The notes under the pieces: model-generated
What the model was told of the DNA's origin: nothing
Database searches by the model: none
What the model saw: the letters and a program-made list of their open reading frames with translations, nothing else
Source of the DNA: Paracoccus stylophorae
Lineage (GTDB): Bacteria > Pseudomonadota > Alphaproteobacteria > Rhodobacterales > Rhodobacteraceae
Assembly: GCF_028553765.1 (NCBI RefSeq)
Contig: NZ_CP067134.1
Location: 1,221,001-1,285,000 of the forward strand
Direction: 5' to 3'
Length of the DNA stretch: 64,000 nt
Made by a program: the position numbers and the translations under genes
Part shown: positions 1-64,000 of the stretch, in pieces
Layout: every line of letters begins with the position of its first letter
How positions within the stretch are numbered: position 1 is the first letter of the stretch

Positions 1-649
1 GCTTGATCATCCCGGCCTTTTCCAGAAACGACCCGAACAGGATGAACAGGAAGATATAGGTCGCGCTGACATAAAGCGGGGTGCCATAGATGCCTTCGGT
101 GCCGAAGGACATCTGTTCGATCACCTGCGCGAAATCGTATCCGCGCGTGACCATCGGGCCCGGAAAATACTGCCCGAACAGCGCATAGACCAGGAACAGC
201 CCCGCAACGATGGGCAGCGCCGGACCCATCACCACATAGGCCGCGGCAAAGGTCGTCGCCAGCGCGATCACCCCGATTGCCACGTCGATGTCGTTCAGCA
301 TCCCCGACCGCATCATCAGCGGCACGTATTCCGCCCATTGATACCCCGCGACGACCACGCCCGAGGCGGCCAGCACCCATGCCAGCACCTTGGCCGGCAC
401 CCCGCGACCGTGCAGCGCCGCCAGCAGCGGAAAGCACAGCAGCATCAGGAAACCCAGATGCAGCGCGCGCTGGATCTGGCTGGACAGGGTGACGATATGG
501 GCGGCAATGGCGATCTGGTAAAGCGAGAAGGCGACGGCGATCCAGAACAGGATCTTTCCCTCGGTGCCGGCGGGAAAGCTGTCGGCCAGCGGATCGTGCA
601 GGCCAAGATCGGAGTCGCCGGCCGGGGCCGAGGGCCGGGCTTCGGTCAT
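1..649 (-). CDS. TRAP transporter fused permease, TAXI type (5'-terminal part of gene)
   Basis: The N-terminal 216 residues of an inner-membrane permease; the gene runs off the left edge of the window. The reading frame begins MTEARPSAPAGDSD and then shows a series of hydrophobic segments (for example ILFWIAVAFSLYQIAIAA and VAIGVIALATTFAAAYVV), ending in LFGSFLEKAGMIK, which is typical of the fused DctQM-type permeases of TAXI-TRAP systems. The start is the ATG at 649; the other nearby ATG at 658 hits a stop after two codons. It lies downstream of, and in the same direction as, the TAXI solute-binding gene, so the two should form one uptake system driven by an ion gradient. Substrate unknown. 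The family call rests on the hydrophobic pattern and the neighbour. Confidence 0.85.
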   Translation of the reverse strand, partial: MTEARPSAPAGDSDLGLHDPLADSFPAGTEGKILFWIAVAFSLYQIAIAAHIVTLSSQIQRALHLGFLMLLCFPLLAALHGRGVPAKVLAWVLAASGVVVAGYQWAEYVPLMMRSGMLNDIDVAIGVIALATTFAAAYVVMGPALPIVAGLFLVYALFGQYFPGPMVTRGYDFAQVIEQMSFGTEGIYGTPLYVSATYIFLFILFGSFLEKAGMIK

Positions 650-676
650 GATGTCATCCGATGCTGATGATGGTGG

Positions 677-700
677 GGGCCGGGACCCGCGTCCCGGCCC
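677..700 (-). promoter_or_regulatory. Intercistronic hairpin between TRAP binding protein and permease
   Basis: A perfect 10-bp stem (677-686 with 691-700) around a 4-base loop lies in the 63-bp gap between the binding-protein stop and the permease start. No T-run follows. Such hairpins often protect the upstream binding-protein mRNA or partly terminate, giving more binding protein than permease. The structure is seen directly; the role is inferred. Confidence 0.5.
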
Positions 701-712
701 GCGACACGCGCC

Positions 713-1669
713 TTATTCGGCGGTGACGCCCACCTCGTCATAGTAACGCTGCGCACCGGGATGGACCGGCACCGGCATGCCCTTCAACGCGTTCTGCACG
801 TCGATGCTGGCGGTCGCCGCGTGGGCCGATTTCAGCTCGTCCAGGTGATCGTACATCAGCTTCGTCATCTGATAGGCCAGATCGTCGCTGACCGCGTCCG
901 ATGTGATCAGGAAGTTGATGACGGCGACGGTCGGCACGTCTTCGGTCTGCCCGTCATAGGTGTCCGCGGGAATCGTCTCGGCCACATAGGGCGCGCCCAG
1001 GGTCGAGGCGATTTCGTCGGGGATGGCCACGACCGTGATCGGGATCGAGGTGGACAGATCCTTCAGCGACGCGACGCCCAGGCCCGCGGATTGCAGGGTG
1101 GCGTCAAGCTGACGGTTCTTCATCAGTTCGACCGATTCCGCGAAGGGCAGATATTCGACCTTGCCCAGATCGTCATAGGTCATCCCGGCGGCCTGCAGAA
1201 TGGCGCGGGCGTTCAGTTCCGTGCCCGATTTCGGCGCGCCCACCGACAGCGCCTTGCCCTTCAGATCCTCCAGCGTCTTGATGCCGGATTCCTCGCTGGC
1301 GACGATCTGGATGAAGTTGGGATACATGGCCGAGATGCCGCGCAGCTTGTCCAGCGGTTCGGGGAAACCGGCCTCGGCATTGCCTTCGGCGGCGAATTTC
1401 ACGGAATCGCCAAGCGCGATGCCGATCTCGCCCTTGCCCTGTTGCAGCAGGTTCAGGTTCTCGACGCTGGCTTTTGTGGACTGCACCTGCACCTTGGCGT
1501 CGGGAATGCCGTCGGTATAGATCTTCGACAGCGCCCCGCCCACCGGATAATAGACCCCGGAGGTGCCGCCGGTCAGAATGTTGATGAATTGCTGCGCGCC
1601 GGCCGATATCGGCACGACGCCAAGCGCGACCACGGCGGCGGCTGCGGCCACCTTGTTGCGGATGGTCAT
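713..1669 (-). CDS. TAXI family TRAP transporter solute-binding protein
   Basis: A 318-residue periplasmic binding protein that captures substrate for the adjacent fused permease. The mature part starts QFINILTGGTSGVYYPVGGALSKI, the signature opening of TAXI proteins, after a classical signal peptide (residues 1-26, ending ISAGAQ). The frame is open further upstream to 1786, but I start it at the ATG at 1669: a strong ribosome-binding site (GGGAGGA) sits just before it, and only this start puts the signal peptide at the N-terminus. Ligand unknown; TAXI systems commonly take dicarboxylates or glutamate-like compounds. Confidence 0.92.
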   Translation of the reverse strand: MTIRNKVAAAAAVVALGVVPISAGAQQFINILTGGTSGVYYPVGGALSKIYTDGIPDAKVQVQSTKASVENLNLLQQGKGEIGIALGDSVKFAAEGNAEAGFPEPLDKLRGISAMYPNFIQIVASEESGIKTLEDLKGKALSVGAPKSGTELNARAILQAAGMTYDDLGKVEYLPFAESVELMKNRQLDATLQSAGLGVASLKDLSTSIPITVVAIPDEIASTLGAPYVAETIPADTYDGQTEDVPTVAVINFLITSDAVSDDLAYQMTKLMYDHLDELKSAHAATASIDVQNALKGMPVPVHPGAQRYYDEVGVTAE

Positions 1670-1798
1670 GTCTTCCTCCCTGAATGCGTTTCTTTGCGGC
1701 AGGCTAAGAGGCTTTGGGGCCGAGGTCAAAGCCCAAAATCCTGTCGCCCGCACCTGCCGCAGAACGCCGCAAGGATCGTCCGCCACGGCTGGCGGGAC

Positions 1799-1817
1799 GA
1801 TCCGTCAGGGACGGATC
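1799..1817 (-). terminator. Hairpin at the 3' end of the glutaredoxin gene
   Basis: A perfect 8-bp stem (GATCCGTC/GACGGATC) with a 3-base loop overlaps the last bases of the glutaredoxin stop codon. It is the right size and place for a 3'-end structure of the minus-strand transcript, but no T-run follows, so intrinsic termination is uncertain. Confidence 0.35.
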
Positions 1818-2178
1818 ATGCGTTCGCTTCGCGGATCTTTTCGGCGGCGTCCTTGTCATAGGTGACGCCTTTCTGGTCGAAAAGCTGGTCCAGCTCGCCC
1901 GACAGCGTCATCTCGGTGATGATGTCGCAGCCGCCCACGAACTCGCCCTTGACGTAAAGCTGGGGGATGGTCGGCCAGTCCGAGAAATCCTTGATCCCCT
2001 GGCGGATCGATTCATCGGACAGCACGTTCACGTCGCGGAAATCCACGCCCATATAGTTCAGCACACCGGCCACGCGGCTGGAAAACCCGCATTGCGGCAT
2101 TTCCTTGGTGCCCTTCATGAACAGCACCACATCGGCGGCATCGACCATGCCCTGAATCTCGGTTTTCACATCGCTCAT
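1816..2178 (-). CDS. grxD: Monothiol glutaredoxin, Grx4/GrxD family
   Basis: A 120-residue cytosolic iron-sulfur carrier. The CGFS active site, diagnostic of monothiol glutaredoxins that bind a glutathione-ligated [2Fe-2S] cluster, is at residues 30-33 (KEMPQCGFSSRV). Other family marks are the FMKGTKEMP stretch before it and the WPTIPQLYVKGEFVGGCDI segment, which holds the cis-proline and glutathione-binding residues. Length is normal. It sits 75 bp downstream of a BolA-family gene on the same strand; BolA and CGFS glutaredoxins form cluster-bridged heterodimers in iron-sulfur trafficking and iron sensing, so the two are probably co-expressed. Confidence 0.96.
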   Translation of the reverse strand: MSDVKTEIQGMVDAADVVLFMKGTKEMPQCGFSSRVAGVLNYMGVDFRDVNVLSDESIRQGIKDFSDWPTIPQLYVKGEFVGGCDIITEMTLSGELDQLFDQKGVTYDKDAAEKIREANA

Positions 2179-2253
2179 CGCGTCGGTCCTTGTTTCGCGT
2201 GATGGCCAGCCCGCGGCAGGCCGAAATCGTCCCCGTGCCGGGCAGAAGCCGGT

Positions 2254-2496
2254 CTAGTCCGGGGCCTTCGTCGTCAGCGCAAGGGCGTGCAACTCTCCGG
2301 CGGGGCCGTCCATCCTGCCCTGCAACGCCGCATAGACGGCGCGTTGCTGCTGCACGCGGTTCTTGCCGCGAAAGCTTTCGTCGATCACTTCGGCAGCATA
2401 GTGATTGCCGTCCCCCGCCAGATCCCTGATCGAGATCTGCGCGTCGGGAAACGCCTCGCGCAGCAGGGCCTCGATGTCGTGAGCTTCCATCGCCAT
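2254..2496 (-). CDS. bolA: BolA family protein
   Basis: An 80-residue BolA-like protein: an N-terminal helix with DIEALLREAFPDAQ, then DGNHYAAEVIDESFRGKNRVQQQRAVY, with the conserved FRGKNRVQQQR helix-turn region, and a terminal ELHALALTTKAPD. The frame is open to 2553, but the ATG at 2496 is chosen because AAGGA precedes it at good spacing and the family starts there. Expected to pair with the CGFS glutaredoxin encoded just downstream, sharing a [2Fe-2S] cluster. It is the short form, closer to the IbaG/BolA2-like proteins than to full-length E. coli BolA. Confidence 0.93.
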   Translation of the reverse strand: MAMEAHDIEALLREAFPDAQISIRDLAGDGNHYAAEVIDESFRGKNRVQQQRAVYAALQGRMDGPAGELHALALTTKAPD

Positions 2497-2622
2497 GACG
2501 CTGTCCTTACGTTCACTCTCCAATGATGTAGGTGAAGCGGGGTGGGGCCGCAAGGCCGCAGGGTCCGCGGCGCTGTCCCGCGGCCGCGTTCCACGGACTG
2601 CTTGGCGGCGGGTGTGGCCGCG

Positions 2623-3768
2623 TCAGCTTTCCTCGACCAGTTGGCGGCTGGTGCGGGCATGGCGTCCGGCAAGCTGGCGCCCCTCGCGTCCGGTCAGCAT
2701 CCGTCTTGCGCCGGCGGGGCGGAACGAGGGGTCGGACAGATGCGGGAACAGGGCCAGGATCTCGCGCTGCGCCGCCGGTCCCAGCACCTTCATCGCCTGC
2801 GGGCCGGTGAACAGGCTCTCGCTCCAGGCGCCGTCCGACAGCACCACCTCGTGCCCGTCGAACAGCATGTGCCAATAGGTGACCCCGCCTGCGGGGCAAA
2901 TCGCCTCGATCCCCGGCAGGCCGATCAGATGTTTGGCGGCCACGAGGATCTCGTCCTCGCCGAACAGGCGCCGCGCGGTGGCCGAGCGGAGAAGGATCCG
3001 GTGCTGCGGCGATACGGTCAGATCGCGCGCGGGCACCCCATCGGCCAGGGCACCGGCGCGGATGCGGACCGGCCGCAGGTTGGGTTGCAGATCAAGCTGC
3101 GCGGCTCCGATGCGGACCGAGCCGACCCACGACAGCCAGCGCATCCCGTTGTCGCGGGTGCGGATCATGTCGCCCGCCGCCAGGGTTTCGATGGCGCGCG
3201 GCCCGAACATGGTGTCGATCAACGTGCCCGCGACGAAACAGGGCGCGGCGGCGGGCGGGGGATAGGTGGGCGCGTTGCCGTCGCCCGAAGTGGGCGTGAT
3301 CTGGCGCACGAAGCGGAATGTTTCGGTGGGGTCGAAGGTCGGATAGACCGGCTGGCCCGTGACCGGATCGGGCTTTGGCTGGGGCAGGATCAGCACCGAA
3401 TGGCGCCCGCCCAGCTCCTCGCCGTGTGGCCCGGAGAAATCGCGCGGAAACAGGGCGCGGAACTCGTTGCCCTGTCCGTCGCGGATCAGCGAGGCGAGGA
3501 AATTGCTGATCTTCGTGCCCGCCGGCACGGTCTGCGCGCCCGCGCCATGGCCGAAGGTCGTGGCCGTGGTCAGATATTGTTCGGTTTCGTTGGGCGAGTA
3601 GGAGCGGGAATTCAGCACCTGGTCGTCATCGCGGATGGTGATGGTGCTGAGCGTGGGATTGGCAAGGGTGAACGGGTATTTGTTGGCGGACCAGGGGATG
3701 TATCGGGCAGTGCTGCTGCCGCTTGCCACCGCCTGTCCAAGCGTCACCATCGTGATCTGATAGTCCAT
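2623..3768 (-). CDS. Hint-domain protein (hedgehog/intein-like self-processing domain)
   Basis: About 381 residues. The N-terminal ~170 residues (MDYQITMVTLGQAV...) are a beta-rich module I do not recognise. From about residue 174 comes a Hint domain: PCFVAGTLIDTMFGPRAIETL with the nucleophile cysteine at 177, then LTVSPQHRILLRS with the conserved TxxxH-like block, then the VTYWHMLFDGHEVV block. The Hint_2 type is common in Rhodobacterales, often attached to secreted calcium-binding or adhesin-like proteins. No classical signal peptide is visible. The frame is open to 3807; MDYQ at 3768 is preferred but its ribosome site is weak. A perfect CtrA-type box lies 112 bp upstream. Substrate of the processing reaction unknown. 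Confidence 0.85.
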   Translation of the reverse strand: MDYQITMVTLGQAVASGSSTARYIPWSANKYPFTLANPTLSTITIRDDDQVLNSRSYSPNETEQYLTTATTFGHGAGAQTVPAGTKISNFLASLIRDGQGNEFRALFPRDFSGPHGEELGGRHSVLILPQPKPDPVTGQPVYPTFDPTETFRFVRQITPTSGDGNAPTYPPPAAAPCFVAGTLIDTMFGPRAIETLAAGDMIRTRDNGMRWLSWVGSVRIGAAQLDLQPNLRPVRIRAGALADGVPARDLTVSPQHRILLRSATARRLFGEDEILVAAKHLIGLPGIEAICPAGGVTYWHMLFDGHEVVLSDGAWSESLFTGPQAMKVLGPAAQREILALFPHLSDPSFRPAGARRMLTGREGRQLAGRHARTSRQLVEES

Positions 3769-3879
3769 TCCGCCCGCAGCCCTGTTCCGATCGTTGCCCC
3801 TAAACATCCGGTTACGCCGGATTTTCCTGTGTTCCGGGCCACAATCCCGCCCGTCGCAAGATTGACTAGCGACAGAAGG

Positions 3880-3894
3880 TTAACCAGTGATTAA
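3880..3894. promoter_or_regulatory. CtrA box (TTAA-N7-TTAA)
   Basis: TTAACCAGTGATTAA is an exact match to the TTAA-N7-TTAA site of the alphaproteobacterial response regulator CtrA. It lies between the Hint-domain gene, whose start is at 3768, and the 3' end of the GlxA-type regulator, so it can only serve the Hint gene on the minus strand. ChpT, which phosphorylates CtrA in this group, is encoded at 32.6-33.3 kb. Match is seen; binding is inferred. Confidence 0.6.
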
Positions 3895-3925
3895 CGAAGC
3901 TGAAGAATGCGTGACCCGTTCGGGA

Positions 3926-4912
3926 TCAATCCGCCTTTCCCGGCGCGGCGGAACTTGTGCCGCGTTCGCGATAGGGGGTGCTGCCATATTGCGCGCGATA
4001 GCATTTCGAGAAATGCGACGGGCTTGAAAAGCCCGAGGCCAGCGCGACCTCGATGATGGACATCTCGGTCTGCATCAGCAGGTTTCGCGCCCGCGCCAGC
4101 CTTGTTTCCATGTAATAGCGTTTGGGGCTGCGGCTGAGATAGCGGCGGAACAGCCGCTCAAGCTGGCGGGTGGACATGCCGGCATCGGCGGCCAGCTGCG
4201 CGGGGCTGACCGGATCTTCCAGATTGGCCTCCATCCGCGCGATCACCGCCGCAAGCCGGGGGTGGCGGACGCCGATCCGCGTGGGAATCGACAGGCGCTG
4301 GCGGTCCTGGTCGGTGCGGATCGCGGTGTGCAGCAGCTGATCGGCCACCTCGGCCGTCAGCCCGTCGCCATGCGCCTGCGAGATCAGGTGCAGGATCAGG
4401 TCGATCGACGACGTGCCGCCGGCCGCGGTCAGCCGGTTGCCGTCCGCGACAAAGACCGACCGGACCAGCTGGATGTCGGGGAAAGCCTCGGCAAAGCCGT
4501 CATGGTTTTCCCAGTGGATCGTCGCGCGCCGCCCGTCCAGCAGCCCGGCCTCGGCCAGAACCCACGCGCCGGTGCAGACCGCGCCGATGGCAGCGCCGCC
4601 GCGTTCCTGCCTGCGCAGCCAGTTCAGGACCGGGCGTGTCGCCTCGCGCGCAATCTCGGTGCCGCCGCAGACGATGGCCACATCGTCGCGCCCCACCGCC
4701 ACCTCTCCGTCAAGTCCGCCATCCAGTTCGATCCGCGTCCCGTTCGAACAGGCGGCAACGTCGCCGGACGGGCCGACCAGCCGCCAGTCGAACAGCTGTT
4801 TGCCCGCCGCGCGGTTGGCCAGCCGCAGCGGCTCGATCGCCGCCGCGAACGGCATCATCGTGAACCGGTCCAGCAGCAGGAAGGTGAAACGACGCGGTCT
4901 GTCGGCAGCCAT
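3926..4912 (-). CDS. GlxA family transcriptional regulator (DJ-1/PfpI-like domain plus AraC HTH)
   Basis: A 328-residue cytosolic regulator. Residues about 5-190 form a class I glutamine amidotransferase-like (DJ-1/PfpI) domain, with [18 protein letters not shown] around the nucleophile-elbow cysteine and TIHWE after it. Residues about 230-328 form an AraC-type double helix-turn-helix ([45 protein letters not shown]). Members include regulators of carnitine, betaine and arginine catabolism (CdhR, GbdR, ArgR). The frame continues to 4972; the ATG at 4912 gives the usual N-terminus [19 protein letters not shown]. No catabolic operon is adjacent, so the effector is unknown. Confidence 0.92.
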
Positions 4913-5064
4913 GGGAATGTCTTTGCACTTCTGTGTCGGCCAGCACTCAGCAGGGAACGGCGTCCGGCGCAAGGGTACAAGCCTTGCGGTCGTCCTGTGC
5001 CCTTTCCCTGACGGCCAATGCGGACTATATCGTGACGACGTCTTTTTCCCAAGGAGTGCGTGCC

Positions 5065-6474
5065 ATGACGCAGGAGATCCGCAAGACCGCCGCCCAAAGC
5101 TGGGACAAGGCCGGCTGGCGCGCCTATCCGCGCGTCCAGATGCCGGACTATACGGATCCTGCCGCGTTGCAGGCGGTCGAGGCGCAGCTGCGCCGTTATC
5201 CGCCCCTGGTGTTCGCCGGCGAGGCGCGTCGTCTGCGCGACCGTCTGGCCGATGTCGCCGCCGGCCGCAGTTTCCTTTTGCAGGGCGGCGATTGCGCCGA
5301 AAGCTTTGGCGAATTCAGCGCCGACAATATCCGCGACACGTTCAAGCTGCTGTTGCAGATGGCGGTGGTGCTGACCTGGGGCGCGCAGCTGCCCGTGGTC
5401 AAGGTGGGCCGGATGGCCGGCCAGTTCGCGAAGCCGCGCAGCGCGGCCACCGAAACCGTGGACGGGGTCGAACTGCCCAGCTATCGCGGCGATATCGTCA
5501 ACGGCTTTGACTTCACGCCCGAGGCGCGGACGCCCGATCCCAACCGGATGCTGGCGGCCTATACGCAGGCGGCGGCGTCGCTGAACCTGCTGCGGGCGTT
5601 TTCGACCGGCGGTTATGCCGACATGCACCGCGTCCAGAACTGGATCGCCGATTTCGTCGGCGGTCCCGAGGCGGCCAAATATCGCGACATCGCCGACCGC
5701 ATCCGCGACGCGATGGCGTTCATGCAGGCCGCAGGGGTGAATTCGGATACCGCGCATCAACTGGGCAAGGTGGATTTCTACACCAGCCACGAGGCGCTGC
5801 TGCTGGAATACGAAGAGGCGCTGGCGCGCACCGATTCGACCACCGGCCTGCCGGTCGCGGGATCGGGTCACATGATCTGGATCGGCGACCGCACCCGTCA
5901 GCCCGACGGGGCGCATGTCGAATTCTGCCGCGGCGTGCAGAACCCGATCGGCCTGAAATGCGGTCCGACGACGACCGCCGACGATCTCAAGGTGCTGATG
6001 GCCCGGCTGAACCCCGATAACGAGGCCGGACGCCTGACCCTGATCGCGCGGTTCGGTGCGGGCAAGGTGGGCGATCATCTGCCGCGCCTGATCCGGGCGG
6101 TGCAGGAAGAGGGCGCGAATGTCGTCTGGTCCTGCGATCCGATGCACGGGAACACGATCAAGTCGGCCTCGGGCTACAAGACGCGGCCCTTTGATTCGGT
6201 CTTGCGGGAGGTGCGCGAGTTCTTTGCGATCCACAATGTCGAGGGCACGATCCCCGGCGGGGTGCATTTCGAGATGACCGGCCAGGACGTGACCGAATGC
6301 ACCGGCGGCGTCCGCGCCGTCACCGACGAGGATCTGTCGGACCGCTATCACACCGCCTGCGATCCGCGGCTGAACGCCAGCCAGTCGCTGGAACTGGCGT
6401 TCCTGGTGGCCGAGGAACTGCGCGCCCGGCGCGAGGCGGCCGCCCCGGTCCGCAGCGCGAAGGTTGCCGGCTGA
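5065..6474 (+). CDS. 3-deoxy-7-phosphoheptulonate (DAHP) synthase, class II
   Basis: 469 residues, normal for the plant-like class II enzyme. It condenses phosphoenolpyruvate and erythrose 4-phosphate, the first step of the shikimate pathway. Family blocks are visible in order: [74 protein letters not shown] and [13 protein letters not shown], including the metal-binding cysteine (GGDC) and histidine (DPMHGN). The ORF is open from 4933; the ATG at 5065 follows AAGGAG at 5051-5056. It is alone in its operon, with a strong hairpin after it. The aroK and aroB genes of the same pathway lie 8 kb away. Confidence 0.96.
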
Positions 6475-6500
6475 AAAGGCCCGATCCCGATCACGGCAGG

Positions 6501-6526
6501 CAGCCGCCGGAAATGCCCGGCGGCTG
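6501..6526. terminator. Hairpin between convergent genes
   Basis: A perfect 10-bp stem (CAGCCGCCGG/CCGGCGGCTG) with a 6-base loop sits in the 67-bp gap between the convergent DAHP synthase and acyltransferase genes. Placement fits a bidirectional terminator, although neither side has a strong T-run. Confidence 0.5.
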
Positions 6527-6541
6527 TCGTACATCCGGCCT

Positions 6542-7414
6542 CTATTTCCAGCGCCGGTGCACCCAGAACCACTGATCCATGTGCTGACGGACCAGCGTTT
6601 CCAGCCCGTCATTCAGCGTCTGCATCATCTCGCGCGGGTCGCCATGGTCCAGCGGCGCGCCGACATGGACGCGAAAGCTGAGACCGTCCTGCTGCCGGAT
6701 GGCGTGGATCGGCAGGATCAGCGCGTCATACCGGATCGCCAGTTCGGCGGGCGTCAGCACCGTTTTTGCGGGCAGATCGAAGAACCGCAATTCCGGCGCG
6801 TGCCGGTCATGCTGGTCGAACCCTAGGGCCAGCCACCCGCCGCCCTTCAGGAAGCGCAGCATCCCGGCCAGCCCGGCGCGGCCGCGCGGAAACAGCGGCT
6901 CGGCGATGGCCGAGATGGCGGGGATATAGTGGCGGTTGAACGCCTCGTTGTTCATCGGACGATACAGCGCGCCGACCGGCCAGCCGCGCGCCGACAGCGC
7001 CGCGCGCATCGCGTCGTAATTGCCGAAATGCGCGCAGGCGATGATCACCGGGCGATGGCTGTCGAAAGCGGCTTCCAGCGCCGGCAGGCCCGGACCCTCC
7101 AGCGGGTCGTCGGCCTGGATGCGGTCGGTGAACTCGGCCCCGGCATAGATCTCGGCCACGGACCGGCCGGCGTTTTCGGGCACCGCGCGGGTCAGGCGTT
7201 CGACCTGGTCGCGGGGCAGGTCGGGCCGCGCCAGCGCAAGGTTTTCGCGGATCCGGCGCCGCCAGCCCGCGACCGGCCCCAGAAGATGCGCAAAGACCCA
7301 TCCCATCGCGGGAATGCGCCGGCGATAGGGCAGCAGCCGGGCCAGCCGCATCACCGCCAGAAACGCGCCATTGGCCAGCCGGTCGGTCAGGGTCGATCCG
7401 TCGTCGTTTCTCAT
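6542..7414 (-). CDS. Lipid A biosynthesis-type lauroyl acyltransferase (LpxL/HtrB family)
   Basis: A 290-residue inner-membrane acyltransferase. Visible family blocks: VIIACAHFGNYDAMRAAL, equivalent to the catalytic HxxxxD/E stretch (H followed four residues later by D), ALYRPMNNEAFNRHY, FDQHDRHAPELRFFDLPAKT, and the terminal MDQWFWVHRRWK typical of LpxL/LpxM. The probable role is transfer of a secondary acyl chain to lipid A or another glycolipid. The start ATG at 7414 overlaps the stop of the upstream transporter gene by 4 bases (ATGA), so the two are translationally coupled. Exact acceptor unknown. Confidence 0.88.
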   Translation of the reverse strand: MRNDDGSTLTDRLANGAFLAVMRLARLLPYRRRIPAMGWVFAHLLGPVAGWRRRIRENLALARPDLPRDQVERLTRAVPENAGRSVAEIYAGAEFTDRIQADDPLEGPGLPALEAAFDSHRPVIIACAHFGNYDAMRAALSARGWPVGALYRPMNNEAFNRHYIPAISAIAEPLFPRGRAGLAGMLRFLKGGGWLALGFDQHDRHAPELRFFDLPAKTVLTPAELAIRYDALILPIHAIRQQDGLSFRVHVGAPLDHGDPREMMQTLNDGLETLVRQHMDQWFWVHRRWK

Positions 7415-8337
7415 CCGTCCATCCGCGCCGCCCGGGCCTCGCGCCACCAGACGTACAGGCCCGCGCCCACGATAATCGCGGCACCGGTAATGGTCCAGTT
7501 GTCGGGCAGTTGCCCGAAGAACAGCCACCCCCACAGCCCCGCCCAGACCAGCCCGGTATATCCGAACGGCGCCAGCACCCCGGCCTCGGCGATGGTGAAG
7601 GCGCGGATCAGCAGGGCCTGGCTGATCGTGCCGAAGACGCCAAGCGCGACAAAGACCCACAGATCGCCGGTGCCGATGGGCTGCCAGAAGAACGGCACCA
7701 CGGCCGATGTCAGGATCGCGCCGGTGACCGCCGACCACAGCACCGATGTCGCGATCGAATCGCTGCGCACCATCCGCGTCAGCAGCGCGTTCGCGGCATA
7801 GGTGAAGGCGCCGATCATCGGCAACAGCGCCGCCGGCTGGAACACGCCCATGCCGGGCCGGATCACGATCATCGCGCCGGCCAGCGCGGCACCGATGCCC
7901 AGAATGCGGCGCAGGCCGATCCGCTCGCCCAGAAACAGCGCCGCGCCAAGCGTGATCAGGACCGGGTTGGTATCCATGATCGCCGTGGCCTCGGCCAGGC
8001 CGATGAACTGCAACGAGGTGAAGAACAGCGCAACCGAGGCGATCTGCGTCAGCGCCCGCCCGAATTGCAGCCCCGGCTGGCTTGACCGGATCAGCGCCGG
8101 CATCCGGCCGCGAAACAGCAGCGCCAGCAGCGCGACATTGACGACGAAACGCGCCCAGACCACCTGTGCCGCATGATAATCCTGCGTCAGATGCTTGGCG
8201 CAGGCATCCATCAGCGTGAAGCACAGAACCGCAAGGCAGATCAGAAGGATGCCGGTCCCCTGCGATCCCGTCCCGCCCGGCTGCGCCCCCGGCCGCTGCG
8301 CGCCCATCAGCGCGAATGCGCGCGCCAGCGTCCGCAT
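7411..8337 (-). CDS. DMT superfamily transporter, EamA family
   Basis: A 308-residue integral membrane protein with about ten hydrophobic segments forming two EamA repeats: the first from GTGILLICLAVLCFTLMDACAKHL, the second from TYAANALLTRMVR onward, ending in a short basic cytoplasmic tail (WWREARAARMDG). Members export amino acids or metabolites. It overlaps the downstream acyltransferase gene by 4 bp, making a two-gene operon. Transport of a lipid-related compound is conceivable from that coupling but cannot be shown here. Start at 8337 taken as the only good ATG before the first membrane segment. Confidence 0.88.
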   Translation of the reverse strand: MRTLARAFALMGAQRPGAQPGGTGSQGTGILLICLAVLCFTLMDACAKHLTQDYHAAQVVWARFVVNVALLALLFRGRMPALIRSSQPGLQFGRALTQIASVALFFTSLQFIGLAEATAIMDTNPVLITLGAALFLGERIGLRRILGIGAALAGAMIVIRPGMGVFQPAALLPMIGAFTYAANALLTRMVRSDSIATSVLWSAVTGAILTSAVVPFFWQPIGTGDLWVFVALGVFGTISQALLIRAFTIAEAGVLAPFGYTGLVWAGLWGWLFFGQLPDNWTITGAAIIVGAGLYVWWREARAARMDG

Positions 8338-8421
8338 CTCAGCGCGATCCGAAAACGGCCGGACAGGTGCCCGGCCGCGTCTTCCCCGTCGGTTCGGCCC
8401 CGCCCCGGGCGGAAACCGGGC

Positions 8422-10446
8422 TCACAGCATCGCCCGGACGCGCTTGACCACGGCCTCGGCGGTGATGCCGAATTCCTTGTACAGATCGGGTGCCGGGGCC
8501 GAGGCGCCAAAGCCGGTCATGCCGACGAAATCGGATTTCTCCTCTTGCCCGCGCTCGCCCAGCAACAGCCAGTCCCAAGGCTGGCGCACGGCCGCCTCGA
8601 TGGCGACGCGGACATTGCCGGCGGGAAGAACCTGTTCGCGATAGGCGGCAGTCTGGTCGCGGAACAGCTCCATCGAGGGCACCGACACGACGCGGGTGGG
8701 GGTGCCGTCGGCCTCCAGCGTCTCGCGCGCGGCGACGGCAATCTCGACCTCGGACCCGGTCGCCAGCAGCACGACCGCAGGCTTGCCGCCGCTGGCCTCG
8801 CGCAGGACATAGGCGCCCTTGGCCGACAGGTTCTCGTCCTTGTGGGTGGTGCGCAGGGCCGGCAACCCCTGACGCGACAGCGCCATGATCGTGGGACGGT
8901 CGGTCTGCGACAGCGCCAGTTCCCACGCCTCGGCGGTTTCGACCTGATCGCAGGGCCGCAGGGTCAGCATGTTGGGGGTCGCGCGGGCGATGGCCAGATG
9001 TTCGACCGGCTGGTGGGTCGGTCCATCCTCGCCCAGACCGATGCTGTCATGGGTCATCACATAGACGACCGGCAGCCCCATCAGCGCCGACAGGCGGATC
9101 GCGCCGCGCGCGTAATCGGTGAAGGTCAGGAACGTGCCGCCATAGGGGCGGAACCCGCCATGCAGCCAGATGCCGTTCATCGCCGCCGCCATGCCGTGTT
9201 CGCGGATGCCGAAATGGATATAGCGGCCCAGCCTGTTTTCGGCCGAGAACACGTCCATGTCGCCGGTGCGGGTGTTGTTCGACCCGGTCAGGTCGGCCGA
9301 GCCGCCGAAATTCTCGGGCATGTGCGGGTTCAGCACCTCCAGCACGTTTTCGCTGGCCTTGCGGGTGGCGACCTTGGGCTTGCCCTCGGCCGCCTGCGCC
9401 TTCAGCGCGCAGACGGTCTGCTGAAGCTGCGGGTTCGGCTTGTTGTCGATGCGGCGCACGAACTCGTCGCGCATGTCCGCCGACAGCGCGTCGACGCGAT
9501 CCTGCCACGCCTTGCGGTCCGACGCGCCGCGCCCGCCGATCTTGCGCCAGTCCGACAGGATCTGGTCGGGGATCTCGAAGGCGGGGGCGTCCCAGCCATA
9601 GGCCCTGCGCGCCGCCGCGATCTCGTCCTTGCCCAGAGGAGAGCCGTGGGCCTTGGCGCTGTCCGACTTGTTGGGCGCGCCAAAGCCGATGATGGTCTTG
9701 CAATCGACCAGCACCGGGCGGCCGTCTTCCTGCGCCGCCTCTTTCAGGGCGCGTTCGATGTCGGCGGCATCGTGGCCGTCGCAGGACAGCACGCGCCAGC
9801 CCGACGCCTCGAACCGGGCGCGCTGATCGGTCCGGTCCGACAGGCTGACGCGGCCGTCGATGGTGATGTCGTTATTGTCCCACAGCACGATCAGACGGCC
9901 CAGTTCCTGCGCGCCGGCAAGGCCGATCGCCTCCTGGCTGATGCCCTCCATCAGGCAGCCGTCGCCGGCGATGACCCAGGTGCGGTGGTCGCACAGTTCC
10001 GATCCGAACTCGGCCCGCAGCGCCTCTTCGGCCATGGCCATGCCGACGGCGGCCGCAAGCCCCTGACCCAGGGGGCCGGTGGTGGTTTCGACCCCCTCGA
10101 CATGGCCGTATTCGGGATGGCCGGCGGTGATATGGCCAAGCTGGCGGAAATTCCTGATCTGCTCGATCGTCATCTGCTCGTATCCGGTCAGATGCAGCAG
10201 CGCATAGATCAGCATCGAGCCGTGGCCCGCCGACAGCACGAAACGGTCGCGGTCGAACCAGTGCGGCGCGCCGGCGTCGAATTTCAGATGGTTGCGGAAC
10301 AGCACCGTGGCGACATCGGCCATGCCCATCGGCATGCCGGGATGGCCGGAATTGGCCGCCTCGACGGCGTCCATCGCCAGAACGCGGATCGCGCTGGCCA
10401 GTTTCCAGTGATCGGGGTCGGCCTTGCGGCGGGCGTCGATGTCCAT
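8422..10446 (-). CDS. tkt: Transketolase
   Basis: 674 residues, full length. A thiamine-diphosphate enzyme of the pentose phosphate and Calvin cycles that moves two-carbon ketol units. Visible: the N-terminal substrate-binding motif [13 protein letters not shown], the ThDP-binding [13 protein letters not shown]...[14 protein letters not shown], the central [10 protein letters not shown], and [49 protein letters not shown] with the active-site histidine. The frame is open far upstream, to 11496, but that part is antisense to the CorC gene; the ATG at 10446 is preceded by AGAAGGGA. No gap or tal gene adjoins it, so it probably serves general carbon metabolism. Confidence 0.97.
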
Positions 10447-10583
10447 GGCGGTCCCTTCTGCGGGCTGAGATGCTTTGCCGTTTCTGTTAGGGGCGATGGG
10501 CGCGGGTTGCAAGCGCGGGCGGGACGCACCCGCCGGGCCGGACGTGCAGGACGGGCCGGCGCAGGGACGAAGGCGATGCGGCG

Positions 10584-11912
10584 TCAGTCGCTTCCGTCGG
10601 GCACCGGCGCCAGCGGCCTGACCCGCAGCCGTGTGATGCGGTTTTCGCGCCGGGCAAGAACCTCGAACCGATAGCCGTGAAAGCTGAAGACCTGTCCCTG
10701 TTCGGGGATCGACTGGGCCATGTGGATGACCAGCCCCGCGACGGTGTTGGCCTCGTCGTCGGGCAGGTTCCAATCCAGTTGCCGGTTCAGATCGCGGATC
10801 GTCATGCCGCCATCGACGGTGTAATCGCCCTGGCCGTTGGGCGTCAGGGTCTGGTCGGCGTCGGTGTCGTGTTCGTCGGTGATCTCGCCCACGATCTCTT
10901 CCAGAATATCCTCCAGCGTGATCAGCCCGCGCAGCGTACCGTATTCGTCCACGACCAGCGCGAAATGCGTCCGGCGCTTCAGGAATTCGCGCATCTGTTC
11001 GTCCAGCGCCGTCGTCTCGGGCACGAAATAGGGCTGCATCGCCACCGCCGTCACGTCGAATTTCTGCAACGCCGACGGATCGCGGCTTTCGCGCAGCGAC
11101 TTGTTGACCGCGCGCAGCAGATCCTTGGCGTGGATGACGCCCACGACATTCTCGCGCTCGTCCCGGAAGACCGGCAGGCGGGTGTGCGGGCTGGCCAGCA
11201 CCGCGTCGAGGATCTCGGCCGGCGGGCGGGCCGCGTCGATCATCTGGATGCCCGAACGGTGGCGCATGATCTCCTCGACCGTGCGGTTGCCCAGATCCAG
11301 CGCGCCAAGCAGCCGGTCGCGATCCTCCTTCTGCACCGCGCCGGTCGCGTGACCGATGGACAGCGCGCCCTCGATCTCTTCCTGCAACGAGAACATGTGC
11401 GATCCCGGATCGGTCTTCAGGCCGAAAAGCCCCAGAATCCCGCGCACGATCAGCCGCACCACGGTCACGATGGGCGACAGGATCAGCGTCACCCACCGGA
11501 TCGGGCGGGCCACCATCGCGGCCACCTTTTCGGGCGCCGAGATGGCATAGGTCTTGGGCATCACCTCGGAAAAGATCAGCACCAGCACCGTCATCACCAG
11601 CGTGGCCATGGCAACGCCGCTGGACCCCAGAAGCCGCGTGAACAGCGCGGTGGCAAGGCTGGCCGACAGGATGTTGACGACGTTGTTGCCCAGAAGGATC
11701 GCGCCGATCAGCCTTTCGCTGTCAGCCGTCACCTGCAACGCGGCCTTGGCGCCGGCATCGCCGCGGTCGGCGCGCGAGTGCAGCTTGGCCCGGCTGGCGG
11801 CCGTCAGCGCCGTTTCCGAGCCGGAGAAGAAACCCGACAGCATCAGCAGGACCAGGATGGCCACGACGGTCAGCCAGAATGCGGAATCCAGAATACTTGA
11901 AGGGTCGTCCAT
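10584..11912 (-). CDS. HlyC/CorC family (CNNM-type) membrane protein
   Basis: 442 residues. Three to four N-terminal membrane segments make a DUF21/CNNM domain (starting [30 protein letters not shown]), followed by a CBS pair (about 215-330; [39 protein letters not shown] and [23 protein letters not shown]) and a C-terminal CorC/HlyC domain ([18 protein letters not shown]). The family is linked to magnesium/cobalt efflux or resistance. The frame is open to 11978; the ATG at 11912 has AAGGACCC before it and starts the first helix correctly. It follows xerD on the same strand after 16 bp, so is likely in its operon. Confidence 0.92.
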
Positions 11913-11928
11913 GGGTCCTTGCCGTTCT

Positions 11929-12909
11929 TCAGTCGGTTGCCTCGTCCGTGGGGACGGACGAGCCGGCAACGCGCGCAAGCGGATGATGGTTCAGCACCAG
12001 ATCGCGCATCCGCGCGTCCAGCACATGGGTATAGATTTCGGTCGTGCCAAGATCGGCATGGCCCAGCAATGTCTGGATGCTGCGCAGATCGGCGCCGCCT
12101 TCCAGCAGATGGGTCGCGAAGGCGTGGCGCAGCACATGCGGGGTCACGCGCGCCGGATCCACGCCCGCCCGCGCCGCAATCGCGTTCAGCAACCGGCCAA
12201 GGCTTTGGCGCGGCATGTGACCGGCGCGACCGGGGGCCGGAAACAGCCATCGCGCGCCGCTGCCCGCCACCAGCCGGCCAAGCGGGCTGTCCCGATGCGC
12301 CGCGTCGCGCACCGACAGCCACGCTGTCAGCGCCGATCTTGCGGCGCCGGTCAGCGGCACCATCCGGTCCTTGCCGCCCTTGCCCCGGATCAGCAGCAGT
12401 TCCGGGTCGCCCCGGCACGCGGCCACCGGCAGAGAGACCAGTTCGCTGACCCGCATCCCGGTCGCGTAAAGCAGCTCGATCAGGCACAGGTTGCGCGTCT
12501 TTTCGGCCCGGTCGCGGCCGATGTCGGGGGCGGCGGCCAGCATCGCGTCGATCTCGGCGCGATCCAGCGTCCGGGGCAGCAGCTTCGCCCGGCCCGGCCC
12601 GGATATGCGGATCGCCGGATCGTCGTCGCGCCAGCCTTCCTCCAGCGCAAAGCGCGTGAATTGCCGGATCGAGGACAGCCGCCGCGCGCGCGTGGCCCGC
12701 GACAGGCCCTGCGCGTCGCAATGGGCCAGATAATCCTCGACTGTCTCGCGCGTCAGATCGGCCAGCGCGGCGTCGCGGCCCGCCAGCCAGTCCGACAGGT
12801 CGCGCAGATCGCGGCCATAGGCCAGCAACGTGTTCTGCGCCGCGCCCGCCTCGGCCGCCTGGGCGTCCAGAAACGCCGAAATGGCGCGATGATCGGCGGG
12901 AACGGCCAT
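11929..12909 (-). CDS. xerD: Tyrosine recombinase XerD
   Basis: 326 residues. An N-terminal SAM-like core-binding domain (about 5-95) and a C-terminal catalytic domain. All six catalytic positions are present: R153 (ATGMRVSEL), K180, H258 and R261 (PHVLRHAFATHLL), H284 (LLGHADLGTT) and the nucleophile Y293 (EIYTHV). XerD with XerC resolves chromosome dimers at dif. Assignment to XerD rather than XerC rests on overall likeness and is a little less certain. Its start shares a base with the stop of the upstream exported protein gene, giving an operon with the 501-residue protein and the CorC gene. Confidence 0.93.
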   Translation of the reverse strand: MAVPADHRAISAFLDAQAAEAGAAQNTLLAYGRDLRDLSDWLAGRDAALADLTRETVEDYLAHCDAQGLSRATRARRLSSIRQFTRFALEEGWRDDDPAIRISGPGRAKLLPRTLDRAEIDAMLAAAPDIGRDRAEKTRNLCLIELLYATGMRVSELVSLPVAACRGDPELLLIRGKGGKDRMVPLTGAARSALTAWLSVRDAAHRDSPLGRLVAGSGARWLFPAPGRAGHMPRQSLGRLLNAIAARAGVDPARVTPHVLRHAFATHLLEGGADLRSIQTLLGHADLGTTEIYTHVLDARMRDLVLNHHPLARVAGSSVPTDEATD

Positions 12910-14414
12910 CAGGGCGATCCGGTCATGTGCGGGCGCAGCGCAAGCTGCGCGGCGGCCAGATCGGCGTCCTCGCGCAGGCCCAAGGCGCGCAGCGCGGCCA
13001 ATCCGCGCGCGGCACGCGCCAGATCGCCGTCAAGACCGGCATCGACATCCGCCATCGCTTCCAGCAACGCCTGACCCTTGGGAACGTCCGGTGCCTCGGC
13101 CGAGGCTGCGGGCGGGGCGGCCTGCAATTCCGCCGGGATCGGCTGCGCCCGGTCGACCGGCAGCCCACGCCATTGCCGCAGCCAGCGCGCCGCCTGCGCC
13201 GCGTCCGGGTCCGATCCTTCGGGCACCGTCTGGGGCAGATCCGCCGCGATCATCGCGGCCAGCACGTCGGCCATGTCGGCCGTGCGAAATTCGTCGAAGG
13301 CGCGGGGCAGGGCGGTCAGCGGATCGCCTGCGGCAATGGCCGCCTCAAGCGTGCGCATCGCGCCGGCGCGTTCCCAGACGCCGCCGGATGCGGCGGGTTT
13401 CTGTTCGGCATAGATGTCGCGCAGCGGTGCGGGCGCGATCGCCCCGGCCCGCGCCAGACGCTCCGCCGCCTCCAGCCGCGCCTTCCAGCCATTGTTCAGC
13501 CGCAGGTCGGATTGCGCGAACGCGACCGGCAGCGGCCCGGTCGGCAGCGGTTGGCCGATCGCCTCGTGAATGCGGAACTCCAACGGCGTGACGCGGTCCG
13601 AGGGCGCGATGGTCTCGCCGCTGTCGACGAACCCGTCGTCAAGAAAATGCGTCAGCAACAGCGCCTCGTGCCGGTCGATCAGGCCCAGGGCGTCGGCGCC
13701 GTGCAGGCCGATGGCAGCGGCCGCCCAGTCGCCCGTCTGCGCCAGGCAGAAGATCCGCGCCGCGAAGCTGGGCGCGACCCCGGGCGTGGTGTCCATGATC
13801 CGGCAGGCGCGGCCCTCGTCGCCCTGCAACAGCGCGATGTCGAATAGGCGCCGGAATACCTCGGGGTCGCCCGGACCGGCGGTCAGCAGCAGGGTCTGCG
13901 CCGAATCCAGCGCGCCCATGTCAAGCAGTCGGTCGGCCCGCGCCAGGAACAGCCGCCCCACATCGTCCGAACCGCTGGCCGTGGGCGGGGTCAGCTGCGC
14001 CAGCAGCAGGCGTCGCAACAGGGCGTTCATGGCCGGCAGCCGGGCGGGGGTCTGCACGATCAGCGGCGCCAGATCGGCCGGATCGCTGCCCTGCCACAGA
14101 TCGGCGGGCAGCCCGGCCTTGCGCGCGGTGATCGTGCCTGCGGCGTCGGGGTTGCCGCCATCCAGCCGCGTGACCTGAACCGTGCCGACCGCGCCGCTTG
14201 CCGCGACCGGTCGCGCGCGGTCGCGCGGCGGCGGCGGCCGCTGGCCGGGTCGCCAGGCCGAGCTTTCGCGCGCCGGGCCGCGCACGCTGCCCGACAGCCA
14301 GTCGCTGGCCGAAAGCGGGCGGTTCTGCTGCGCCATCGCCGGGGCGGGCGCCCAGGTTGCGGCGACCAGCAGGGCCGTCATCGCGGCAAGGATGCGGGAT
14401 CGCGCGTCAGTCAC
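12909..14414 (-). CDS. Exported protein of unknown function (TPR-like helical)
   Basis: 501 residues, begun at the GTG at 14414, which overlaps the stop of the 47-residue ORF upstream. From that start a clear signal peptide reads RSRILAAMTALLVAATWAPAPAMAQ; a start at the internal ATG (14381) is an alternative. A proline/arginine-rich linker follows, then a long alpha-helical region with degenerate repeats of the kind LDSAQTLLLTAGPGDPEVFRRLFDIALLQGDEGRAC, suggesting TPR/Sel1-like repeats. No enzyme motif is visible. Expected in the periplasm. It is coupled to xerD downstream. I do not recognise a named family; it looks like a protein conserved in Rhodobacterales. Confidence 0.75.
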   Translation of the reverse strand: MTDARSRILAAMTALLVAATWAPAPAMAQQNRPLSASDWLSGSVRGPARESSAWRPGQRPPPPRDRARPVAASGAVGTVQVTRLDGGNPDAAGTITARKAGLPADLWQGSDPADLAPLIVQTPARLPAMNALLRRLLLAQLTPPTASGSDDVGRLFLARADRLLDMGALDSAQTLLLTAGPGDPEVFRRLFDIALLQGDEGRACRIMDTTPGVAPSFAARIFCLAQTGDWAAAAIGLHGADALGLIDRHEALLLTHFLDDGFVDSGETIAPSDRVTPLEFRIHEAIGQPLPTGPLPVAFAQSDLRLNNGWKARLEAAERLARAGAIAPAPLRDIYAEQKPAASGGVWERAGAMRTLEAAIAAGDPLTALPRAFDEFRTADMADVLAAMIAADLPQTVPEGSDPDAAQAARWLRQWRGLPVDRAQPIPAELQAAPPAASAEAPDVPKGQALLEAMADVDAGLDGDLARAARGLAALRALGLREDADLAAAQLALRPHMTGSP

Positions 14415-14550
14415 CCGCGCCACCGATGGCCACCGGGCTGCGGACTTCCTGCCGGACCGGCTCCATGTCGCCCAGATAGGCATAGCCGATCAGGCCGATC
14501 ACGCCCGCCACAATCAGCACCGCCAGAACCTTGATCAACCGCATCGACAT
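14407..14550 (-). CDS. 47-residue single-pass membrane protein, unknown function
   Basis: A small ORF of 47 residues: MSMRLIKVLAVLIVAGVIG and on into a short soluble tail (YLGDMEPVRQEVRSPVAIGGAGD). One hydrophobic segment (residues 5-24) is either a membrane anchor or an uncleaved signal. The 3' end overlaps the GTG start of the exported protein gene by 8 bases, which argues that it is translated and coupled. It lies divergent from aroK. Function unknown. Confidence 0.6.
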   Translation of the reverse strand: MSMRLIKVLAVLIVAGVIGLIGYAYLGDMEPVRQEVRSPVAIGGAGD

Positions 14551-14669
14551 CCGCCTCGTTCGTCGTTCACTGCATCGCTGTCCGACGCTTTCTACGCCGG
14601 TTGAGCCCGAATATATATGGCAATTCCGGAAAGATCACGCCATTCAATGGCGCGATGGAAGGGGGCCGG

Positions 14670-15218
14670 ATGAAGCAGCGGATGAGGCGGCATATTGTGC
14701 TGGTCGGCATGATGGGGGCGGGCAAGACCGCCATCGGGACGGAAATGGCCCGGCGTCTGCACGTCCCGTTCACCGATTCCGACCACGAGATCGAAACCGC
14801 CGCCGCCATGACCATCGCCGAGATCTTCGCTCGCGACGGCGAGGCGTTCTTTCGCGACCGCGAAACGCGGGTGCTGGCCCGGATTCTGGATGGACCGCCG
14901 GGCGTTGTCTCGACCGGAGGGGGCGCGTGGATGCGGGCCGAGAACCGGGCGCTGATCGGCGCGCGCGGCCTGTCGGTGTGGCTGAACTGCGATCTGGACA
15001 CGCTGTGGCACCGGGTCCGCCAGCGCAGCACGCGGCCGCTGCTGAAGACGGCCGACCCGCGCGGCACGCTGGCGGCGCTGATGGCGCAGCGCAATCCGGT
15101 CTATGCCACGGCGGACCTGACCTTCGACGCGCGGCCCGGAGACACGATCGAGGCTGCGGCAACCCGGCTGATCGCCGCCGTTCGCCAGGCGCATCCAGAC
15201 ATCCCGGAGGCAAGATGA
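14670..15218 (+). CDS. aroK: Shikimate kinase
   Basis: 182 residues. Phosphorylates shikimate with ATP in aromatic amino-acid synthesis. The Walker A motif GMMGAGKT is at residues 13-20; the shikimate-binding region (TDSDHEIETAAAMTIAEIF) and [10 protein letters not shown] follow, with the lid RQRSTRPLLKTADPRGTL. The frame is open from 14601, but the ATG at 14670 has a purine-rich GGAAGGGGG just before it and gives the normal family length. Its stop overlaps the aroB start (ATGA), so the pair is translationally coupled. Confidence 0.95.
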   Translation: MKQRMRRHIVLVGMMGAGKTAIGTEMARRLHVPFTDSDHEIETAAAMTIAEIFARDGEAFFRDRETRVLARILDGPPGVVSTGGGAWMRAENRALIGARGLSVWLNCDLDTLWHRVRQRSTRPLLKTADPRGTLAALMAQRNPVYATADLTFDARPGDTIEAAATRLIAAVRQAHPDIPEAR

Positions 15219-16327
15219 CCGACGCCCTGACCGTTCATGTCCCCTTGGGCGCGCGCGCCTATGACGTCCGGATCGGCACCGGCCTGATCGACCGCGCGGG
15301 CGACCAGATCGCGCCGCTGCTGCACCGGCCCCGCGCGGCCATCGTGACCGACGAGGTCGTGGCCGGGCTGCATCTGGACCGGCTGCGCGATGCGCTGTCG
15401 GCCGAGGGGATCGACAGCGTGCCCCTGATCCTGCCGGCCGGCGAGGGCACGAAAAGCTGGCCGCATCTGACCCGCACCGTCGACTGGCTGCTGGAACAGC
15501 GGATCGAACGGCGCGACATCGTGATCGCCTTCGGCGGCGGCGTGATCGGCGATCTGGTGGGTTTTGCCGCCGCGATCCTGCGCCGCGGCGTGCGCTTCGT
15601 GCAGATCCCCACCACGCTTCTGGCGCAGGTGGACAGCAGCGTGGGCGGCAAGACCGGCATCAATTCGGGCCACGGCAAGAACCTGATCGGCGCGTTTCAT
15701 CAACCCGCCTTGGTGCTGGCCGATATCGGCGTGCTGGACACGCTGAGCCGGCGCGATTTCCTGGCGGGCTATGGCGAGGTGGCGAAATACGGTCTTCTGG
15801 GGGATGCCGGATTCTTCGAATGGCTAGAGGCGCACGGCGCGCGGCTGCGCGACGACATGGGTCTGCGCCAGCGGGCGGTGGCTCGTTCGGTCGCGATGAA
15901 GGCCGGGATCGTGACCCGCGACGAGACCGAGCAGGGCGAACGCGCATTGCTGAATCTGGGCCACACATTCGGCCACGCGCTGGAGGCGGCGACGAGCTAT
16001 TCCGACCGCCTGCTGCATGGCGAGGGGGTGGCCATCGGCTGTGCGCTGGCCTTCGATCTGTCGGCGCGGATGGGGCTGTGCAGCCAGGAGGCGCCAAGCC
16101 GCGTGCTGGCGCATCTGCGCCAGATGGGCTTGCCCGCGACGCTGGCCGAGATCGGGGGCGATCTGCCCGACGATGCGGGGCTGATCGGGCTGATGGGTCA
16201 GGACAAGAAGGTGGTCGATGGCCGGCTGCGCTTTGTGCTGGCGCGCGGCATCGGAGAGGCGTTCGTCAGCGACGCGGTCCCGACGGATCTGCTGGCGCAG
16301 GTGCTGCGCGACTCTCGGCGCGGCTGA
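15215..16327 (+). CDS. aroB: 3-dehydroquinate synthase
   Basis: 370 residues. Converts DAHP to 3-dehydroquinate, second step of the shikimate pathway, using NAD and a divalent metal. Visible: the NAD-binding AFGGGVIGDLVGFAAAILRRG, the substrate block TTLLAQVDSSVGGKTGINSGHGKNLIGAFHQP, GEVAKYGLLGD with a metal-binding glutamate, and the metal-binding histidines in NLGHTFGHALE and LLHGEGVAIG. The start ATG at 15215 is preceded by GGAGG and overlaps the aroK stop. Confidence 0.97.
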   Translation: MTDALTVHVPLGARAYDVRIGTGLIDRAGDQIAPLLHRPRAAIVTDEVVAGLHLDRLRDALSAEGIDSVPLILPAGEGTKSWPHLTRTVDWLLEQRIERRDIVIAFGGGVIGDLVGFAAAILRRGVRFVQIPTTLLAQVDSSVGGKTGINSGHGKNLIGAFHQPALVLADIGVLDTLSRRDFLAGYGEVAKYGLLGDAGFFEWLEAHGARLRDDMGLRQRAVARSVAMKAGIVTRDETEQGERALLNLGHTFGHALEAATSYSDRLLHGEGVAIGCALAFDLSARMGLCSQEAPSRVLAHLRQMGLPATLAEIGGDLPDDAGLIGLMGQDKKVVDGRLRFVLARGIGEAFVSDAVPTDLLAQVLRDSRRG

Positions 16328-16384
16328 CCGGGCAGTCCCGTCGGGCCGTCCGCGCCCGCAGGACGCGCGCGCGGCACGGGCTTT

Positions 16385-18274
16385 TCAGCGCTGCGGGTAG
16401 CCGATTCCCTGAAGCGCGTCCGAGATTTCCGACAGCACCTCGGGATCGTCGATGGTCGCGGGGGGGTTGAACTGTTCCCCCTCGGCGATCTTGACCATCG
16501 TCGCGCGCAGGATCTTGCCCGACCGGGTCTTGGGCAGCCGTTCCACCACGCAGGCCAGCTTGAAGGCCGCGACCGGGCCGATCTGGTCGCGCACGCGGGC
16601 GATCACCTCGCGGACGATCTGTTCGTCCGAATTCTCGACCCCCTTCTTCAGGCACAGGAAACCCACCGGCATCTGTCCCTTCAGGCTGTCCGCGACCCCG
16701 ATCACGGCACATTCGGCAACGTCGGGGTGGCCCGCCAGAACCTCTTCGATGGCGCCGGTGGACAGGCGGTGGCCGGCGACGTTGATCACATCGTCCGTCC
16801 GCGCCATGATGTAGAGATAGCCGTCCTCGTCGACATAGCCCGCGTCGCCCGTCTCGTAATAGCCGGGGAAATGGTCCAGATACGCCTTGCGGAACCGGTC
16901 TTCGGCGTTCCACAGCGAGGGCAGGGTGCCCGGCGGCAAGGGCAGCCTGACCGCGATCGCGCCCAACGTGCCGGGGCCGACCGGATGGCCGGCCTCGTCC
17001 AGGATCTGCACGTCGTATCCGGGCATGGCCACCGATGGGCTGCCTTTCTTGACCGGCATCCGTTCGATGCCGAACGGGTTGGCGGCGATGGCCCAGCCCG
17101 TTTCCGTCTGCCACCAATGGTCAAGCACCGGCAGGTTCAGCTTGTCTTCCAGCCACTGGATCGTGTCGGGGTCGGCGCGCTCTCCGGCCAGAAAGACGGC
17201 TTGCAGGCTGGACAGGTCGTAATCGCCGATCAGTTCGCCCTTGGGGTCCTCGCGCTTGACGGCGCGGATGGCGGTGGGGGCGGTGAAGAAGGATTTGACC
17301 TTGTGGTCCTGGATCACCCGCCAGAACGTGCCGGCATCGGGGGTGCCGACGGGCTTGCCCTCGAACACGATTGTGGTCGCGCCGGCGATCAGCGGCGCAT
17401 AGCAGATATAGCTGTGGCCCACGACCCAGCCCACGTCCGAGGCCGCCCAGAACACGTCCCCGGCCTCGATGCCGTAGATGTTCTTCATCGTCCAGTTCAG
17501 CGTGACCAGATGACCGCCGGTGTGGCGGATCACGCCCTTGGGCTGGCCCGTCGTCCCCGACGTATAGAGGACATAGACCGGATGATTGCCCTCGACCGGC
17601 ACGCATTCGGCCGGCTCGACCCCTGACTGGAACTCGTCCCACGCCACATCGCGGCCCGGCGTCAGCGTCGCTGCCTCTTGCGCGCGCTGGAAGATCACGC
17701 AGAAATCGGGTTTGTGGCTGGACTGTTCGATGGCCGAATCCAGCAGCGGCTTGTATTTGACGATGCGGTTCGGCTCCATCCCGCACGAGGCGGTGATGAT
17801 CGCCTTTGGCTGCGCGTCCTGGATCCGCACGGCCAGTTCGTGCGCGGCAAAGCCGCCGAACACGACCGAATGGATCGCGCCCAGACGCGTGCAGGCCAGC
17901 ATCGCCTCGACCGCCTCGGGGATCATCGGCATGTAGACGATGACCCGATCGCCTTTTTCGACGCCCTTCGCGCGCAGCGCCCCGGCAAGGCTGGCGACGC
18001 GGTCGCGCAGTTCGCGAAAGGTGACGCTGGACCGGGAATCGGTGATCGGGCTGTCATGGATGATGGCGGGCTGATCGCCGCGCCCGGCCGCGACATGGCG
18101 ATCCACGGCGTTCCAGCAGGTGTTCGTCAGCCCGTCCGCGAACCATTCGCCGACCGGACCCTGATCGAAGAACGCCTTGCTGGGCGGGCGATCCCAGTCG
18201 ATCTTTTCGGCCTGGGCCATCCAGAACCCCTCGGGATCGGATTTCCAGCTGGCGTAAACGTCCCGGTATGCCAT
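16385..18274 (-). CDS. prpE: Propionate-CoA ligase (propionyl-CoA synthetase)
   Basis: 629 residues, an AMP-forming acyl-CoA synthetase. Opening MAYRDVYASWKSDPEGFWMAQAEKIDW and length match PrpE rather than acetyl-CoA synthetase. Motifs: VYVLYTSGTTGQPKGVIRHTGG (P-loop-like ATP site), HWWQTETGWAI, YETGDAGYVDEDGYLYIMARTDDVINVAGHRLSTGAIEE, and PKTRSGKILRATM with the catalytic lysine that is often acetylated. It activates propionate, feeding propionyl-CoA carboxylation. Start at 18274 has AAGGGGGG at good spacing. The upstream gap contains several TTTGCAAA-type boxes, fitting control by a short-chain acyl-CoA regulator. Confidence 0.95.
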   Translation of the reverse strand: MAYRDVYASWKSDPEGFWMAQAEKIDWDRPPSKAFFDQGPVGEWFADGLTNTCWNAVDRHVAAGRGDQPAIIHDSPITDSRSSVTFRELRDRVASLAGALRAKGVEKGDRVIVYMPMIPEAVEAMLACTRLGAIHSVVFGGFAAHELAVRIQDAQPKAIITASCGMEPNRIVKYKPLLDSAIEQSSHKPDFCVIFQRAQEAATLTPGRDVAWDEFQSGVEPAECVPVEGNHPVYVLYTSGTTGQPKGVIRHTGGHLVTLNWTMKNIYGIEAGDVFWAASDVGWVVGHSYICYAPLIAGATTIVFEGKPVGTPDAGTFWRVIQDHKVKSFFTAPTAIRAVKREDPKGELIGDYDLSSLQAVFLAGERADPDTIQWLEDKLNLPVLDHWWQTETGWAIAANPFGIERMPVKKGSPSVAMPGYDVQILDEAGHPVGPGTLGAIAVRLPLPPGTLPSLWNAEDRFRKAYLDHFPGYYETGDAGYVDEDGYLYIMARTDDVINVAGHRLSTGAIEEVLAGHPDVAECAVIGVADSLKGQMPVGFLCLKKGVENSDEQIVREVIARVRDQIGPVAAFKLACVVERLPKTRSGKILRATMVKIAEGEQFNPPATIDDPEVLSEISDALQGIGYPQR

Positions 18275-18372
18275 GGCATGCCCCCCTTATCCTACGCTGC
18301 CCTTCTGTTACGTGGCCCAAGGGGGCCGAGGCAACAGTGTTAGCGGCACCCCCGCGCCGCGCGCGCCCGGAA

Positions 18373-18461
18373 TTTGCATGTTTTCGCACCCGTATCGCGC
18401 GGAAATTTGCAAAACCGAAAGTCCTGCAAAACCCCTGCGACGCGGCGCCGGTTTTTGCAAA
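18373..18461. promoter_or_regulatory. Cluster of TTTGCAAA-type boxes upstream of prpE
   Basis: The 252-bp gap between maeB and prpE contains two exact TTTGCAAA boxes (18406-18413 and 18454-18461) and two partial ones (TTTGCATG at 18373-18380, CCTGCAAA at 18423-18430). As I recall, PccR of Rhodobacter sphaeroides (ScfR family, controlling propionyl-CoA assimilation) binds TTTGCAAA repeats. Spacing here is looser than the published paired site. prpE is the only gene reading away from this gap, so it is the likely target. Confidence 0.5.
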
Positions 18462-18526
18462 ATGCAGCAGCGGCCGGCGTGGCTGCCGGGCCGGGTGATT
18501 CGCCGCCCCGCGACAGTTTCGGCGGT

Positions 18527-20806
18527 TCAGCTGTAATGCGCGACCGGGGTGCCGGCCAGCACGCTCATGTTCAGCAGGCCGCGCGTGGTGATCGAGGGGG
18601 TCACGATATGGGCGCGGTTGCCCATGCCCATCAGGATCGGCCCGACCTCAAGCCCGTTGGCGCGCATCTTCAGCGCGTTGCGCACCCCCGAGGCGGCGTC
18701 CGTGCCGGCAAAGACCAGCACGTTCGCCGAACCTTCCAGGCGCGATCCGGGGAAGATCCGCTCGCGCAGCGCCGGATCCAGCGCGGCATCGACCTGCATT
18801 TCGCCCTCATACATGAAATCGGGCTCGCGCGCGTCCAGCAGCGTCATCGCCTCGCGCATCTTGCGGCCGGTATAGGTGTCCAGATTGCCGAACTGCGAAT
18901 GCGCGCACAGCGCGATCTTGGGGGTCATGCCGAAACGCCGGACATGGCGCGCCGCGCCGCGCACGGTTTCCATGATCTGCTGGGGCGTGGGATCGTTCTC
19001 GCACTGGGTGTCGGCGATGAACAGCGGCCCGTCTTCCAGGATGATCATCGACAGCGCGCCGACCGGTTGCAATCCGCCGCGCGCCAGGATCTGGCGCACA
19101 TATTGCAGATGCCAGTTATACTGCCCGATCGTGCCGCAGATCAGGCTGTCGGCCTCGCCGCGATGGACCATGACACAGGCGATGGCGGTGGTGTTGGTGC
19201 GCATGATCGCCCGCGCGATGTCGGGGCTGACGCCGCGCCGTGCCATCAGCTGGTGATAGGTTTCCCAGTAATCGCGATAGCGGGGATCGTTTTCCGGGTT
19301 CACGATCTCGAAATCCTTGTCGGGGCGGATCGGCAGGCCGGCGCGTTCGGCCCGGGTCGAGATGACGTCGGGCCGCCCGATCAGGATCGGCACGTCGGTG
19401 GTTTCCTCAAGCATCGCGTTGGCGGCGCGCAGCACGCGTTCGTCCTCGCCCTCGGCAAAGACGATGCGGCGGCGGGCGGTGGCCGCGGCCTCGAACACCG
19501 GGCGCATGATCAGCGCCGACCGGAAGACCGAACTGTCCAGCTTGCGCTTGTAGGCGTCCAGATCGTCGATGGGCCGCGTCGCGACGCCCGATTCCATCGC
19601 CGCGCGCGCCACGGCGGTCGACACGATGCCGACCAGTCGCGGATCGAAGGGTTTCGGGATCAGGTAATCCGGCCCGAAGGTCAGCGTCTCGCCGCGATAG
19701 GCCGCTGCGGCCTCGGCCGCGGTGGTGGCCCGGGCCAGGGCCGCGATACCCTCGATGCAGGCCAGTTCCATCTCGTCGTTGATCGTGGTCGCGCCGACAT
19801 CCAGCGCGCCGCGAAAGATGAACGGAAAGCACAGCACGTTGTTGACCTGGTTGGGAAAATCGCTGCGGCCGGTGGCTATGATCGCGCCGGGCGCCACGGC
19901 GCGGGCGTCGTCTGGCAGGATTTCGGGCGTCGGGTTGGCGAGCGCGAAGATCACCGGACGTTCGGTCATGCGCTGCACCATCTCGGGCGTCAGCACGCCC
20001 GGACCCGACAGACCCAGGAACAGATCGGCGCCGTCGATCACGTCCGACAGCGTGCGCAGTTCGCTGTCCTGCGCGAATTCGGCCTTCTGGGCGTTCATGT
20101 CCTCGGTCCGGCCCTTATAGACCAGGCCGTGAATGTCGCACAGCCAGATGTTGCGACGCTGGACGCCCAGCTTGACCAGCATGTTCAGACAGGCGATGCC
20201 GGCCGCGCCGCCGCCGGTCGAGACGACCTTGATATCCTCGAAATTCTTGCCGGCGACGCGCAGCGCGTTCGTCGCCGCCGCCCCCACGACGATGGCGGTG
20301 CCGTGCTGGTCGTCGTGAAAGACCGGGATGTTCATCCGCTCGCGGCACAGTTTCTCGACGATGAAGCAGTCGGGGGCCTTGATATCCTCAAGATTGATGG
20401 CCCCGAAGGTGGGTTCCAGCGCGCAGACGATATCGGCCAGTCTTTCGGGATCGGACTGGTTCACCTCGATGTCGAAACAGTCGATATTGGCGAATTTCTT
20501 GAACAGGACCGCCTTGCCCTCCATCACCGGCTTGCTGGCCGCGGCGCCGATATTGCCCAGGCCCAGCACGGCGGTGCCGTTGGTGACGACGGCGACAAGA
20601 TTGGCGCGCGCGGTAAAGCGGCTGGCGGTGGCGGGATCGGCCTGAATCTCCAGACAGGCCTCGGCCACGCCGGGCGAATAGGCGCGGGCCAGGTCGCGGC
20701 CATTGGCAAGCGGCTTGGTCGCCCGGATCTCCAGTTTGCCGGGTCGCGGAAATTCGTGATAGTCCAGCGCCGCCTGACGTGCGGTATCCTGCCTGCGTTC
20801 GCTCAT
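18527..20806 (-). CDS. maeB: NADP-dependent malic enzyme with C-terminal phosphotransacetylase-like domain
   Basis: 759 residues, the normal length for the MaeB fusion. Residues about 1-160 are the malic N-domain ([42 protein letters not shown]), about 165-430 the NAD(P)-binding domain ([35 protein letters not shown]), and about 445-759 a phosphate acetyltransferase-like domain ([21 protein letters not shown]...). It decarboxylates malate to pyruvate with NADPH formation; the PTA-like part is regulatory in studied homologues. Single gene, divergent from the cdd operon, upstream of prpE by 252 bp on the same strand. Confidence 0.96.
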
Positions 20807-20936
20807 CCTTGCCCCCTCCGACTGGGAATGTAGTTCACCGTTAAACCATTCCCACGGAAAGGAACAGGCGGCTTCGGCTTGCGTTGGCGGGGCCGAGGCG
20901 CAAGACTGCCGGCAAGATGCGGCAAGGGGAACGGCG

Positions 20937-21332
20937 ATGTCACTGATGGATGCGGCGCGCGAGGTGCGCGAAATGGCCTATGCGCCCTATTCCCGCTTTC
21001 GTGTCGGGGCGGCGGTGCGCGGTGCGTCGGGCGCGATCCATCGCGGCTGCAACGTCGAGAATGTGGCCTATCCCGAAGGCACCTGTGCCGAGGCCGGGGC
21101 GATTGCCGCGATGATCGCCGCAGGCGACACCGAACTGGTCGAGGTCGCGGTGATCGCGGACAGCCACGCCCCGGTTCCGCCCTGCGGCGGCTGTCGCCAG
21201 AAACTGGCCGAGTTCGGGCGCCACGACACGCCCGTCCTGCTGGCCACGCTGGACGGCGCGACCTTGTCCACGACCATCGGCGAATTGCTGCCCGGCCGCT
21301 TTGATCAGGACCATATGAGCCGGGCGGAATGA
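20937..21332 (+). CDS. cdd: Cytidine deaminase
   Basis: 131 residues, the tetrameric short form. Deaminates cytidine and deoxycytidine to uridine forms. The zinc site is complete: C50 and catalytic E52 in GTCAEAGAIAAM, and C83/C86 in PPCGGCRQ; substrate residues NVENVAYPEG precede it. First gene of a five-gene salvage operon in which each neighbouring pair of genes overlaps by a few bases; its stop overlaps the deoA start (ATGA). Confidence 0.96.
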   Translation: MSLMDAAREVREMAYAPYSRFRVGAAVRGASGAIHRGCNVENVAYPEGTCAEAGAIAAMIAAGDTELVEVAVIADSHAPVPPCGGCRQKLAEFGRHDTPVLLATLDGATLSTTIGELLPGRFDQDHMSRAE

Positions 21333-22612
21333 CCGATCCGCGCGCCGTCATCGCGGCGGTCCGCGACGGGCACGGTCTGGACGGGCCGGGCGCCACGCTG
21401 ATCGCGCAGGGTCTGGCCGACGGGTCGGTCAGCGACGCGCAGGCGGGCGCCTTTGCCATGGCTGTGCTGACGCGCGGCATCGGCGATGCGGGCCGGGTGG
21501 CGCTGACCCGCGCGATGCGCGATTCGGGCGATGTCATGCGGTGGGACCTGCCTGGCCCGGTCGTGGACAAGCATTCGACCGGCGGCATCGGCGATACGGT
21601 CAGCCTGATCCTTGCGCCGCTGCTGGCCGCGTCGGGCGTGTATGTTCCGATGATCTCGGGTCGCGGGCTGGGCCATACCGGCGGCACGCTGGACAAGCTT
21701 GAGGCGATTGCGGGCTTTGTCTGCGACCAGACCGAAACACAGTTTCGCGCCATCGTTGAAAATGTTGGCTGCGCCATCGTGGCCGCCACCGCCGATCTGG
21801 CGCCCGCCGACCGGCGGCTTTACGCGATCCGCGATGAATCGGGCACGGTCGAATCGCTGGACCTGATCACCGCCTCGATCCTGTCCAAGAAACTGGCCGC
21901 GGGGCTGGACGCATTGGTGCTGGACGTCAAGGCCGGATCGGGCGCGTTTCTGAAGACGCCCGACAGCAGCGACCGGCTGGCGCGCGCCCTGGTGCAGACG
22001 TCGAACGGGGCGGGCTGCCGCGCCTCGGCCCTGATCACCGACATGGATCAGCCGCTGGCGCGGTCGGCGGGCAACGCGCTTGAGGTGGCCGAGGCGATCC
22101 GGGTGCTGCGCGGCGAGGCGGGCGCGCTGCGCGATCTGACGCTGCATCTGTGCGCGGAATGCCTGCGCCTTGCGGGGCGGGACGCGGACGGTCTGGCCGG
22201 CAGGCTGGATTCGGGCGCGGCGGCCGAGATTTTCGGCCGCATGGTCGCGGCGCAGGGCGGACCGCGCGATCTGCTGGATCGGCCCGACCGCCATCTGACC
22301 GCCGCGCCCGTGACGCGCCCGGTGCCCGCGCCCGAGGGCGCGGTGGCGGGCATCGACGTCGCCGCACTGGGACACGCGGTCGTGGCGCTTGGCGGGGGCC
22401 GCATCCGGGCGGGCGACAGGATCAACCACCGCGTGGGGTTGAGCGAACTGGCCAGGCTGGGCGAACCCGTCGGCCGCGACCGGCCGCTGGCGGTGGTGCA
22501 CGCGGGCGACGACACCGCGGCCCGAATCGCCGTCGCGGCCGTTCGGGCGGCCTATCGCATCGGCGCGCCAACCCTGCCCGGCCCGCTGGTCCGCGACAGG
22601 ATCGTGGAATGA
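21329..22612 (+). CDS. deoA: Thymidine phosphorylase
   Basis: 427 residues. Splits thymidine with phosphate to thymine and deoxyribose 1-phosphate. The phosphate-binding family signature appears as VVDKHSTGGIGDTVSLILAPLLAASGVYVPMISGRGLGHTGGTLDKLE; ITASILSKKLAAGLDALVLDVKAGSGAF is also typical. It starts 4 bases inside cdd and ends 4 bases inside deoB, so the salvage steps are made together. The sequence fits the E. coli-like DeoA rather than the longer archaeal AMP phosphorylase form. Confidence 0.96.
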   Translation: MTDPRAVIAAVRDGHGLDGPGATLIAQGLADGSVSDAQAGAFAMAVLTRGIGDAGRVALTRAMRDSGDVMRWDLPGPVVDKHSTGGIGDTVSLILAPLLAASGVYVPMISGRGLGHTGGTLDKLEAIAGFVCDQTETQFRAIVENVGCAIVAATADLAPADRRLYAIRDESGTVESLDLITASILSKKLAAGLDALVLDVKAGSGAFLKTPDSSDRLARALVQTSNGAGCRASALITDMDQPLARSAGNALEVAEAIRVLRGEAGALRDLTLHLCAECLRLAGRDADGLAGRLDSGAAAEIFGRMVAAQGGPRDLLDRPDRHLTAAPVTRPVPAPEGAVAGIDVAALGHAVVALGGGRIRAGDRINHRVGLSELARLGEPVGRDRPLAVVHAGDDTAARIAVAAVRAAYRIGAPTLPGPLVRDRIVE

Positions 22613-23796
22613 GCGGGAACCGCGCCTTTCTGATCGTCATGGACAGCGTCGGCATCGGCGGCGCGCCCGATGCCGACCGGTTCTTCAACGGCGACACCGC
22701 CGATACTGGCGCGAACACGGTCGGGCATATCGCCATGGCGCAACCGCTGAGCCTGCCCAATCTGGACCGGCTTGGGCTGGGGGCGGCGATCCATCTGGCC
22801 TCGGGGCTTCGGGCGCCGGGTCTGGGGTCCGAGCCGCAGGGCCTGTGGGGTGCGGCGACCGAAATCTCGACGGGCAAGGACACGCCCTCGGGGCACTGGG
22901 AAATCGCCGGCGTGCCGGTGCCGTGGGAATGGCACGTTTTTCCCAAGACCGTGCCCGCATTCCCCGACAAGGTGACGGCGCGGATCTGCGAACTGGCGGG
23001 CACGGACGGGATCCTGGCCAACTGCCACGCTTCGGGCACGCAGGTGATCGAGGATTTCGGCGCCGAACATATCCGCACCGGCTGGCCGATCTGCTATACC
23101 TCGGTCGACAGCGTGTTGCAGATCGCCGCGCATGAGGAGCATTTCGGACTGGACCGGCTGATCGCGTTGTGCCGCGACCTTGCCCCGATGCTGCACGGGA
23201 TGCGCGTGGGCCGCGTCATCGCGCGGCCCTTTCTGGGCGAGGCGGCCGGCGCCTTCAGGCGCACGCCGAACCGCCGCGACTTTGCCATCGCCCCGCCCGC
23301 CGACACGATCCTGGACATCGCCGCGAGGGCCGGGCGCGTCACCCACGCCATCGGCAAGATCGGCGACATCTTCAGCCATCGCGGCATCGCGCACCTGCAC
23401 AAGGGCAAATCCGACGCCGATCTGGCCGACCATCTTCTGCGTCTGGCAACCGACGCCGAACCGGGCAGCCTGGTTTTCGCCAATTTCGTCGAATTCGACA
23501 CGAATTTCGGCCACCGGCGCGATCTGCCGGGCTATGCCGCGCAGCTGGAATGGTTCGATGGCGTCGCGGGCCGGCTGATCGACCGCCTGCGTCCGGGCGA
23601 TCTGGCGATCTTCACCGCCGATCACGGCAACGACCCGTCCTGGACCGGCACCGATCACACCCGCGAACGGGTGCCGGTGCTGGGTTTCGGAGCCGGCGCG
23701 CGCGCCGTCGGGCTGGTCGGGTTCAGCGATATCGGCGCGTCCATCATGAAGCATCTGGGCCTCGATCCGCCGCAACACGGAAAGTCGTTTCTTTGA
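22609..23796 (+). CDS. deoB: Phosphopentomutase
   Basis: 395 residues of the alkaline-phosphatase superfamily. Interconverts (deoxy)ribose 1-phosphate and 5-phosphate, linking nucleoside breakdown to central metabolism. Visible: the N-terminal metal site FLIVMDSVGIGGAPDADRF, GKDTPSGHWEIAG with the phospho-acceptor threonine, and the C-terminal metal ligands in FVEFDTNFGHRRD and TADHGNDPSWTGTDHTRE. The ATG at 22609 overlaps the deoA stop. The add gene begins on a TTG inside its last codons. Confidence 0.96.
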   Translation: MSGNRAFLIVMDSVGIGGAPDADRFFNGDTADTGANTVGHIAMAQPLSLPNLDRLGLGAAIHLASGLRAPGLGSEPQGLWGAATEISTGKDTPSGHWEIAGVPVPWEWHVFPKTVPAFPDKVTARICELAGTDGILANCHASGTQVIEDFGAEHIRTGWPICYTSVDSVLQIAAHEEHFGLDRLIALCRDLAPMLHGMRVGRVIARPFLGEAAGAFRRTPNRRDFAIAPPADTILDIAARAGRVTHAIGKIGDIFSHRGIAHLHKGKSDADLADHLLRLATDAEPGSLVFANFVEFDTNFGHRRDLPGYAAQLEWFDGVAGRLIDRLRPGDLAIFTADHGNDPSWTGTDHTRERVPVLGFGAGARAVGLVGFSDIGASIMKHLGLDPPQHGKSFL

Positions 23797-24764
23797 AGAA
23801 GACGGAACTGCATCTGCATCTGGAAGGCGCCGCACCGCCGGAATTCGTCCGCGCGCTGGCGGCCGAAAAACATGTCGATCTGTCGCGCATCTTCGACGCG
23901 CAGGGCCATTACGCCTATGAGGGATTCGACGATTTCCTGCGCGTCTACGAGGCGGCGACCGGCGTGCTGCAAACCCCGCGCGATTACGCCCGCCTTCTGG
24001 CCGAGGTGCTGGAACGCAGCGCCGGACAGGGCGTGATCTATACCGAGCTTTTCGTGTCGCCCGAATTCTGCGGCGGCGGCGATCTGGCTGCGTGGCGCGA
24101 CTTTGTGGCCGCCATGGCCGAGACTGCCGCGGACATGCGCGCCCAGGGGATCGACAGCCGCGGCGTCGTCACCTGCATCCGCCATTTCGGCCCCGACCGC
24201 GCAAGACGGTCCGCCATCTGCGCCGCCGAGACGGGGGGCGAGACGGGGGGCGACTGGATCGCCGGTTTCGGCATGGGCGGGGCCGAGGCGGTGGGCAAGG
24301 CGACCGATTTCGCGTGGAGCTTTGACTGCGCGCGCGAGGCCGGGCTGGGCCTGACCTGCCATGCCGGCGAATGGGCCGGACCGGACAGCATCCGGCAGGC
24401 GCTGGATCTGGGCGTGACCCGCATCGGCCACGGCGTCCGCGCGATCGAGGATCCGGGGCTGGTGCGCGATCTGGCCGCGCGCGGCACGGTGCTGGAGGTC
24501 TGTCCCGGCTCGAACGTGGCACTGGGGCTGTATCCGGACTGGACCGCGCATCCCATCGCGCGGCTGGCCGATGCGGGCGTGAAGGTGACGGTCTCGACCG
24601 ACGATCCGCCCTTCTTCCATACCACGATGCAGCATGAATACGACCGCCTTGCCGACGCGTTCGACTGGGGCGAGGACGAATTCGCACAGATCAACCGGTG
24701 GGCCGTCGACGCCGCGTTCTGCGACGCGGCCACCCGAGACAGGCTGAGAAAGGAATTTCCGTGA
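23793..24764 (+). CDS. add: Adenosine deaminase
   Basis: 323 residues when started at the TTG at 23793, which overlaps the deoB stop by 4 bases (TTGA). That start gives the standard family opening [12 protein letters not shown], with zinc ligands H8 and H10; further metal and catalytic residues are in [17 protein letters not shown] and [11 protein letters not shown]. Hydrolyses adenosine to inosine. It could instead be the related adenine deaminase of the same family, which sequence reading alone does not fully exclude. Upstream in-frame codons are antisense to nothing but overlap deoB heavily, so the long ORF from 23169 is not used. Confidence 0.92.
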
Positions 24765-25393
24765 CCGACCCGCATCTGACCGTCATCACCCACCCCCTGG
24801 TGCAGCACAAGCTGACGATCATGCGCCAGAAGGACGTCTCGACCGCCGGATTCCGGCGGCTTCTGCGCGAGATCAGCCTGCTTCTGGCCTATGAGGTGAC
24901 GCGCGAACTGGAACTGACCACGACCACCATCGAAACCCCGTTATGCCGGATGCAGGCCCCCACGCTGGAGGGCAAGAAGCTGGCCCTGATCTCGATCCTG
25001 CGGGCGGGCAACGGGTTGCTGGACGGGATCCTGGAACTGATCCCGGCGGCGCGGGTCGGCTTTATCGGGCTGTATCGCGACCCCCAGACGCTGAAGCCGG
25101 TCGAATATTACTGCAAGGTGCCGGCGCTGGACCAGCGCATGACCATCGTCGTCGATCCGATGCTGGCGACCGGCAATTCGGTGGTCGCGGCCATTGACAT
25201 GCTGAAGGCGCGCGGCGCCAGGAACCTGCGTTTCCTGTGCCTGCTGGCCGCGCCCGAAGGCGTCGCCCGGATGCGCGAGGCCCATCCCGACGTGCCGATC
25301 TTCACCGCCGCGCTGGACGAACGACTGGATGAGCACGGCTATATTGTGCCGGGTCTGGGCGACGCGGGCGACCGGATGTTCGGCACGAAATAG
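24761..25393 (+). CDS. upp: Uracil phosphoribosyltransferase
   Basis: 210 residues from the GTG at 24761, which overlaps the add stop; AGAAAGGA lies 8 bases before. Makes UMP from uracil and PRPP. Visible: [35 protein letters not shown], the [13 protein letters not shown] flexible-loop region, and the PRPP-binding [17 protein letters not shown]. Last gene of the cdd-deoA-deoB-add-upp operon; together the five genes convert nucleosides to bases, UMP and pentose phosphate. Confidence 0.96.
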
Positions 25394-25464
25394 GTCCGCG
25401 TTAACCCGGATTTCAGCTTTGCGGCCTAGCGTTCGGCCAGGGCGGTGAAATCGCGGGTGGTCTG

Positions 25465-26469
25465 ATGCGGGCGTTCTGGTGCGGGTTCTTGGCGATGGCG
25501 ATGGCGTGGGCGGTGACGGGGCAGGCGGCCCCGGTGCCGTTGCCGCCCGACGGCTTCGACGGGGCGCAATATATCGACCGCACGGGATGCGTGTTCGTGC
25601 GCACGGGCGCGGGCTGGGCCGCGCGCCGGGACAGGAACGGCCGGCCGATCTGCGGCTTTCCCCCCACGCTGTCGTCGCGCCGCACGGACTCGGAGGGGGA
25701 CGGTGTTGCGGAAACAGAGGCGCGCTCGCCCGCGGATATGCTGGCCGACACGCTGGCCGCCGGGCTGAGGGACGGCGAATTTCTGGCCGAATCCGCCCCG
25801 CCGCCTGACCGGCGCGACCCCTTGCCGGCCCCGCAGGACGATCCGATGCAGGCTCAACTGGACCAGCTTGTCGGCCATGACGCCGCGTTGCGCCGGGCGC
25901 TGTCGGGTGCGGGCGCGGGCGGGTCGGATCTTTGCGCGATGCTGGGATATGAGATGGCCGACGATCCCGCGCCGATCCTTGGCGGCGACGTGACGCAGGG
26001 GCTGTGCGCGGGGATGCGCGCGGCGGTGCCGGTCAAGCGGATCACTGCGGGCGCTGCGTCACGTGCCGACCCGCTGCAAGCCGGGTCGCCTTCCCGCAGC
26101 GGCACCGAAGCGGTCTCGGTGGTGCAGGACCGGCGTCCGCCGGCATCGGCGGCGTCGGCCCGCCGTCCGGTCGCGCCCAAAGGCAATGCCGATGCACGCG
26201 GACCCGCCATCGCGTCAGCGCCCACGGTCGAGATGATCCCTGCCTCGGCGCGCTATGTGCAGATCGGCGGTTTTGCCGATGACGAAAACGCGGTCGCCGC
26301 GATCCGTCGCCTGTCGGCGATGGGGTTCCGGGTCGCGCAGACGCGCCGCCGGGACGGCGACCGCGTCCTGCGCCTGATCCTCGCAGGTCCGTTCACGGAC
26401 CGGCGCGATCTGGTCGCCGCGCTGAACAGGCTGCGCGCCAGCGGCTATCCCGGGGCCATTGCACGCTGA
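25465..26469 (+). CDS. Exported SPOR-domain protein
   Basis: 334 residues. An N-terminal signal peptide (MRAFWCGFLAMAMAWAVTGQAA) leads a region with a conserved-looking cysteine block (YIDRTGCVFVRTGAGWAARRDRNGRPICGFPPT), a low-complexity middle, and a C-terminal SPOR domain (about 257-330: RYVQIGGFADDENAVAAIRRLSAMGF and LRLILAGPFTDRRDLVAALNRL). SPOR domains bind peptidoglycan stripped of stem peptides and target proteins to the division septum, so a periplasmic cell-wall role is likely. A partial TTAACC element lies upstream at 25401 but does not make a full CtrA box. Confidence 0.85.
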   Translation: MRAFWCGFLAMAMAWAVTGQAAPVPLPPDGFDGAQYIDRTGCVFVRTGAGWAARRDRNGRPICGFPPTLSSRRTDSEGDGVAETEARSPADMLADTLAAGLRDGEFLAESAPPPDRRDPLPAPQDDPMQAQLDQLVGHDAALRRALSGAGAGGSDLCAMLGYEMADDPAPILGGDVTQGLCAGMRAAVPVKRITAGAASRADPLQAGSPSRSGTEAVSVVQDRRPPASAASARRPVAPKGNADARGPAIASAPTVEMIPASARYVQIGGFADDENAVAAIRRLSAMGFRVAQTRRRDGDRVLRLILAGPFTDRRDLVAALNRLRASGYPGAIAR

Positions 26470-26523
26470 GACGGCCGAGGCTTGCCGCGCCACCGCTGCC
26501 CACCGACGCCGCGCGCCGCCGCG

Positions 26524-27792
26524 TCATGGAAGCGATGCGGAATCGCCTTGTCCGATCTGCACCATCCGGTGTTTCTTGCGACCGACCGACACCTTCAGCC
26601 CGTCCCCGATCAGCGCCGCATCGACCGGCATCTGCGGGTCGCTGACCGGCGCATTGTTCAGCCGCAGCCCGCCCTCGGCGATCAGGCGCTTGGCCTCCTT
26701 GCCGCTGGCGGTGATGCCGGTCTGGACCAGCATCTGCGCGACCGACAGCCCCGGCGTCAGCGCCGCGGCGGGCAGCGTCGCGATCTCCAGATCGCCGCCC
26801 GCGCCGCCCTGCTCGAACACCTCGCGGGCGGTCACCTCGGCGCTGGCGGCGGCCTCGGCGCCGTGCAGCAGCGTCGTCACCTCGTTGGCCAGCCGCACCT
26901 TGGCCTCGTTGATCTCGGACCCTTGCAGCGCGCCCAGACGCTCGCACTCATCGAGCGGCAATTCGGTATAAAGCTTCAGGAAGCGTCCGACATCGGCATC
27001 GGTGGTGTTGCGCCAGAACTGCCAGAACTCGTAAGGCGACAGCATCGCGCCGTTCAGCCACACCGCGCCGCCCGCCGACTTGCCCATCTTGCGCCCGTCG
27101 CTGGTCGTCAGCAGCGGCGAGGTCAGCCCCCAGACCACCGCGTCATCGACTCGCCGCGTCAGATCGATCCCGTTGACGATATTGCCCCACTGGTCCGACC
27201 CGCCCATCTGCAACCGGCAGTCATACCGGCGATGCAGTTCCAGAAAATCATAGGCTTGCAGGATCATGTAGTTGAATTCCAGAAAGGACAGCGACTGTTC
27301 GCGGTCCAGCCGGGACTTCACCGATTCGAAGGACAGCATCCGGTTCACGCTGAAATGCCGGCCGATGTCGCGCAGGAATTCCAGGTAATTCAGCCCGTCC
27401 AGCCATTCGGCGTTGTCCAGCATCAGCCCCGCGTTCTCGCCGTAATCCAGATAGCGCGCGAAGACCTGTCCCATCCCCTGGATGTTCGACCGGATCGCGG
27501 CCTGATCCAGCAGCGGCCGTTCCTCGGACCGGAACGACGGATCGCCCACCTTGGTCGTGCCGCCGCCCATCAGCGTGATGGGGCGGTTGCCGGTCTTCTG
27601 GAACCAGCGCAGCATCATGATGTTCAGCAGATGTCCGACATGCAGGCTGGCCGCCGTCGCGTCGTATCCGATATAGGCCGTGACCGGCCCGTCCAGCAGC
27701 GCCCGGTCCAGCGCCGCAAGATCGGTGCAGTCGGCCAGATAGCCGCGTTCGATCATCACGCGCAGAAAGTCGGATCCGGGGACATGGGTCAT
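26524..27792 (-). CDS. tyrS: Tyrosine-tRNA ligase
   Basis: 422 residues. Class I synthetase: HIGH-type motif HVGH at 51-54, the tyrosine pocket [33 protein letters not shown], and KMSKS-type KMGKS in [13 protein letters not shown]. The C-terminal ~70 residues form an S4 RNA-binding domain ([30 protein letters not shown]). The frame stays open upstream because anmK is GC-rich, but MTHVPGSDF at 27792 is the normal start. Divergent from anmK with a 59-bp gap, a common arrangement in this group. Confidence 0.97.
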
Positions 27793-27851
27793 GGGCTGTT
27801 TCCTTCTGATCGGGGCGGATATACCGGCTGGAACAGCAAAGGAAAAGCACG

Positions 27852-28964
27852 ATGATCCGGGCCTTGGGGATGATGTCGGGAACCTCGATGGACGGCGTCG
27901 ATGCGGCCATGATCCAGACCGACGGCGTTCGCATCGCAGGCTTTGGCCGCAGCGGGTTCCGCGCCTTTTCCGACAACGAATCGGCGGTCCTGCACGCGGC
28001 CCTCGGTTGCTGGCCCGGCGATGCCGGCGTGGCCGAGGCGGCAGACATCGCGGTCCGCAGCCACGCCGCGCTGGCGCGGCTGTTCCCGCAGGCCGAGCTG
28101 ATCGGCTTTCACGGCCAGACGCTGGCCCACGATCCGGGCCGGCGCGGCACGCATCAGGCGGGGTCGGGCGCGGATCTGGCGCAGGCGACGCAGCGCCCGG
28201 TGGTCTGGGATTTCCGCCGCGAGGATGTGCGGCGCGGCGGCGAGGGGGCACCGCTGGCGCCGTTCTTTCACTGGGCCTGCGCCGACTGGGCCTGCGAACG
28301 CGGCCTGCTGTCGCGCGCGCCCGTGGCGTTTCTGAACCTGGGCGGCGTCGGCAACATCACCTGGGTCGATCCCGCCGCGCGCGCGCCCCAGGCGGACGGC
28401 GCCTGCCTGGCCTTCGACACCGGGCCGGCGAATGCGCCCCTGAACGACCTGATGCGCAGCCGCCGCCGGCAAAGCCACGATGCGGGCGGTGCGCTGGCCC
28501 GCGCGGGCCGCGCCGACGACCGGATCGTCGCGCGCTTTCTGCGCGATCCGTATTTCGACCGCCCGCCGCCCAAATCGCTGGATCGCGACCGCTTCGCGGG
28601 GCTGAGGGATGCGGTGGCGCCTTTGGCCGATGCCGATGCGGCGGCGACACTGGTTGCCGGGATCGATCTGACGCGGCGAGTCGATGACGCGGTGGTCTCG
28701 TGGCTGCCCTCGCCGCCGTTGATGGTTCTGGTCTGCGGCGGCGGTCGGCATAACGCCGCGATCATGGCGGCGCTGCGCGCGGCGCTGCCCGCACAGGTTC
28801 AGCCGGTCGAGGCGGCGGGCCTGGACGGCGACATGCTGGAGGCTCAGGCATTCGGCTGGCTGGCGGTGCGGGTCCGGCGCGGCCTGCCGATCTCGGGCCC
28901 GATGACCACCGGCGTCCCCGAACCGGTCTGCGGCGGCCGCATCAGCCATCCGCGCCCGCTCTGA
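27852..28964 (+). CDS. anmK: Anhydro-N-acetylmuramic acid kinase
   Basis: 370 residues, a sugar-kinase/actin-fold enzyme in the cytoplasm. Recycles peptidoglycan by opening and phosphorylating 1,6-anhydro-MurNAc. Visible: [22 protein letters not shown] (phosphate-binding opening), [45 protein letters not shown] and the ATP-binding [15 protein letters not shown]. Length and order are normal. Divergently placed to tyrS. Confidence 0.96.
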
Positions 28965-29050
28965 CCCCCGGGCGGAACTGCACCGGGGCGTGCAGGTTGT
29001 TGTCCGGCAGGGGGCGCGCAAGCCCATCGGATCAACAGGGAGGAGACGAC

Positions 29051-30724
29051 ATGACAAGACAACTTCTGGGAACCGTCGCGGCACTGGCGCTGCTGGCCGG
29101 CGGGGCGGTGGCGCAGGACGCGCAGGATGCAGACGCCACCGAGGCGCAGGATGCCGGCGCACAGGTGATGGTCGAAGAGTGCGCCCCCGTCGTCACGGTG
29201 ACGCAGACCCCGCCCCAGGTCACGATCGTGATCCCCGACGGCGAAGACCCCGAGCCGCAGGTGACGGTGATGCAGGCCCCGCCCGACGTCAGCGTCGAGA
29301 GCTGCGAACCGAACGTGACCCTGATGCAGGACGGCCAGCGAAGCGAGGCGCAGACGCAATTCACCGCCGCCGATCCCGACATTCGCGTGGACGCGGCGGA
29401 AGAGGCGCAGTTGACGATCACGCGCGAGCCGCGGACAGGATCGGGGTCCGACGCATCGACAGAGGCGACAGCGGATCAGCCCGAGGCGGCGGATGCCGCA
29501 GATGCGCAGGCCCAGCCTGCCGCCGAGGAGCCGGCAGCGGCCGGGGACGACACCGCGACAGTCGCCGGCGGCGATGAAGCTGCCGAAGGCGCGGCAGAGG
29601 CCGAGGCGTCCGGTGAGGCTGCCTCTGCCGAACCCGCCGAGGGTGAGGATGCGGCAGAGATGACTGCGGCGGACGCGGCCGCCGAGGACGCGGAGGCCGA
29701 AGGCGACGACGCGGCATCGGCGGATGACGCACCGGCCGAGCCTGTCGTTGACGGTGCTGCATCTGGCGGCGAATCTGCCGAACCGGCGGACGGTGCCGAG
29801 CCGGATGCAGAGCAGGCAGCGGGCGAAGAAACATCTGACGCGGCGATGGATGCACCTGCCGAGGATGCCGCAGCCGATGAGGGGGCGACGGACGCGGCAC
29901 CTCAGGACGAGGCCGCGACGGAACCCGCTGATACCGATGCGGCTGCGGAACCGGAGGCTTTGGAACAGCAGGATCAAGGCGCTGCCGATAACGACGATCA
30001 GGATCAGGCAGTTGTCGCCGATGAAGACGGCGAGGTTGCCATTGGCAAGACCGGCGCGGTTGCCGACACCGATCCCGACCAGCAGGAAGCCGCCGCAGCG
30101 GCGGGCGACGGGCCGGGCGGCGACAGCACCGTGACCACGCCCGATGACGGCGGCGACGTCACCGCAGCGCCCGAACCGCCGGCGGAGGATGTCAGCACCG
30201 AGGCGGGCGGCACCGGTCTTGCCGGCGCGGCCGCGCAGCCGCAGGCGACCGAAACCGCCGAGGGCGAATTGATCGCGACGACGCCCGAAGACGATTCCGC
30301 CGCCGCCGACAACGCCGAGCCTGTGGCGGCCGGGACTGCGGCGCCGGATGCCGCGCAGGTGGATGCTGAACCGGCGACGGGTGACGCCGCCGCGGGCACA
30401 GGCATCGCGGCCGAGGCCGAGGCCATCGCGCAGCGCGAGGGCCAGACGGTCGTCGATGCCGACGAGGTGGTCGATTCGGGGCTGGACGGGTTGCAGGTCT
30501 TTACCTCGGGCGACGAGGAGATCGGCGAGATCGACAGCTTCGACGTCGAGGCCGGGCAGGCGATCATCGCCGTCGGCGGATTTCTGGGGCTGGGCGAACG
30601 CCAGGTGGCGGTGCCCTTGTCCGACATCTCGTTCCAGCGCGACGGGCGCAGCGATGTCCGGGCCTATCTGGGGCTGAGCGCGGATCAGGTCGAGGCTTTG
30701 CCGGAATATCAGCCGGCGGACTGA
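29051..30724 (+). CDS. Secreted acidic protein with PRC-barrel domain
   Basis: 557 residues from the ATG at 29051, preceded by GGGAGGAG. Signal peptide MTRQLLGTVAALALLAGGAVAQ. Residues about 38-100 carry two copies of a short beta motif (CAPVVTVTQTPPQVTIVI and PEPQVTVMQAPPDVSVESCEPNVTLMQ). About 130-460 is low-complexity, dominated by A, E, D, T and P, strongly acidic, with no folded motif. A PRC-barrel domain closes the protein (about 475-557: GLDGLQVFTSGDEEIGEIDSFDVEAGQAIIAVGGFLGLGERQ). Similar PRC-barrel exported proteins are frequent in Rhodobacterales; function unknown. The acidic part may keep it soluble, bind cations or span the periplasm. A hairpin follows the stop. Confidence 0.85.
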   Translation: MTRQLLGTVAALALLAGGAVAQDAQDADATEAQDAGAQVMVEECAPVVTVTQTPPQVTIVIPDGEDPEPQVTVMQAPPDVSVESCEPNVTLMQDGQRSEAQTQFTAADPDIRVDAAEEAQLTITREPRTGSGSDASTEATADQPEAADAADAQAQPAAEEPAAAGDDTATVAGGDEAAEGAAEAEASGEAASAEPAEGEDAAEMTAADAAAEDAEAEGDDAASADDAPAEPVVDGAASGGESAEPADGAEPDAEQAAGEETSDAAMDAPAEDAAADEGATDAAPQDEAATEPADTDAAAEPEALEQQDQGAADNDDQDQAVVADEDGEVAIGKTGAVADTDPDQQEAAAAAGDGPGGDSTVTTPDDGGDVTAAPEPPAEDVSTEAGGTGLAGAAAQPQATETAEGELIATTPEDDSAAADNAEPVAAGTAAPDAAQVDAEPATGDAAAGTGIAAEAEAIAQREGQTVVDADEVVDSGLDGLQVFTSGDEEIGEIDSFDVEAGQAIIAVGGFLGLGERQVAVPLSDISFQRDGRSDVRAYLGLSADQVEALPEYQPAD

Positions 30725-30731
30725 ACCAGCG

Positions 30732-30786
30732 GCGGCGGCGCGGATGCGCCGCCGCGGCGCAAAGCGGGGCGGGGCGGCAGTTTTTT
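30732..30786 (+). terminator. Terminator-like hairpin after the PRC-barrel gene
   Basis: A perfect 10-bp stem (30732-30741 with 30746-30755, 4-base loop) starts 8 bases after the stop. A run of six T (30781-30786) follows, but 25 bases later, so it is an imperfect intrinsic terminator. Confidence 0.45.
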
Positions 30787-30797
30787 GTCCTGCTCTC

Positions 30798-30826
30798 TTG
30801 ACGGGGGCGCGCGGGCTGCGTAAACC
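30798..30826 (+). promoter_or_regulatory. Sigma-70 promoter for the tRNA-Asp genes
   Basis: TTGACG at 30798-30803 and TAAACC at 30821-30826 are separated by 17 bp, and the first tRNA begins 42 bp after the -10 element. Strong TTGACG -35 elements are usual for stable-RNA promoters. Placement and spacing are seen; activity is inferred. Confidence 0.6.
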
Positions 30827-30868
30827 GCGCTTCACCCCGGCGGGCGATCAGCCGGGGGATGCAAGTGT

Positions 30869-30945
30869 GCGGTTGTAGCTCAGTTGGTTAGAGTACCGGC
30901 CTGTCACGCCGGGGGTCGCGGGTTCGAGTCCCGTCAACCGCGCCA
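30869..30945 (+). tRNA. tRNA-Asp (GTC), copy 1
   Basis: A 77-base cloverleaf including an encoded CCA. Acceptor arms GCGGTTG and CAACCGC pair fully, with G as discriminator. The D-arm sequence GCTCAGTTGGTTAGAGT, anticodon GTC at 30903-30905 and the T-loop GGTTCGAGTCC are all standard. Identical to the copy 26 bp downstream and probably on the same transcript. Confidence 0.97.
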
Positions 30946-30971
30946 TTTGCAGCAATTCGCCCGATATATGT

Positions 30972-31048
30972 GCGGTTGTAGCTCAGTTGGTTAGAGTACC
31001 GGCCTGTCACGCCGGGGGTCGCGGGTTCGAGTCCCGTCAACCGCGCCA
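30972..31048 (+). tRNA. tRNA-Asp (GTC), copy 2
   Basis: An exact repeat of the 77-base tRNA upstream, anticodon GTC at 31006-31008, CCA encoded. The four bases just before each copy also match (ATGT / ATGT-like AAGTGT context), indicating a recent tandem duplication or gene conversion. Confidence 0.97.
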
Positions 31049-31359
31049 TTATCCCCCCTCTCGTCTTCCCTCACCCTGTTGCCGGCCGTTGCGCAACGGC
31101 AGCGTGCGTTGCCGGATGTCGCGTGCCGCCCGCGCGCCGCGCCATCGCCTGCAAATGCTGGGATTTGGGCCGCACCGCGCGTGTACGCGGCCGGCACAGG
31201 GCGTACACAGGACGGTCACCGACAACGCGCGCTGGTGGGGCGCGGCGGGATTTGGGGACTCCTGTTCCGGGGCCGGGTTGGGTATGACAGGATGAGGGGC
31301 GGGTTCGGCTTGCGCGGACCCGATGGACGGACGCAGGCAGAGGCGAGAGGCGAGAGGCG
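31049..31359 (+). other. 311-bp gene-free stretch between tRNA-Asp and proA
   Basis: No ORF here reads as a protein. It holds a perfect 16-bp palindrome, GCCGTTGCGCAACGGC, at 31085-31100, which could be an operator or a 3' structure for the tRNA transcript, and three tandem 7-bp repeats just before proA. No T-run follows the palindrome. The proA promoter should lie here but I cannot pick one out. Confidence 0.5.
31339..31359 (+). repeat. Three tandem AGAGGCG repeats at the proA ribosome-binding site
   Basis: Three exact copies of AGAGGCG (31339-31345, 31346-31352, 31353-31359) end directly against the proA ATG at 31360. Each contains GAGG, so they supply the ribosome-binding site. Changing the copy number would change the number and spacing of such sites. 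Confidence 0.8.
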
Positions 31360-32625
31360 ATGAAGGACATGGAGGATGCGACGTCACTGATCGCGCGCAT
31401 GGGCGAGGCGGCACGGGCGGCCTCGGTCGAACTGGCCGTGGCACCGGCCGAGTGCAAGCGGGCGGCGCTGATCGCGGCGGCGGGGGCGATCCGGGCGGCC
31501 ACGGACACGATCCTTGCGGCCAATGCCCGCGATCTGGATTTCGGGCGCGACAAGGGGCTGAGCGATGCGATGATCGACCGGCTGCGGCTGGACGCGGACC
31601 GGCTGCGCGGGATCGAGGACGGTCTGCGCGACGTGGCCGAACAGCGCGATCCGGTGGGCGAGGTGGTCGCGGAATGGGATCGGCCCAACGGTCTGCATAT
31701 CCGGCGCGTCCGCACGCCCATCGGGGTGATCGGCGTGATCTATGAAAGCCGGCCGAACGTGACCGCCGATGCCGGTGCGCTGGCGCTGAAATCCGGAAAC
31801 GCGGTGATCCTGCGCGGCGGGTCGGAAAGCCTGCATTCCAGCGGCGCGATCCATGACTGCATGGTGCAGGGGCTGCGTCAGGCGGGCCTGCCCGAGGCCG
31901 CGATCCAGCTTGTGCCGACGCGCGACCGCGCGGCGGTCAGCGCCATGTTGCAGGCGCAGGGGCTGATCGACGTGATCATCCCGCGCGGCGGCAAGGGGCT
32001 GGTCGGGCTGGTCCAGCGCGAGGCGCGGGTGCCGGTCTTCGCGCATCTGGAAGGCATCTGCCACGTCTATGTCGATCGCGACGCCGATCCCGACAAGGCG
32101 CGGCGCGTGGTGATGAACGCCAAGACGCGGCGGACGGGGATCTGCGGTGCGGCGGAATGTCTGCTGATCGACCGCGCCGCCGACCCGGAATTGCGCGCGG
32201 CGCTGATCGCCGATCTGGTGGCCGCCGGCGTCGAGGTGCGGGCCGAGGGCGAACTGGCCGATCTGCCCGGCACGGTCGCGGCCCGGCCAGACGATTTCGG
32301 GCGCGAGTTTCTGGACATGGTGATGGCCGCGCGGCTGGTCGACGGGGTCGAGGATGCCATTGCCCATATCCGCCGCTTCGGCAGCCAGCACACCGAATCG
32401 ATCCTGACCGAAAACGACGCCACCGCGCAGCGGTTCATGGCCGGGCTGGAAAGCGCGATCCTGATGCACAACGCCTCGACCCAGTTCGCCGACGGGGGCG
32501 AGTTCGGCATGGGCGCCGAGATCGGCATCGCCACCGGCAAGATGCACGCGCGCGGCCCGGTCGGCGCCGAGCAATTGACCAGCTTCAAGTATCTGGTCAG
32601 CGGCGATGGCGCGATTCGCGGCTAG
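31360..32625 (+). CDS. proA: Gamma-glutamyl phosphate reductase
   Basis: 421 residues, aldehyde-dehydrogenase superfamily. Reduces glutamyl 5-phosphate with NADPH in proline synthesis. Visible: [49 protein letters not shown], and [19 protein letters not shown] with the catalytic cysteine; the close is [32 protein letters not shown]. The start may be the ATG at 31360 or the one at 31369. No proB lies in the window, so the pair is split or proB is further away. Confidence 0.96.
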
Positions 32626-32631
32626 GGCCGA

Positions 32632-33267
32632 TCAGAACGCGATTTCCGCGCCCTTGTCGTCCATGTCCCATGACAGGCGGCGGTTCGCGGCGCGCGCCGC
32701 CTCGGCCAGCAGGGCGAACTGGACCTCGGAGGGGGCGGGCGGGCGCGGCTGGCCCTGACCCAGCCACGCCCACAGGTCGGGGTCGGGGCGCATGCGGTCG
32801 GAATCGGCCACCAGTTGCCAGCCGGGCATCCGGTGCAGCGCGATGACGCGCCCGCCCCACGGCATCGCCGTTTCCAGACACATCAGCGCCAGCATGACCA
32901 TGCGGATCTCGGCCCGGGCGAAATCGCCCTCGACCTCAAGCTGGGTGCGCAGCCGGCCCTGCGCCGATGCGCCGTCCAGCAGCTTTTGCACCTCGTTGCG
33001 GGCGATGCGCTGGCCGCCCTGGGCCTGGCCGAAGGCCATGCGGAACGCCTGGATGCGGCTGCGCGCCGCCGCCACCGATTCGGCGATCAGCCGCAATTCG
33101 GGGCTTTGCGCGATGGCCGGAAAGTCGGGCGACATTTCCAGCAATTCGACCCCGTTGCCGATCGCGCCCAAAGGCGAGACCAGATCGTGACACAGCCGCG
33201 AGCCCAGCAGCGCCGCCAGATCGCCGGGCGACAGATCCGCCGCGATATGCGTTGTATCAAGGGTCAT
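32632..33267 (-). CDS. chpT: Histidine phosphotransferase ChpT
   Basis: 211 residues. N-terminal dimerisation/phosphotransfer helices contain the phospho-acceptor H27 in GSRLCHDLVSPLGAIGNGVELLEM; the C-terminal part is a degenerate HATPase-like fold (EIRMVMLALMCLETAMPWGGRVIALHR). ChpT passes phosphate from the CckA kinase to CtrA and CpdR. In Rhodobacterales that pathway mainly drives motility, gene transfer agents and quorum-linked traits rather than essential cell-cycle control. Convergent with proA, divergent from the DUF3553 gene with a 39-bp gap. Confidence 0.93.
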   Translation of the reverse strand: MTLDTTHIAADLSPGDLAALLGSRLCHDLVSPLGAIGNGVELLEMSPDFPAIAQSPELRLIAESVAAARSRIQAFRMAFGQAQGGQRIARNEVQKLLDGASAQGRLRTQLEVEGDFARAEIRMVMLALMCLETAMPWGGRVIALHRMPGWQLVADSDRMRPDPDLWAWLGQGQPRPPAPSEVQFALLAEAARAANRRLSWDMDDKGAEIAF

Positions 33268-33306
33268 GCGGGATTACCTTTCGTTGCGGGCAGACAGGGA
33301 TGCGGC

Positions 33307-33486
33307 GTGAACGAGATTCTGGAACCGGGAATGATCGTGCGCCATCCGGGCGCTCCGGAATGGGGCGTGGGACAGGTCCAGTCGCGGATCGGCGACCGGA
33401 TCACGGTCAATTTCACCGAGGCCGGCAAGCGCGTCATCGACGGGCGCCGGGTGACGCTGGACATCGTGGCGACGGATGCGATGTGA
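33307..33486 (+). CDS. DUF3553 domain protein
   Basis: 59 residues from a GTG at 33307: NEILEPGMIVRHPGAPEWGVGQVQSRIGDRITVNFTEAGKRVIDG. The whole protein is one DUF3553 module, an SH3-like small barrel resembling the CarD/Tudor-like domains found in UvrD-type helicases (HPxxGxGxVxxxxGxxxxVxF). It may bind nucleic acid or protein; function unknown. It commonly sits beside chpT in this group. Confidence 0.82.
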   Translation: MNEILEPGMIVRHPGAPEWGVGQVQSRIGDRITVNFTEAGKRVIDGRRVTLDIVATDAM

Positions 33487-33513
33487 TGGTTGTTCGACAT
33501 GGCGATGTTTGTG

Positions 33514-33526
33514 CAACCTGAGGTTG
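33514..33526. promoter_or_regulatory. Palindrome upstream of olsBA
   Basis: CAACCT-G-AGGTTG, a perfect 6-1-6 inverted repeat, lies 115 bp before olsB, next to an AT-rich TTATAT. Possible operator. No Pho box was seen, although ornithine lipid synthesis is often phosphate-controlled. Binding protein unknown. Confidence 0.3.
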
Positions 33527-33640
33527 TTATATGCAAGTCCCGTCGCGTGATGCGCGCCTGGCGGGGCGCGCGTGTTGCATCAGGGCCCTGCTGCGCCTAG
33601 ACAGGCGCGCGGCGAACCAGCGCATGACGAAGAACCCCGC

Positions 33641-34423
33641 ATGAAGTCCGACCCTTCCTATTTCGATATCCGTATCGCCACGTCCGAGCGCGATCTGCTG
33701 GGCGCGCAGCGGCTGCGGTATCGCGTGTTCGTCGAGGAGTTGGGCGGCACCGGCCCGATGGTCGATCACGAGGCAAGGCTGGAACGCGACGAGTTCGACC
33801 CGATCGTGGATCATCTGTGCCTGATCGACCGGCGGCGTTCGGCCGAGGATCTGGAACATGTCGTCGGCGTCTATCGCCTGCTGCCCGGCTTGCGCGCCGA
33901 GGAGTTCGGGCGGTTCTATTGCGACGGCGAATACGATCTGACGCCGCTGCGCGATTCGGGCCGCTCGATCCTGGAACTGGGGCGGTCCTGCGTCGATCCG
34001 GCGCTGCGCGGCGGATCGGGGATGTTTTTGCTGTGGAACGCGCTGGCCGATTACGTCCTGGAACTGGGAATCGAGGTGTTGTTCGGCGTGGCCAGCTTTC
34101 ACGGCACCGACATTCCGACGCTTGCCCCGGCGCTGAGCTGGCTGCATCATCATCACCTGGCGCCCGAGGGTTTGCGTCCGCGCGCCCATGCGACCGGGTA
34201 TCAGCGCATGGACCTGATCCCGCCCGGGCGGATCGACCGGCGCGAGGCGATGGTGGGGATGCCGGCGCTGATCAAGGCCTATCTGCGCCTGGGCGGGATG
34301 GTCGGCGACGGCGCCTTCATCGACCGCGATTTCAACACCACCGACGTGTTCCTGCTGATGGACACGGCGAAGATGTCGGAAAAGCACCGCAAATTCTATG
34401 AAAGCCGCTGGCAGCCGCAATGA
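33641..34423 (+). CDS. olsB: Ornithine N-acyltransferase (lyso-ornithine lipid synthase)
   Basis: 260 residues, GNAT fold. Uses 3-hydroxyacyl-ACP to acylate ornithine, the first step to ornithine lipids. Family features: the opening FDIRIATSERDLLGAQRLRYRVFVEELGG, DHLCLIDRR, VGVYRLLPG, ILELGRSCVDPALRGGSGMFLLW, and LFGVASFHGTDIPTLAPALSWLHHHHLAP. Its stop overlaps the olsA start by 4 bases, and together the two genes suffice for the lipid. Confidence 0.93.
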   Translation: MKSDPSYFDIRIATSERDLLGAQRLRYRVFVEELGGTGPMVDHEARLERDEFDPIVDHLCLIDRRRSAEDLEHVVGVYRLLPGLRAEEFGRFYCDGEYDLTPLRDSGRSILELGRSCVDPALRGGSGMFLLWNALADYVLELGIEVLFGVASFHGTDIPTLAPALSWLHHHHLAPEGLRPRAHATGYQRMDLIPPGRIDRREAMVGMPALIKAYLRLGGMVGDGAFIDRDFNTTDVFLLMDTAKMSEKHRKFYESRWQPQ

Positions 34424-35319
34424 GCCGGCCGCCGCACGCCGCGCCCGGACCGCAGCGCAGCCCTGCCGGGCAGGACGGGCCGGCGTGGCGCGGCGAGACG
34501 CTGCCCGCGATGCCGCGGCCGCAGGGTGTGCGCGGCTGGTGGCGGGTGGTGCGGCGCGGGGTGCCGGCGATCCTGGTGCTGCTGGCGGGGGTGGTCGCGA
34601 TCCTGCCGCTGCGCGGGGCCGAGCGCGTGCTGCACGGTCCGCGCAGGCCGTGGACCGGGGTGCATGTGCAGATCGTCTGCCGGCTGGTGCTGGCGTGTAT
34701 CGGCCTGCGCTGGCGGCGCGAGGGGCGGCCCATGCGCGGGCCCGGCGCGGTCGTGGCGAACCATTCAAGCTGGCTGGACATCCTGACCCTGAACGCGGCG
34801 ATGCCAGTCTTTTTCGTCAGCAAGTCCGAGGTCCGGGGCTGGCCCGGCATCAACATCCTGACCGCTGTGACCGACACGCATTTCGTCGTCCGCGATCCCA
34901 GACAGGCCGGTGCGCAGGCGGCCCAGTTCGCCGCCCGCATCCGGGCCGGGCACCGGCTGCTGTTCTTCCCCGAGGGCACCTCGACCGACGGGTTGCGCGT
35001 GCTGCCGTTCAAGCCGGCGCTGTTCCAGGGCTTTCTGGACCCCGATCTGCCGGACGGGCTGGCGATCCAGCCGGTCAGCGCGATCTATGACGCGCCGCCG
35101 GGGGCGGACCCGCGCTTTTACGGCTGGTGGGCCGACATGGCGCTGGCCGATCATCTGCTGGCGGTGCTGTCCGCGCCGCGTCAGGGCTGCGCGCGGATCG
35201 TGCTGCACCCGCCGGTGCCGGTCGCGGGCGAGACACGCAAGACGCTGGCCCGGCGCTGCGAGGAGGTGGTGCGGCGCGGGGTGCAGGATCGGCTGGCCTT
35301 GACCGAAAATAAGGATTGA
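34420..35319 (+). CDS. olsA: Lyso-ornithine lipid O-acyltransferase (PlsC family)
   Basis: 299 residues. One membrane segment near the N-terminus (VPAILVLLAGVVAILPL), then a PlsC-type acyltransferase domain: acyl-acceptor motif NHSSWLDILTL (HxxxxD), FVSKSEVRGWPGI, FFPEGTSTDG and LAIQPVSAIYD. Position directly after olsB points to O-acylation of lyso-ornithine lipid; it might also act on lysophosphatidic acid, as some OlsA proteins do. The proline-rich first 45 residues are unlike the folded core. Confidence 0.9.
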   Translation: MSRPPHAAPGPQRSPAGQDGPAWRGETLPAMPRPQGVRGWWRVVRRGVPAILVLLAGVVAILPLRGAERVLHGPRRPWTGVHVQIVCRLVLACIGLRWRREGRPMRGPGAVVANHSSWLDILTLNAAMPVFFVSKSEVRGWPGINILTAVTDTHFVVRDPRQAGAQAAQFAARIRAGHRLLFFPEGTSTDGLRVLPFKPALFQGFLDPDLPDGLAIQPVSAIYDAPPGADPRFYGWWADMALADHLLAVLSAPRQGCARIVLHPPVPVAGETRKTLARRCEEVVRRGVQDRLALTENKD

Positions 35320-35381
35320 AGCTTCGCCGATCCGACAATATCTGGTATCGTTCCCCCTTCGCTGCCTCAAGGACTGTCCCC

Positions 35382-37646
35382 ATGACCCGCTTTGCCGCCC
35401 CCATCGCCGAACAGATCTGGGACATGAAATACCGCATGAAGGATGCCGAGGGGCAGCCGGTCGATGCCACGGTCGAGGACAGCTGGCGCCGCGTTGCCCG
35501 CGATCTGGCGCGGGTCGAGGATGCGCCGGAGGAATGGGAAGACCGCTTCTATGCCGCGCTGGAGGATTTCAGGTTCCTGCCGGCGGGCCGCATCCTGGCG
35601 GGGGCCGGGACGGGCAGGGCGGTGACGCTGTTCAACTGTTTCGTCATGGGCACGATCCCCGACAGCATGGGCGGCATCTTCGACATGCTGAAGGAGGCCG
35701 CACTGACCATGCAGCAGGGCGGGGGCATCGGATACGATTTCAGCACCATCCGCCCGCGCGGGGCCGAGGTGAAGGGGGTGGCCGCCGACGCCTCGGGGCC
35801 GCTGTCCTTCATGGATGTCTGGGACGCGATGTGCCGCACGATCATGTCGGCAGGCTCGCGCCGCGGCGCGATGATGGCGACGATGCGCTGCGATCATCCC
35901 GATATCGAACAGTTCATCCAGGCCAAGCAGGACAGCGCGAGACTGCGCATGTTCAACCTGTCGGTTCTGGTGACGGATGCGTTCATGCAGGCGGTGAAGG
36001 ACGGCGGGACCTGGGATCTGACCTTCGGCGACCGTGTCTATCACACCGTCGAGGCGCGCGATCTGTGGAACCGGATCATGCGCGCGACCTATGACTATGC
36101 CGAACCGGGCGTGATCTTCATCGACCGCATCAACCAGCAGAACAACCTGCACTATGCCGAAACCATCGCCGCCACCAACCCCTGCGGCGAACAGCCCTTG
36201 CCGCCCTATGGCGCCTGCCTGCTGGGGTCGGTCAACCTGGCGCGCCTGGTGACCGCGCCGTTCGGCCCGGACGCGCGGCTGGATGCGGATGCGCTGGACG
36301 ATCTGGTGCGCACCGCCGTGCGGATGATGGACAACGTGGTCGACGCCAGCAAATTCCCGCTGCCCCAGCAGGCGGAAGAGGCGCGGGCCAAGCGCCGGAT
36401 CGGGCTGGGCGTCACCGGGCTGGCCGATGCGCTGCTGATGCTGGGCCTGCGATACGGCGCGCCCGAGGCGGTGGAACAGACCCGCGCATGGATGAAGGCG
36501 ATCGCCAATTCGGCCTATCTGGCCAGCGCCGATCTGGCGCGCGAAAAGGGCGCCTTTCCGCTGTTCGATGCGCGGAAATACCTGGCATCGGGCTTCATGG
36601 AAAAGATGGACGATCACGTGCGCGAGGCGGTGCGCGAACACGGCATCCGCAACGCCTTGCTGACCAGCATCGCGCCCACCGGCACGATCAGCCTTTATGC
36701 CGGCAATGTGTCATCGGGGATCGAGCCGGTCTTTGCCTATGCCTATACCCGCAAGGTGTTGCAGAAGGACGGCAGCCGCACCGAGGAAGAGGTCGTCGAT
36801 TACGCCGTGCAGATGTGGCGCGACCTGCATGGCGATGCGGCCCTGCCGGATCATTTCGTCAACGCCCAGACGCTGGCGCCGCGCGATCACGTTGCCATGC
36901 AGGCGGCGGCGCAGGAATGGGTGGACAGTTCGATCAGCAAGACGATCAACTGCCCCGAGGATATCGGGTTCGAGGAATTCAAGGATGTCTATCTGTCGGC
37001 CTGGGATCTGGGCTGCAAGGGCTGCACCACCTATCGCCCCAACGAGGTGACGGGCAGCGTGCTGTCGGTCAGCGAACGGACCGACACCGCGCCCGAGGCC
37101 GATCAGGGCGCGGACGTGGTCTATCTGACCGAGCCGCTGGACCGGCCCGCAGCCCTGGAAGGCACCACCTACAAGCTGAAATGGCCGGGCAGCGAACACG
37201 CCATCTACATCACCGTGAACGACATCGTGCAGGCCGGCCATCGCCGCCCGTTCGAGGTGTTCATCAATTCCAAGAACATGGAACATTACGCCTGGACCGT
37301 GGCGCTGACGCGGATGATCAGCGCGGTGTTCCGGCGCGGCGGCGACGTGTCCTTCGTGGTCGAGGAACTGAAGGCGGTGTTCGATCCGCGCGGCGGGGCG
37401 TGGATGGCGGGCCGCTATGTCCCCTCGATCCTCGCCGCGATCGGCGGGGTGATCGAACGCCACATGATCGCCATCGGCTTTCTTGAGGGCGAGGGGATGG
37501 GCCTGAAGACCGACCCCAAGGCCGAGGCCGTCGCGGTGGGCGAGGCGCCGCGCGGCCCGGCCTGCCCAAGCTGCGGCCAATACGGCATGCGCATGATCGA
37601 GGGTTGCATGACCTGCCCAAGCTGCGGTCATTCCAAGTGCCAGTGA
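35382..37646 (+). CDS. nrdJ: Adenosylcobalamin-dependent (class II) ribonucleoside-diphosphate reductase
   Basis: 754 residues. Makes deoxyribonucleotides without oxygen dependence, using B12. Visible: NCFVMGTIPDSMGGIFDMLKEAALTMQQGGGIGYDFSTIRPRGA, NPCGEQPLPPYGACLLGSVNLARL with the active-site cysteine, SSISKTINCPEDIGFEEFKDVYLSAWDLGCKGCTTYRPNE, and a cysteine-rich C-terminus (CPSCGQYGMRMIEGCMTCPSCGHSKCQ) that acts as redox tail and zinc site. The ORF opens at 35316, but the ATG at 35382 follows AAGGAC and matches the family start. I saw no cobalamin riboswitch in the short upstream gap. Confidence 0.95.
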   Translation: MTRFAAPIAEQIWDMKYRMKDAEGQPVDATVEDSWRRVARDLARVEDAPEEWEDRFYAALEDFRFLPAGRILAGAGTGRAVTLFNCFVMGTIPDSMGGIFDMLKEAALTMQQGGGIGYDFSTIRPRGAEVKGVAADASGPLSFMDVWDAMCRTIMSAGSRRGAMMATMRCDHPDIEQFIQAKQDSARLRMFNLSVLVTDAFMQAVKDGGTWDLTFGDRVYHTVEARDLWNRIMRATYDYAEPGVIFIDRINQQNNLHYAETIAATNPCGEQPLPPYGACLLGSVNLARLVTAPFGPDARLDADALDDLVRTAVRMMDNVVDASKFPLPQQAEEARAKRRIGLGVTGLADALLMLGLRYGAPEAVEQTRAWMKAIANSAYLASADLAREKGAFPLFDARKYLASGFMEKMDDHVREAVREHGIRNALLTSIAPTGTISLYAGNVSSGIEPVFAYAYTRKVLQKDGSRTEEEVVDYAVQMWRDLHGDAALPDHFVNAQTLAPRDHVAMQAAAQEWVDSSISKTINCPEDIGFEEFKDVYLSAWDLGCKGCTTYRPNEVTGSVLSVSERTDTAPEADQGADVVYLTEPLDRPAALEGTTYKLKWPGSEHAIYITVNDIVQAGHRRPFEVFINSKNMEHYAWTVALTRMISAVFRRGGDVSFVVEELKAVFDPRGGAWMAGRYVPSILAAIGGVIERHMIAIGFLEGEGMGLKTDPKAEAVAVGEAPRGPACPSCGQYGMRMIEGCMTCPSCGHSKCQ

Positions 37647-37785
37647 CGCGGCGCAGCCACGGGCGGTCTGACAGGTTCGGCGGCTGACCGGGAACGGGCG
37701 GCCGTCAGGGCCGGGCGCGGTTCAGGCGGAATCACGCGCATATCTGCGGCAGGATCAATCTGGATTGATGACAAGCCGTGGTCTG

Positions 37786-37800
37786 GAACATATCAAGAAC
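37786..37800. promoter_or_regulatory. LexA (SOS) box, alphaproteobacterial type
   Basis: GAACATATCAAGAAC is an exact GAAC-N7-GAAC direct repeat, the SOS box of alphaproteobacteria (GTTC-N7-GTTC on the other strand). It ends 3 bases before the radical SAM gene's ATG, so LexA there would block ribosome access or transcription of the repair pair. Match is direct; binding inferred. Confidence 0.65.
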
Positions 37801-37802
37801 AG

Positions 37803-39038
37803 ATGGCACGACAGACACTGGATCAGAAACTGGCGATTCTCAGCGATGCGGCGAAATACGACGCGTCCTGCGCCTCGTCAGGCTCGACCAGACGTCATTC
37901 CCGCGATGGCAAGGGGCTGGGGTCGAACGAAGGCAGCGGCATCTGCCACGCCTATACCCCCGACGGGCGCTGCATCAGCCTGTTGAAGATCCTGATGACG
38001 AATTTCTGCATCTACGATTGCAGCTATTGCATCAACCGCGTTTCCTCGAACGTGCCCCGCGCGCGGTTCAGCGTCGATGAGGCGGTGCGGCTGACCATCG
38101 AGTTCTATCGGCGCAATTACATCGAGGGGCTGTTTTTGTCCTCGGGCGTGATCCGGTCGCCCGATGCGACCATGTCAGACATGGTGCAGATCGCCCGCAA
38201 GCTGCGGCACGAGGAAAATTTCCGCGGCTATATCCATCTGAAGACGATTCCCGACGCCTCGCCCGACCTGATCGCAGAGGCCGGCCGGCTGGCCGACCGC
38301 CTGTCGATCAATGTCGAACTGCCCACCGATTCCGCCCTTGCCCAATACGCGCCCGAGAAGAAGCCCGAACATATCCGCCGCGCCATGGCCAATGTCCGCA
38401 TGGCGCGGGACGCAAACAAGGAGAGGACGTTTACCGGCAAGCGCCCGCCCCGCTTCGCCCCGGCGGGCCAGTCCACGCAGATGATCATCGGTGCGGACGG
38501 ATCGAACGACGCGACGGTCCTGCGCCAGTCGACGCGGCTTTACGCCAGCTACAGGCTGAAGCGGGTCTATTACTCGGCCTTCTCGCCCATTCCCGACAGT
38601 TCGGCCAAGCTGCCGCTGATCCGCCCGCCCCTGGAACGCGAGCACCGGCTTTATCAGGCGGACTGGCTGCTGCGTTTCTATGATTTCGGGCTGGACGAGA
38701 TCACCTCGGTGACGCGCGACGGCAATCTGGATCTGGACATCGACCCCAAGCTGGCCTGGGCGCTGGCGCATCGCGGGGTGTTTCCGCTGGATGTGAACCG
38801 CGCCAGTCGCGAATTGCTGCTGCGTGTGCCGGGATTCGGGATCAAGACCGTGGACCGGATCCTGGCGACGCGCCGCCACCGCACGCTGCGGTTCGAGGAT
38901 CTTCTGCGGATGGGCGCCGCCATGAAGAAGGCGCGCGCCTTTGTCACCGCCGGGGGCTGGACGCCGGGCAGCCTGACCGACAGCGCCGATCTGCGCGCGC
39001 GCTTCGCGCCGCCGCCCGAACAGCTGGCGCTGTTCTGA
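37803..39038 (+). CDS. Putative DNA modification/repair radical SAM protein
   Basis: 411 residues. The 4Fe-4S site for S-adenosylmethionine is CIYDCSYC (C69, C73, C76; CX3CX2C). After it comes a radical SAM barrel (GLFLSSGVIRSPDATMSDMVQIARKLR; YIHLKTIPDASPDLI; RLSINVELPT). The C-terminus has a helix-hairpin-helix DNA-binding motif (about 330-380: LDVNRASRELLLRVPGFGIKTVDRILATRR). Its stop shares a base with the start of the DUF4130-UdgX gene; the two families are regularly found together. Chemistry unknown. A LexA box abuts the start, supporting a role in DNA damage. Confidence 0.9.
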   Translation: MARQTLDQKLAILSDAAKYDASCASSGSTRRHSRDGKGLGSNEGSGICHAYTPDGRCISLLKILMTNFCIYDCSYCINRVSSNVPRARFSVDEAVRLTIEFYRRNYIEGLFLSSGVIRSPDATMSDMVQIARKLRHEENFRGYIHLKTIPDASPDLIAEAGRLADRLSINVELPTDSALAQYAPEKKPEHIRRAMANVRMARDANKERTFTGKRPPRFAPAGQSTQMIIGADGSNDATVLRQSTRLYASYRLKRVYYSAFSPIPDSSAKLPLIRPPLEREHRLYQADWLLRFYDFGLDEITSVTRDGNLDLDIDPKLAWALAHRGVFPLDVNRASRELLLRVPGFGIKTVDRILATRRHRTLRFEDLLRMGAAMKKARAFVTAGGWTPGSLTDSADLRARFAPPPEQLALF

Positions 39039-40471
39039 TGCACCGGGTCAGCCTGCCGCGCATCGGCACCGCCAAGGCGTGGCGCGACGCCGCGCGCGGG
39101 TTTCTGGCCGCCGGCGTGCCGCCCGAACACATCCTGTGGGGCGATCACGCAGCCGCCCCCGATCTTTTCGGCGGCGACAGCCCGCCACCGGGCGGCGGAA
39201 CGGTGACGGTGCCGCGCAGCTTCGTCGCCATGGCCGAAACCGCCGTGTGGCACAGCGACCCCGAACGCTTTGCGCGGCTGTATGCATTCCTGTGGCGGCT
39301 GAAGGACGCGCCGCATCTGATGGCGGATCGCGGCGATGCCGAGTTGGCAAAGCTGCGGCAGATGGAAAAGAACGTCCGCCGCTGCCAGCACAAGATGAAG
39401 GCTTTCGTGCGCTTTCGCGAAATCGGCGCGCCCGACGCCGCCCGGCGCAGCTTTGCCGCGTGGTTCGAGCCCAGCCACCACACGGTCGAGCCGACGGCGG
39501 ATTTTTTCGTGCGCCGCTTTTCCGACATGGACTGGCGTATCCTGACCCCCGACATCTCGGCCATCTTCGAGCAGGGCGAACTGTCCTTTCACCAGGGATA
39601 TGCCCGGCCAGACCTGCCCGAGGATGCCGGCGAGGCGCTGTGGATCACGTATTTTCAGAACATCTTCAATCCGGCGCGGCTGAAAGTGCAGGCGATGCAA
39701 TCCGAGATGCCGAAGAAATACTGGAAGAACATGCCCGAGGCCGCGCTTATTCCGCAGATGATCGCGCAGGCGCCGGGCCGCGCAGATGCGATGGCCGCCG
39801 CCGCGCCGACGCTGCCGCCCGCCCGGATGGCGCCGGCACAGGCGCAACTGGCCTCCTGCGCATCGGCGTGGGACGGCCCGGCCGAGGATCTTCCCCGCGC
39901 GATCCGCGCCTGCACGCGCTGCGCGCTGCATTGCCACGCGACGCAGGCGGTGCCGGGCGAAGGCCCCGCCGATGCGGATCTGATGGTGGTCGGCGAACAG
40001 CCCGGCGATCTTGAGGATCTGAGCGGGCGGCCCTTTGTCGGCCCGGCCGGGCAGATGTTCGACAGCCTCGCCGCCGAGGCGGGGCTGGACCGCGACGCCG
40101 CCTTCGTCACCAATGCGGTCAAGCATTTCAAGTTCGTCGCCCGCGGCAAGCGGCGCATCCACCAGCGACCCAACACCTCCGAGATCCATCACTGCCGCTG
40201 GTGGCTGGACGCCGAGATCGCGCAGGTCCGCCCGCGACTGATCCTGGCCATGGGTGCCACCGCCGCGCAAAGCCTGACCGGCAATGGCACGGCCATCCTG
40301 TCCCGGCGCGGCAGGATCGAGACCGGACCCAACGACCTGCCGGTGCTGATCACCCTGCACCCGTCCTACCTGCTGCGGACGCCCGACGCGGCAGAGCGCG
40401 CGCGCGCAACGGCGCAGTTCAGGCAGGACCTGACCACCGCCGCCGGGATCATCGCGCAGGAAGCGGGCTAG
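39038..40471 (+). CDS. udgX: DUF4130 domain fused to UdgX-type uracil-DNA glycosylase
   Basis: 477 residues, two parts. Residues about 1-255 match the DUF4130 (TIGR03915) partner of the radical SAM protein (LRQMEKNVRRCQHKMKAFVRFRE; WRILTPDISAIFEQGELSFHQGYARP). Residues about 285-477 are a family 4-like uracil-DNA glycosylase: iron-sulfur cysteines begin at C292 and C295 (CTRC), LMVVGEQPGDLEDLSGRPFVGPAGQ is the active-site block, and the UdgX-specific insert KRRIH (371-375) carries H375, which in studied UdgX forms a covalent bond to the uracil site. So it should trap uracil-containing DNA suicidally rather than turn over. Confidence 0.92.
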   Translation: MHRVSLPRIGTAKAWRDAARGFLAAGVPPEHILWGDHAAAPDLFGGDSPPPGGGTVTVPRSFVAMAETAVWHSDPERFARLYAFLWRLKDAPHLMADRGDAELAKLRQMEKNVRRCQHKMKAFVRFREIGAPDAARRSFAAWFEPSHHTVEPTADFFVRRFSDMDWRILTPDISAIFEQGELSFHQGYARPDLPEDAGEALWITYFQNIFNPARLKVQAMQSEMPKKYWKNMPEAALIPQMIAQAPGRADAMAAAAPTLPPARMAPAQAQLASCASAWDGPAEDLPRAIRACTRCALHCHATQAVPGEGPADADLMVVGEQPGDLEDLSGRPFVGPAGQMFDSLAAEAGLDRDAAFVTNAVKHFKFVARGKRRIHQRPNTSEIHHCRWWLDAEIAQVRPRLILAMGATAAQSLTGNGTAILSRRGRIETGPNDLPVLITLHPSYLLRTPDAAERARATAQFRQDLTTAAGIIAQEAG

Positions 40472-40522
40472 TCGGGGGCATCGGCTGTTCGACGCCGTTA
40501 AAAGTGCACAAAAGCCCGAAAC

Positions 40523-40548
40523 CCCGATCCGCACCTGTCTATCGGGGC
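40523..40548. repeat. Inverted repeat after udgX
   Basis: CCCCGAT (40523-40529) and ATCGGGG (40542-40548) can pair around a 12-base loop, 52 bp after the udgX stop. It may end that transcript or regulate the acyltransferase gene; there is no T-run. Confidence 0.3.
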
Positions 40549-40659
40549 AGAGGGGGTCAAGAAATCCTTGACCGGAACCGGCAGATCGTCGACTGAGACC
40601 AGCAGTGTTGGGCGCAGTGCCGCCGATGTCACGATCATGCGTTTTCGGAGTGTCATCCG

Positions 40660-42696
40660 ATGAAATATCGCCCAGAGATAGACGGGCTGAGAACCATCGC
40701 CGTCCTGCCGGTCGTTTTCTTCCATGCGGGGATCGGGCCGTTCCATGGCGGGTTTTCGGGCGTCGATATTTTCTTCGTGATTTCGGGCTATCTGATCACC
40801 TCGCTGATTATCGGCGATCTGGAGGCGGGGAAATTCAGCATCCTGAATTTCTATACGCGGCGCGTCCGGCGCATTCTTCCCGCGCTTTTCTTCGTGCTTG
40901 CTCTCAGCAGTCTTGCGGCGTTCCATATCCTGTATCCGTTGGAATTGAACGAGTTCGCGCAGAGCGTCGTGGCGACGATGTTCTTTTCGTCCAACATATT
41001 CTTCTGGATAAAAAGCGATTATTTCGCGACCGCCGCCGAACTGAAGCCGCTTCTTCACACATGGAGCCTTGGGGTCGAGGAACAATATTATCTGTTCTTC
41101 CCCCCGCTCATGATGGTTATCTGGAAGGGCGCGCGGAAGGTCCGGTTGTCACTCTCGCTTCTGGGCTTTATCGCGGCCCTCAGCCTTGCGGCGTGTCTTG
41201 TGTTGAGTGAGACCTGGTCGGGGATGACGTTCTATCTTCTGCCGTTTCGCGCGTGGGAACTGCTGATCGGGGCGATGTGTGCGATCGTGCTTGCCCGTTG
41301 GCACATTCCGGCCAATGGCCCCGCCGCGATCCTTGGCGCGGTCCTGATCGCAATCTCGGTCCTGTTCGGCTCCGAGCACGGCTGGCCATCCTGGCAGGCC
41401 CTGCTTCCGACCGTCGGGTCGGGGCTGGTCATCCTGTTCGCCTCCGGCAGCAGCGGGATCGGCCGCCTTCTTGCGACCGGGCCGATGGTCGGGATCGGGC
41501 TGCTCAGCTACAGCCTGTATCTGTGGCATCAGCCGCTGTTCGCATTCACGCGTCTGCGCTTGCCCGACGAACCCTCGGTCAGCCTGAAATTCGCCCTCAT
41601 CGCGCTGGCCATCCTGCTTTCATGGTTTACGTGGCGTTTCGTCGAAAAGCCGTTCCGGACGCGGGGACCGGAAGGCTTTGTCGTCGGCGACAGGAAGGTG
41701 GCCGTGATGACGGGGTCTGTCGCCGTGGTGTTCGTGGCGGCAGGGCTTCTGGGGGATGCCACCGATGGCTGGCCGAAGCGCACCGCCCCCTCCGGTCTGA
41801 CCTTCGCGCAGATCACAAGCGACCTGGCCGGCGCGCAGATCGATAACCTGCCATGCGACACCGATCTGGCCTTCAACCCCGCCCTCACCGCGCCGTTGCC
41901 CGAATGCGTGTTTGCGGCCGCAGGCACTGATCCGCCGCGGCGGGCGATCCTTCTGGGCGACAGCCATGGGTCGATCATGACGGAGGCAGTCGCCGCGCGG
42001 CTGGTTTCGGCGGGTTATGAGACGTCGGTCGCCACGTTCGGCGGATGCGTTCCGTTTCCCGGCTATCGCACGGTGTTCCGGGATTGCCATGCGGCCAACA
42101 CCGCCATGTATCGCCATGTGGCGGAATCCGGTTACGACGTGATCGTTCTTGTCTTCCGTCCGCAACCGGTCTTCTTCGAAGATCACAGGATCATACCGGC
42201 CGGTGACGCCTCGCCCGATCAGCCGGTGGATGTTCTGGAAATGATCCGTTCGGGATTGATGCAGCTTATCGGCACCGGAGCGAACGTCATCCTGTTCGAG
42301 CCGGTTCCCGACATGCCCCGCGATATCGGCCATCTTGCCCGCAATCGTTTCGCGTTCGATGAAGATCACGCGACCGTCGAGTTCTCGATCCCGTTTTCCC
42401 AGTATCTCGGCCGGACCGAACCGGTCCTCGACTTCCTGCGCACGATCCGCGCGCCCGATCTTACGGTGCTGGAAACGTCGCGGGTGATGTGCGACGGCAT
42501 CGACCGCGCCTGTGCGGGGATAGAGGCGGGCGTGGCCCTTTACATCGACGACAATCACCTGTCCCGGTTCGGCGTCCATAAGCTGATGGCCGGGGTGGAC
42601 AAGGACTTGCAGGATGCCCTGGACGCCAGCAATCTTGCCGTTCCGCCGCAGGCCGGCCGGGCGCAGGAGGCCAGCGTTCAATCGCCTTTGCGATAA
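40660..42696 (+). CDS. Membrane acyltransferase with C-terminal SGNH domain (OafA/YrhL type)
   Basis: 678 residues. About 1-370 is an acyltransferase-3 membrane domain with some ten hydrophobic segments; it opens KYRPEIDGLRTIAVLPVVFFHAG (the R/H catalytic motif) and contains TWSLGVEEQYYLFFP. About 400-660 is a periplasmic SGNH hydrolase-like domain: GDSHGS at 433-438 holds the nucleophile S435, and DDNHLS the catalytic pair around D630 and H633. Such proteins O-acetylate lipopolysaccharide, capsule or other surface sugars. It lies beside a broken glycosyltransferase gene, so it may belong to a surface-glycan locus. Base usage looks somewhat less GC-biased than the neighbours. Confidence 0.92.
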   Translation: MKYRPEIDGLRTIAVLPVVFFHAGIGPFHGGFSGVDIFFVISGYLITSLIIGDLEAGKFSILNFYTRRVRRILPALFFVLALSSLAAFHILYPLELNEFAQSVVATMFFSSNIFFWIKSDYFATAAELKPLLHTWSLGVEEQYYLFFPPLMMVIWKGARKVRLSLSLLGFIAALSLAACLVLSETWSGMTFYLLPFRAWELLIGAMCAIVLARWHIPANGPAAILGAVLIAISVLFGSEHGWPSWQALLPTVGSGLVILFASGSSGIGRLLATGPMVGIGLLSYSLYLWHQPLFAFTRLRLPDEPSVSLKFALIALAILLSWFTWRFVEKPFRTRGPEGFVVGDRKVAVMTGSVAVVFVAAGLLGDATDGWPKRTAPSGLTFAQITSDLAGAQIDNLPCDTDLAFNPALTAPLPECVFAAAGTDPPRRAILLGDSHGSIMTEAVAARLVSAGYETSVATFGGCVPFPGYRTVFRDCHAANTAMYRHVAESGYDVIVLVFRPQPVFFEDHRIIPAGDASPDQPVDVLEMIRSGLMQLIGTGANVILFEPVPDMPRDIGHLARNRFAFDEDHATVEFSIPFSQYLGRTEPVLDFLRTIRAPDLTVLETSRVMCDGIDRACAGIEAGVALYIDDNHLSRFGVHKLMAGVDKDLQDALDASNLAVPPQAGRAQEASVQSPLR

Positions 42697-42928
42697 TGGT
42701 TCCAAGCGCAGCCCCGCGCGGGCGCCCGGACGTTTGCGCAGGAACCTTATCGCCACGGCGAACGGTCACGCGAATGGTGGAGCTGCGTGTGAAGCTTGCT
42801 CGGAGACAGGCAGGCTGAGCGCAACACTCGGAACGCACGTGCAGATTTTTTTGCTGGAGGCCCCTTGATGGAGTCATGCCTCCCGGTCTTGATGTTGAAG
42901 TGGAAGGATTTATTGTTCGGATTTTTCA

Positions 42929-43884
42929 ATGTCGAATGCTACCGGCCAGGACTCGAGAAGCGAAACCGTGGGCGTGGTGTTTGCCACGACGGGGAAGACA
43001 TACAATATCCTGGCCCGCCGTGCCGCGAGAACGCTGAAGCAGTGCATGCCAACGGTCGAGATCGACTGGTTCACCGATGCGACGCTCAAATCCGATCGGG
43101 TATTCAGCCAGATCCACCGGCTGTCGGAATCCTTTTTTCGCCCGAAGATGGAGGCGCTTCGGAAGTCGCGTTTCGATCGCACGCTGTATCTGGACGCGGA
43201 TATCATCGCGCTCTCGGATGTCAGCGAACTTTTCACCGCGCTTGACGACTTCGATCTTCTCGCCGCCCATGCCGAGAAAGGTCAGGTTGAATATTGCCGG
43301 AGGGCGAGCCGCCTCGCTGCATCTCGGCGCTCAACAGCGGCGTTCTGGCGGTTCGCAAGTCGCAGGCCACCGATGCCTTTCTGAGGGAGTGGGACAGGGA
43401 AGTAAGGGAGAAGGGGGAGCGTCGCGACCAAGCAGCCATGCGCCGGGTCTTGGCGCGCTCCCGGCTGCGATATTCTGTCCTTGGACCGGAATACAACCTG
43501 ATGAAACATGTGCATCTGGAGAATTGGGGCCAGAGGCTGGGTTCACCGCGCATCATCCATGCGCCCGCACTTCACGAAAAGCCCTCCGCAAACCCGGAAG
43601 CGCCTTTCGTTCTGGAGGAGGCCCTTACACCGGAATTGTCATCTCGCAAACTCGTGCGCCATGACAGGTCGCTGGGCGCAGAGCATGCGGGGATCTTGCT
43701 GACACCGCGCCAGAAGAGAGAGCGTCAGCTAAAGTCGCTTCAGAAGCAGGTCAAAGATCTGAAGGCTGACAAGAAGCGTCTTGCGGCAGAGCTGACAACT
43801 TACCGAAGAAGTCGGAGCGTCAGGCTGCTGACGAGGCTGAACTGGCGTCTGCGCCGGAACCTGGACAGGCAGGGCCCCGTGTAA
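42929..43884 (+). pseudogene. Glycosyltransferase (GT8-like fold), interrupted by a frameshift
   Basis: Two overlapping frames give one gene. Frame 1 (42929-43384) reads MSNATGQDSRSETVGVVFATTGKTYN and keeps sense to the metal-binding YLDADIIALSDVSELFTAL and DLLAAHAEKG. Frame 2 is open from 43291 and continues PEGEPPRCISALNSGVLAVRKS, the expected next block (acceptor-binding NSG), to 43884. The switch, equal to a one-base deletion, falls between about 43275 and 43305. The C-terminal ~70 residues are basic and coiled-coil-like (RQLKSLQKQVKDLKADKKRL). It is either a true inactivation or a sequencing error; there is no clear slippery site for programmed shifting. Confidence 0.75.
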
Positions 43885-44487
43885 TCTGTCAACGCCCCGC
43901 CGAAGGTCGGGCGCTTCGTTCCAATGCTCCCAAATTACCGTTGGATAAGTGCGAACCACTTCTCGATGACGATACTGGACCCAGCCATACCGCCTGCACC
44001 TGCCGTATCGGGTGGGAAAACAAAGCGTCACCACGGGCCGCCGCGCGGGGCCGGGGTAGGATGGCGGGGAAGGGGCGTCGCAAAGTCTGCTTGCCCCTCG
44101 CGTCGACCGGCTTTGGCTGCAAGATACGCACGTCCGCAATTCTGGAATGTCGTAATGGCGCGAGTTGCCCACGGTTCAGGCCCGCAATCCGCGCGCGATT
44201 CTCCACAACCCTCCGGCATCAGTCATCGCGCTTCGGTCTGACGTGTTTGGAAGTGGATAGGGGAAAGCAGCGGGGAAGAAGATGAGCAAACCGCCGCATT
44301 CTGGTTTTAAAACGACTATTTAATAGAAGGTAGTGGCGGAGGGGCTTCATCGAAAATCCCGGCTCAGAGTCCCGCAGTCATGTGTTGGCAGAACTGCACG
44401 CGCGCGCTCGTAACGCGACAGGCTTGAACAGGGTGATCCTGTTCCGGCCGCGCTCTCCACCTTCCTGCGCAGCTCTACAGTGCTGCG
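43885..44487. other. 603-bp stretch without a recognisable gene
   Basis: All frames give short arginine-rich products with no family likeness. One hairpin, GAACAGG/CCTGTTC (44426-44432 with 44438-44444, 5-base loop), lies 44 bp beyond the 3' end of the minus-strand protease gene and could be its terminator, although no T-run follows. An AT-rich patch (TTTTAAAACGACTATTTAATAG) is at about 44305-44330. It may be decayed sequence. Confidence 0.4.
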
Positions 44488-47322
44488 TCAGGCAAAGCGG
44501 CGCGTGGGCGACGGCGGCCGGCCCCTGATCTCCGCCAGAAGCGCATTCAGCAGGCTGGGATCGCTGCAGCAGGCGGCAAGCGTGCCGGGCGTATTCGTCC
44601 TATCTCCTGAACCTGCCCGCAAGGGGAAGGCTTTCTGGCCAAGCGCCGTTTGCACCAGATCCACCCAATCGCACGCGAACGGGGGCAGGTCGCCCGGTTG
44701 ACGGTCATGGCCGAGCGGCCAGATCCGGTGGGTATAGCCGTTTCTGTACTTCGGCAGTGCGACCGGAGCAATCTGAAGGAACCGTGTCACCTTCGGGTCG
44801 TTGCGGCGCATCGCCTCATCTATCTGAGCAGCCGCAGCGATGGACCCGGTGCCGAAGGACAGAAGCGACAGGACCCGGCCCTTTGCCGCCTCGATGCAGA
44901 GGGCGGCGCCCGCTTGCCAGAGTGAACCGCCTGGCCTTGCCGCCGTGTCGGCTTCGGCGGCGAAATCGGCAAGGATCCTGCCGCAGAGCCGCGCGGCACG
45001 ATGTTCAAGATAGGCCGATCCGTCCACTGCCAGCCTGCCGAATCGTTCCGACACCAATGCCGCCTCTGCCCGCATCCGCGCCGCGACGGTAGCGACCTCA
45101 TCGACGCCGTAGGCGATATGCAGGGGGAAGATGCCGTTCTTCAGGAAAACCGGCGTCATGTGGGCGGCGATGCGGGAAATTGCTTCGGCCCCCAGGAAGG
45201 GATCGTGGTGCAGGATGGCAAGTTGCGGACATTCCGGCAGTTCGTTCGCGTTGAGCTCTCCCACCGCCTCGCGCAACGCGCCGAGCCCGAGGCCGAGCCG
45301 CCCGGCCTCGACGATGCCATCACGTTCGGCATGGATCACATGCCCCAGAAGCGCGTGGCGCGGCGCCCGCGGCAGGGCTGCCGTCGCGGCTGGCAGCCCG
45401 TCATCTTTCGCTGCCGCGCCGCTTGCCGGGGTCAGGCCGAAGGCCGAGGGTGAGCTGGGGGCAAGACGGACAATCCAGGCATCGATCAGGTTCTCGGCCC
45501 AGTCGGCATAGCTCCAATGCGCCATGCCGTCCCGGCCGCCCCAGCCGCCCCAGTCCGGCCCCCAGGAATTTTGCACGATGAACCCCGCGGCGTCGTAGCC
45601 GATCACCGCGAATGCATGGGCCCCGATCCGTTCCTGGCTGTGGCGGATGGAATGGATGCGCTTGCCATCGCTGCGTATCCAGCCGGCATGGATATGCGCC
45701 GCCACCGCCACCGCGCCCAGTTCCTGGATCGCGGACTGGAAATCGGCGAGCTGCGGGCGCAGCCGGAAATACGCGCCCGCCGTCACATTGCGGGCGTCGC
45801 GCGCCGCGCGGCGGGTGAACGCCCAGCCCTGCTGGCCCGGCACAAACGGCGCCACATCCGCGCCGCAGACACCGGAATGGAAGAACCCCTTGATTCCCGC
45901 GCGCAGGCTCGTGCCGCCGGCGCCGTCCTCGATCCATTCATCCTGCGCCAGCGCCATCTCGTAGAGCATCCGGGCGCTGACCGGTTTGGCCTCCGGATCG
46001 GTTGCCCGCCGCTGCACGTCGATCAGCGCGGCCAACGCGAAACCGACGCAAGCCGGCTCGGATCTTTGATTATGGATGCGCCGGCGGGGATCGCGGCCGG
46101 GCAGGACGGCGTCGCGAGGCGCGGTCATCGGCGGGGCATAGAACCGGTCGCGGGTGTCGGGACGGTCTGCGACGGCGGCGGCCAGCAGCGCGGGGGGCAG
46201 ATCGGCTGGATCTGTACCGATGAAGGGCGACACGCCTTCATCGTCGGGATCGGCCAGCGCGGGCGACCAGGCCGCCGGCGGCTGCCGCTCGGCCGGGGTG
46301 CGGCTGCCGGACGGCAAGGCATCGTCGATTTCCTCACGCATCCGCGCCTCGGCAAGAAGCAGCGGTATCGGCACGCCGCGATTGGCTTCGTCCGGGTGCT
46401 CGGGGCCGCCGAGGAAAAACTGGCCGCCGCTTGTGTGCAGCGCGACCACATGGCGGGTCAGCAGGTTGAATATCGGCGACCCGGAATTGCCGCCGAGGGT
46501 CGATGCATCATGCGCCATGAGCCTTGCCGCCGCCTCTTGGTGTGTGGTCGGACGTCCCGGACCGGCCATCGCGTCGGGGTTGAGGCATCGGCCGGGACAA
46601 AGCCTCAGGATGCCAAGCTCGCCTTCAAAGACAGAGGCCAACCCGCCCGCGCCGACCAGCGCAGGCGGCACAAAGCCTTGCGCGGCCGGGTAGCCCAGAA
46701 CGGCGACGGGGTCGTCCCGCCCCTGCGCCCGGCCGGGGTCGATTTCCAGCGGCGGGACCTTTTCCGGCGCAAGATCCAGCGGACGGTCAAGCTCGCACAG
46801 CATCGCGTCCCACAGTCCGTGTGGCCAAATCACTGCAGCGATATCGATGCCCTGCGCCGCAGGATCCGGTCGGTCGGCGAAGGTGATGCGGGTCTGGCGC
46901 AGGGCACGGCCATCGCCAGTGCCTACGGCAAGACGGCCAAGCCTGCGTGTCACCGGTCGGCCGGAATTCAGCATGTAGGTCAGCACGTGACCGGCGGTGA
47001 GGATGCGGGCATTGCGCCCGCCGCCGCCGGCGTTCACGACCCAGCCGGTGCCCACCCGCATCCACGCGCCATCCGACTGGCGCACATCTATTCTGCCGAC
47101 GCTTCTGGAATAGGCGGCGGCGATCTGCTGGAGGGCGTCCATATGCTCGCGCAGCCCTGACGGCAGCAGGGGTGGCGGCGGGCCGGGCAGCGCGCGGTTC
47201 GTCAGCGCGATCCCCGGACGCATCAGCCTGACAATCCGGCCAACGCGCGTCAGCCCGCCACCGGAATGCCGGTCACCCCGCATCAGCATGCGAAGATGCG
47301 GAACTATGTCTGAATCCGACAT
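44488..47322 (-). CDS. Double protease: trypsin-like domain plus papain-like (C1) domain
   Basis: 944 residues from the ATG at 47322 (the frame opens at 47364; a GGGGGAT ribosome site favours 47322). Residues about 65-330 are a trypsin-like serine protease with the full triad: H112 (ILTAGHV), D160 (GIDIAAV), S280 (GGNSGSPIF). Residues about 405-620 are a papain-like cysteine protease: C425 (SEPACVGFAL), H569 (GAHAFAVIGY), N585 (VQNSWGPDWGGWGGRDG). The last ~300 residues resemble a degenerate alpha/beta-hydrolase-like region (PVFLKNGIFPLHIAYGVDEVATV). No signal peptide is seen. Divergent from the copper oxidase operon. Role unknown; a stress or defence effector is possible. Confidence 0.85.
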   Translation of the reverse strand: MSDSDIVPHLRMLMRGDRHSGGGLTRVGRIVRLMRPGIALTNRALPGPPPPLLPSGLREHMDALQQIAAAYSRSVGRIDVRQSDGAWMRVGTGWVVNAGGGGRNARILTAGHVLTYMLNSGRPVTRRLGRLAVGTGDGRALRQTRITFADRPDPAAQGIDIAAVIWPHGLWDAMLCELDRPLDLAPEKVPPLEIDPGRAQGRDDPVAVLGYPAAQGFVPPALVGAGGLASVFEGELGILRLCPGRCLNPDAMAGPGRPTTHQEAAARLMAHDASTLGGNSGSPIFNLLTRHVVALHTSGGQFFLGGPEHPDEANRGVPIPLLLAEARMREEIDDALPSGSRTPAERQPPAAWSPALADPDDEGVSPFIGTDPADLPPALLAAAVADRPDTRDRFYAPPMTAPRDAVLPGRDPRRRIHNQRSEPACVGFALAALIDVQRRATDPEAKPVSARMLYEMALAQDEWIEDGAGGTSLRAGIKGFFHSGVCGADVAPFVPGQQGWAFTRRAARDARNVTAGAYFRLRPQLADFQSAIQELGAVAVAAHIHAGWIRSDGKRIHSIRHSQERIGAHAFAVIGYDAAGFIVQNSWGPDWGGWGGRDGMAHWSYADWAENLIDAWIVRLAPSSPSAFGLTPASGAAAKDDGLPAATAALPRAPRHALLGHVIHAERDGIVEAGRLGLGLGALREAVGELNANELPECPQLAILHHDPFLGAEAISRIAAHMTPVFLKNGIFPLHIAYGVDEVATVAARMRAEAALVSERFGRLAVDGSAYLEHRAARLCGRILADFAAEADTAARPGGSLWQAGAALCIEAAKGRVLSLLSFGTGSIAAAAQIDEAMRRNDPKVTRFLQIAPVALPKYRNGYTHRIWPLGHDRQPGDLPPFACDWVDLVQTALGQKAFPLRAGSGDRTNTPGTLAACCSDPSLLNALLAEIRGRPPSPTRRFA

Positions 47323-47482
47323 CGGACCATCCCCCGCCACGGGCGCAGCAATTGCCAGGGCCACATGTCAGGCTATCACCGAATCACTTCTTGTGGCACG
47401 ATCATATTAGCTGAGTGTTGTAAATGGTGCGCCGCCCCTTTTCCGGGTGGTGGCGGAAGTTTGACCCGAAAGGATCTGCGTC
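47323..47482. promoter_or_regulatory. Divergent intergenic region between the double protease and the copper oxidase operon
   Basis: 160 bp separate the two starts, so promoters of both units should lie here. The centre (about 47375-47430) is distinctly AT-richer than its flanks. The copper oxidase start at 47483 is preceded by GAAAGGA. I could not pick out convincing -35/-10 pairs or a known metal-regulator operator. Confidence 0.4.
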
Positions 47483-50400
47483 ATGGCAATTCGTCACCGT
47501 GCGGCTGCGTCGCTTTCGCTGTTCCTGCTGACATGCCCTATCGCCGCATTCGCAGAAGCCGGCCCGGACCCCCGTCCTGACATGGCCGGGATCTGCCGCG
47601 CTGCAGCCGATGAGGGCAGGGTGATCTGTGCGGATATCGGAGCACTTGATCAGACGCTGGTCTACAATCGCTTCGGATCGTTCAACCCGTTCGGCATGAT
47701 CTTTGCGCTGGACCGCGATCTGGCCGTGCTGCGCGAGGACTTGTCGGAGGCGGCAAAGGGGCAGGCGGCCGCGACAAAGCCGCTGCCCGCGGCCGAGATC
47801 AGGACCGCGGCCGACTGCGCGGCCCTGACCGGCTCCGAGCACGGGCATCCCGATACAAAGCTTGCAGCCGGAAACGTGCGGCTGAAGGATTGCAAGCGCC
47901 CGCGCCCCCTGGTGCTTCGCGCGAATGTCGGCGACGTGCTGATCGTGCGCGTGTCGAACTGGCTGTTTGAGCCGGAGGCGCCCGACTTTTCGAAGAACTT
48001 CTGCAAGGCCGCGCTGACGCAGGACAGCAACGCCGAGGCCGTGCGCCCGCATGTCTCGCGCGGGGACAAGGGCGCGCTGCGCCATCACGAGGTCGCCTGC
48101 CTCGCAGCGGACGACGCCGAGACCGAGGCCGGGGACCATGAGCAGACGATCTTCCCTGAACCGACCGACTGGCCCCGCACGCGCGGCGTCAACTTTGTCG
48201 TTCAAGGCCTGACCCCGCTGCCGATCGACGGCGCGATCCATCCGGCCTGCATCGGCACCGGATCGGCGTCGCCCGACGAAAGCTTTCTGTGCAAATACAA
48301 GCTGCACCAGGAGGGGACGTATTTCTTCGCCTCGCAGGCTGCGCCCGCCGGGGGCGAGGGGAATGGCGGGTCGATCGTCCACGGGCTGTTCGGGGCGCTG
48401 ATGGTCGAACGCGCGGGGACGCGCGCCTATCGCAGCCAGACCTCCGCCGCCGCCTTCGACGCGGTCTGGCCCCGCGCGGAAAGCAGTGTCCGTCATGCGC
48501 GGAGCGACATCCTCGACTACGAGCGCGTGCTTGACAACGACGACGCGGCTCTGCGCGCGCCGATCCTCAACATGGCGATGGTCCTTGACGAGCCCGCGCC
48601 GGGCGCGCCGCCGGATCAACGCGCCTTTGCCGATGCGACGCGGCTGGAGATCGTGCATTCCGACCTCAACGCCATCATCTACTGCGACCCCTCCATCGCG
48701 GGCAACGATTGCCGCGCGGAAGCCGTTGACCGGCCCGCCCTGTCGCGCGAACCGGGCTTCAACGCCTTCCGCGAATTCTCGGTCTTCTTCCACGACGAGC
48801 TGAAGACCTTCTACACCCGCAATTTCGAGGAACTGGAGCAGTTCGGCCAGCTTGCCGGAGTGAAGGACGGCTTTGCGATCAATTACGGGGCCTCCGGGAT
48901 GGGCTCGCTCCTCCTTGCCAATCGCAAGGGAATGGGACCGGCCTCGGAATGCGCCGAATGCATGTACGAGGAATTCTTCCTCGCATCCTGGGCCAATGGC
49001 GATCCGGCGCTTCTGGAATGGTATGCGGACGATCCCTCGAACGTGCATCATTCCTACCTGAACGATCCGGTGGTATTCCGGAACTTTCACGCAGGCCCCA
49101 AGGAAACCCATGTCTTCCATCTGCACGCGCATCAGTGGTTCGCGGGAAACGACCCCAGCCGGGGCTCCTATCTGGATAGCCAGACGGTCGCGCCGCAGCA
49201 GGGGTTCACCTACAACATCTATCACGGCGGCCTGCGCGGGCTGGACGGCCCTGAGCGCGGCTGGTGGGATACGCAAGGGTCGGGCAACCGCAACCGCACG
49301 ATCGGCGATTCGATCTTTCACTGCCATCTCTATCCGCATTTCGCGCAGGGGATGTGGGCGCTGTGGCGTGTGCATGACGTGCTGGAGGACGGCACCCGGA
49401 AGCTGCCCGACGGCCAGCCGAATGCGGCACTGTCCACCCGCTTCCCGACCGCCGAGGAACGCGGCCACAGCCGCCCCGGCTCGGTCGACCGGCTGACCGG
49501 CGCCTGGATCGGTCCCAAGGCGGGCGATCCTGACGAAACCGTCGGCACCCCCGTGCCCGCGCTGATCCCGCTGCCGGGGGAGCCGCTGCCGCTGCTGCCG
49601 ACCTATGCCACGGCTGACGATGTGGACGACACCGGCGATACGCCCATCCTCAGGGCCGACGCGAAGACGCCGATGCCGGGCTTTCCCTTCTACATTGCGG
49701 GCCAGCCGGGCCATCGCCCGCCGCAGGCCCCGCTCGACATTGCCCGGGATCTGGGCGAAATCGCCGATGGCTCGATCACCAATGCCGGCACCGACGGCAT
49801 CCTGGCCAAGGTGGATGACCGCGCTATCGGCGAGGGCTGGCTTGATGGCGGTATCGGGCGGCACGTGGTGGCCGACGGGTCGCGGCGGGAACTGGGCTTC
49901 GGCCTGCCCGAGAGGATTTCTGATCTCCTCGAACCCGCCGCCTTCGACGCGCTGACGGAAGAGGAGCGGTCCGCGCTGACCAACCAGATCGTCGCCAAAG
50001 CCTTCGCGCTTGGCGACCTGTCCGCCCATCTGACCGAAGCCAGGATCGAGACCTTGCCGAATGACGGCACGCGGCTTGAACGCGGGGCGATGGGCTTTCA
50101 CTTCGACGGCCGGCTCTATCGGGCCGAAGGCCTGAATCCGGGGCTTCGGCTGACCGATGCGGCAGGGACCGATCTTGCCGATGCACCGGTCAACGGGCTT
50201 TATCCCACCGCCCATGCGCCGCTGCCCGACGGATCGCCCGCGCCCAACCCGAAGAATTCCTGGCCGGTGAACGGCAATCCGCCCAAACCGGGCGCCCCCT
50301 TCGCCGATCCGTGCGGCGCCACCGCGCCCGAGACCCGCGCCGCCGTGACACCCGGGGTGGACCCGTTCATGCGCACGGCCGACGGGGACACGGACTACTT

Positions 50401-53400
50401 CCACGACCCGTTTCTTCTGGGCTTCCGCCGCTATGAGGTGTCGGCCGTGCAGCTCGACATGATCGTGAACCGCGCGGGCTGGCATGACCCGCAGGCGCGC
50501 ATCAATGTTCTGACCGCCGAATCCGACCGGTTCAAGGAGGCGGCAGGGGTTGCGCCGAAGCCGATCTCGCCCACCATCAGCGACACGGAAGAGCCGTTCT
50601 TCTTCCGCGCCCTGTCCGGGGAATGCATCGAGTTCCGGCATACGAACGAATTGCCGAAGGATCTGCAGCTGGACGATTTCCAGGTGAAGACGCCGACGGA
50701 TACGGTTGGCCAGCATATCCATCTGGTGAAGTTCGACGTGACATCGTCGGACGGGTCCGGCAACGGCTGGAATTACGAGGACGGCACCTTTGCCGCCGAC
50801 GAGCTTGCCGCGCGCCGCTGCGCCTCTGCCGGAAACGTGACGCCGCGGGAGGATGCTGCAGGGATCACCCTCGACGCCGGCGAATGTGAGGGTCCGGACC
50901 CCGCGCTCCACGACATCTGGCGGTTGAGCCGCAGTGAGAACCGCAACCGGTTCCAGACGACCGTCCAGCGCTGGTTCGCCGATCCGATCCTGACAATGAA
51001 CGGCGATCCCGACGATCCGCAGCTGCGGGACCGGACGCTTCGCACCGTATTCACCCACGATCATTTCGGCCCGTCCTCGATCCAGCAGCACGGGTTCTAC
51101 TCGGCCCTCGTCATCGAGCCGGGGGTCGGCGTGCCGCCGGGTCCGGTGCAGCTGCCCGATGCCAGCGGCGATGTCGGTGCCGAGGCCGAGCTTGCCTCGA
51201 TCTGCACGCCCGACGGCGCGAGTTGCGTGGGGCCGGTTCCCGCGGCCGACCGTCTGTCCGCCGTCGCCTGGGGCGGCGAGGTCTGGGACGGGACCAAGCG
51301 GCGGGTGCGGATGCAGGGCGACAATCCCACCCATCCCGACTATCGCGAATTCGCCCTGTCGATCGCCGACTTCGCGCTGCTTTACGATCCGCGCGACCGC
51401 ACCAGCGCGGCGGAATTGAAGGCCACGGCCGGACTTGGCCCGGACGGTATCGCGGGGCCGGAAGATCCGCCCTTCGCCGATCCCTTCGGCATGGGCCAGA
51501 TCTATTGCGAGGCGAAGTGGCGGCTGAGCCCCTATATCCTCAACCGGAAATGCGGGGTGGCAGCGACCAAGGAGTTCGCCGCCGATTTCGACGATCTGGA
51601 CAGCGACTCCTGGTTCTTGTCAGGCGATCTTGCACCGGCCTGGATTGCGGGCGGCACCAATCGTGACGATGCCCACAAGGCGCGGTTCAGGGGCGACATC
51701 TTCGCCGAACCGACCCCGACGGCGGCCGAGGTCGAGACGCTTTTCGACCATCTCGTCTCCTACCGGCAGCGCGCGGCGGGCATCCTGACCCCGCCCGCAG
51801 ACCCTGCCACGGCGACGCTTGCCAGGCCCGTCGCCCCACCGCGCCGTCCCGAGTCGATCTCGGTCGATCACCACGACCCCTATCTGGTGAACTATCGCGG
51901 CGCGCCGATCCCGCTTCGGGTGGGCGACAAGGTCGCCGGTGCCGCGCCGTCCAGCGATTGCCGCCTGCGCGCGATGGGCGTGGCGGGCGACCACGCCGCG
52001 GAATCCAGCGAGGTGGCCGCGACGCTGGCCGATGGCGCGTTCGGTGAATGTTCGGTCGACACCCAGATGACAGGCGCGCAGGGCGATATGGGCGGGGCGC
52101 TGCGATCGGCCCTGCACGGCGATCCCGAAACGCCGATCCTCGAAGCCTATCAGGACGAACGGCTGGTGATCCGCCTCATCCAGGGCGCGCAGGAGGTGCA
52201 GCATACGTTCAACGTCGCGGGCCTCGCCTTCCGCCGCAATATCGACCAGGCCTTCCCCGCGGGCAAACAGCCGCTCGGCCTTTCGGACGAACGGCGGGCC
52301 ACCCCGTCCCTGCGCGACGACTGCCTTGGCAATGCGGCACCTCTGGGCCCGCCGGTGCCTGCCGCACTGGACGGGCGTCCCGACACATATCGGGCATGGC
52401 GCGACACCGCCGAGGAACACGGCGCGCATTCGCAGTTCTGGCAGGACTATGAAAAGGTCATCGCCGGATGCGACAACGTGGAAGGCATCACCTTCGCGCA
52501 GGAGATCGGCATCTCGGAACATTTCGAGATGAACGGATCGCTGCGCGCCGACATTCCCGTCAGCATCGAGACGGCGGGAGGGTTCTTGGCCGAGGCGCCA
52601 TCGGATGACGTGCCGGAGAGATCGTCGGATTATCTTTACAATTTCGGCTCGGTCGATGCGCTTTGGAACGGGGCCTGGGGGCTGATGCGGATCTACCGCG
52701 ATCCCTCCGCCCCCGACCCGGCCACTGTCGCGGTGTTCAACACCGGCAATGCCGACGCGCCGGAGCTGACAGCGGCGGGCCGGCCCATCGGCGAACGGCT
52801 TGGCGAATCCGGATCGCGGTCGGAATCCGTGGACGGGCAATCCATGCCCGTCGGCACCGGCGGCCTCGCCTGCCCCTATCCGGGCGAGGGCGAACCGCCG
52901 CAACGGGTTATCGACGCCGTGCTTGCCGCCGTCGAGACGCGGACCGTCTGGCCAGCAGCCAAGGGCACCGATTACGGCGCGGGGCGCTATGACCCCGACG
53001 GGTTGATGCTGGCGCTGCTGTCCCCGGCCGATCTGGGGATTGCGGGCGGCATCGGGTCCGCCGAAGGATGGGACGGCGTGACGCGCCGGACTGTCGCGGA
53101 TGCCGTCGCATTTCGCTACCGCCACGGGCCGCGTCCGATGACGCTGCGCGTCCGGGCGGGCGATTGCGTGCGGCTGCGCTACGTCAACGCGCTGACGGAC
53201 AGCGATGGCGGTCTCAGCGACAGGCTTGGCGATGCGACGATGCCGCCGATCGTGCCACTGAATGCCGATCCGTTTCCGCATGCGCCGGAACATGGCGGCA
53301 GCAAGGGCGGGCTGCAGCCGGTCGGGCCGGACATGCGCCCCGGCGGCGTCCGTCCGTCGGATCAGGTCGCGCTCAGTGTCGGGCTGCCCGGCATGGACCT

Positions 53401-54784
53401 TATCCGCGACCTGCCGCTTGCCTATGGCTACGGCGCGCCCGGCCTGGCCGCCGCGTCGGGCGAAGGGGTCAGCGTCAGCCGCCCCTACCTGTTCTACGCC
53501 GGCCGGATGCGGCTGGACCTGCCGGGCGAGGCGGGACTGCTTGACCTGCGCGCGGAGATTGCCGCCCGCGTGGCCCAGCACCTGGCCGATCTCGCTCCCG
53601 CTTGGCTGTCGGAGGGGACGGACAGTTTCCCGACGGCGGGCGAGACCGATTTTCTTGTCCCGGTCGAATTGCAGTCTGACGGCGATGCGGTTTTTTCGGT
53701 TCTCGGCCAAAGCTATGGCTTCATGCTGTCGCCGGCGGCACCCTCGGGTCCGCTGTCGCAGCGGCTCTGGGATGCCGAACCCCTGATCGACGGATCGCCC
53801 GACGGTCTTGACGAATTGGTCGCGGCGGTCTGCGACGGGGCGGAATGCCTGGACCGGGACGCCGTCCGGGCGCAACTGATGGAGGCCGCGCGCCGCGCCG
53901 CGCTGGAGGAGCTGGACGCTCGCGTCCACTGGATTCCCTATGCCTTCGGCCCGGTTCCCATCCGCTCGACGTCGGATGTCGTCAGCCATGTCCAGCACGG
54001 GCTGTTTGGCGCGATCGACGTGGTGCCGCGCACCTGGAACCCGGTCGGCGTGATGGGCCAGCAGATGGCGTGCGAGGTCGTTGACCGCTATGAGATCTGC
54101 GCGGCCCACCATGCCGAGGGCGCCGATCCCGGCCCGGGCGACGGCGGCACGATGCTGTTCGATGCCCAAGGCCCCGATGGCCGGGTCGAACGGACGCGCG
54201 AATTCGTTCTTTACTATCAGGACGGGCTGAATCTCTGGGACGACGGATCGCGCATCTCCTGGGAATGGGAGGATAGCGGCAATGCCGTGACCGAGGACGA
54301 CGGAACGCCGGTCAGCATGGTGCCTGACTGCATCGTCTGCGACGACAGCTATGATCGGGGCGAGAAGGGCGTGAACTATCGCTCGCCGTCCTTCTCGCAG
54401 GTGCTGTCCGAACCCGCGGTGCGGATCGAGGAAAGCGATGACCTCAATGCCTTCGTCTTCCCGCCCGACTATCTTGCCGCCCATCCAAACGCGCTGCGCC
54501 TGAAGGCCTGCGAGGGCGAGCAGATCGTTGTCAGGGTCGTGCATCCCGGCGGGCGGGCACGGCAGCGGGCCTTCGTGATGAACGGCTACAACTACGACGA
54601 CCTGTTCCCCGGCTTCGGCTTCCCCCGCTCGGTCCTGCTGGCACCGGGCAAGGGGATGACCGCGTGGCTGACGCCCAAGGCGGTGCCGGGCACGGCGATC
54701 TGGCATGACGGGCCGACCCATATCCGCGCAGGCGGCGTCTGGGGTCTGCTGGAGGTGGCGGAGGCGGAGAAATGCGGCGACTGA
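47483..54784 (+). CDS. Giant multicopper oxidase-like protein
   Basis: 2433 residues with a signal peptide (MAIRHRAAASLSLFLLTCPIAAFA), so periplasmic or exported. A complete multicopper set sits early: THVFHLHAHQW (H543, H546, H548, H550) and FHCHLYPHFAQGMW (H613, C614, H615, H619, M624), giving type 1 ligands H543, C614, H619, M624 and half of a trinuclear site. The other half may come from HIH (H1078, H1080) and THDHFGPSSIQQHG (H1192, H1194, H1203). Usual first-domain motifs near 240 and 280 lack their histidines (FVVQG, GTYFFASQ), and the C-terminal motif is degenerate (WHDGPTH, H2408, H2413, no Cys). Several cupredoxin domains must be present. The layout recalls MnxG/McoA manganese oxidases; substrate unproven. 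Confidence 0.85.
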   Translation: MAIRHRAAASLSLFLLTCPIAAFAEAGPDPRPDMAGICRAAADEGRVICADIGALDQTLVYNRFGSFNPFGMIFALDRDLAVLREDLSEAAKGQAAATKPLPAAEIRTAADCAALTGSEHGHPDTKLAAGNVRLKDCKRPRPLVLRANVGDVLIVRVSNWLFEPEAPDFSKNFCKAALTQDSNAEAVRPHVSRGDKGALRHHEVACLAADDAETEAGDHEQTIFPEPTDWPRTRGVNFVVQGLTPLPIDGAIHPACIGTGSASPDESFLCKYKLHQEGTYFFASQAAPAGGEGNGGSIVHGLFGALMVERAGTRAYRSQTSAAAFDAVWPRAESSVRHARSDILDYERVLDNDDAALRAPILNMAMVLDEPAPGAPPDQRAFADATRLEIVHSDLNAIIYCDPSIAGNDCRAEAVDRPALSREPGFNAFREFSVFFHDELKTFYTRNFEELEQFGQLAGVKDGFAINYGASGMGSLLLANRKGMGPASECAECMYEEFFLASWANGDPALLEWYADDPSNVHHSYLNDPVVFRNFHAGPKETHVFHLHAHQWFAGNDPSRGSYLDSQTVAPQQGFTYNIYHGGLRGLDGPERGWWDTQGSGNRNRTIGDSIFHCHLYPHFAQGMWALWRVHDVLEDGTRKLPDGQPNAALSTRFPTAEERGHSRPGSVDRLTGAWIGPKAGDPDETVGTPVPALIPLPGEPLPLLPTYATADDVDDTGDTPILRADAKTPMPGFPFYIAGQPGHRPPQAPLDIARDLGEIADGSITNAGTDGILAKVDDRAIGEGWLDGGIGRHVVADGSRRELGFGLPERISDLLEPAAFDALTEEERSALTNQIVAKAFALGDLSAHLTEARIETLPNDGTRLERGAMGFHFDGRLYRAEGLNPGLRLTDAAGTDLADAPVNGLYPTAHAPLPDGSPAPNPKNSWPVNGNPPKPGAPFADPCGATAPETRAAVTPGVDPFMRTADGDTDYFHDPFLLGFRRYEVSAVQLDMIVNRAGWHDPQARINVLTAESDRFKEAAGVAPKPISPTISDTEEPFFFRALSGECIEFRHTNELPKDLQLDDFQVKTPTDTVGQHIHLVKFDVTSSDGSGNGWNYEDGTFAADELAARRCASAGNVTPREDAAGITLDAGECEGPDPALHDIWRLSRSENRNRFQTTVQRWFADPILTMNGDPDDPQLRDRTLRTVFTHDHFGPSSIQQHGFYSALVIEPGVGVPPGPVQLPDASGDVGAEAELASICTPDGASCVGPVPAADRLSAVAWGGEVWDGTKRRVRMQGDNPTHPDYREFALSIADFALLYDPRDRTSAAELKATAGLGPDGIAGPEDPPFADPFGMGQIYCEAKWRLSPYILNRKCGVAATKEFAADFDDLDSDSWFLSGDLAPAWIAGGTNRDDAHKARFRGDIFAEPTPTAAEVETLFDHLVSYRQRAAGILTPPADPATATLARPVAPPRRPESISVDHHDPYLVNYRGAPIPLRVGDKVAGAAPSSDCRLRAMGVAGDHAAESSEVAATLADGAFGECSVDTQMTGAQGDMGGALRSALHGDPETPILEAYQDERLVIRLIQGAQEVQHTFNVAGLAFRRNIDQAFPAGKQPLGLSDERRATPSLRDDCLGNAAPLGPPVPAALDGRPDTYRAWRDTAEEHGAHSQFWQDYEKVIAGCDNVEGITFAQEIGISEHFEMNGSLRADIPVSIETAGGFLAEAPSDDVPERSSDYLYNFGSVDALWNGAWGLMRIYRDPSAPDPATVAVFNTGNADAPELTAAGRPIGERLGESGSRSESVDGQSMPVGTGGLACPYPGEGEPPQRVIDAVLAAVETRTVWPAAKGTDYGAGRYDPDGLMLALLSPADLGIAGGIGSAEGWDGVTRRTVADAVAFRYRHGPRPMTLRVRAGDCVRLRYVNALTDSDGGLSDRLGDATMPPIVPLNADPFPHAPEHGGSKGGLQPVGPDMRPGGVRPSDQVALSVGLPGMDLIRDLPLAYGYGAPGLAAASGEGVSVSRPYLFYAGRMRLDLPGEAGLLDLRAEIAARVAQHLADLAPAWLSEGTDSFPTAGETDFLVPVELQSDGDAVFSVLGQSYGFMLSPAAPSGPLSQRLWDAEPLIDGSPDGLDELVAAVCDGAECLDRDAVRAQLMEAARRAALEELDARVHWIPYAFGPVPIRSTSDVVSHVQHGLFGAIDVVPRTWNPVGVMGQQMACEVVDRYEICAAHHAEGADPGPGDGGTMLFDAQGPDGRVERTREFVLYYQDGLNLWDDGSRISWEWEDSGNAVTEDDGTPVSMVPDCIVCDDSYDRGEKGVNYRSPSFSQVLSEPAVRIEESDDLNAFVFPPDYLAAHPNALRLKACEGEQIVVRVVHPGGRARQRAFVMNGYNYDDLFPGFGFPRSVLLAPGKGMTAWLTPKAVPGTAIWHDGPTHIRAGGVWGLLEVAEAEKCGD

Positions 54785-56538
54785 TCTGCGCCTTCGTTGC
54801 AATGCTCGCCACGCCCGCGATGGCCGAGGATCTGCAACCCGCCCTGTCCGGGATCGTAAGCTTCACCACCTTGGACGGCGCGCCGCTGGAGCGGCCGGTG
54901 CCCGGCGAGCCCTTCGATGTGACGGTGACGATCCAGAACCGTCTTGGCGCCGATCCGCCCGCCGGGCTGCAACTGGCCGGCTGGCTGCGGCCGGTGGAGG
55001 ACGACAATATTTCGTGCACCGAGGCCGCGCGCAGTTTTCTTGCCACCGGTCGGCTGCCGCGCGGCGCGCTGAAACTGAACGGCGTCCTGATCGCCACCGC
55101 CTCCGAGGACGGCGCATTCACCATTGCTGATCCCGAGATCGATCTTGCCAGCGCGAACCTTCTGGGTGCGGCGCGCTTGGCCGAACCGCCGGCAAGCCTG
55201 ACCGCCGATGTCGAGGGGCGGCGACTCCTTGCCACGCTGGCAGACCGGGGAGAGGTGCTGTCGATCGCCGTTCCGACCGCCGTCGCAACGGTGCTGGCCG
55301 ATGGCCTTGACCGCCCGACCGTCGCCTATCCCGCAGCCCGCGGGTCGGTATGGGCGCTGGAGGCAGGGCGCCACCGCCTGACGCATATTGCACCCGATGG
55401 ACGGCGACATGTTGCGGCCGTGGGCGTCGATCGGCTGGAGATGGCCCCAGAGGGCGACAGGCTGGCGGTGTCCGGGCCGGGCGGCGCCGCGCTGCGCGAT
55501 GCGGTAACCGGAAAGTTGCAGATCAGCACGGACGACCCGGCCGATCACGCCATTCCTCTTGCCGACCCAAAGGGAACCTTTGGGCTCGCTGCATTATCCG
55601 GGCAGGGCGTCGAGATCCGTTACACGGATGCCCCCGAACTTGCCGTGGCCGTAAGCCTTCCCGCTCCTGCTACGCGTCTTGCTGCCGGGCTGGGGGGACG
55701 GTGGATTCTCGCTTATGATGCCTCTGGCCAGGCGCCCGTCGCGTTGATCGATGTGGCCCGCGCGCGCGTGGTCCAGACCATCGCGACGCCGGGCGCGGTT
55801 TCCGAAATCGCCTTCACCGATCGCGCCGCCTATCTGATGACCGCCGACCAGTCGCGGGTCGGCGTGCTCGACCTCGCGGCGATCCGTCCGGAACGCGCCG
55901 CAGCGCTGCGCGAGGTGATGCTGGGGCAGGCGCGTGCCGTGCCGCTTGACCACGCGGGCTACCTCGCTCCTCTCTGGCCGCAGCCGGGCATGATCGCGGT
56001 TCATGCCGAAAGCTTCACCGGTTTCGTCATTCACGATTACAGCACGATGGGCGATGCACCGCCGATGAGCGCGATCCGCCTGCGCGGCGGGGTGCCGCAC
56101 CGTGTCGCCGGGTTCGACCGCAGCTTTCGCGAGGTGGAACCGGGCGTTTTCCGCACCACCGCGATGCTGCCCGGACCAGGATTGTTCGAGCTTGTGACCA
56201 CCACCGGCATCGGCGCGCTGTCTTTCTGCGCGCCCCTTGCGCCGACAGAGGGGATTGTGGCGACTGCCGCGCCGGGGCGGCTTTTGGCGGAACCGATCGA
56301 TGCACGGCACGTGCGCCTGACATTTCGGGGCGGCGATGGCGCGCCCGTCGGCGATGTGGTCTTCAGCGTTCTGGTGAGCGGCCTTGCGACACCTTGGCGG
56401 GATGCCGTCACGCTTCGGTCAGATGCGGCGGGGCAGGCTCTGGACCTTCTGGCGCTTCCCGCCGGCGGACCTGTCGTGATCGCCGCACGCGGCCGCGACG
56501 GGCATCTTTTTCATCCCCTGGTGCTGGAGCGGCCATGA
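54772..56538 (+). CDS. Exported beta-propeller protein (YVTN/YncE-like)
   Basis: 588 residues. Signal peptide MRRLICAFVAMLATPAMA. A short N-terminal beta domain (FDVTVTIQNRLG..., about 20-110) precedes repeated blades of the kind SVWALEAGRHRLTHIAPDGRRHVAAVG, ALIDVARARVVQTIATPGAVSEIAF and VGVLDLAAIRPERAAALREVMLGQ. The last ~120 residues form another beta module. I see no heme motif. The start lies 13 bases inside the copper oxidase gene and its stop overlaps the SCO gene, so it is made in step with both. It may act as a scaffold or carry an unrecognised cofactor. Confidence 0.82.
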   Translation: MRRLICAFVAMLATPAMAEDLQPALSGIVSFTTLDGAPLERPVPGEPFDVTVTIQNRLGADPPAGLQLAGWLRPVEDDNISCTEAARSFLATGRLPRGALKLNGVLIATASEDGAFTIADPEIDLASANLLGAARLAEPPASLTADVEGRRLLATLADRGEVLSIAVPTAVATVLADGLDRPTVAYPAARGSVWALEAGRHRLTHIAPDGRRHVAAVGVDRLEMAPEGDRLAVSGPGGAALRDAVTGKLQISTDDPADHAIPLADPKGTFGLAALSGQGVEIRYTDAPELAVAVSLPAPATRLAAGLGGRWILAYDASGQAPVALIDVARARVVQTIATPGAVSEIAFTDRAAYLMTADQSRVGVLDLAAIRPERAAALREVMLGQARAVPLDHAGYLAPLWPQPGMIAVHAESFTGFVIHDYSTMGDAPPMSAIRLRGGVPHRVAGFDRSFREVEPGVFRTTAMLPGPGLFELVTTTGIGALSFCAPLAPTEGIVATAAPGRLLAEPIDARHVRLTFRGGDGAPVGDVVFSVLVSGLATPWRDAVTLRSDAAGQALDLLALPAGGPVVIAARGRDGHLFHPLVLERP

Positions 56539-57098
56539 CACGATATCTTGCCCTGTTTCTTGCCTGTCTCGCCGGGCCGTGCCTTGGCGATGAAGTCAGC
56601 GATGCGCCGATCGAAACGCTGATGCCCCCCGATCTTCCCGTCACCGATGCCGCCGGGCACAGCGACGGGTTCGTGACGCGCCTCCGGCATCGCGGGCCTG
56701 TGATCGTCAGCTTCTTCTATACCGGCTGCGTGTCGCTCTGCGATGTCACGAACGGCATCCTCTACGGCGTCGACCAGACGCTTCTGGAAGACGGCGGGGA
56801 ACCCGTCACTCTCGTCAGTTTCAGCATCGACCCGTTCAACGATTCCCCCGCAGCGCTCCGCGAGTCGGCGGCGAACTTCACGCCCAGCGACAACTGGCTT
56901 TGGCTTACCGCAGGGCTGCGGGGGACGCAGCCGCTGATGGACGGAATGGGAGTCACCTTCGAGAGCATTCAGACGCATGACGCGATGTTCCTTGTCGGCG
57001 ATTTCTGTTCGTTCCGCTTCGCCCGGATCGTCGGCCTGCCGGAGCCTGAGCAGCTGATCGCACTTGCCAGGAACGTGCCCGAATGCGGTTCTGGCTGA
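56535..57098 (+). CDS. SCO1/SenC family copper chaperone
   Basis: 187 residues with a signal peptide (RYLALFLACLAGPCLG). Thioredoxin fold with the SCO copper-binding motif: C65 and C69 in FFYTGCVSLCD and H148 in IQTHDAMFLVGD; VTLVSFSIDPFNDSP is also typical. SCO proteins deliver copper to, or reduce thiols of, copper enzymes such as cytochrome oxidase. Here, fused by overlapping ends to a multicopper oxidase operon, it most likely metallates that oxidase. The start ATG at 56535 overlaps the stop of the propeller gene by 4 bases. The long upstream frame is a shadow. Confidence 0.92.
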   Translation: MTRYLALFLACLAGPCLGDEVSDAPIETLMPPDLPVTDAAGHSDGFVTRLRHRGPVIVSFFYTGCVSLCDVTNGILYGVDQTLLEDGGEPVTLVSFSIDPFNDSPAALRESAANFTPSDNWLWLTAGLRGTQPLMDGMGVTFESIQTHDAMFLVGDFCSFRFARIVGLPEPEQLIALARNVPECGSG

Positions 57099-58105
57099 TC
57101 GCGCTTCTGCTCATCCCGATGCCTGCACGGTCCGAAACACCGGGAGCTGCCCTGTTCCTGCGGGGAGAGGGTGCAGAAGTCGCCATCAACGCCACGATCG
57201 ATATGCCTGCGACGCGGTTCTCCTGTGCCGGCTGCCACGGAGCCGATGGCGCGGGACGGGCCGAGGGCGGGACCGTGTTTCCCCCGATCAGGTGGTCGGC
57301 CCTGGACGTCGCGGGCTACGACGAGCAGGCTTTCATCCGCGCGTTGACCGAAGGGATTACACCGGACGATCGCACGCTGTCGCGCTCCATGCCACGTTTC
57401 AAGGCGGACAGACAGCTTCTCGCCGCGCTGGCAGATCATCTCAGGACGCTCGACGCCCTCGGCGGGATAACGGCAACCGAGATCGGCGTAAGGCCAAGCG
57501 GGGATGCGGCGCTGGACGCCGGCTTCATCGCGGCCATTGCAAGGGTTAACGAAGATGGCGGCGCCTTCGGTCGGAAGCTGGTGGTGACGGAGGAGGAGAA
57601 TGCCGGACTGGACCTCGTCGCCTTTGCCCGCAATCAGTGGGCAAAGATGGAAACTGCATGTCTTGCCGCCGCGATTGCTGCGATCCGCGACGACGGACAC
57701 CGGACCTTGTCGATCAGCGGGGTCGCAAACGATGATGTTGTCTACCGCGTCCGCGCCGCCGGGCTGAAGATCGATCCTGCCGCACAGGCGGTGCTTCACA
57801 TCGGGACAGAGGACCACGTGGCGCCTATGCGCCGGTCGCATTTCGGCTGCATCGATCAACTTGGCCCGCTTGCGGCCAGCCTGGTTCAGGACGGAGGCCA
57901 CGTGACGCTGGTTGTTCCCGACCGGCAAGCCCTTGTTTGGGCGGTTTCGTCGCGGCGCTCCGGGCAGGAGATGCGCGGCTATGTGCTTGGCAGCATGATC
58001 GGCCGCGCCGCGCTGACTGCCGGGCGGGACCTCACACTCGCCACCTTGACCGAAGCCGCGCAAAATCTGACAATTTCGACGGAACTGGTGCGGTTGTCTC
58101 GATGA
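57083..58105 (+). CDS. Cytochrome c fused to a periplasmic-binding-protein-like domain
   Basis: 340 residues with a signal peptide (MRFWLIALLLIPMPARS). Residues about 20-125 are a class I monoheme cytochrome c: heme motif C48-A-G-C51-H52 and a probable distal ligand M103 (RSMPRF). From about 130 the sequence changes to IGVRPSGDAALDAGFIAAIARVNEDGGAFGRKLVVTEEEN, the opening of type 1 (branched-chain amino acid/AmiC-like) binding proteins, but only ~210 residues remain instead of the usual 340 or more. The start overlaps the SCO gene by 16 bases. It is the obvious electron acceptor for the operon's oxidase; the binding-protein part may sense or hold a ligand. Confidence 0.83.
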   Translation: MRFWLIALLLIPMPARSETPGAALFLRGEGAEVAINATIDMPATRFSCAGCHGADGAGRAEGGTVFPPIRWSALDVAGYDEQAFIRALTEGITPDDRTLSRSMPRFKADRQLLAALADHLRTLDALGGITATEIGVRPSGDAALDAGFIAAIARVNEDGGAFGRKLVVTEEENAGLDLVAFARNQWAKMETACLAAAIAAIRDDGHRTLSISGVANDDVVYRVRAAGLKIDPAAQAVLHIGTEDHVAPMRRSHFGCIDQLGPLAASLVQDGGHVTLVVPDRQALVWAVSSRRSGQEMRGYVLGSMIGRAALTAGRDLTLATLTEAAQNLTISTELVRLSR

Positions 58106-58448
58106 AGAAGTCACTCGCCACCACTGGAGGCAGTCTGTCGTCTTGGCACGTATCTTTGGTTCACCGGCTAGACGTCAAAGAATCGCGTGCGTCCTGCGGT
58201 CATGCCTGGTTGATCAGCAGTGGATTACCCGAAGGGGGCGCGAACCGGGACGGGGAAAGCGAGGAGGATGGCGAAAGCTAGACGCAGGGCGGACTTGCGC
58301 CTGGCTGTCTACACGAGGTCGCGGCCGGCATCGTGGTGCGCTTGAATGGTCATATTTCCAGGTGACGCGGTCGCCGCCCCGGTGCACACTGCGCCGTGGC
58401 GGGATGGTGCAGAACACATGACCGCCAGGGGAAAAGGGAGGATATCCG
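58106..58448 (+). other. 343-bp gap between the copper oxidase operon and choX
   Basis: No gene seen; a possible 59-codon frame directly after the cytochrome stop has no family likeness. No T-run hairpin was found. The choX promoter should lie in the second half; its ribosome site (AAGGGAGG at 58433-58441) is clear but the promoter is not. Confidence 0.4.
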
Positions 58449-59390
58449 ATGATGGGCTTTCCCGCGGCCGCGCTGTCGGCCACGCTGGTTCTTTTCTGCG
58501 CGACGCAGGCATTTGCCGACGATCCTTCCGCGTGCAGGACGCTTCGCATGTCCGATCCGGGCTGGACCGATATCAACGTGACCAATGCGCTTGCAAAGAC
58601 GGTGTTCGATGCGCTTGGCTATGACACCGAGATCGCGACCCTGTCGGTGCCGATCGGCTATGAGGCGCTGAAAAGCGGGCAGAGCGATGTGTTCCTGGGC
58701 AACTGGATGCCGGCGCAGACGTCGTTCCGCGAGGATCTGGACAAGGCGGATGCGGTAGAGGTGCTGGGCCGCAATCTGGACGGCGCGAAGTTCACCCTTG
58801 CCGTCACGAGGGCGGGCAGGGATCTGGGCGTCGCCGATTTCGCCGATCTGGACGCTCACAAGGACGCATTCGGGGGCAAGATCTATGGGATCGAGCCGGG
58901 TGCGCCGGCGAACCAGACGATCGGCAACATGATCGCAGCCGACAAGTTCGGCCTCGGCGACTGGGAACTGGTCGAGACCGGCGAACAGGCGATGCTGGCG
59001 CAGGCGGCGCGCAATCAGGCCGCCGGCACGCCCATGGTGTTCCTTGCCTGGGCGCCGCATCCGATGAACGAAAGCCTCGACATCACCTATCTCACCGGCG
59101 GCGATGCCGAGTTCGGACCCGATTACGGCGGCGCCGAGGTCTTCACGCTGGCCCGGACCGGCTGGCCGGAACAATGCCCGAATGCGGCGAGGCTGCTGAA
59201 GCAGATGACCTTCACCGTGCCGATGGAAAACCGGATCATGGGCGCGATCCTGGATGACGGGCAGTCGCCCGAGGACGCCGCGCAGGCCTGGCTGAAGGCA
59301 AACCCCAACGTGCTGGGGCCGTGGCTGGACGGCGTGACCACGCTGGACGGGCAGCCCGGCCTTGCCGCGGTGCAGGCCGCGCTGAAGTGA
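58449..59390 (+). CDS. choX: Choline ABC transporter substrate-binding protein
   Basis: 313 residues. Signal peptide to about residue 23 (ATLVLFCATQAFA), then SACRTLRMSDPGWTDINVTNALAKTVFDALGYD and FLGNWMPAQTSF, typical of the ChoX/ProX family, whose aromatic box (tryptophans in DPGWTD, GNWMP and AWAPHPM) cages the trimethylammonium group. The two other genes of the usual choXWV set are missing; instead betC follows with a 1-base overlap. It may serve a transporter encoded elsewhere, or the locus has lost choW and choV. Confidence 0.92.
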   Translation: MMGFPAAALSATLVLFCATQAFADDPSACRTLRMSDPGWTDINVTNALAKTVFDALGYDTEIATLSVPIGYEALKSGQSDVFLGNWMPAQTSFREDLDKADAVEVLGRNLDGAKFTLAVTRAGRDLGVADFADLDAHKDAFGGKIYGIEPGAPANQTIGNMIAADKFGLGDWELVETGEQAMLAQAARNQAAGTPMVFLAWAPHPMNESLDITYLTGGDAEFGPDYGGAEVFTLARTGWPEQCPNAARLLKQMTFTVPMENRIMGAILDDGQSPEDAAQAWLKANPNVLGPWLDGVTTLDGQPGLAAVQAALK

Positions 59391-60898
59391 TGGCGGCGGG
59401 GCGGCCTAACATTCTGATCCTGATGGTCGATCAGGCCAACGGCACATTCTTTCCCGACGGCCCGGCCGATTTCCTGCACGCCCCCCATCTCAAGGCGCTG
59501 GCCGCGCGGTCCACCCGCTTTGCCAACGCCTATACCGCCTCGCCGCTGTGCGCGCCGGGGCGGGCGTCGTTCATGTCGGGGCAGTTGCCGTCCCGCACGC
59601 GGGTCTATGACAACGCGGCCGAGTTCGCCTCGGACATTCCGACCTATGCCCACCACCTGCGCCGCGCCGGCTGGCAGACCTGCCTGTCCGGCAAGATGCA
59701 TTTCGTCGGCCCTGACCAGCTGCACGGTTTCGAGGAGCGTCTGACCACCGACATCTACCCCGCGGATTTCGGCTGGACGCCCGACTGGCGCAAGCCGGAC
59801 CAGCGCATCGACTGGTGGTATCACAATCTCGGCAGCGTCACCGGCGCCGGCGTGGCCGAGATCACCAACCAGATGGAGTATGACGACGAGGTCGCCTTCA
59901 ACGCGTGCCGCAAGCTCTATGATCTGGCGCGGGCGGCCGATGCCCGGCCGTGGTGCCTGACGGTCAGCTTCACCCACCCGCACGACCCCTATGTCGCGCG
60001 GCGGACCTACTGGGATCTGTATGAGGGCGCACCGGAATGCGCCGCGCCCCCGGCCGTCCCCTACGCGCAGCAGGATCCCCATTCGCAGCGCCTGATGAAT
60101 GCCTGCGACTGGCGTGCCTTCGACATCGCGCCTGCGGACGCGGCGCGCGCACGGCAGGGCTATTTCGCCAATATCAGCTATGTCGACGACCGGATCGGCG
60201 AAATCCTCGACGTGCTGGACCGCACCGGGCAGGAGGCGATCATCGTCTTCGTGTCCGATCACGGCGACATGCTGGGCGAGCGCGGGCTGTGGTTCAAGAT
60301 GAGCTTCCGCGAAGGCTCGGCCCGCGTGCCGCTGATGATCGCGGCCCCTGGCATGGCGCCGGGGCGGGTCGATACGCCGGTCTCGACCCTCGACGTGCTG
60401 CCGACGCTGTGCGACCTCGCCGCGCTGTCGCTGGACGAGATCGCGCCATGGACGGATGGCGAGAGCCTGCTGCCGGTCTCGCGCGGCGCGCTGCGCGCGC
60501 CCGTGGCGATGGAATACGCCGCCGAGGGCAGCATCGCGCCGATGGTGGCGCTGCGGGAGGGAAGCTGGAAATACACCGCCTGCAGCGCCGATCCCGAACA
60601 GCTGTTCGACCTTGCCTCCGATCCGGGCGAGGATGTGAACCTTGCCGCCGATCCACGCCATGCCGGCCGGCTTACGCGCTTTCGCGACATGGCGGCCGCG
60701 CGCTGGAACCTCGCGCGCTTCGACCGCGACGTCCGCGAAAGCCAGGCCCGCCGCCTGATCGTCTACGAGGCGCTGCGCAACGGCGCCTATTTCCCCTGGG
60801 ATCATCAACCCCTGATGCGCGCGTCAGAGCGCTACATGCGCAATCACATGGACCTGAACGCGCTGGAAGACGCCAAGCGCTTTCCGCGCAAAGGGTGA
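59390..60898 (+). CDS. betC: Choline-sulfatase
   Basis: 502 residues, type I sulfatase. Hydrolyses choline O-sulfate to choline and sulfate, feeding betaine synthesis and sulfur supply. C54 in LCAPGRASFMSGQLPSRTRVYDNAAEF is the cysteine turned into formylglycine (CxPxR). Metal ligands are in ILILMVDQANG and VFVSDHGDMLGERGLWFKMSFREGSARVPLM. The C-terminal oligomerisation tail typical of choline-sulfatase is present (NGAYFPWDHQPLMRASERYMRNHMDLN). No signal peptide, so cytosolic. ATG at 59390 overlaps the choX stop. Confidence 0.95.
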   Translation: MAAGRPNILILMVDQANGTFFPDGPADFLHAPHLKALAARSTRFANAYTASPLCAPGRASFMSGQLPSRTRVYDNAAEFASDIPTYAHHLRRAGWQTCLSGKMHFVGPDQLHGFEERLTTDIYPADFGWTPDWRKPDQRIDWWYHNLGSVTGAGVAEITNQMEYDDEVAFNACRKLYDLARAADARPWCLTVSFTHPHDPYVARRTYWDLYEGAPECAAPPAVPYAQQDPHSQRLMNACDWRAFDIAPADAARARQGYFANISYVDDRIGEILDVLDRTGQEAIIVFVSDHGDMLGERGLWFKMSFREGSARVPLMIAAPGMAPGRVDTPVSTLDVLPTLCDLAALSLDEIAPWTDGESLLPVSRGALRAPVAMEYAAEGSIAPMVALREGSWKYTACSADPEQLFDLASDPGEDVNLAADPRHAGRLTRFRDMAAARWNLARFDRDVRESQARRLIVYEALRNGAYFPWDHQPLMRASERYMRNHMDLNALEDAKRFPRKG

Positions 60899-61034
60899 TG
60901 ATCCCATCGTAACCCAAGACGATCAGGCAAAGCAGCCAGCCACCGTGCAGGGCGACGATCAGCGGATAATGCTCCGGCGCGATCTCGCGCGCGCCATGCG
61001 CCAGCAGCCTCAGCAGCTCAAGCGATCGAAATAA
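60899..61034 (-). pseudogene. Fragment of an isoprenylcysteine methyltransferase-like membrane protein
   Basis: Reading the minus strand gives FRSLELLRLLAHGAREIAPEHYPLIVALHGGWLLCLIVLGYD, which looks like the N-terminal third of bacterial ICMT-like proteins (R..E..L...GA.E....HYP..VALH..WL). There is no start and the frame runs into antisense betC sequence, so both ends are lost. It marks a rearrangement point directly after betC. Family call is from memory of the pattern and is moderately sure. Confidence 0.5.
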
Positions 61035-61096
61035 CCAAGTTGCTTTTTGGGCAGCTATGCTGCTTAATCGTCTGAACAGGATTTAACGGCAATCGC

Positions 61097-61133
61097 GCCC
61101 GTCGACCTCTCATGAGGTTGCCGGGCTTTTTTT
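61097..61133 (+). terminator. Intrinsic terminator
   Basis: Stem GCCCG-T-CG-ACCTC, loop TCAT, GAGGT-TG-C-CGGGC: 13 positions with one G-T wobble and one mismatch, followed directly by seven T (61127-61133). A textbook rho-independent terminator on the plus strand. It lies beyond betC and the ICMT fragment and before the AmiC-like fragment, so it presumably ended a transcript now partly deleted. Confidence 0.85.
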
Positions 61134-61159
61134 GCTGGAATGTGCTTGGGGAGGGCGCT

Positions 61160-61462
61160 TTGCACAAGGTCGATGTCGGACTGGTCCTTTCAACCACTGG
61201 TCCCTATGGCGCGCTTGGACGCAATGCGCTGGCAGGGGCGCAGATGGCGATTAACGACCTCGGCGCCGAAAAGGGCGTTCAGATCAACGCACATCACGTC
61301 GACCCGCAGGGCCGCCCCGAGCTCTATCGCAGCATGACCGCCGACCTCCTGGCCAGGCGCGACGTCCGGCATCTGGTCGGCGGCATCACCTCGTGGAGCC
61401 GCAAGGACATGATCCCCGTCCTCGAACGCTATGGAGCTTTGCTGTGGTATCCTTGCCGGTAA
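61160..61462 (+). pseudogene. AmiC/FmdD-like amide-binding protein, truncated by IS3 insertion
   Basis: About 100 residues: HKVDVGLVLSTTGPYGALGRNALAGAQMAINDLG, then VGGITSWSRKDMIPVLERYGALLWYPC, which match the N-terminal lobe of AmiC (negative regulator of amidase) and the FmdD/UrtA type of amide- or urea-binding proteins. The stop (TAA, 61460-61462) belongs to the insertion sequence. I start it at the TTG at 61160, which has GGGGAGGG before it; the ATG at 61112 lies inside the terminator hairpin. Without a signal peptide it would have been a cytosolic sensor like AmiC. The remaining two thirds are absent from this window. Confidence 0.7.
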
Positions 61463-61527
61463 TCCCCCCTGATTTTAAGGGGATGCGGAAGTAGAATTTT
61501 CTCGGCAGGATGAACGAGGAGATTCCG

Positions 61528-61791
61528 ATGAAGAAGACACGATTCACAGAAGCCCAGATCATGGGTGTGCTGCGCCAGATGGAGGGCGGTGTGCCTGCCG
61601 CTGAGCTGTGCCGCGAGCATGGGATGAGCAGCGCCACGCTGTACAAGTGGCGGGCGAAGTATGGCGGCATGGACGCCAGTCTGATCAGCGAGATGAAGGC
61701 AATGACCGAGGAGAACCGGCGGCTGAAGCGGATGTTTGCAGATGTGAGCATGCAGAATGATCTTCTGAAGGAGGCCCTCGGAAAAAAATGA
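61528..61791 (+). CDS. IS3-family transposase OrfA
   Basis: 87 residues from the ATG at 61528 (GAGGAG 7 bases upstream; the frame opens at 61510). Helix-turn-helix: [44 protein letters not shown], followed by a leucine-zipper-like tail ([24 protein letters not shown]). Closest in style to the IS407 group. It binds the element ends. The last codons lie in a run of seven A, where a -1 shift would fuse it to OrfB. Confidence 0.93.
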
Positions 61792-62615
61792 ACCGGCCAG
61801 CTCAACGCCGAGAGTTGGCCGTGAAAGCGGTGGCGATAAAGGGTATCAGCATTGCTCTGGCCTGCCGGGCATTCGACGTCAGTGAGACATGCTACCGGTA
61901 CAGCCCGAAATTGGACGAGGAGAACGAGCAGATCGACGACCTGCTGCTCGGTCTGACGATGGCAAAGAAGACTTGGGGCTTTGGCCTGTGCTTTCTGTAT
62001 CTGCGCAACGTCCAGGGCCATGGCTGGAACCATAAACGGGTGTACAGGATCTACCGGGAACTGGAGCTGAACCTGCGGATCAAGCCACGCAAGCGCCTGA
62101 AACGGGAGAAGCCCGAGGAGTTGGCCGTGCCCGAGGCCCCGAACGAGGTCTGGTCGATGGACTTCATGGCCGACAGACTGGAGGATGGACGACAATTCCG
62201 GCTGTTGAACGTTCTGGACGACTTCAACCGTGAAGGACTGGGCATTGAGATCGACTTCTCACTGCCTGCGGAACGGGTTGTTCGGGCATTGAACCAGATT
62301 ATTGAATGGCGCGGCGCACCTCGAACCATTCGAGTCGATAACGGCCCGGAATACCTCAGTGGCACCCTCACGGAATGGGCTGAGAACAGGGGCATTACCC
62401 TGGCCTATATCCAATCCGGCAAGCCCCAGCAGAACGCCTATGTCGAGCGCTACAACCGGACGGTCAGGCACGAATGGCTGGACTTGTACATTTTCGAAGG
62501 CATTGAAGAGGTACAGCAGATTGCTACCGAGTGGCTCTGGTCCTACAACAACGAACGCCCCAACATGGGCAACGGCGGGATGACCCCCGCCCAGAAACTG
62601 AGAGTCGCCGCGTAG
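61788..62615 (+). CDS. IS3-family transposase OrfB (integrase catalytic subunit)
   Basis: 275 residues overlapping OrfA by 4 bases in the -1 frame. An HTH_21-like segment ([32 protein letters not shown]) precedes the rve DDE core: D in [14 protein letters not shown] in [13 protein letters not shown], and E in [19 protein letters not shown], 35 residues later as expected. The C-terminus [18 protein letters not shown] is standard. Intact, so the element could still be active. Confidence 0.95.
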
Positions 62616-62652
62616 ATTCTACGACCAAGCCCCCGCAAAAATGGGGGGATTA

Positions 62653-63029
62653 CCGGCCTGGATGTCCCGGACCGTCAGCCCGGCGGCGTAGAGCCCGATA
62701 ATCTTGTCGTCCATCCCGTCGATCCGGGTCTGGCCCTTCTTCACCAGCTCGGGCTCGAAGCTGCTGTCGCGGTCGCGGGGCACAGCCACCGGCATCTCGC
62801 CATCCTGTCCCTTCAGCACCTTGGGCGAGGCGCCATTCCGGCGGTTGGCCTGACCCAGCGGCGCATCCTTGCCTTCTTCGTAGCCAAGATGCGCCGTCAG
62901 TTCGGCACCCAGCATCCGCTCCATGAGCTTGATCTTGAGCTCTTTCATCAGCCCGGCCTCGCCAAGCAGGTCTTCAGGGCGCTCAACCCCCTTCAGAAGT
63001 TCGTCCAGCAGTTCCTTGGAGATTGTCAT
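62653..63029 (-). pseudogene. IS256-family transposase, N-terminal fragment
   Basis: About 125 residues: MTISKELLDELLKGVERPEDLLGEAGLMKELKIKLMERML, then HLGYEEGKDAPLGQANRRNG and IDGMDDKIIGLYAAGLTVRDIQ, matching the start of the ~400-residue mutator-type transposases. The sequence breaks off at the IS3 end after DIQA; the frame continues a few codons into IS3 DNA to a stop at 62619. All catalytic DDE residues are lost, so it is inactive. Confidence 0.88.
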
Positions 63030-63089
63030 GCATGCTTCCTTTTGATGAAGCATGGCCCGGATCAATCATACACAGAAGATCTGACACTC
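62653..63089 (-). mobile_element. Remnant of an IS256-family element
   Basis: Only one end survives. The outer end (63089 inward, minus strand) reads GAGTGTCAGATCTTCTGTGT, typical for an IS256 terminal repeat. The rest of the transposase and the other end are missing, replaced by the IS3 element and the AmiC-like sequence. The IS3 element therefore probably inserted here and a deletion, or recombination between IS copies, removed the remainder. Confidence 0.75.
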
Positions 63090-63248
63090 TCAAGGACGCC
63101 GCGAACCTGCCTTTGCTGCGGAAGCGAGTTCTTCCCGTTCTGGGTGTCAGCGCCCAAGCAACACCGATATTGCAGCAAAGACTGCGCGAGGGCGATGTTT
63201 CGACCGGTGCTGACGGTCGCGCGGCTGGACAAAATGTTAGAGGGCTAG
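63090..63248 (+). pseudogene. C-terminal fragment of a zinc-ribbon protein
   Basis: Directly outside the IS256 end, an open frame reads LSRTPRTCLCCGSEFFPFWV, then HRYCSKDCARAMF to a stop at 63248. The CxxC and CxxxC pairs form a small zinc-binding module of a kind seen in phage and plasmid proteins. No start exists: the 5' part was displaced by the insertion. Function unknown. Confidence 0.45.
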
Positions 63249-63318
63249 GGAAGTGCTAGCCAGATAGCACCTCACAAATTACACTTAGTCAGGACGTAGA
63301 AATATATTGAGGTAAGCC

Positions 63319-63579
63319 TTGGCCGATACACACACCGATGAACCAGACATCCTAACCATAACTAAAGTTGATGGATACCTTCAGGAGGCTCTGCTGAGGA
63401 TGGTGGGTGAGGGGGTGACGGTCCGATTTGCCCTTAGTAGGCTTCTGACCTTCACCGCCCTGCAATATGTGGTCAACAACGGCAGCGAGGACACCGCCCG
63501 CATCTTCCGAGAAGCTGCCCAAACCGTCGAAGACGGCTACTTTCACCACCGCGAAGGCGAGCGCCCCCAGCCTAACTAG
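63319..63579 (+). CDS. Small hypothetical protein (86 residues)
   Basis: Starts at a TTG (63319) with TTGAGGTAAG just before. The product, ADTHTDEPDILTITKVDGYL onward, is acidic and helical, with no signal peptide or known motif. Its end overlaps the convergent RHH gene by 4 bases. Composition is less GC-rich than the core genes upstream. Function unknown. Confidence 0.55.
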   Translation: MADTHTDEPDILTITKVDGYLQEALLRMVGEGVTVRFALSRLLTFTALQYVVNNGSEDTARIFREAAQTVEDGYFHHREGERPQPN

Positions 63580-63767
63580 TCTTTCATAATCATTCTTCCG
63601 CGCCGTTCCTCAAGATAGATGCGGATCATTTCGGGCCGCGACGGTTCGGGGTCCATCTTCGTGCGTTCGGCATCCAGCCAGTCCAGCAAGTCGCGACGAA
63701 GTCGCACCGTGATAGCTTCGGAGTCAACGGGCGGGCGGCCCATTCGCTTACTGACACTTTTTGCCAT
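63576..63767 (-). CDS. Ribbon-helix-helix (CopG-like) protein
   Basis: 63 residues: KRMGRPPVDSEAITVRLRRDLLDWLDAERTKMDPEPSRPEMIRIYLEERR. The beta strand (EAITVRLRRDLLDWLD) and the helix RPEMIRIYLEE follow the ribbon-helix-helix pattern of plasmid and antitoxin-type DNA-binding proteins, and GRPP is a common lead-in. Start at 63767 has AAGGAC before it. An 8-bp inverted repeat covers the start codon, a plausible autoregulatory operator. No toxin gene is evident beside it. Confidence 0.75.
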   Translation of the reverse strand: MAKSVSKRMGRPPVDSEAITVRLRRDLLDWLDAERTKMDPEPSRPEMIRIYLEERRGRMIMKD

Positions 63768-63802
63768 TAAATAGTCCTTGACTTGCCAGATTTATTAATG
63801 GC
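63763..63802. promoter_or_regulatory. Inverted repeat GCCATTAA...TTAATGGC over the RHH start
   Basis: Two perfect 8-bp arms (63763-63770 and 63795-63802), 24 bp apart, flank a TTGACT sequence; one arm contains the RHH start codon. The position suits an operator bound by the RHH protein itself. A near-palindrome GGTGTTG-CAGCACC follows at 63824-63837. Confidence 0.4.
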
Positions 63803-63880
63803 AGAAAGTAAGCGAACCGGCAAGGTGTTGCAGCACCATACCGGCTCTAACCGAAACGCTGATCTTAGGAGGATCACCGA

Positions 63881-64000
63881 ATGGCTACAGATTGCCTTAA
63901 CGCCGCCGACACGCCTGCCGCAAGCTTTCGCGACGTTTACGGCGCCACCGAGGCGGAAATCAGCACGCTTAACGGTCTCGCAACCGCACTCCATGACTTG
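63881..64000 (+). CDS. Start of an unidentified gene, cut by the window end
   Basis: An ATG at 63881 follows a very strong ribosome site (TTAGGAGGATC). Forty residues are visible, MATDCLNAADTPAASFRDVYG and on, with ordinary composition and no recognisable motif. It is divergent from the RHH gene and may be controlled from the same gap. The overlapping minus-strand frame is not used because it lacks a ribosome site. Confidence 0.5.
   Translation, partial: MATDCLNAADTPAASFRDVYGATEAEISTLNGLATALHDL

Follow-up and report, generated by a model that had tools for sequence, protein, structure and literature searches.

A predicted mnxG-type operon with a long-form multicopper oxidase in Paracoccus stylophorae

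Introduction

Two relatives of the oxidase described here have been studied experimentally, Mnx of Bacillus and MnxG of Pseudomonas putida, and both oxidise manganese according to the available excerpts of PMC11930936 and PMC5622069. The mnxG operon of P. putida GB-1 is tabulated in an excerpt of PMC11409713 as mnxG followed by genes for a YVTN beta-propeller protein, two SCO1 proteins, a substrate-binding protein with a cytochrome c domain, and SurA. The same excerpt gives five genes for the mcoA operon of GB-1, of which only mcoA and the SCO gene are conserved in two other strains. A sigma-54 promoter was predicted for both mnxG and mcoA of P. putida (PMC11930936, excerpt). The Bacillus MnxG requires MnxE and MnxF and works as a complex (PMC5622069, excerpt), and the mof operon of Leptothrix consists of mofA, the peptidyl-prolyl isomerase (PPIase) gene mofB, and the cytochrome c gene mofC (PMC8218464, excerpt).

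Sphaerotilus is understood not to oxidise manganese though its genomes carry such oxidases (PMC13386937, excerpt), and some nitrifier families carry MnxG-like genes without shown manganese oxidation (PMC11995701, excerpt). In the excerpt of PMC4861733, no gene annotated as mnxG was found in the genomes of three isolates, among them a Paracoccus. Genes for mnxG were found in six bacterial MAGs, with Alphaproteobacteria named among the dominant MAGs in that context (PMC10367259, excerpt). Among the matches listed, no publication title concerned the operon described here in Paracoccus or its relatives, most subscription papers being beyond reach.

Gene organization of the locus

We analysed a 64-kb window of Paracoccus stylophorae DNA, the window being the whole stretch under study. 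The ORF list and translations placed four genes with overlapping ends on the + strand at 47483-58105, with overlaps of 13, 4, and 16 bases between successive genes, just as a sequence-only reading of this DNA had described them. The four genes are as follows.

47483..54784, + strand: predicted MnxG-type multicopper oxidase, long form, 2433 aa (ORF; NF041487 and PDB 9bxa matches)
54772..56538, + strand: beta-propeller-like protein, probably exported, 588 aa (fold named by homology only)
56535..57098, + strand: SCO1/SenC-type copper chaperone, 187 aa (PF02630; conserved C65, C69, H148)
57083..58105, + strand: mono-haem cytochrome c fused to a shortened periplasmic-binding-protein-like part, 340 aa (PF00034)

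The SCO length was counted from the ATG at 56535, and a longer form starting with TTG at 56394 is also in the ORF list. The upstream neighbour (44488-47364) runs in the opposite direction and encodes a protease with a trypsin-like domain, and the gene that follows on the + strand (58449-59390) encodes a glycine-betaine-type binding protein (OpuAC); because of these flanking genes, the operon most likely ends at the cytochrome gene. A GAAAGGA stretch was seen by eye ahead of the oxidase ATG. A crude sigma-54 scan, run without a shuffle control, gave a match at -142 with 2 mismatches of 10, and matches in relatives lay elsewhere. Generic scans of 47300-58500 returned 2 promoter-like sites, against 1.1 (sd 1.1) in shuffled sequence, and 4 terminator-like sites, against 5.9 (sd 2.7). 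Signal peptides had been assigned to all four proteins in the sequence-only reading; by eye their N-termini do resemble such peptides, and all four proteins would then be exported.

The GB-1 mnxG operon, compared by its tabulated gene content, has the same order of multicopper oxidase, propeller, SCO1/SenC, and cytochrome c with binding protein (PMC11409713, excerpt), and the sequences that we compared came from pseudomonad-like loci. The earlier statement that no described system has exactly these four parts therefore did not hold, as GB-1 has them together with a second SCO and SurA. By predicted gene content, the P. stylophorae operon is a pseudomonad mnxG operon minus the second SCO and SurA, with OpuAC as the next gene instead. 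It also differs from the pseudomonad type in its longer oxidase (2433 aa vs the 1894 positions of model NF041487) and in its shortened binding-protein part.

Other described systems are less alike. MnxG of Bacillus sp. PL-12 (9bxa) is homologous over both halves of the P. stylophorae oxidase, but it has 1227 aa vs 2433 aa. At the P. stylophorae locus, MnxE and MnxF are absent from the operon, where the gene overlaps allow no space for them and the protease and OpuAC genes occupy either side. The Leptothrix mofA operon likewise combines a large putative manganese oxidase with a cytochrome gene, but it includes a PPIase (PMC8218464, excerpt), which the P. stylophorae operon does not. Two loci of Leptothrix discophora CCM 2812 (L032 and L039) carry relatives of the P. 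stylophorae oxidase that are putative MofA at most. The partner genes of L032 are divergent from its oxidase, and the identification of L039 as MofA through its neighbours was rejected, as no PPIase or cytochrome was found among the 10 ORFs scanned there. The mcoA operon of P. putida, likened by description, also has a multicopper oxidase followed by SCO1/SenC, but unlike P. stylophorae no propeller or cytochrome fusion is tabulated for it in the excerpt of PMC11409713.

The oxidase is a distant relative of MnxG

The P. stylophorae oxidase had no Pfam match above cut-off. Its best NCBIfam match was MnxG (NF041487; 1.2e-141, 473.4 bits), and this score did not reach the equivalog cut-off of 3100 bits. 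By its profile scores, the oxidase is classified as a distant branch of MnxG and not as an equivalog. A PDB sequence search with the oxidase matched one chain, 9bxa MnxG (5e-62). When profiles of the two halves were searched against PDB, 9bxa was found at 2.6e-120 (residues 25-1224) and 1.1e-138 (residues 1225-2424), with two-domain laccases and other small oxidases ranking far below it.

AlphaFold models of the same two halves had pLDDT values of 80.3 and 81.8 and pTM values of 0.90 and 0.88, respectively. The top Foldseek match for both was again 9bxa (7.8e-32 for residues 25-1224 and 1.5e-24 for residues 1225-2424). The TM-scores by query length were modest (0.40 and 0.34) and the rmsd was large (8.1 and 10.5); setting a half against the whole 9bxa chain accounts for part of this. 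Homology to the solved MnxG is thus present along the chain, in both halves, by profile and Foldseek searches alike.

These results bear on whether the gene encodes an ordinary laccase or a copper-resistance oxidase (CopA/CueO) with chance neighbours, for which sub-threshold matches to Cu-oxidase_3 and Cu-oxidase_2 could be cited. Alignment only to ordinary laccases or CopA, which the sequence-only reading had named as a refuting outcome, did not occur: the oxidase matched MnxG and not CopA, whose model TIGR01480 scored 7.9 bits vs a cut-off of 478.95. Moreover, the MnxG match extends over both halves, the gene set is conserved (see below), and Cu-oxidase_2 matches occur at three other places in the genome, one of them with an internal stop. 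An ordinary laccase or CopA was rejected on the Pfam and NCBIfam scores, and this explanation is extremely improbable.

Long forms of the oxidase have 1996-2543 residues, counted from the first start codon, whereas 10 of the 11 short forms compared have 1556-1837, the eleventh (L065) having a doubtful start. Relative to the short forms, 802 residues of the P. stylophorae oxidase fall in 26 insertions of at least 12 residues each, the largest being 1309-1430, 2014-2141, and 1589-1663, with an occupancy of 40-97% among the 24 long forms. A single extra catalytic module behind the great length is not favoured, with the extra residues spread over 26 insertions.

Copper sites of the oxidase

Four copper motifs were located, which follow one another along the chain in the order C, D, A, B.

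49109..49138, + strand: copper motif C, residues 543-552 (H543, H546, H548), invariant in 71/71
49316..49354, + strand: copper motif D, residues 612-624 (H613, C614, H615, H619, M624), invariant in 71/71
50708..50734, + strand: copper motif A, residues 1076-1084 (H1078, H1080), invariant in 71/71
51050..51094, + strand: copper motif B, residues 1190-1204 (H1192, H1194), invariant in 71/71

The motif letters and site roles follow general knowledge of multicopper oxidases, by which we take H543 to be a type 1 ligand and the other motif C histidines to be trinuclear. All 12 copper-ligand columns were invariant in 71/71 aligned oxidases, rows that had been chosen by similarity to the P. stylophorae oxidase, and the ligands were also kept in 6/6 added sequences, of which the pseudomonad-like family contributed five and genome G102 one. 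Much of the sequence surrounding the four motifs was likewise invariant among relatives. The copper motifs seen in the printed alignment with 9bxa agree. H619 was aligned to position 340 of that chain, which is an alanine; because the title of this entry reads 'Structure of Mnx H340A complex', wild-type Mnx carries a histidine there.

As read from these alignments, the type 1 and trinuclear ligand set is complete, including eight trinuclear-site histidines, and the oxidase is therefore predicted to reduce O2 itself. The transfer of electrons to the cytochrome, which had been proposed from the sequence, is not required, since the trinuclear-site histidines are complete in the oxidase.

Conservation of the gene set

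Genome contigs were searched with the oxidase, and 141 stretches with a relative were found. The analysis covered the best 80 of these (79 loci), and 64 of the 79 loci have at least 5.5 kb of downstream flank. All four parts lay within 9 kb in 51 of these 64 adequately flanked loci, and in 48 the partners were downstream on the same strand. The other 13 lacked the full set, with no partners in five (L023, L024, L034, L070, L080), the propeller only in five (L031, L035, L043, L059, L062), propeller and SCO only in two (L036, L038), and SCO only in one (L049). Among the 15 loci short of flank, four (L007, L014, L018, L051) also show all four parts. The partner profiles were iterated on these same loci, which makes the counts sensitive and not independent. 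The neighbourhood survey proposed earlier thus returned wide co-occurrence, and because the same gene set recurs in 51/64 relatives, the four-gene neighbourhood is not due to chance.

The pseudomonad-like loci offered a more independent test. A phylum sample of 398 genomes had none with an oxidase above the MnxG cut-off and three with any match to the MnxG model, P. stylophorae included. A marker search with OprF led to a pseudomonad-like centre genome (G023), whose genus and family were then searched with the MnxG model. No oxidase above the cut-off was found in the 56 genomes of its genus, and 55 of the 348 genomes of its family had one. Loci were taken from 8 of 56 matching genomes, with the oxidase on the + strand of a large contig. 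Homologous genes for the propeller, two SCO proteins, and the cytochrome-binding-protein fusion were downstream on one strand in 6 of the 7 loci over the cut-off. The seventh (L126) had none of the partners within 17 kb, implying that a genome can have the enzyme without them. The remaining locus (L128), below the cut-off, had one of each partner, with the propeller detected by profile only. By eye, a SurA/PpiC-like ORF came next in two of the three pseudomonad-like loci inspected (L124, L131), whereas L127 lacked one there.

The four-gene set was found in Alphaproteobacteria, Nitrospira, Myxococcota, and Acidobacteriota. Because the pseudomonad mnxG gene set recurs in these groups, the propeller, the SCO protein, and the cytochrome fused to a binding protein probably belong to the working machinery rather than being local neighbours.

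Partner proteins

The sequence-only reading had named the parts of the operon, and the oxidase, SCO, and cytochrome c were borne out by profile matches, whereas the propeller was recognised through its homologues and the binding-protein-like part scored below threshold. The SCO protein passes PF02630 with 36.7 bits (cut-off 22.8). The hallmark of SCO1/SenC proteins is CxxxC plus a distal histidine, and C65, C69, and H148 were invariant in 57/57 sequences, its own included, after 11 frames longer than 260 aa were left out of 68. The propeller protein had no Pfam or NCBIfam match of its own, and its homologues match the YNCE and YVTN models. Two of its cysteines are conserved, C82 in 63/63 and C486 in 62/63 sequences, a count that leaves out three fragments shorter than 430 aa.

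The cytochrome c domain barely passes PF00034 (22.3 vs 21.3 bits), and C48, C51, H52, and M103 were invariant in 56/56 sequences. The C-terminal part of the fusion is a shortened Peripla_BP_6 domain, sub-threshold in P. stylophorae (16.2 bits vs 31.7) and clear in homologous fusions (L040, 1.4e-38; L033, 7.6e-23). With start codons picked by script, the fusion has 340 aa here. Its length is 258-453 aa across the long-form clade, L014, which is ended by a contig edge, being set aside, and outside Alphaproteobacteria 25 of 27 relatives have 471-621 aa. Cytochrome-maturation genes were reported to play a role in manganese oxidation by P. putida MnB1 (cited in an excerpt of PMC11409713), a finding compatible with a role in maturation as well as with one in electron transfer.

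A cytochrome with an invariant CxxCH and methionine, kept beside the oxidase in those 51 of 64 loci among the best 80 of 141 stretches, is what one might expect of energy-conserving metal oxidation, in which substrate electrons pass via the oxidase, or directly, to the cytochrome fusion and then to a terminal oxidase. However, the oxidase has its trinuclear O2 site in full, without variation among the aligned relatives, so that another acceptor is unneeded, and the binding-protein-like part would be superfluous in a simple electron shuttle. We consider such a chain very unlikely. The broader claim is supported, namely that a probably exported oxidase related to MnxG comes with a SCO copper chaperone of its own and with a c-type cytochrome.

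Phylogeny and distribution

A phylogeny of 71 oxidases was built with FastTree, which gives SH-like support values and not bootstraps. The P. stylophorae oxidase groups there with other long alphaproteobacterial forms, mostly from Paracoccaceae, in a clade that has 24 members and SH-like support of 100. This clade adjoins three shorter Nitrospira forms and then Leptothrix/Sphaerotilus. The closest relative among the best 80 of 141 stretches was from an uncultured Sedimentitalea (L003; 90% over core columns). Some alphaproteobacterial rows lie outside the long-form clade (e.g., L035, L043, L071, L076, L077). When pseudomonad MnxG sequences were added, they grouped with L071, away from the P. 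stylophorae oxidase, which was nearer to Leptothrix/Sphaerotilus and the short Nitrospira forms. The deepest forks are weak, with support of 55-90 across the two trees.

The separate, fully supported clade, the roughly 800 residues in 26 insertions relative to short forms, and a score far under the MnxG cut-off would all suit an operon of the same kind and chemistry whose long-form alphaproteobacterial oxidase has another main substrate, for example Fe(II), Cu(I), or a phenolic compound, Mn(II) being minor or absent. On the other hand, the copper ligands do not vary, nor does much of the sequence near motifs C, D, A, and B, and the operon partners match those of mnxG; we regard a different main substrate as possible but rather unlikely.

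The distribution in genus and family is patchy. Matches were found in 17 of 101 genus genomes, two of them partial or weak (G436, G458), and in 7 of 295 family genomes at E 1e-50 or better, P. stylophorae included in both counts. Plasmid records gave 30 matches, 8 of them Paracoccus; 12 of the 13 best carry the annotation hypothetical protein, and the other comes from an unannotated record. Cultured carriers of the operon include P. halophilus and P. lutimaris.

Proposed function and implications

Given the homology, gene order, and gene content described above, an operon of the mnxG kind is highly probable. Among possible substrates, Mn(II) is the likeliest, since the studied relatives, in the excerpts cited above, oxidise manganese, and by this analogy we favour it, with some reserve, as the main substrate. 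The reading as a whole, an alphaproteobacterial mnxG-type operon for an exported O2-reducing manganese oxidase loaded with copper by SCO, appears likely. In the proposed mechanism, the SCO protein would deliver copper to the oxidase, and the type 1 copper would take electrons singly from Mn(II) (and Mn(III)). These electrons would cross the His-Cys-His link to the trinuclear site, which would reduce O2 to water and leave Mn(III/IV) oxide. The propeller would most likely be an assembly or docking partner, and the cytochrome fusion would most likely supply or remove electrons, in either direction, during copper loading or turnover.

Several observations point against the proposed reading, namely the score of 473 of 3100 bits, the tree position nearer to Leptothrix/Sphaerotilus and the short Nitrospira forms than to pseudomonad MnxG, the published statements on Sphaerotilus and the nitrifier families cited in the Introduction, the absence of MnxE and MnxF from the operon, and the partnerless L126.

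The four-part set is already known from the pseudomonad mnxG operon. What is new is the divergent long-form clade, mainly of Paracoccaceae, delineated by comparison of the oxidases, and its P. stylophorae member has, by annotation, a single SCO gene and a binding domain of reduced length, and it lacks SurA. It is conceivable, although improbable, that this clade is functionally distinct, the enlarged oxidase and the cytochrome forming an electron-conserving exported metal oxidation system in which the shortened part of the cytochrome perhaps no longer binds a ligand. If so, heterotrophic Paracoccus relatives could supplement their metabolism by using Mn(II) or another metal lithotrophically. 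The plasmid-borne 'hypothetical' proteins of Paracoccus and others would be candidate manganese oxidases, some of them in cultured species.

Gene arrangement around the oxidase

Upstream of the 2433-residue MnxG-type oxidase gene lies a gene whose 958-residue product contains a trypsin-like domain; the central part of this product resembles a papain-type protease by eye. The starts of the two genes are separated by ~120 bases.

44488-47364, minus strand: protease-like gene

In the Leptothrix and Sphaerotilus loci (L032, Leptothrix discophora CCM 2812, 4328-14626; and L046), one oxidase is divergent from the cluster of propeller, SCO and cytochrome-binding-protein genes and does not stand at its head. 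In three pseudomonad-like loci with an mnxG operon (L124, L127, L131), response-regulator-like frames and frames resembling GspE, a secretion or pilus ATPase, were recognized by eye downstream of the operon. By comparison, no response-regulator-like or GspE-like frame adjoins the window operon.

Variant and antisense frames

The SCO frame of nine Myxococcota loci (L037, L045, L050, L052, L053, L055, L060, L061, L079) has ~370 residues, of which the SCO match spans ~320, and it apparently represents two SCO units fused in a single frame. The oxidase is broken into two or three frames in two other related loci, L018 (9980-17266) and L067, reflecting either gene decay or assembly error.

Two very long open frames run antisense to the window oxidase gene, and a 1631-codon frame likewise lies antisense to the oxidase of L032. 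High G+C codon use probably accounts for such frames.

47402-51334, minus strand: open frame, 1310 codons
51620-54802, minus strand: open frame, 1060 codons

Insertion sequences and putative metal-handling genes

Toward the window end, the region 61112-63065 looks like a transport gene hit by insertion.

from 61112: truncated periplasmic binding protein (Peripla_BP_5), first 116 residues, stopping just before the IS3-like frames
61510-62615: IS3-like frame pair, directly after this fragment
62619-63065, minus strand: Mutator-family transposase fragment, after the pair

Downstream of these insertion sequences, a further stretch of the same genome (L109, G000:C1:1283000-1300000), the larger part of which lies outside the window, past its end, carries two SCO proteins (PF02630). 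Genes named by eye in the same cluster encode a cation diffusion transporter, a MerR-type regulator, DsbB, DsbA, a PCuAC-like copper chaperone, a ZIP-like permease and a CadA-like P-type ATPase. Together, the genes of this stretch read as a metal-handling cluster.
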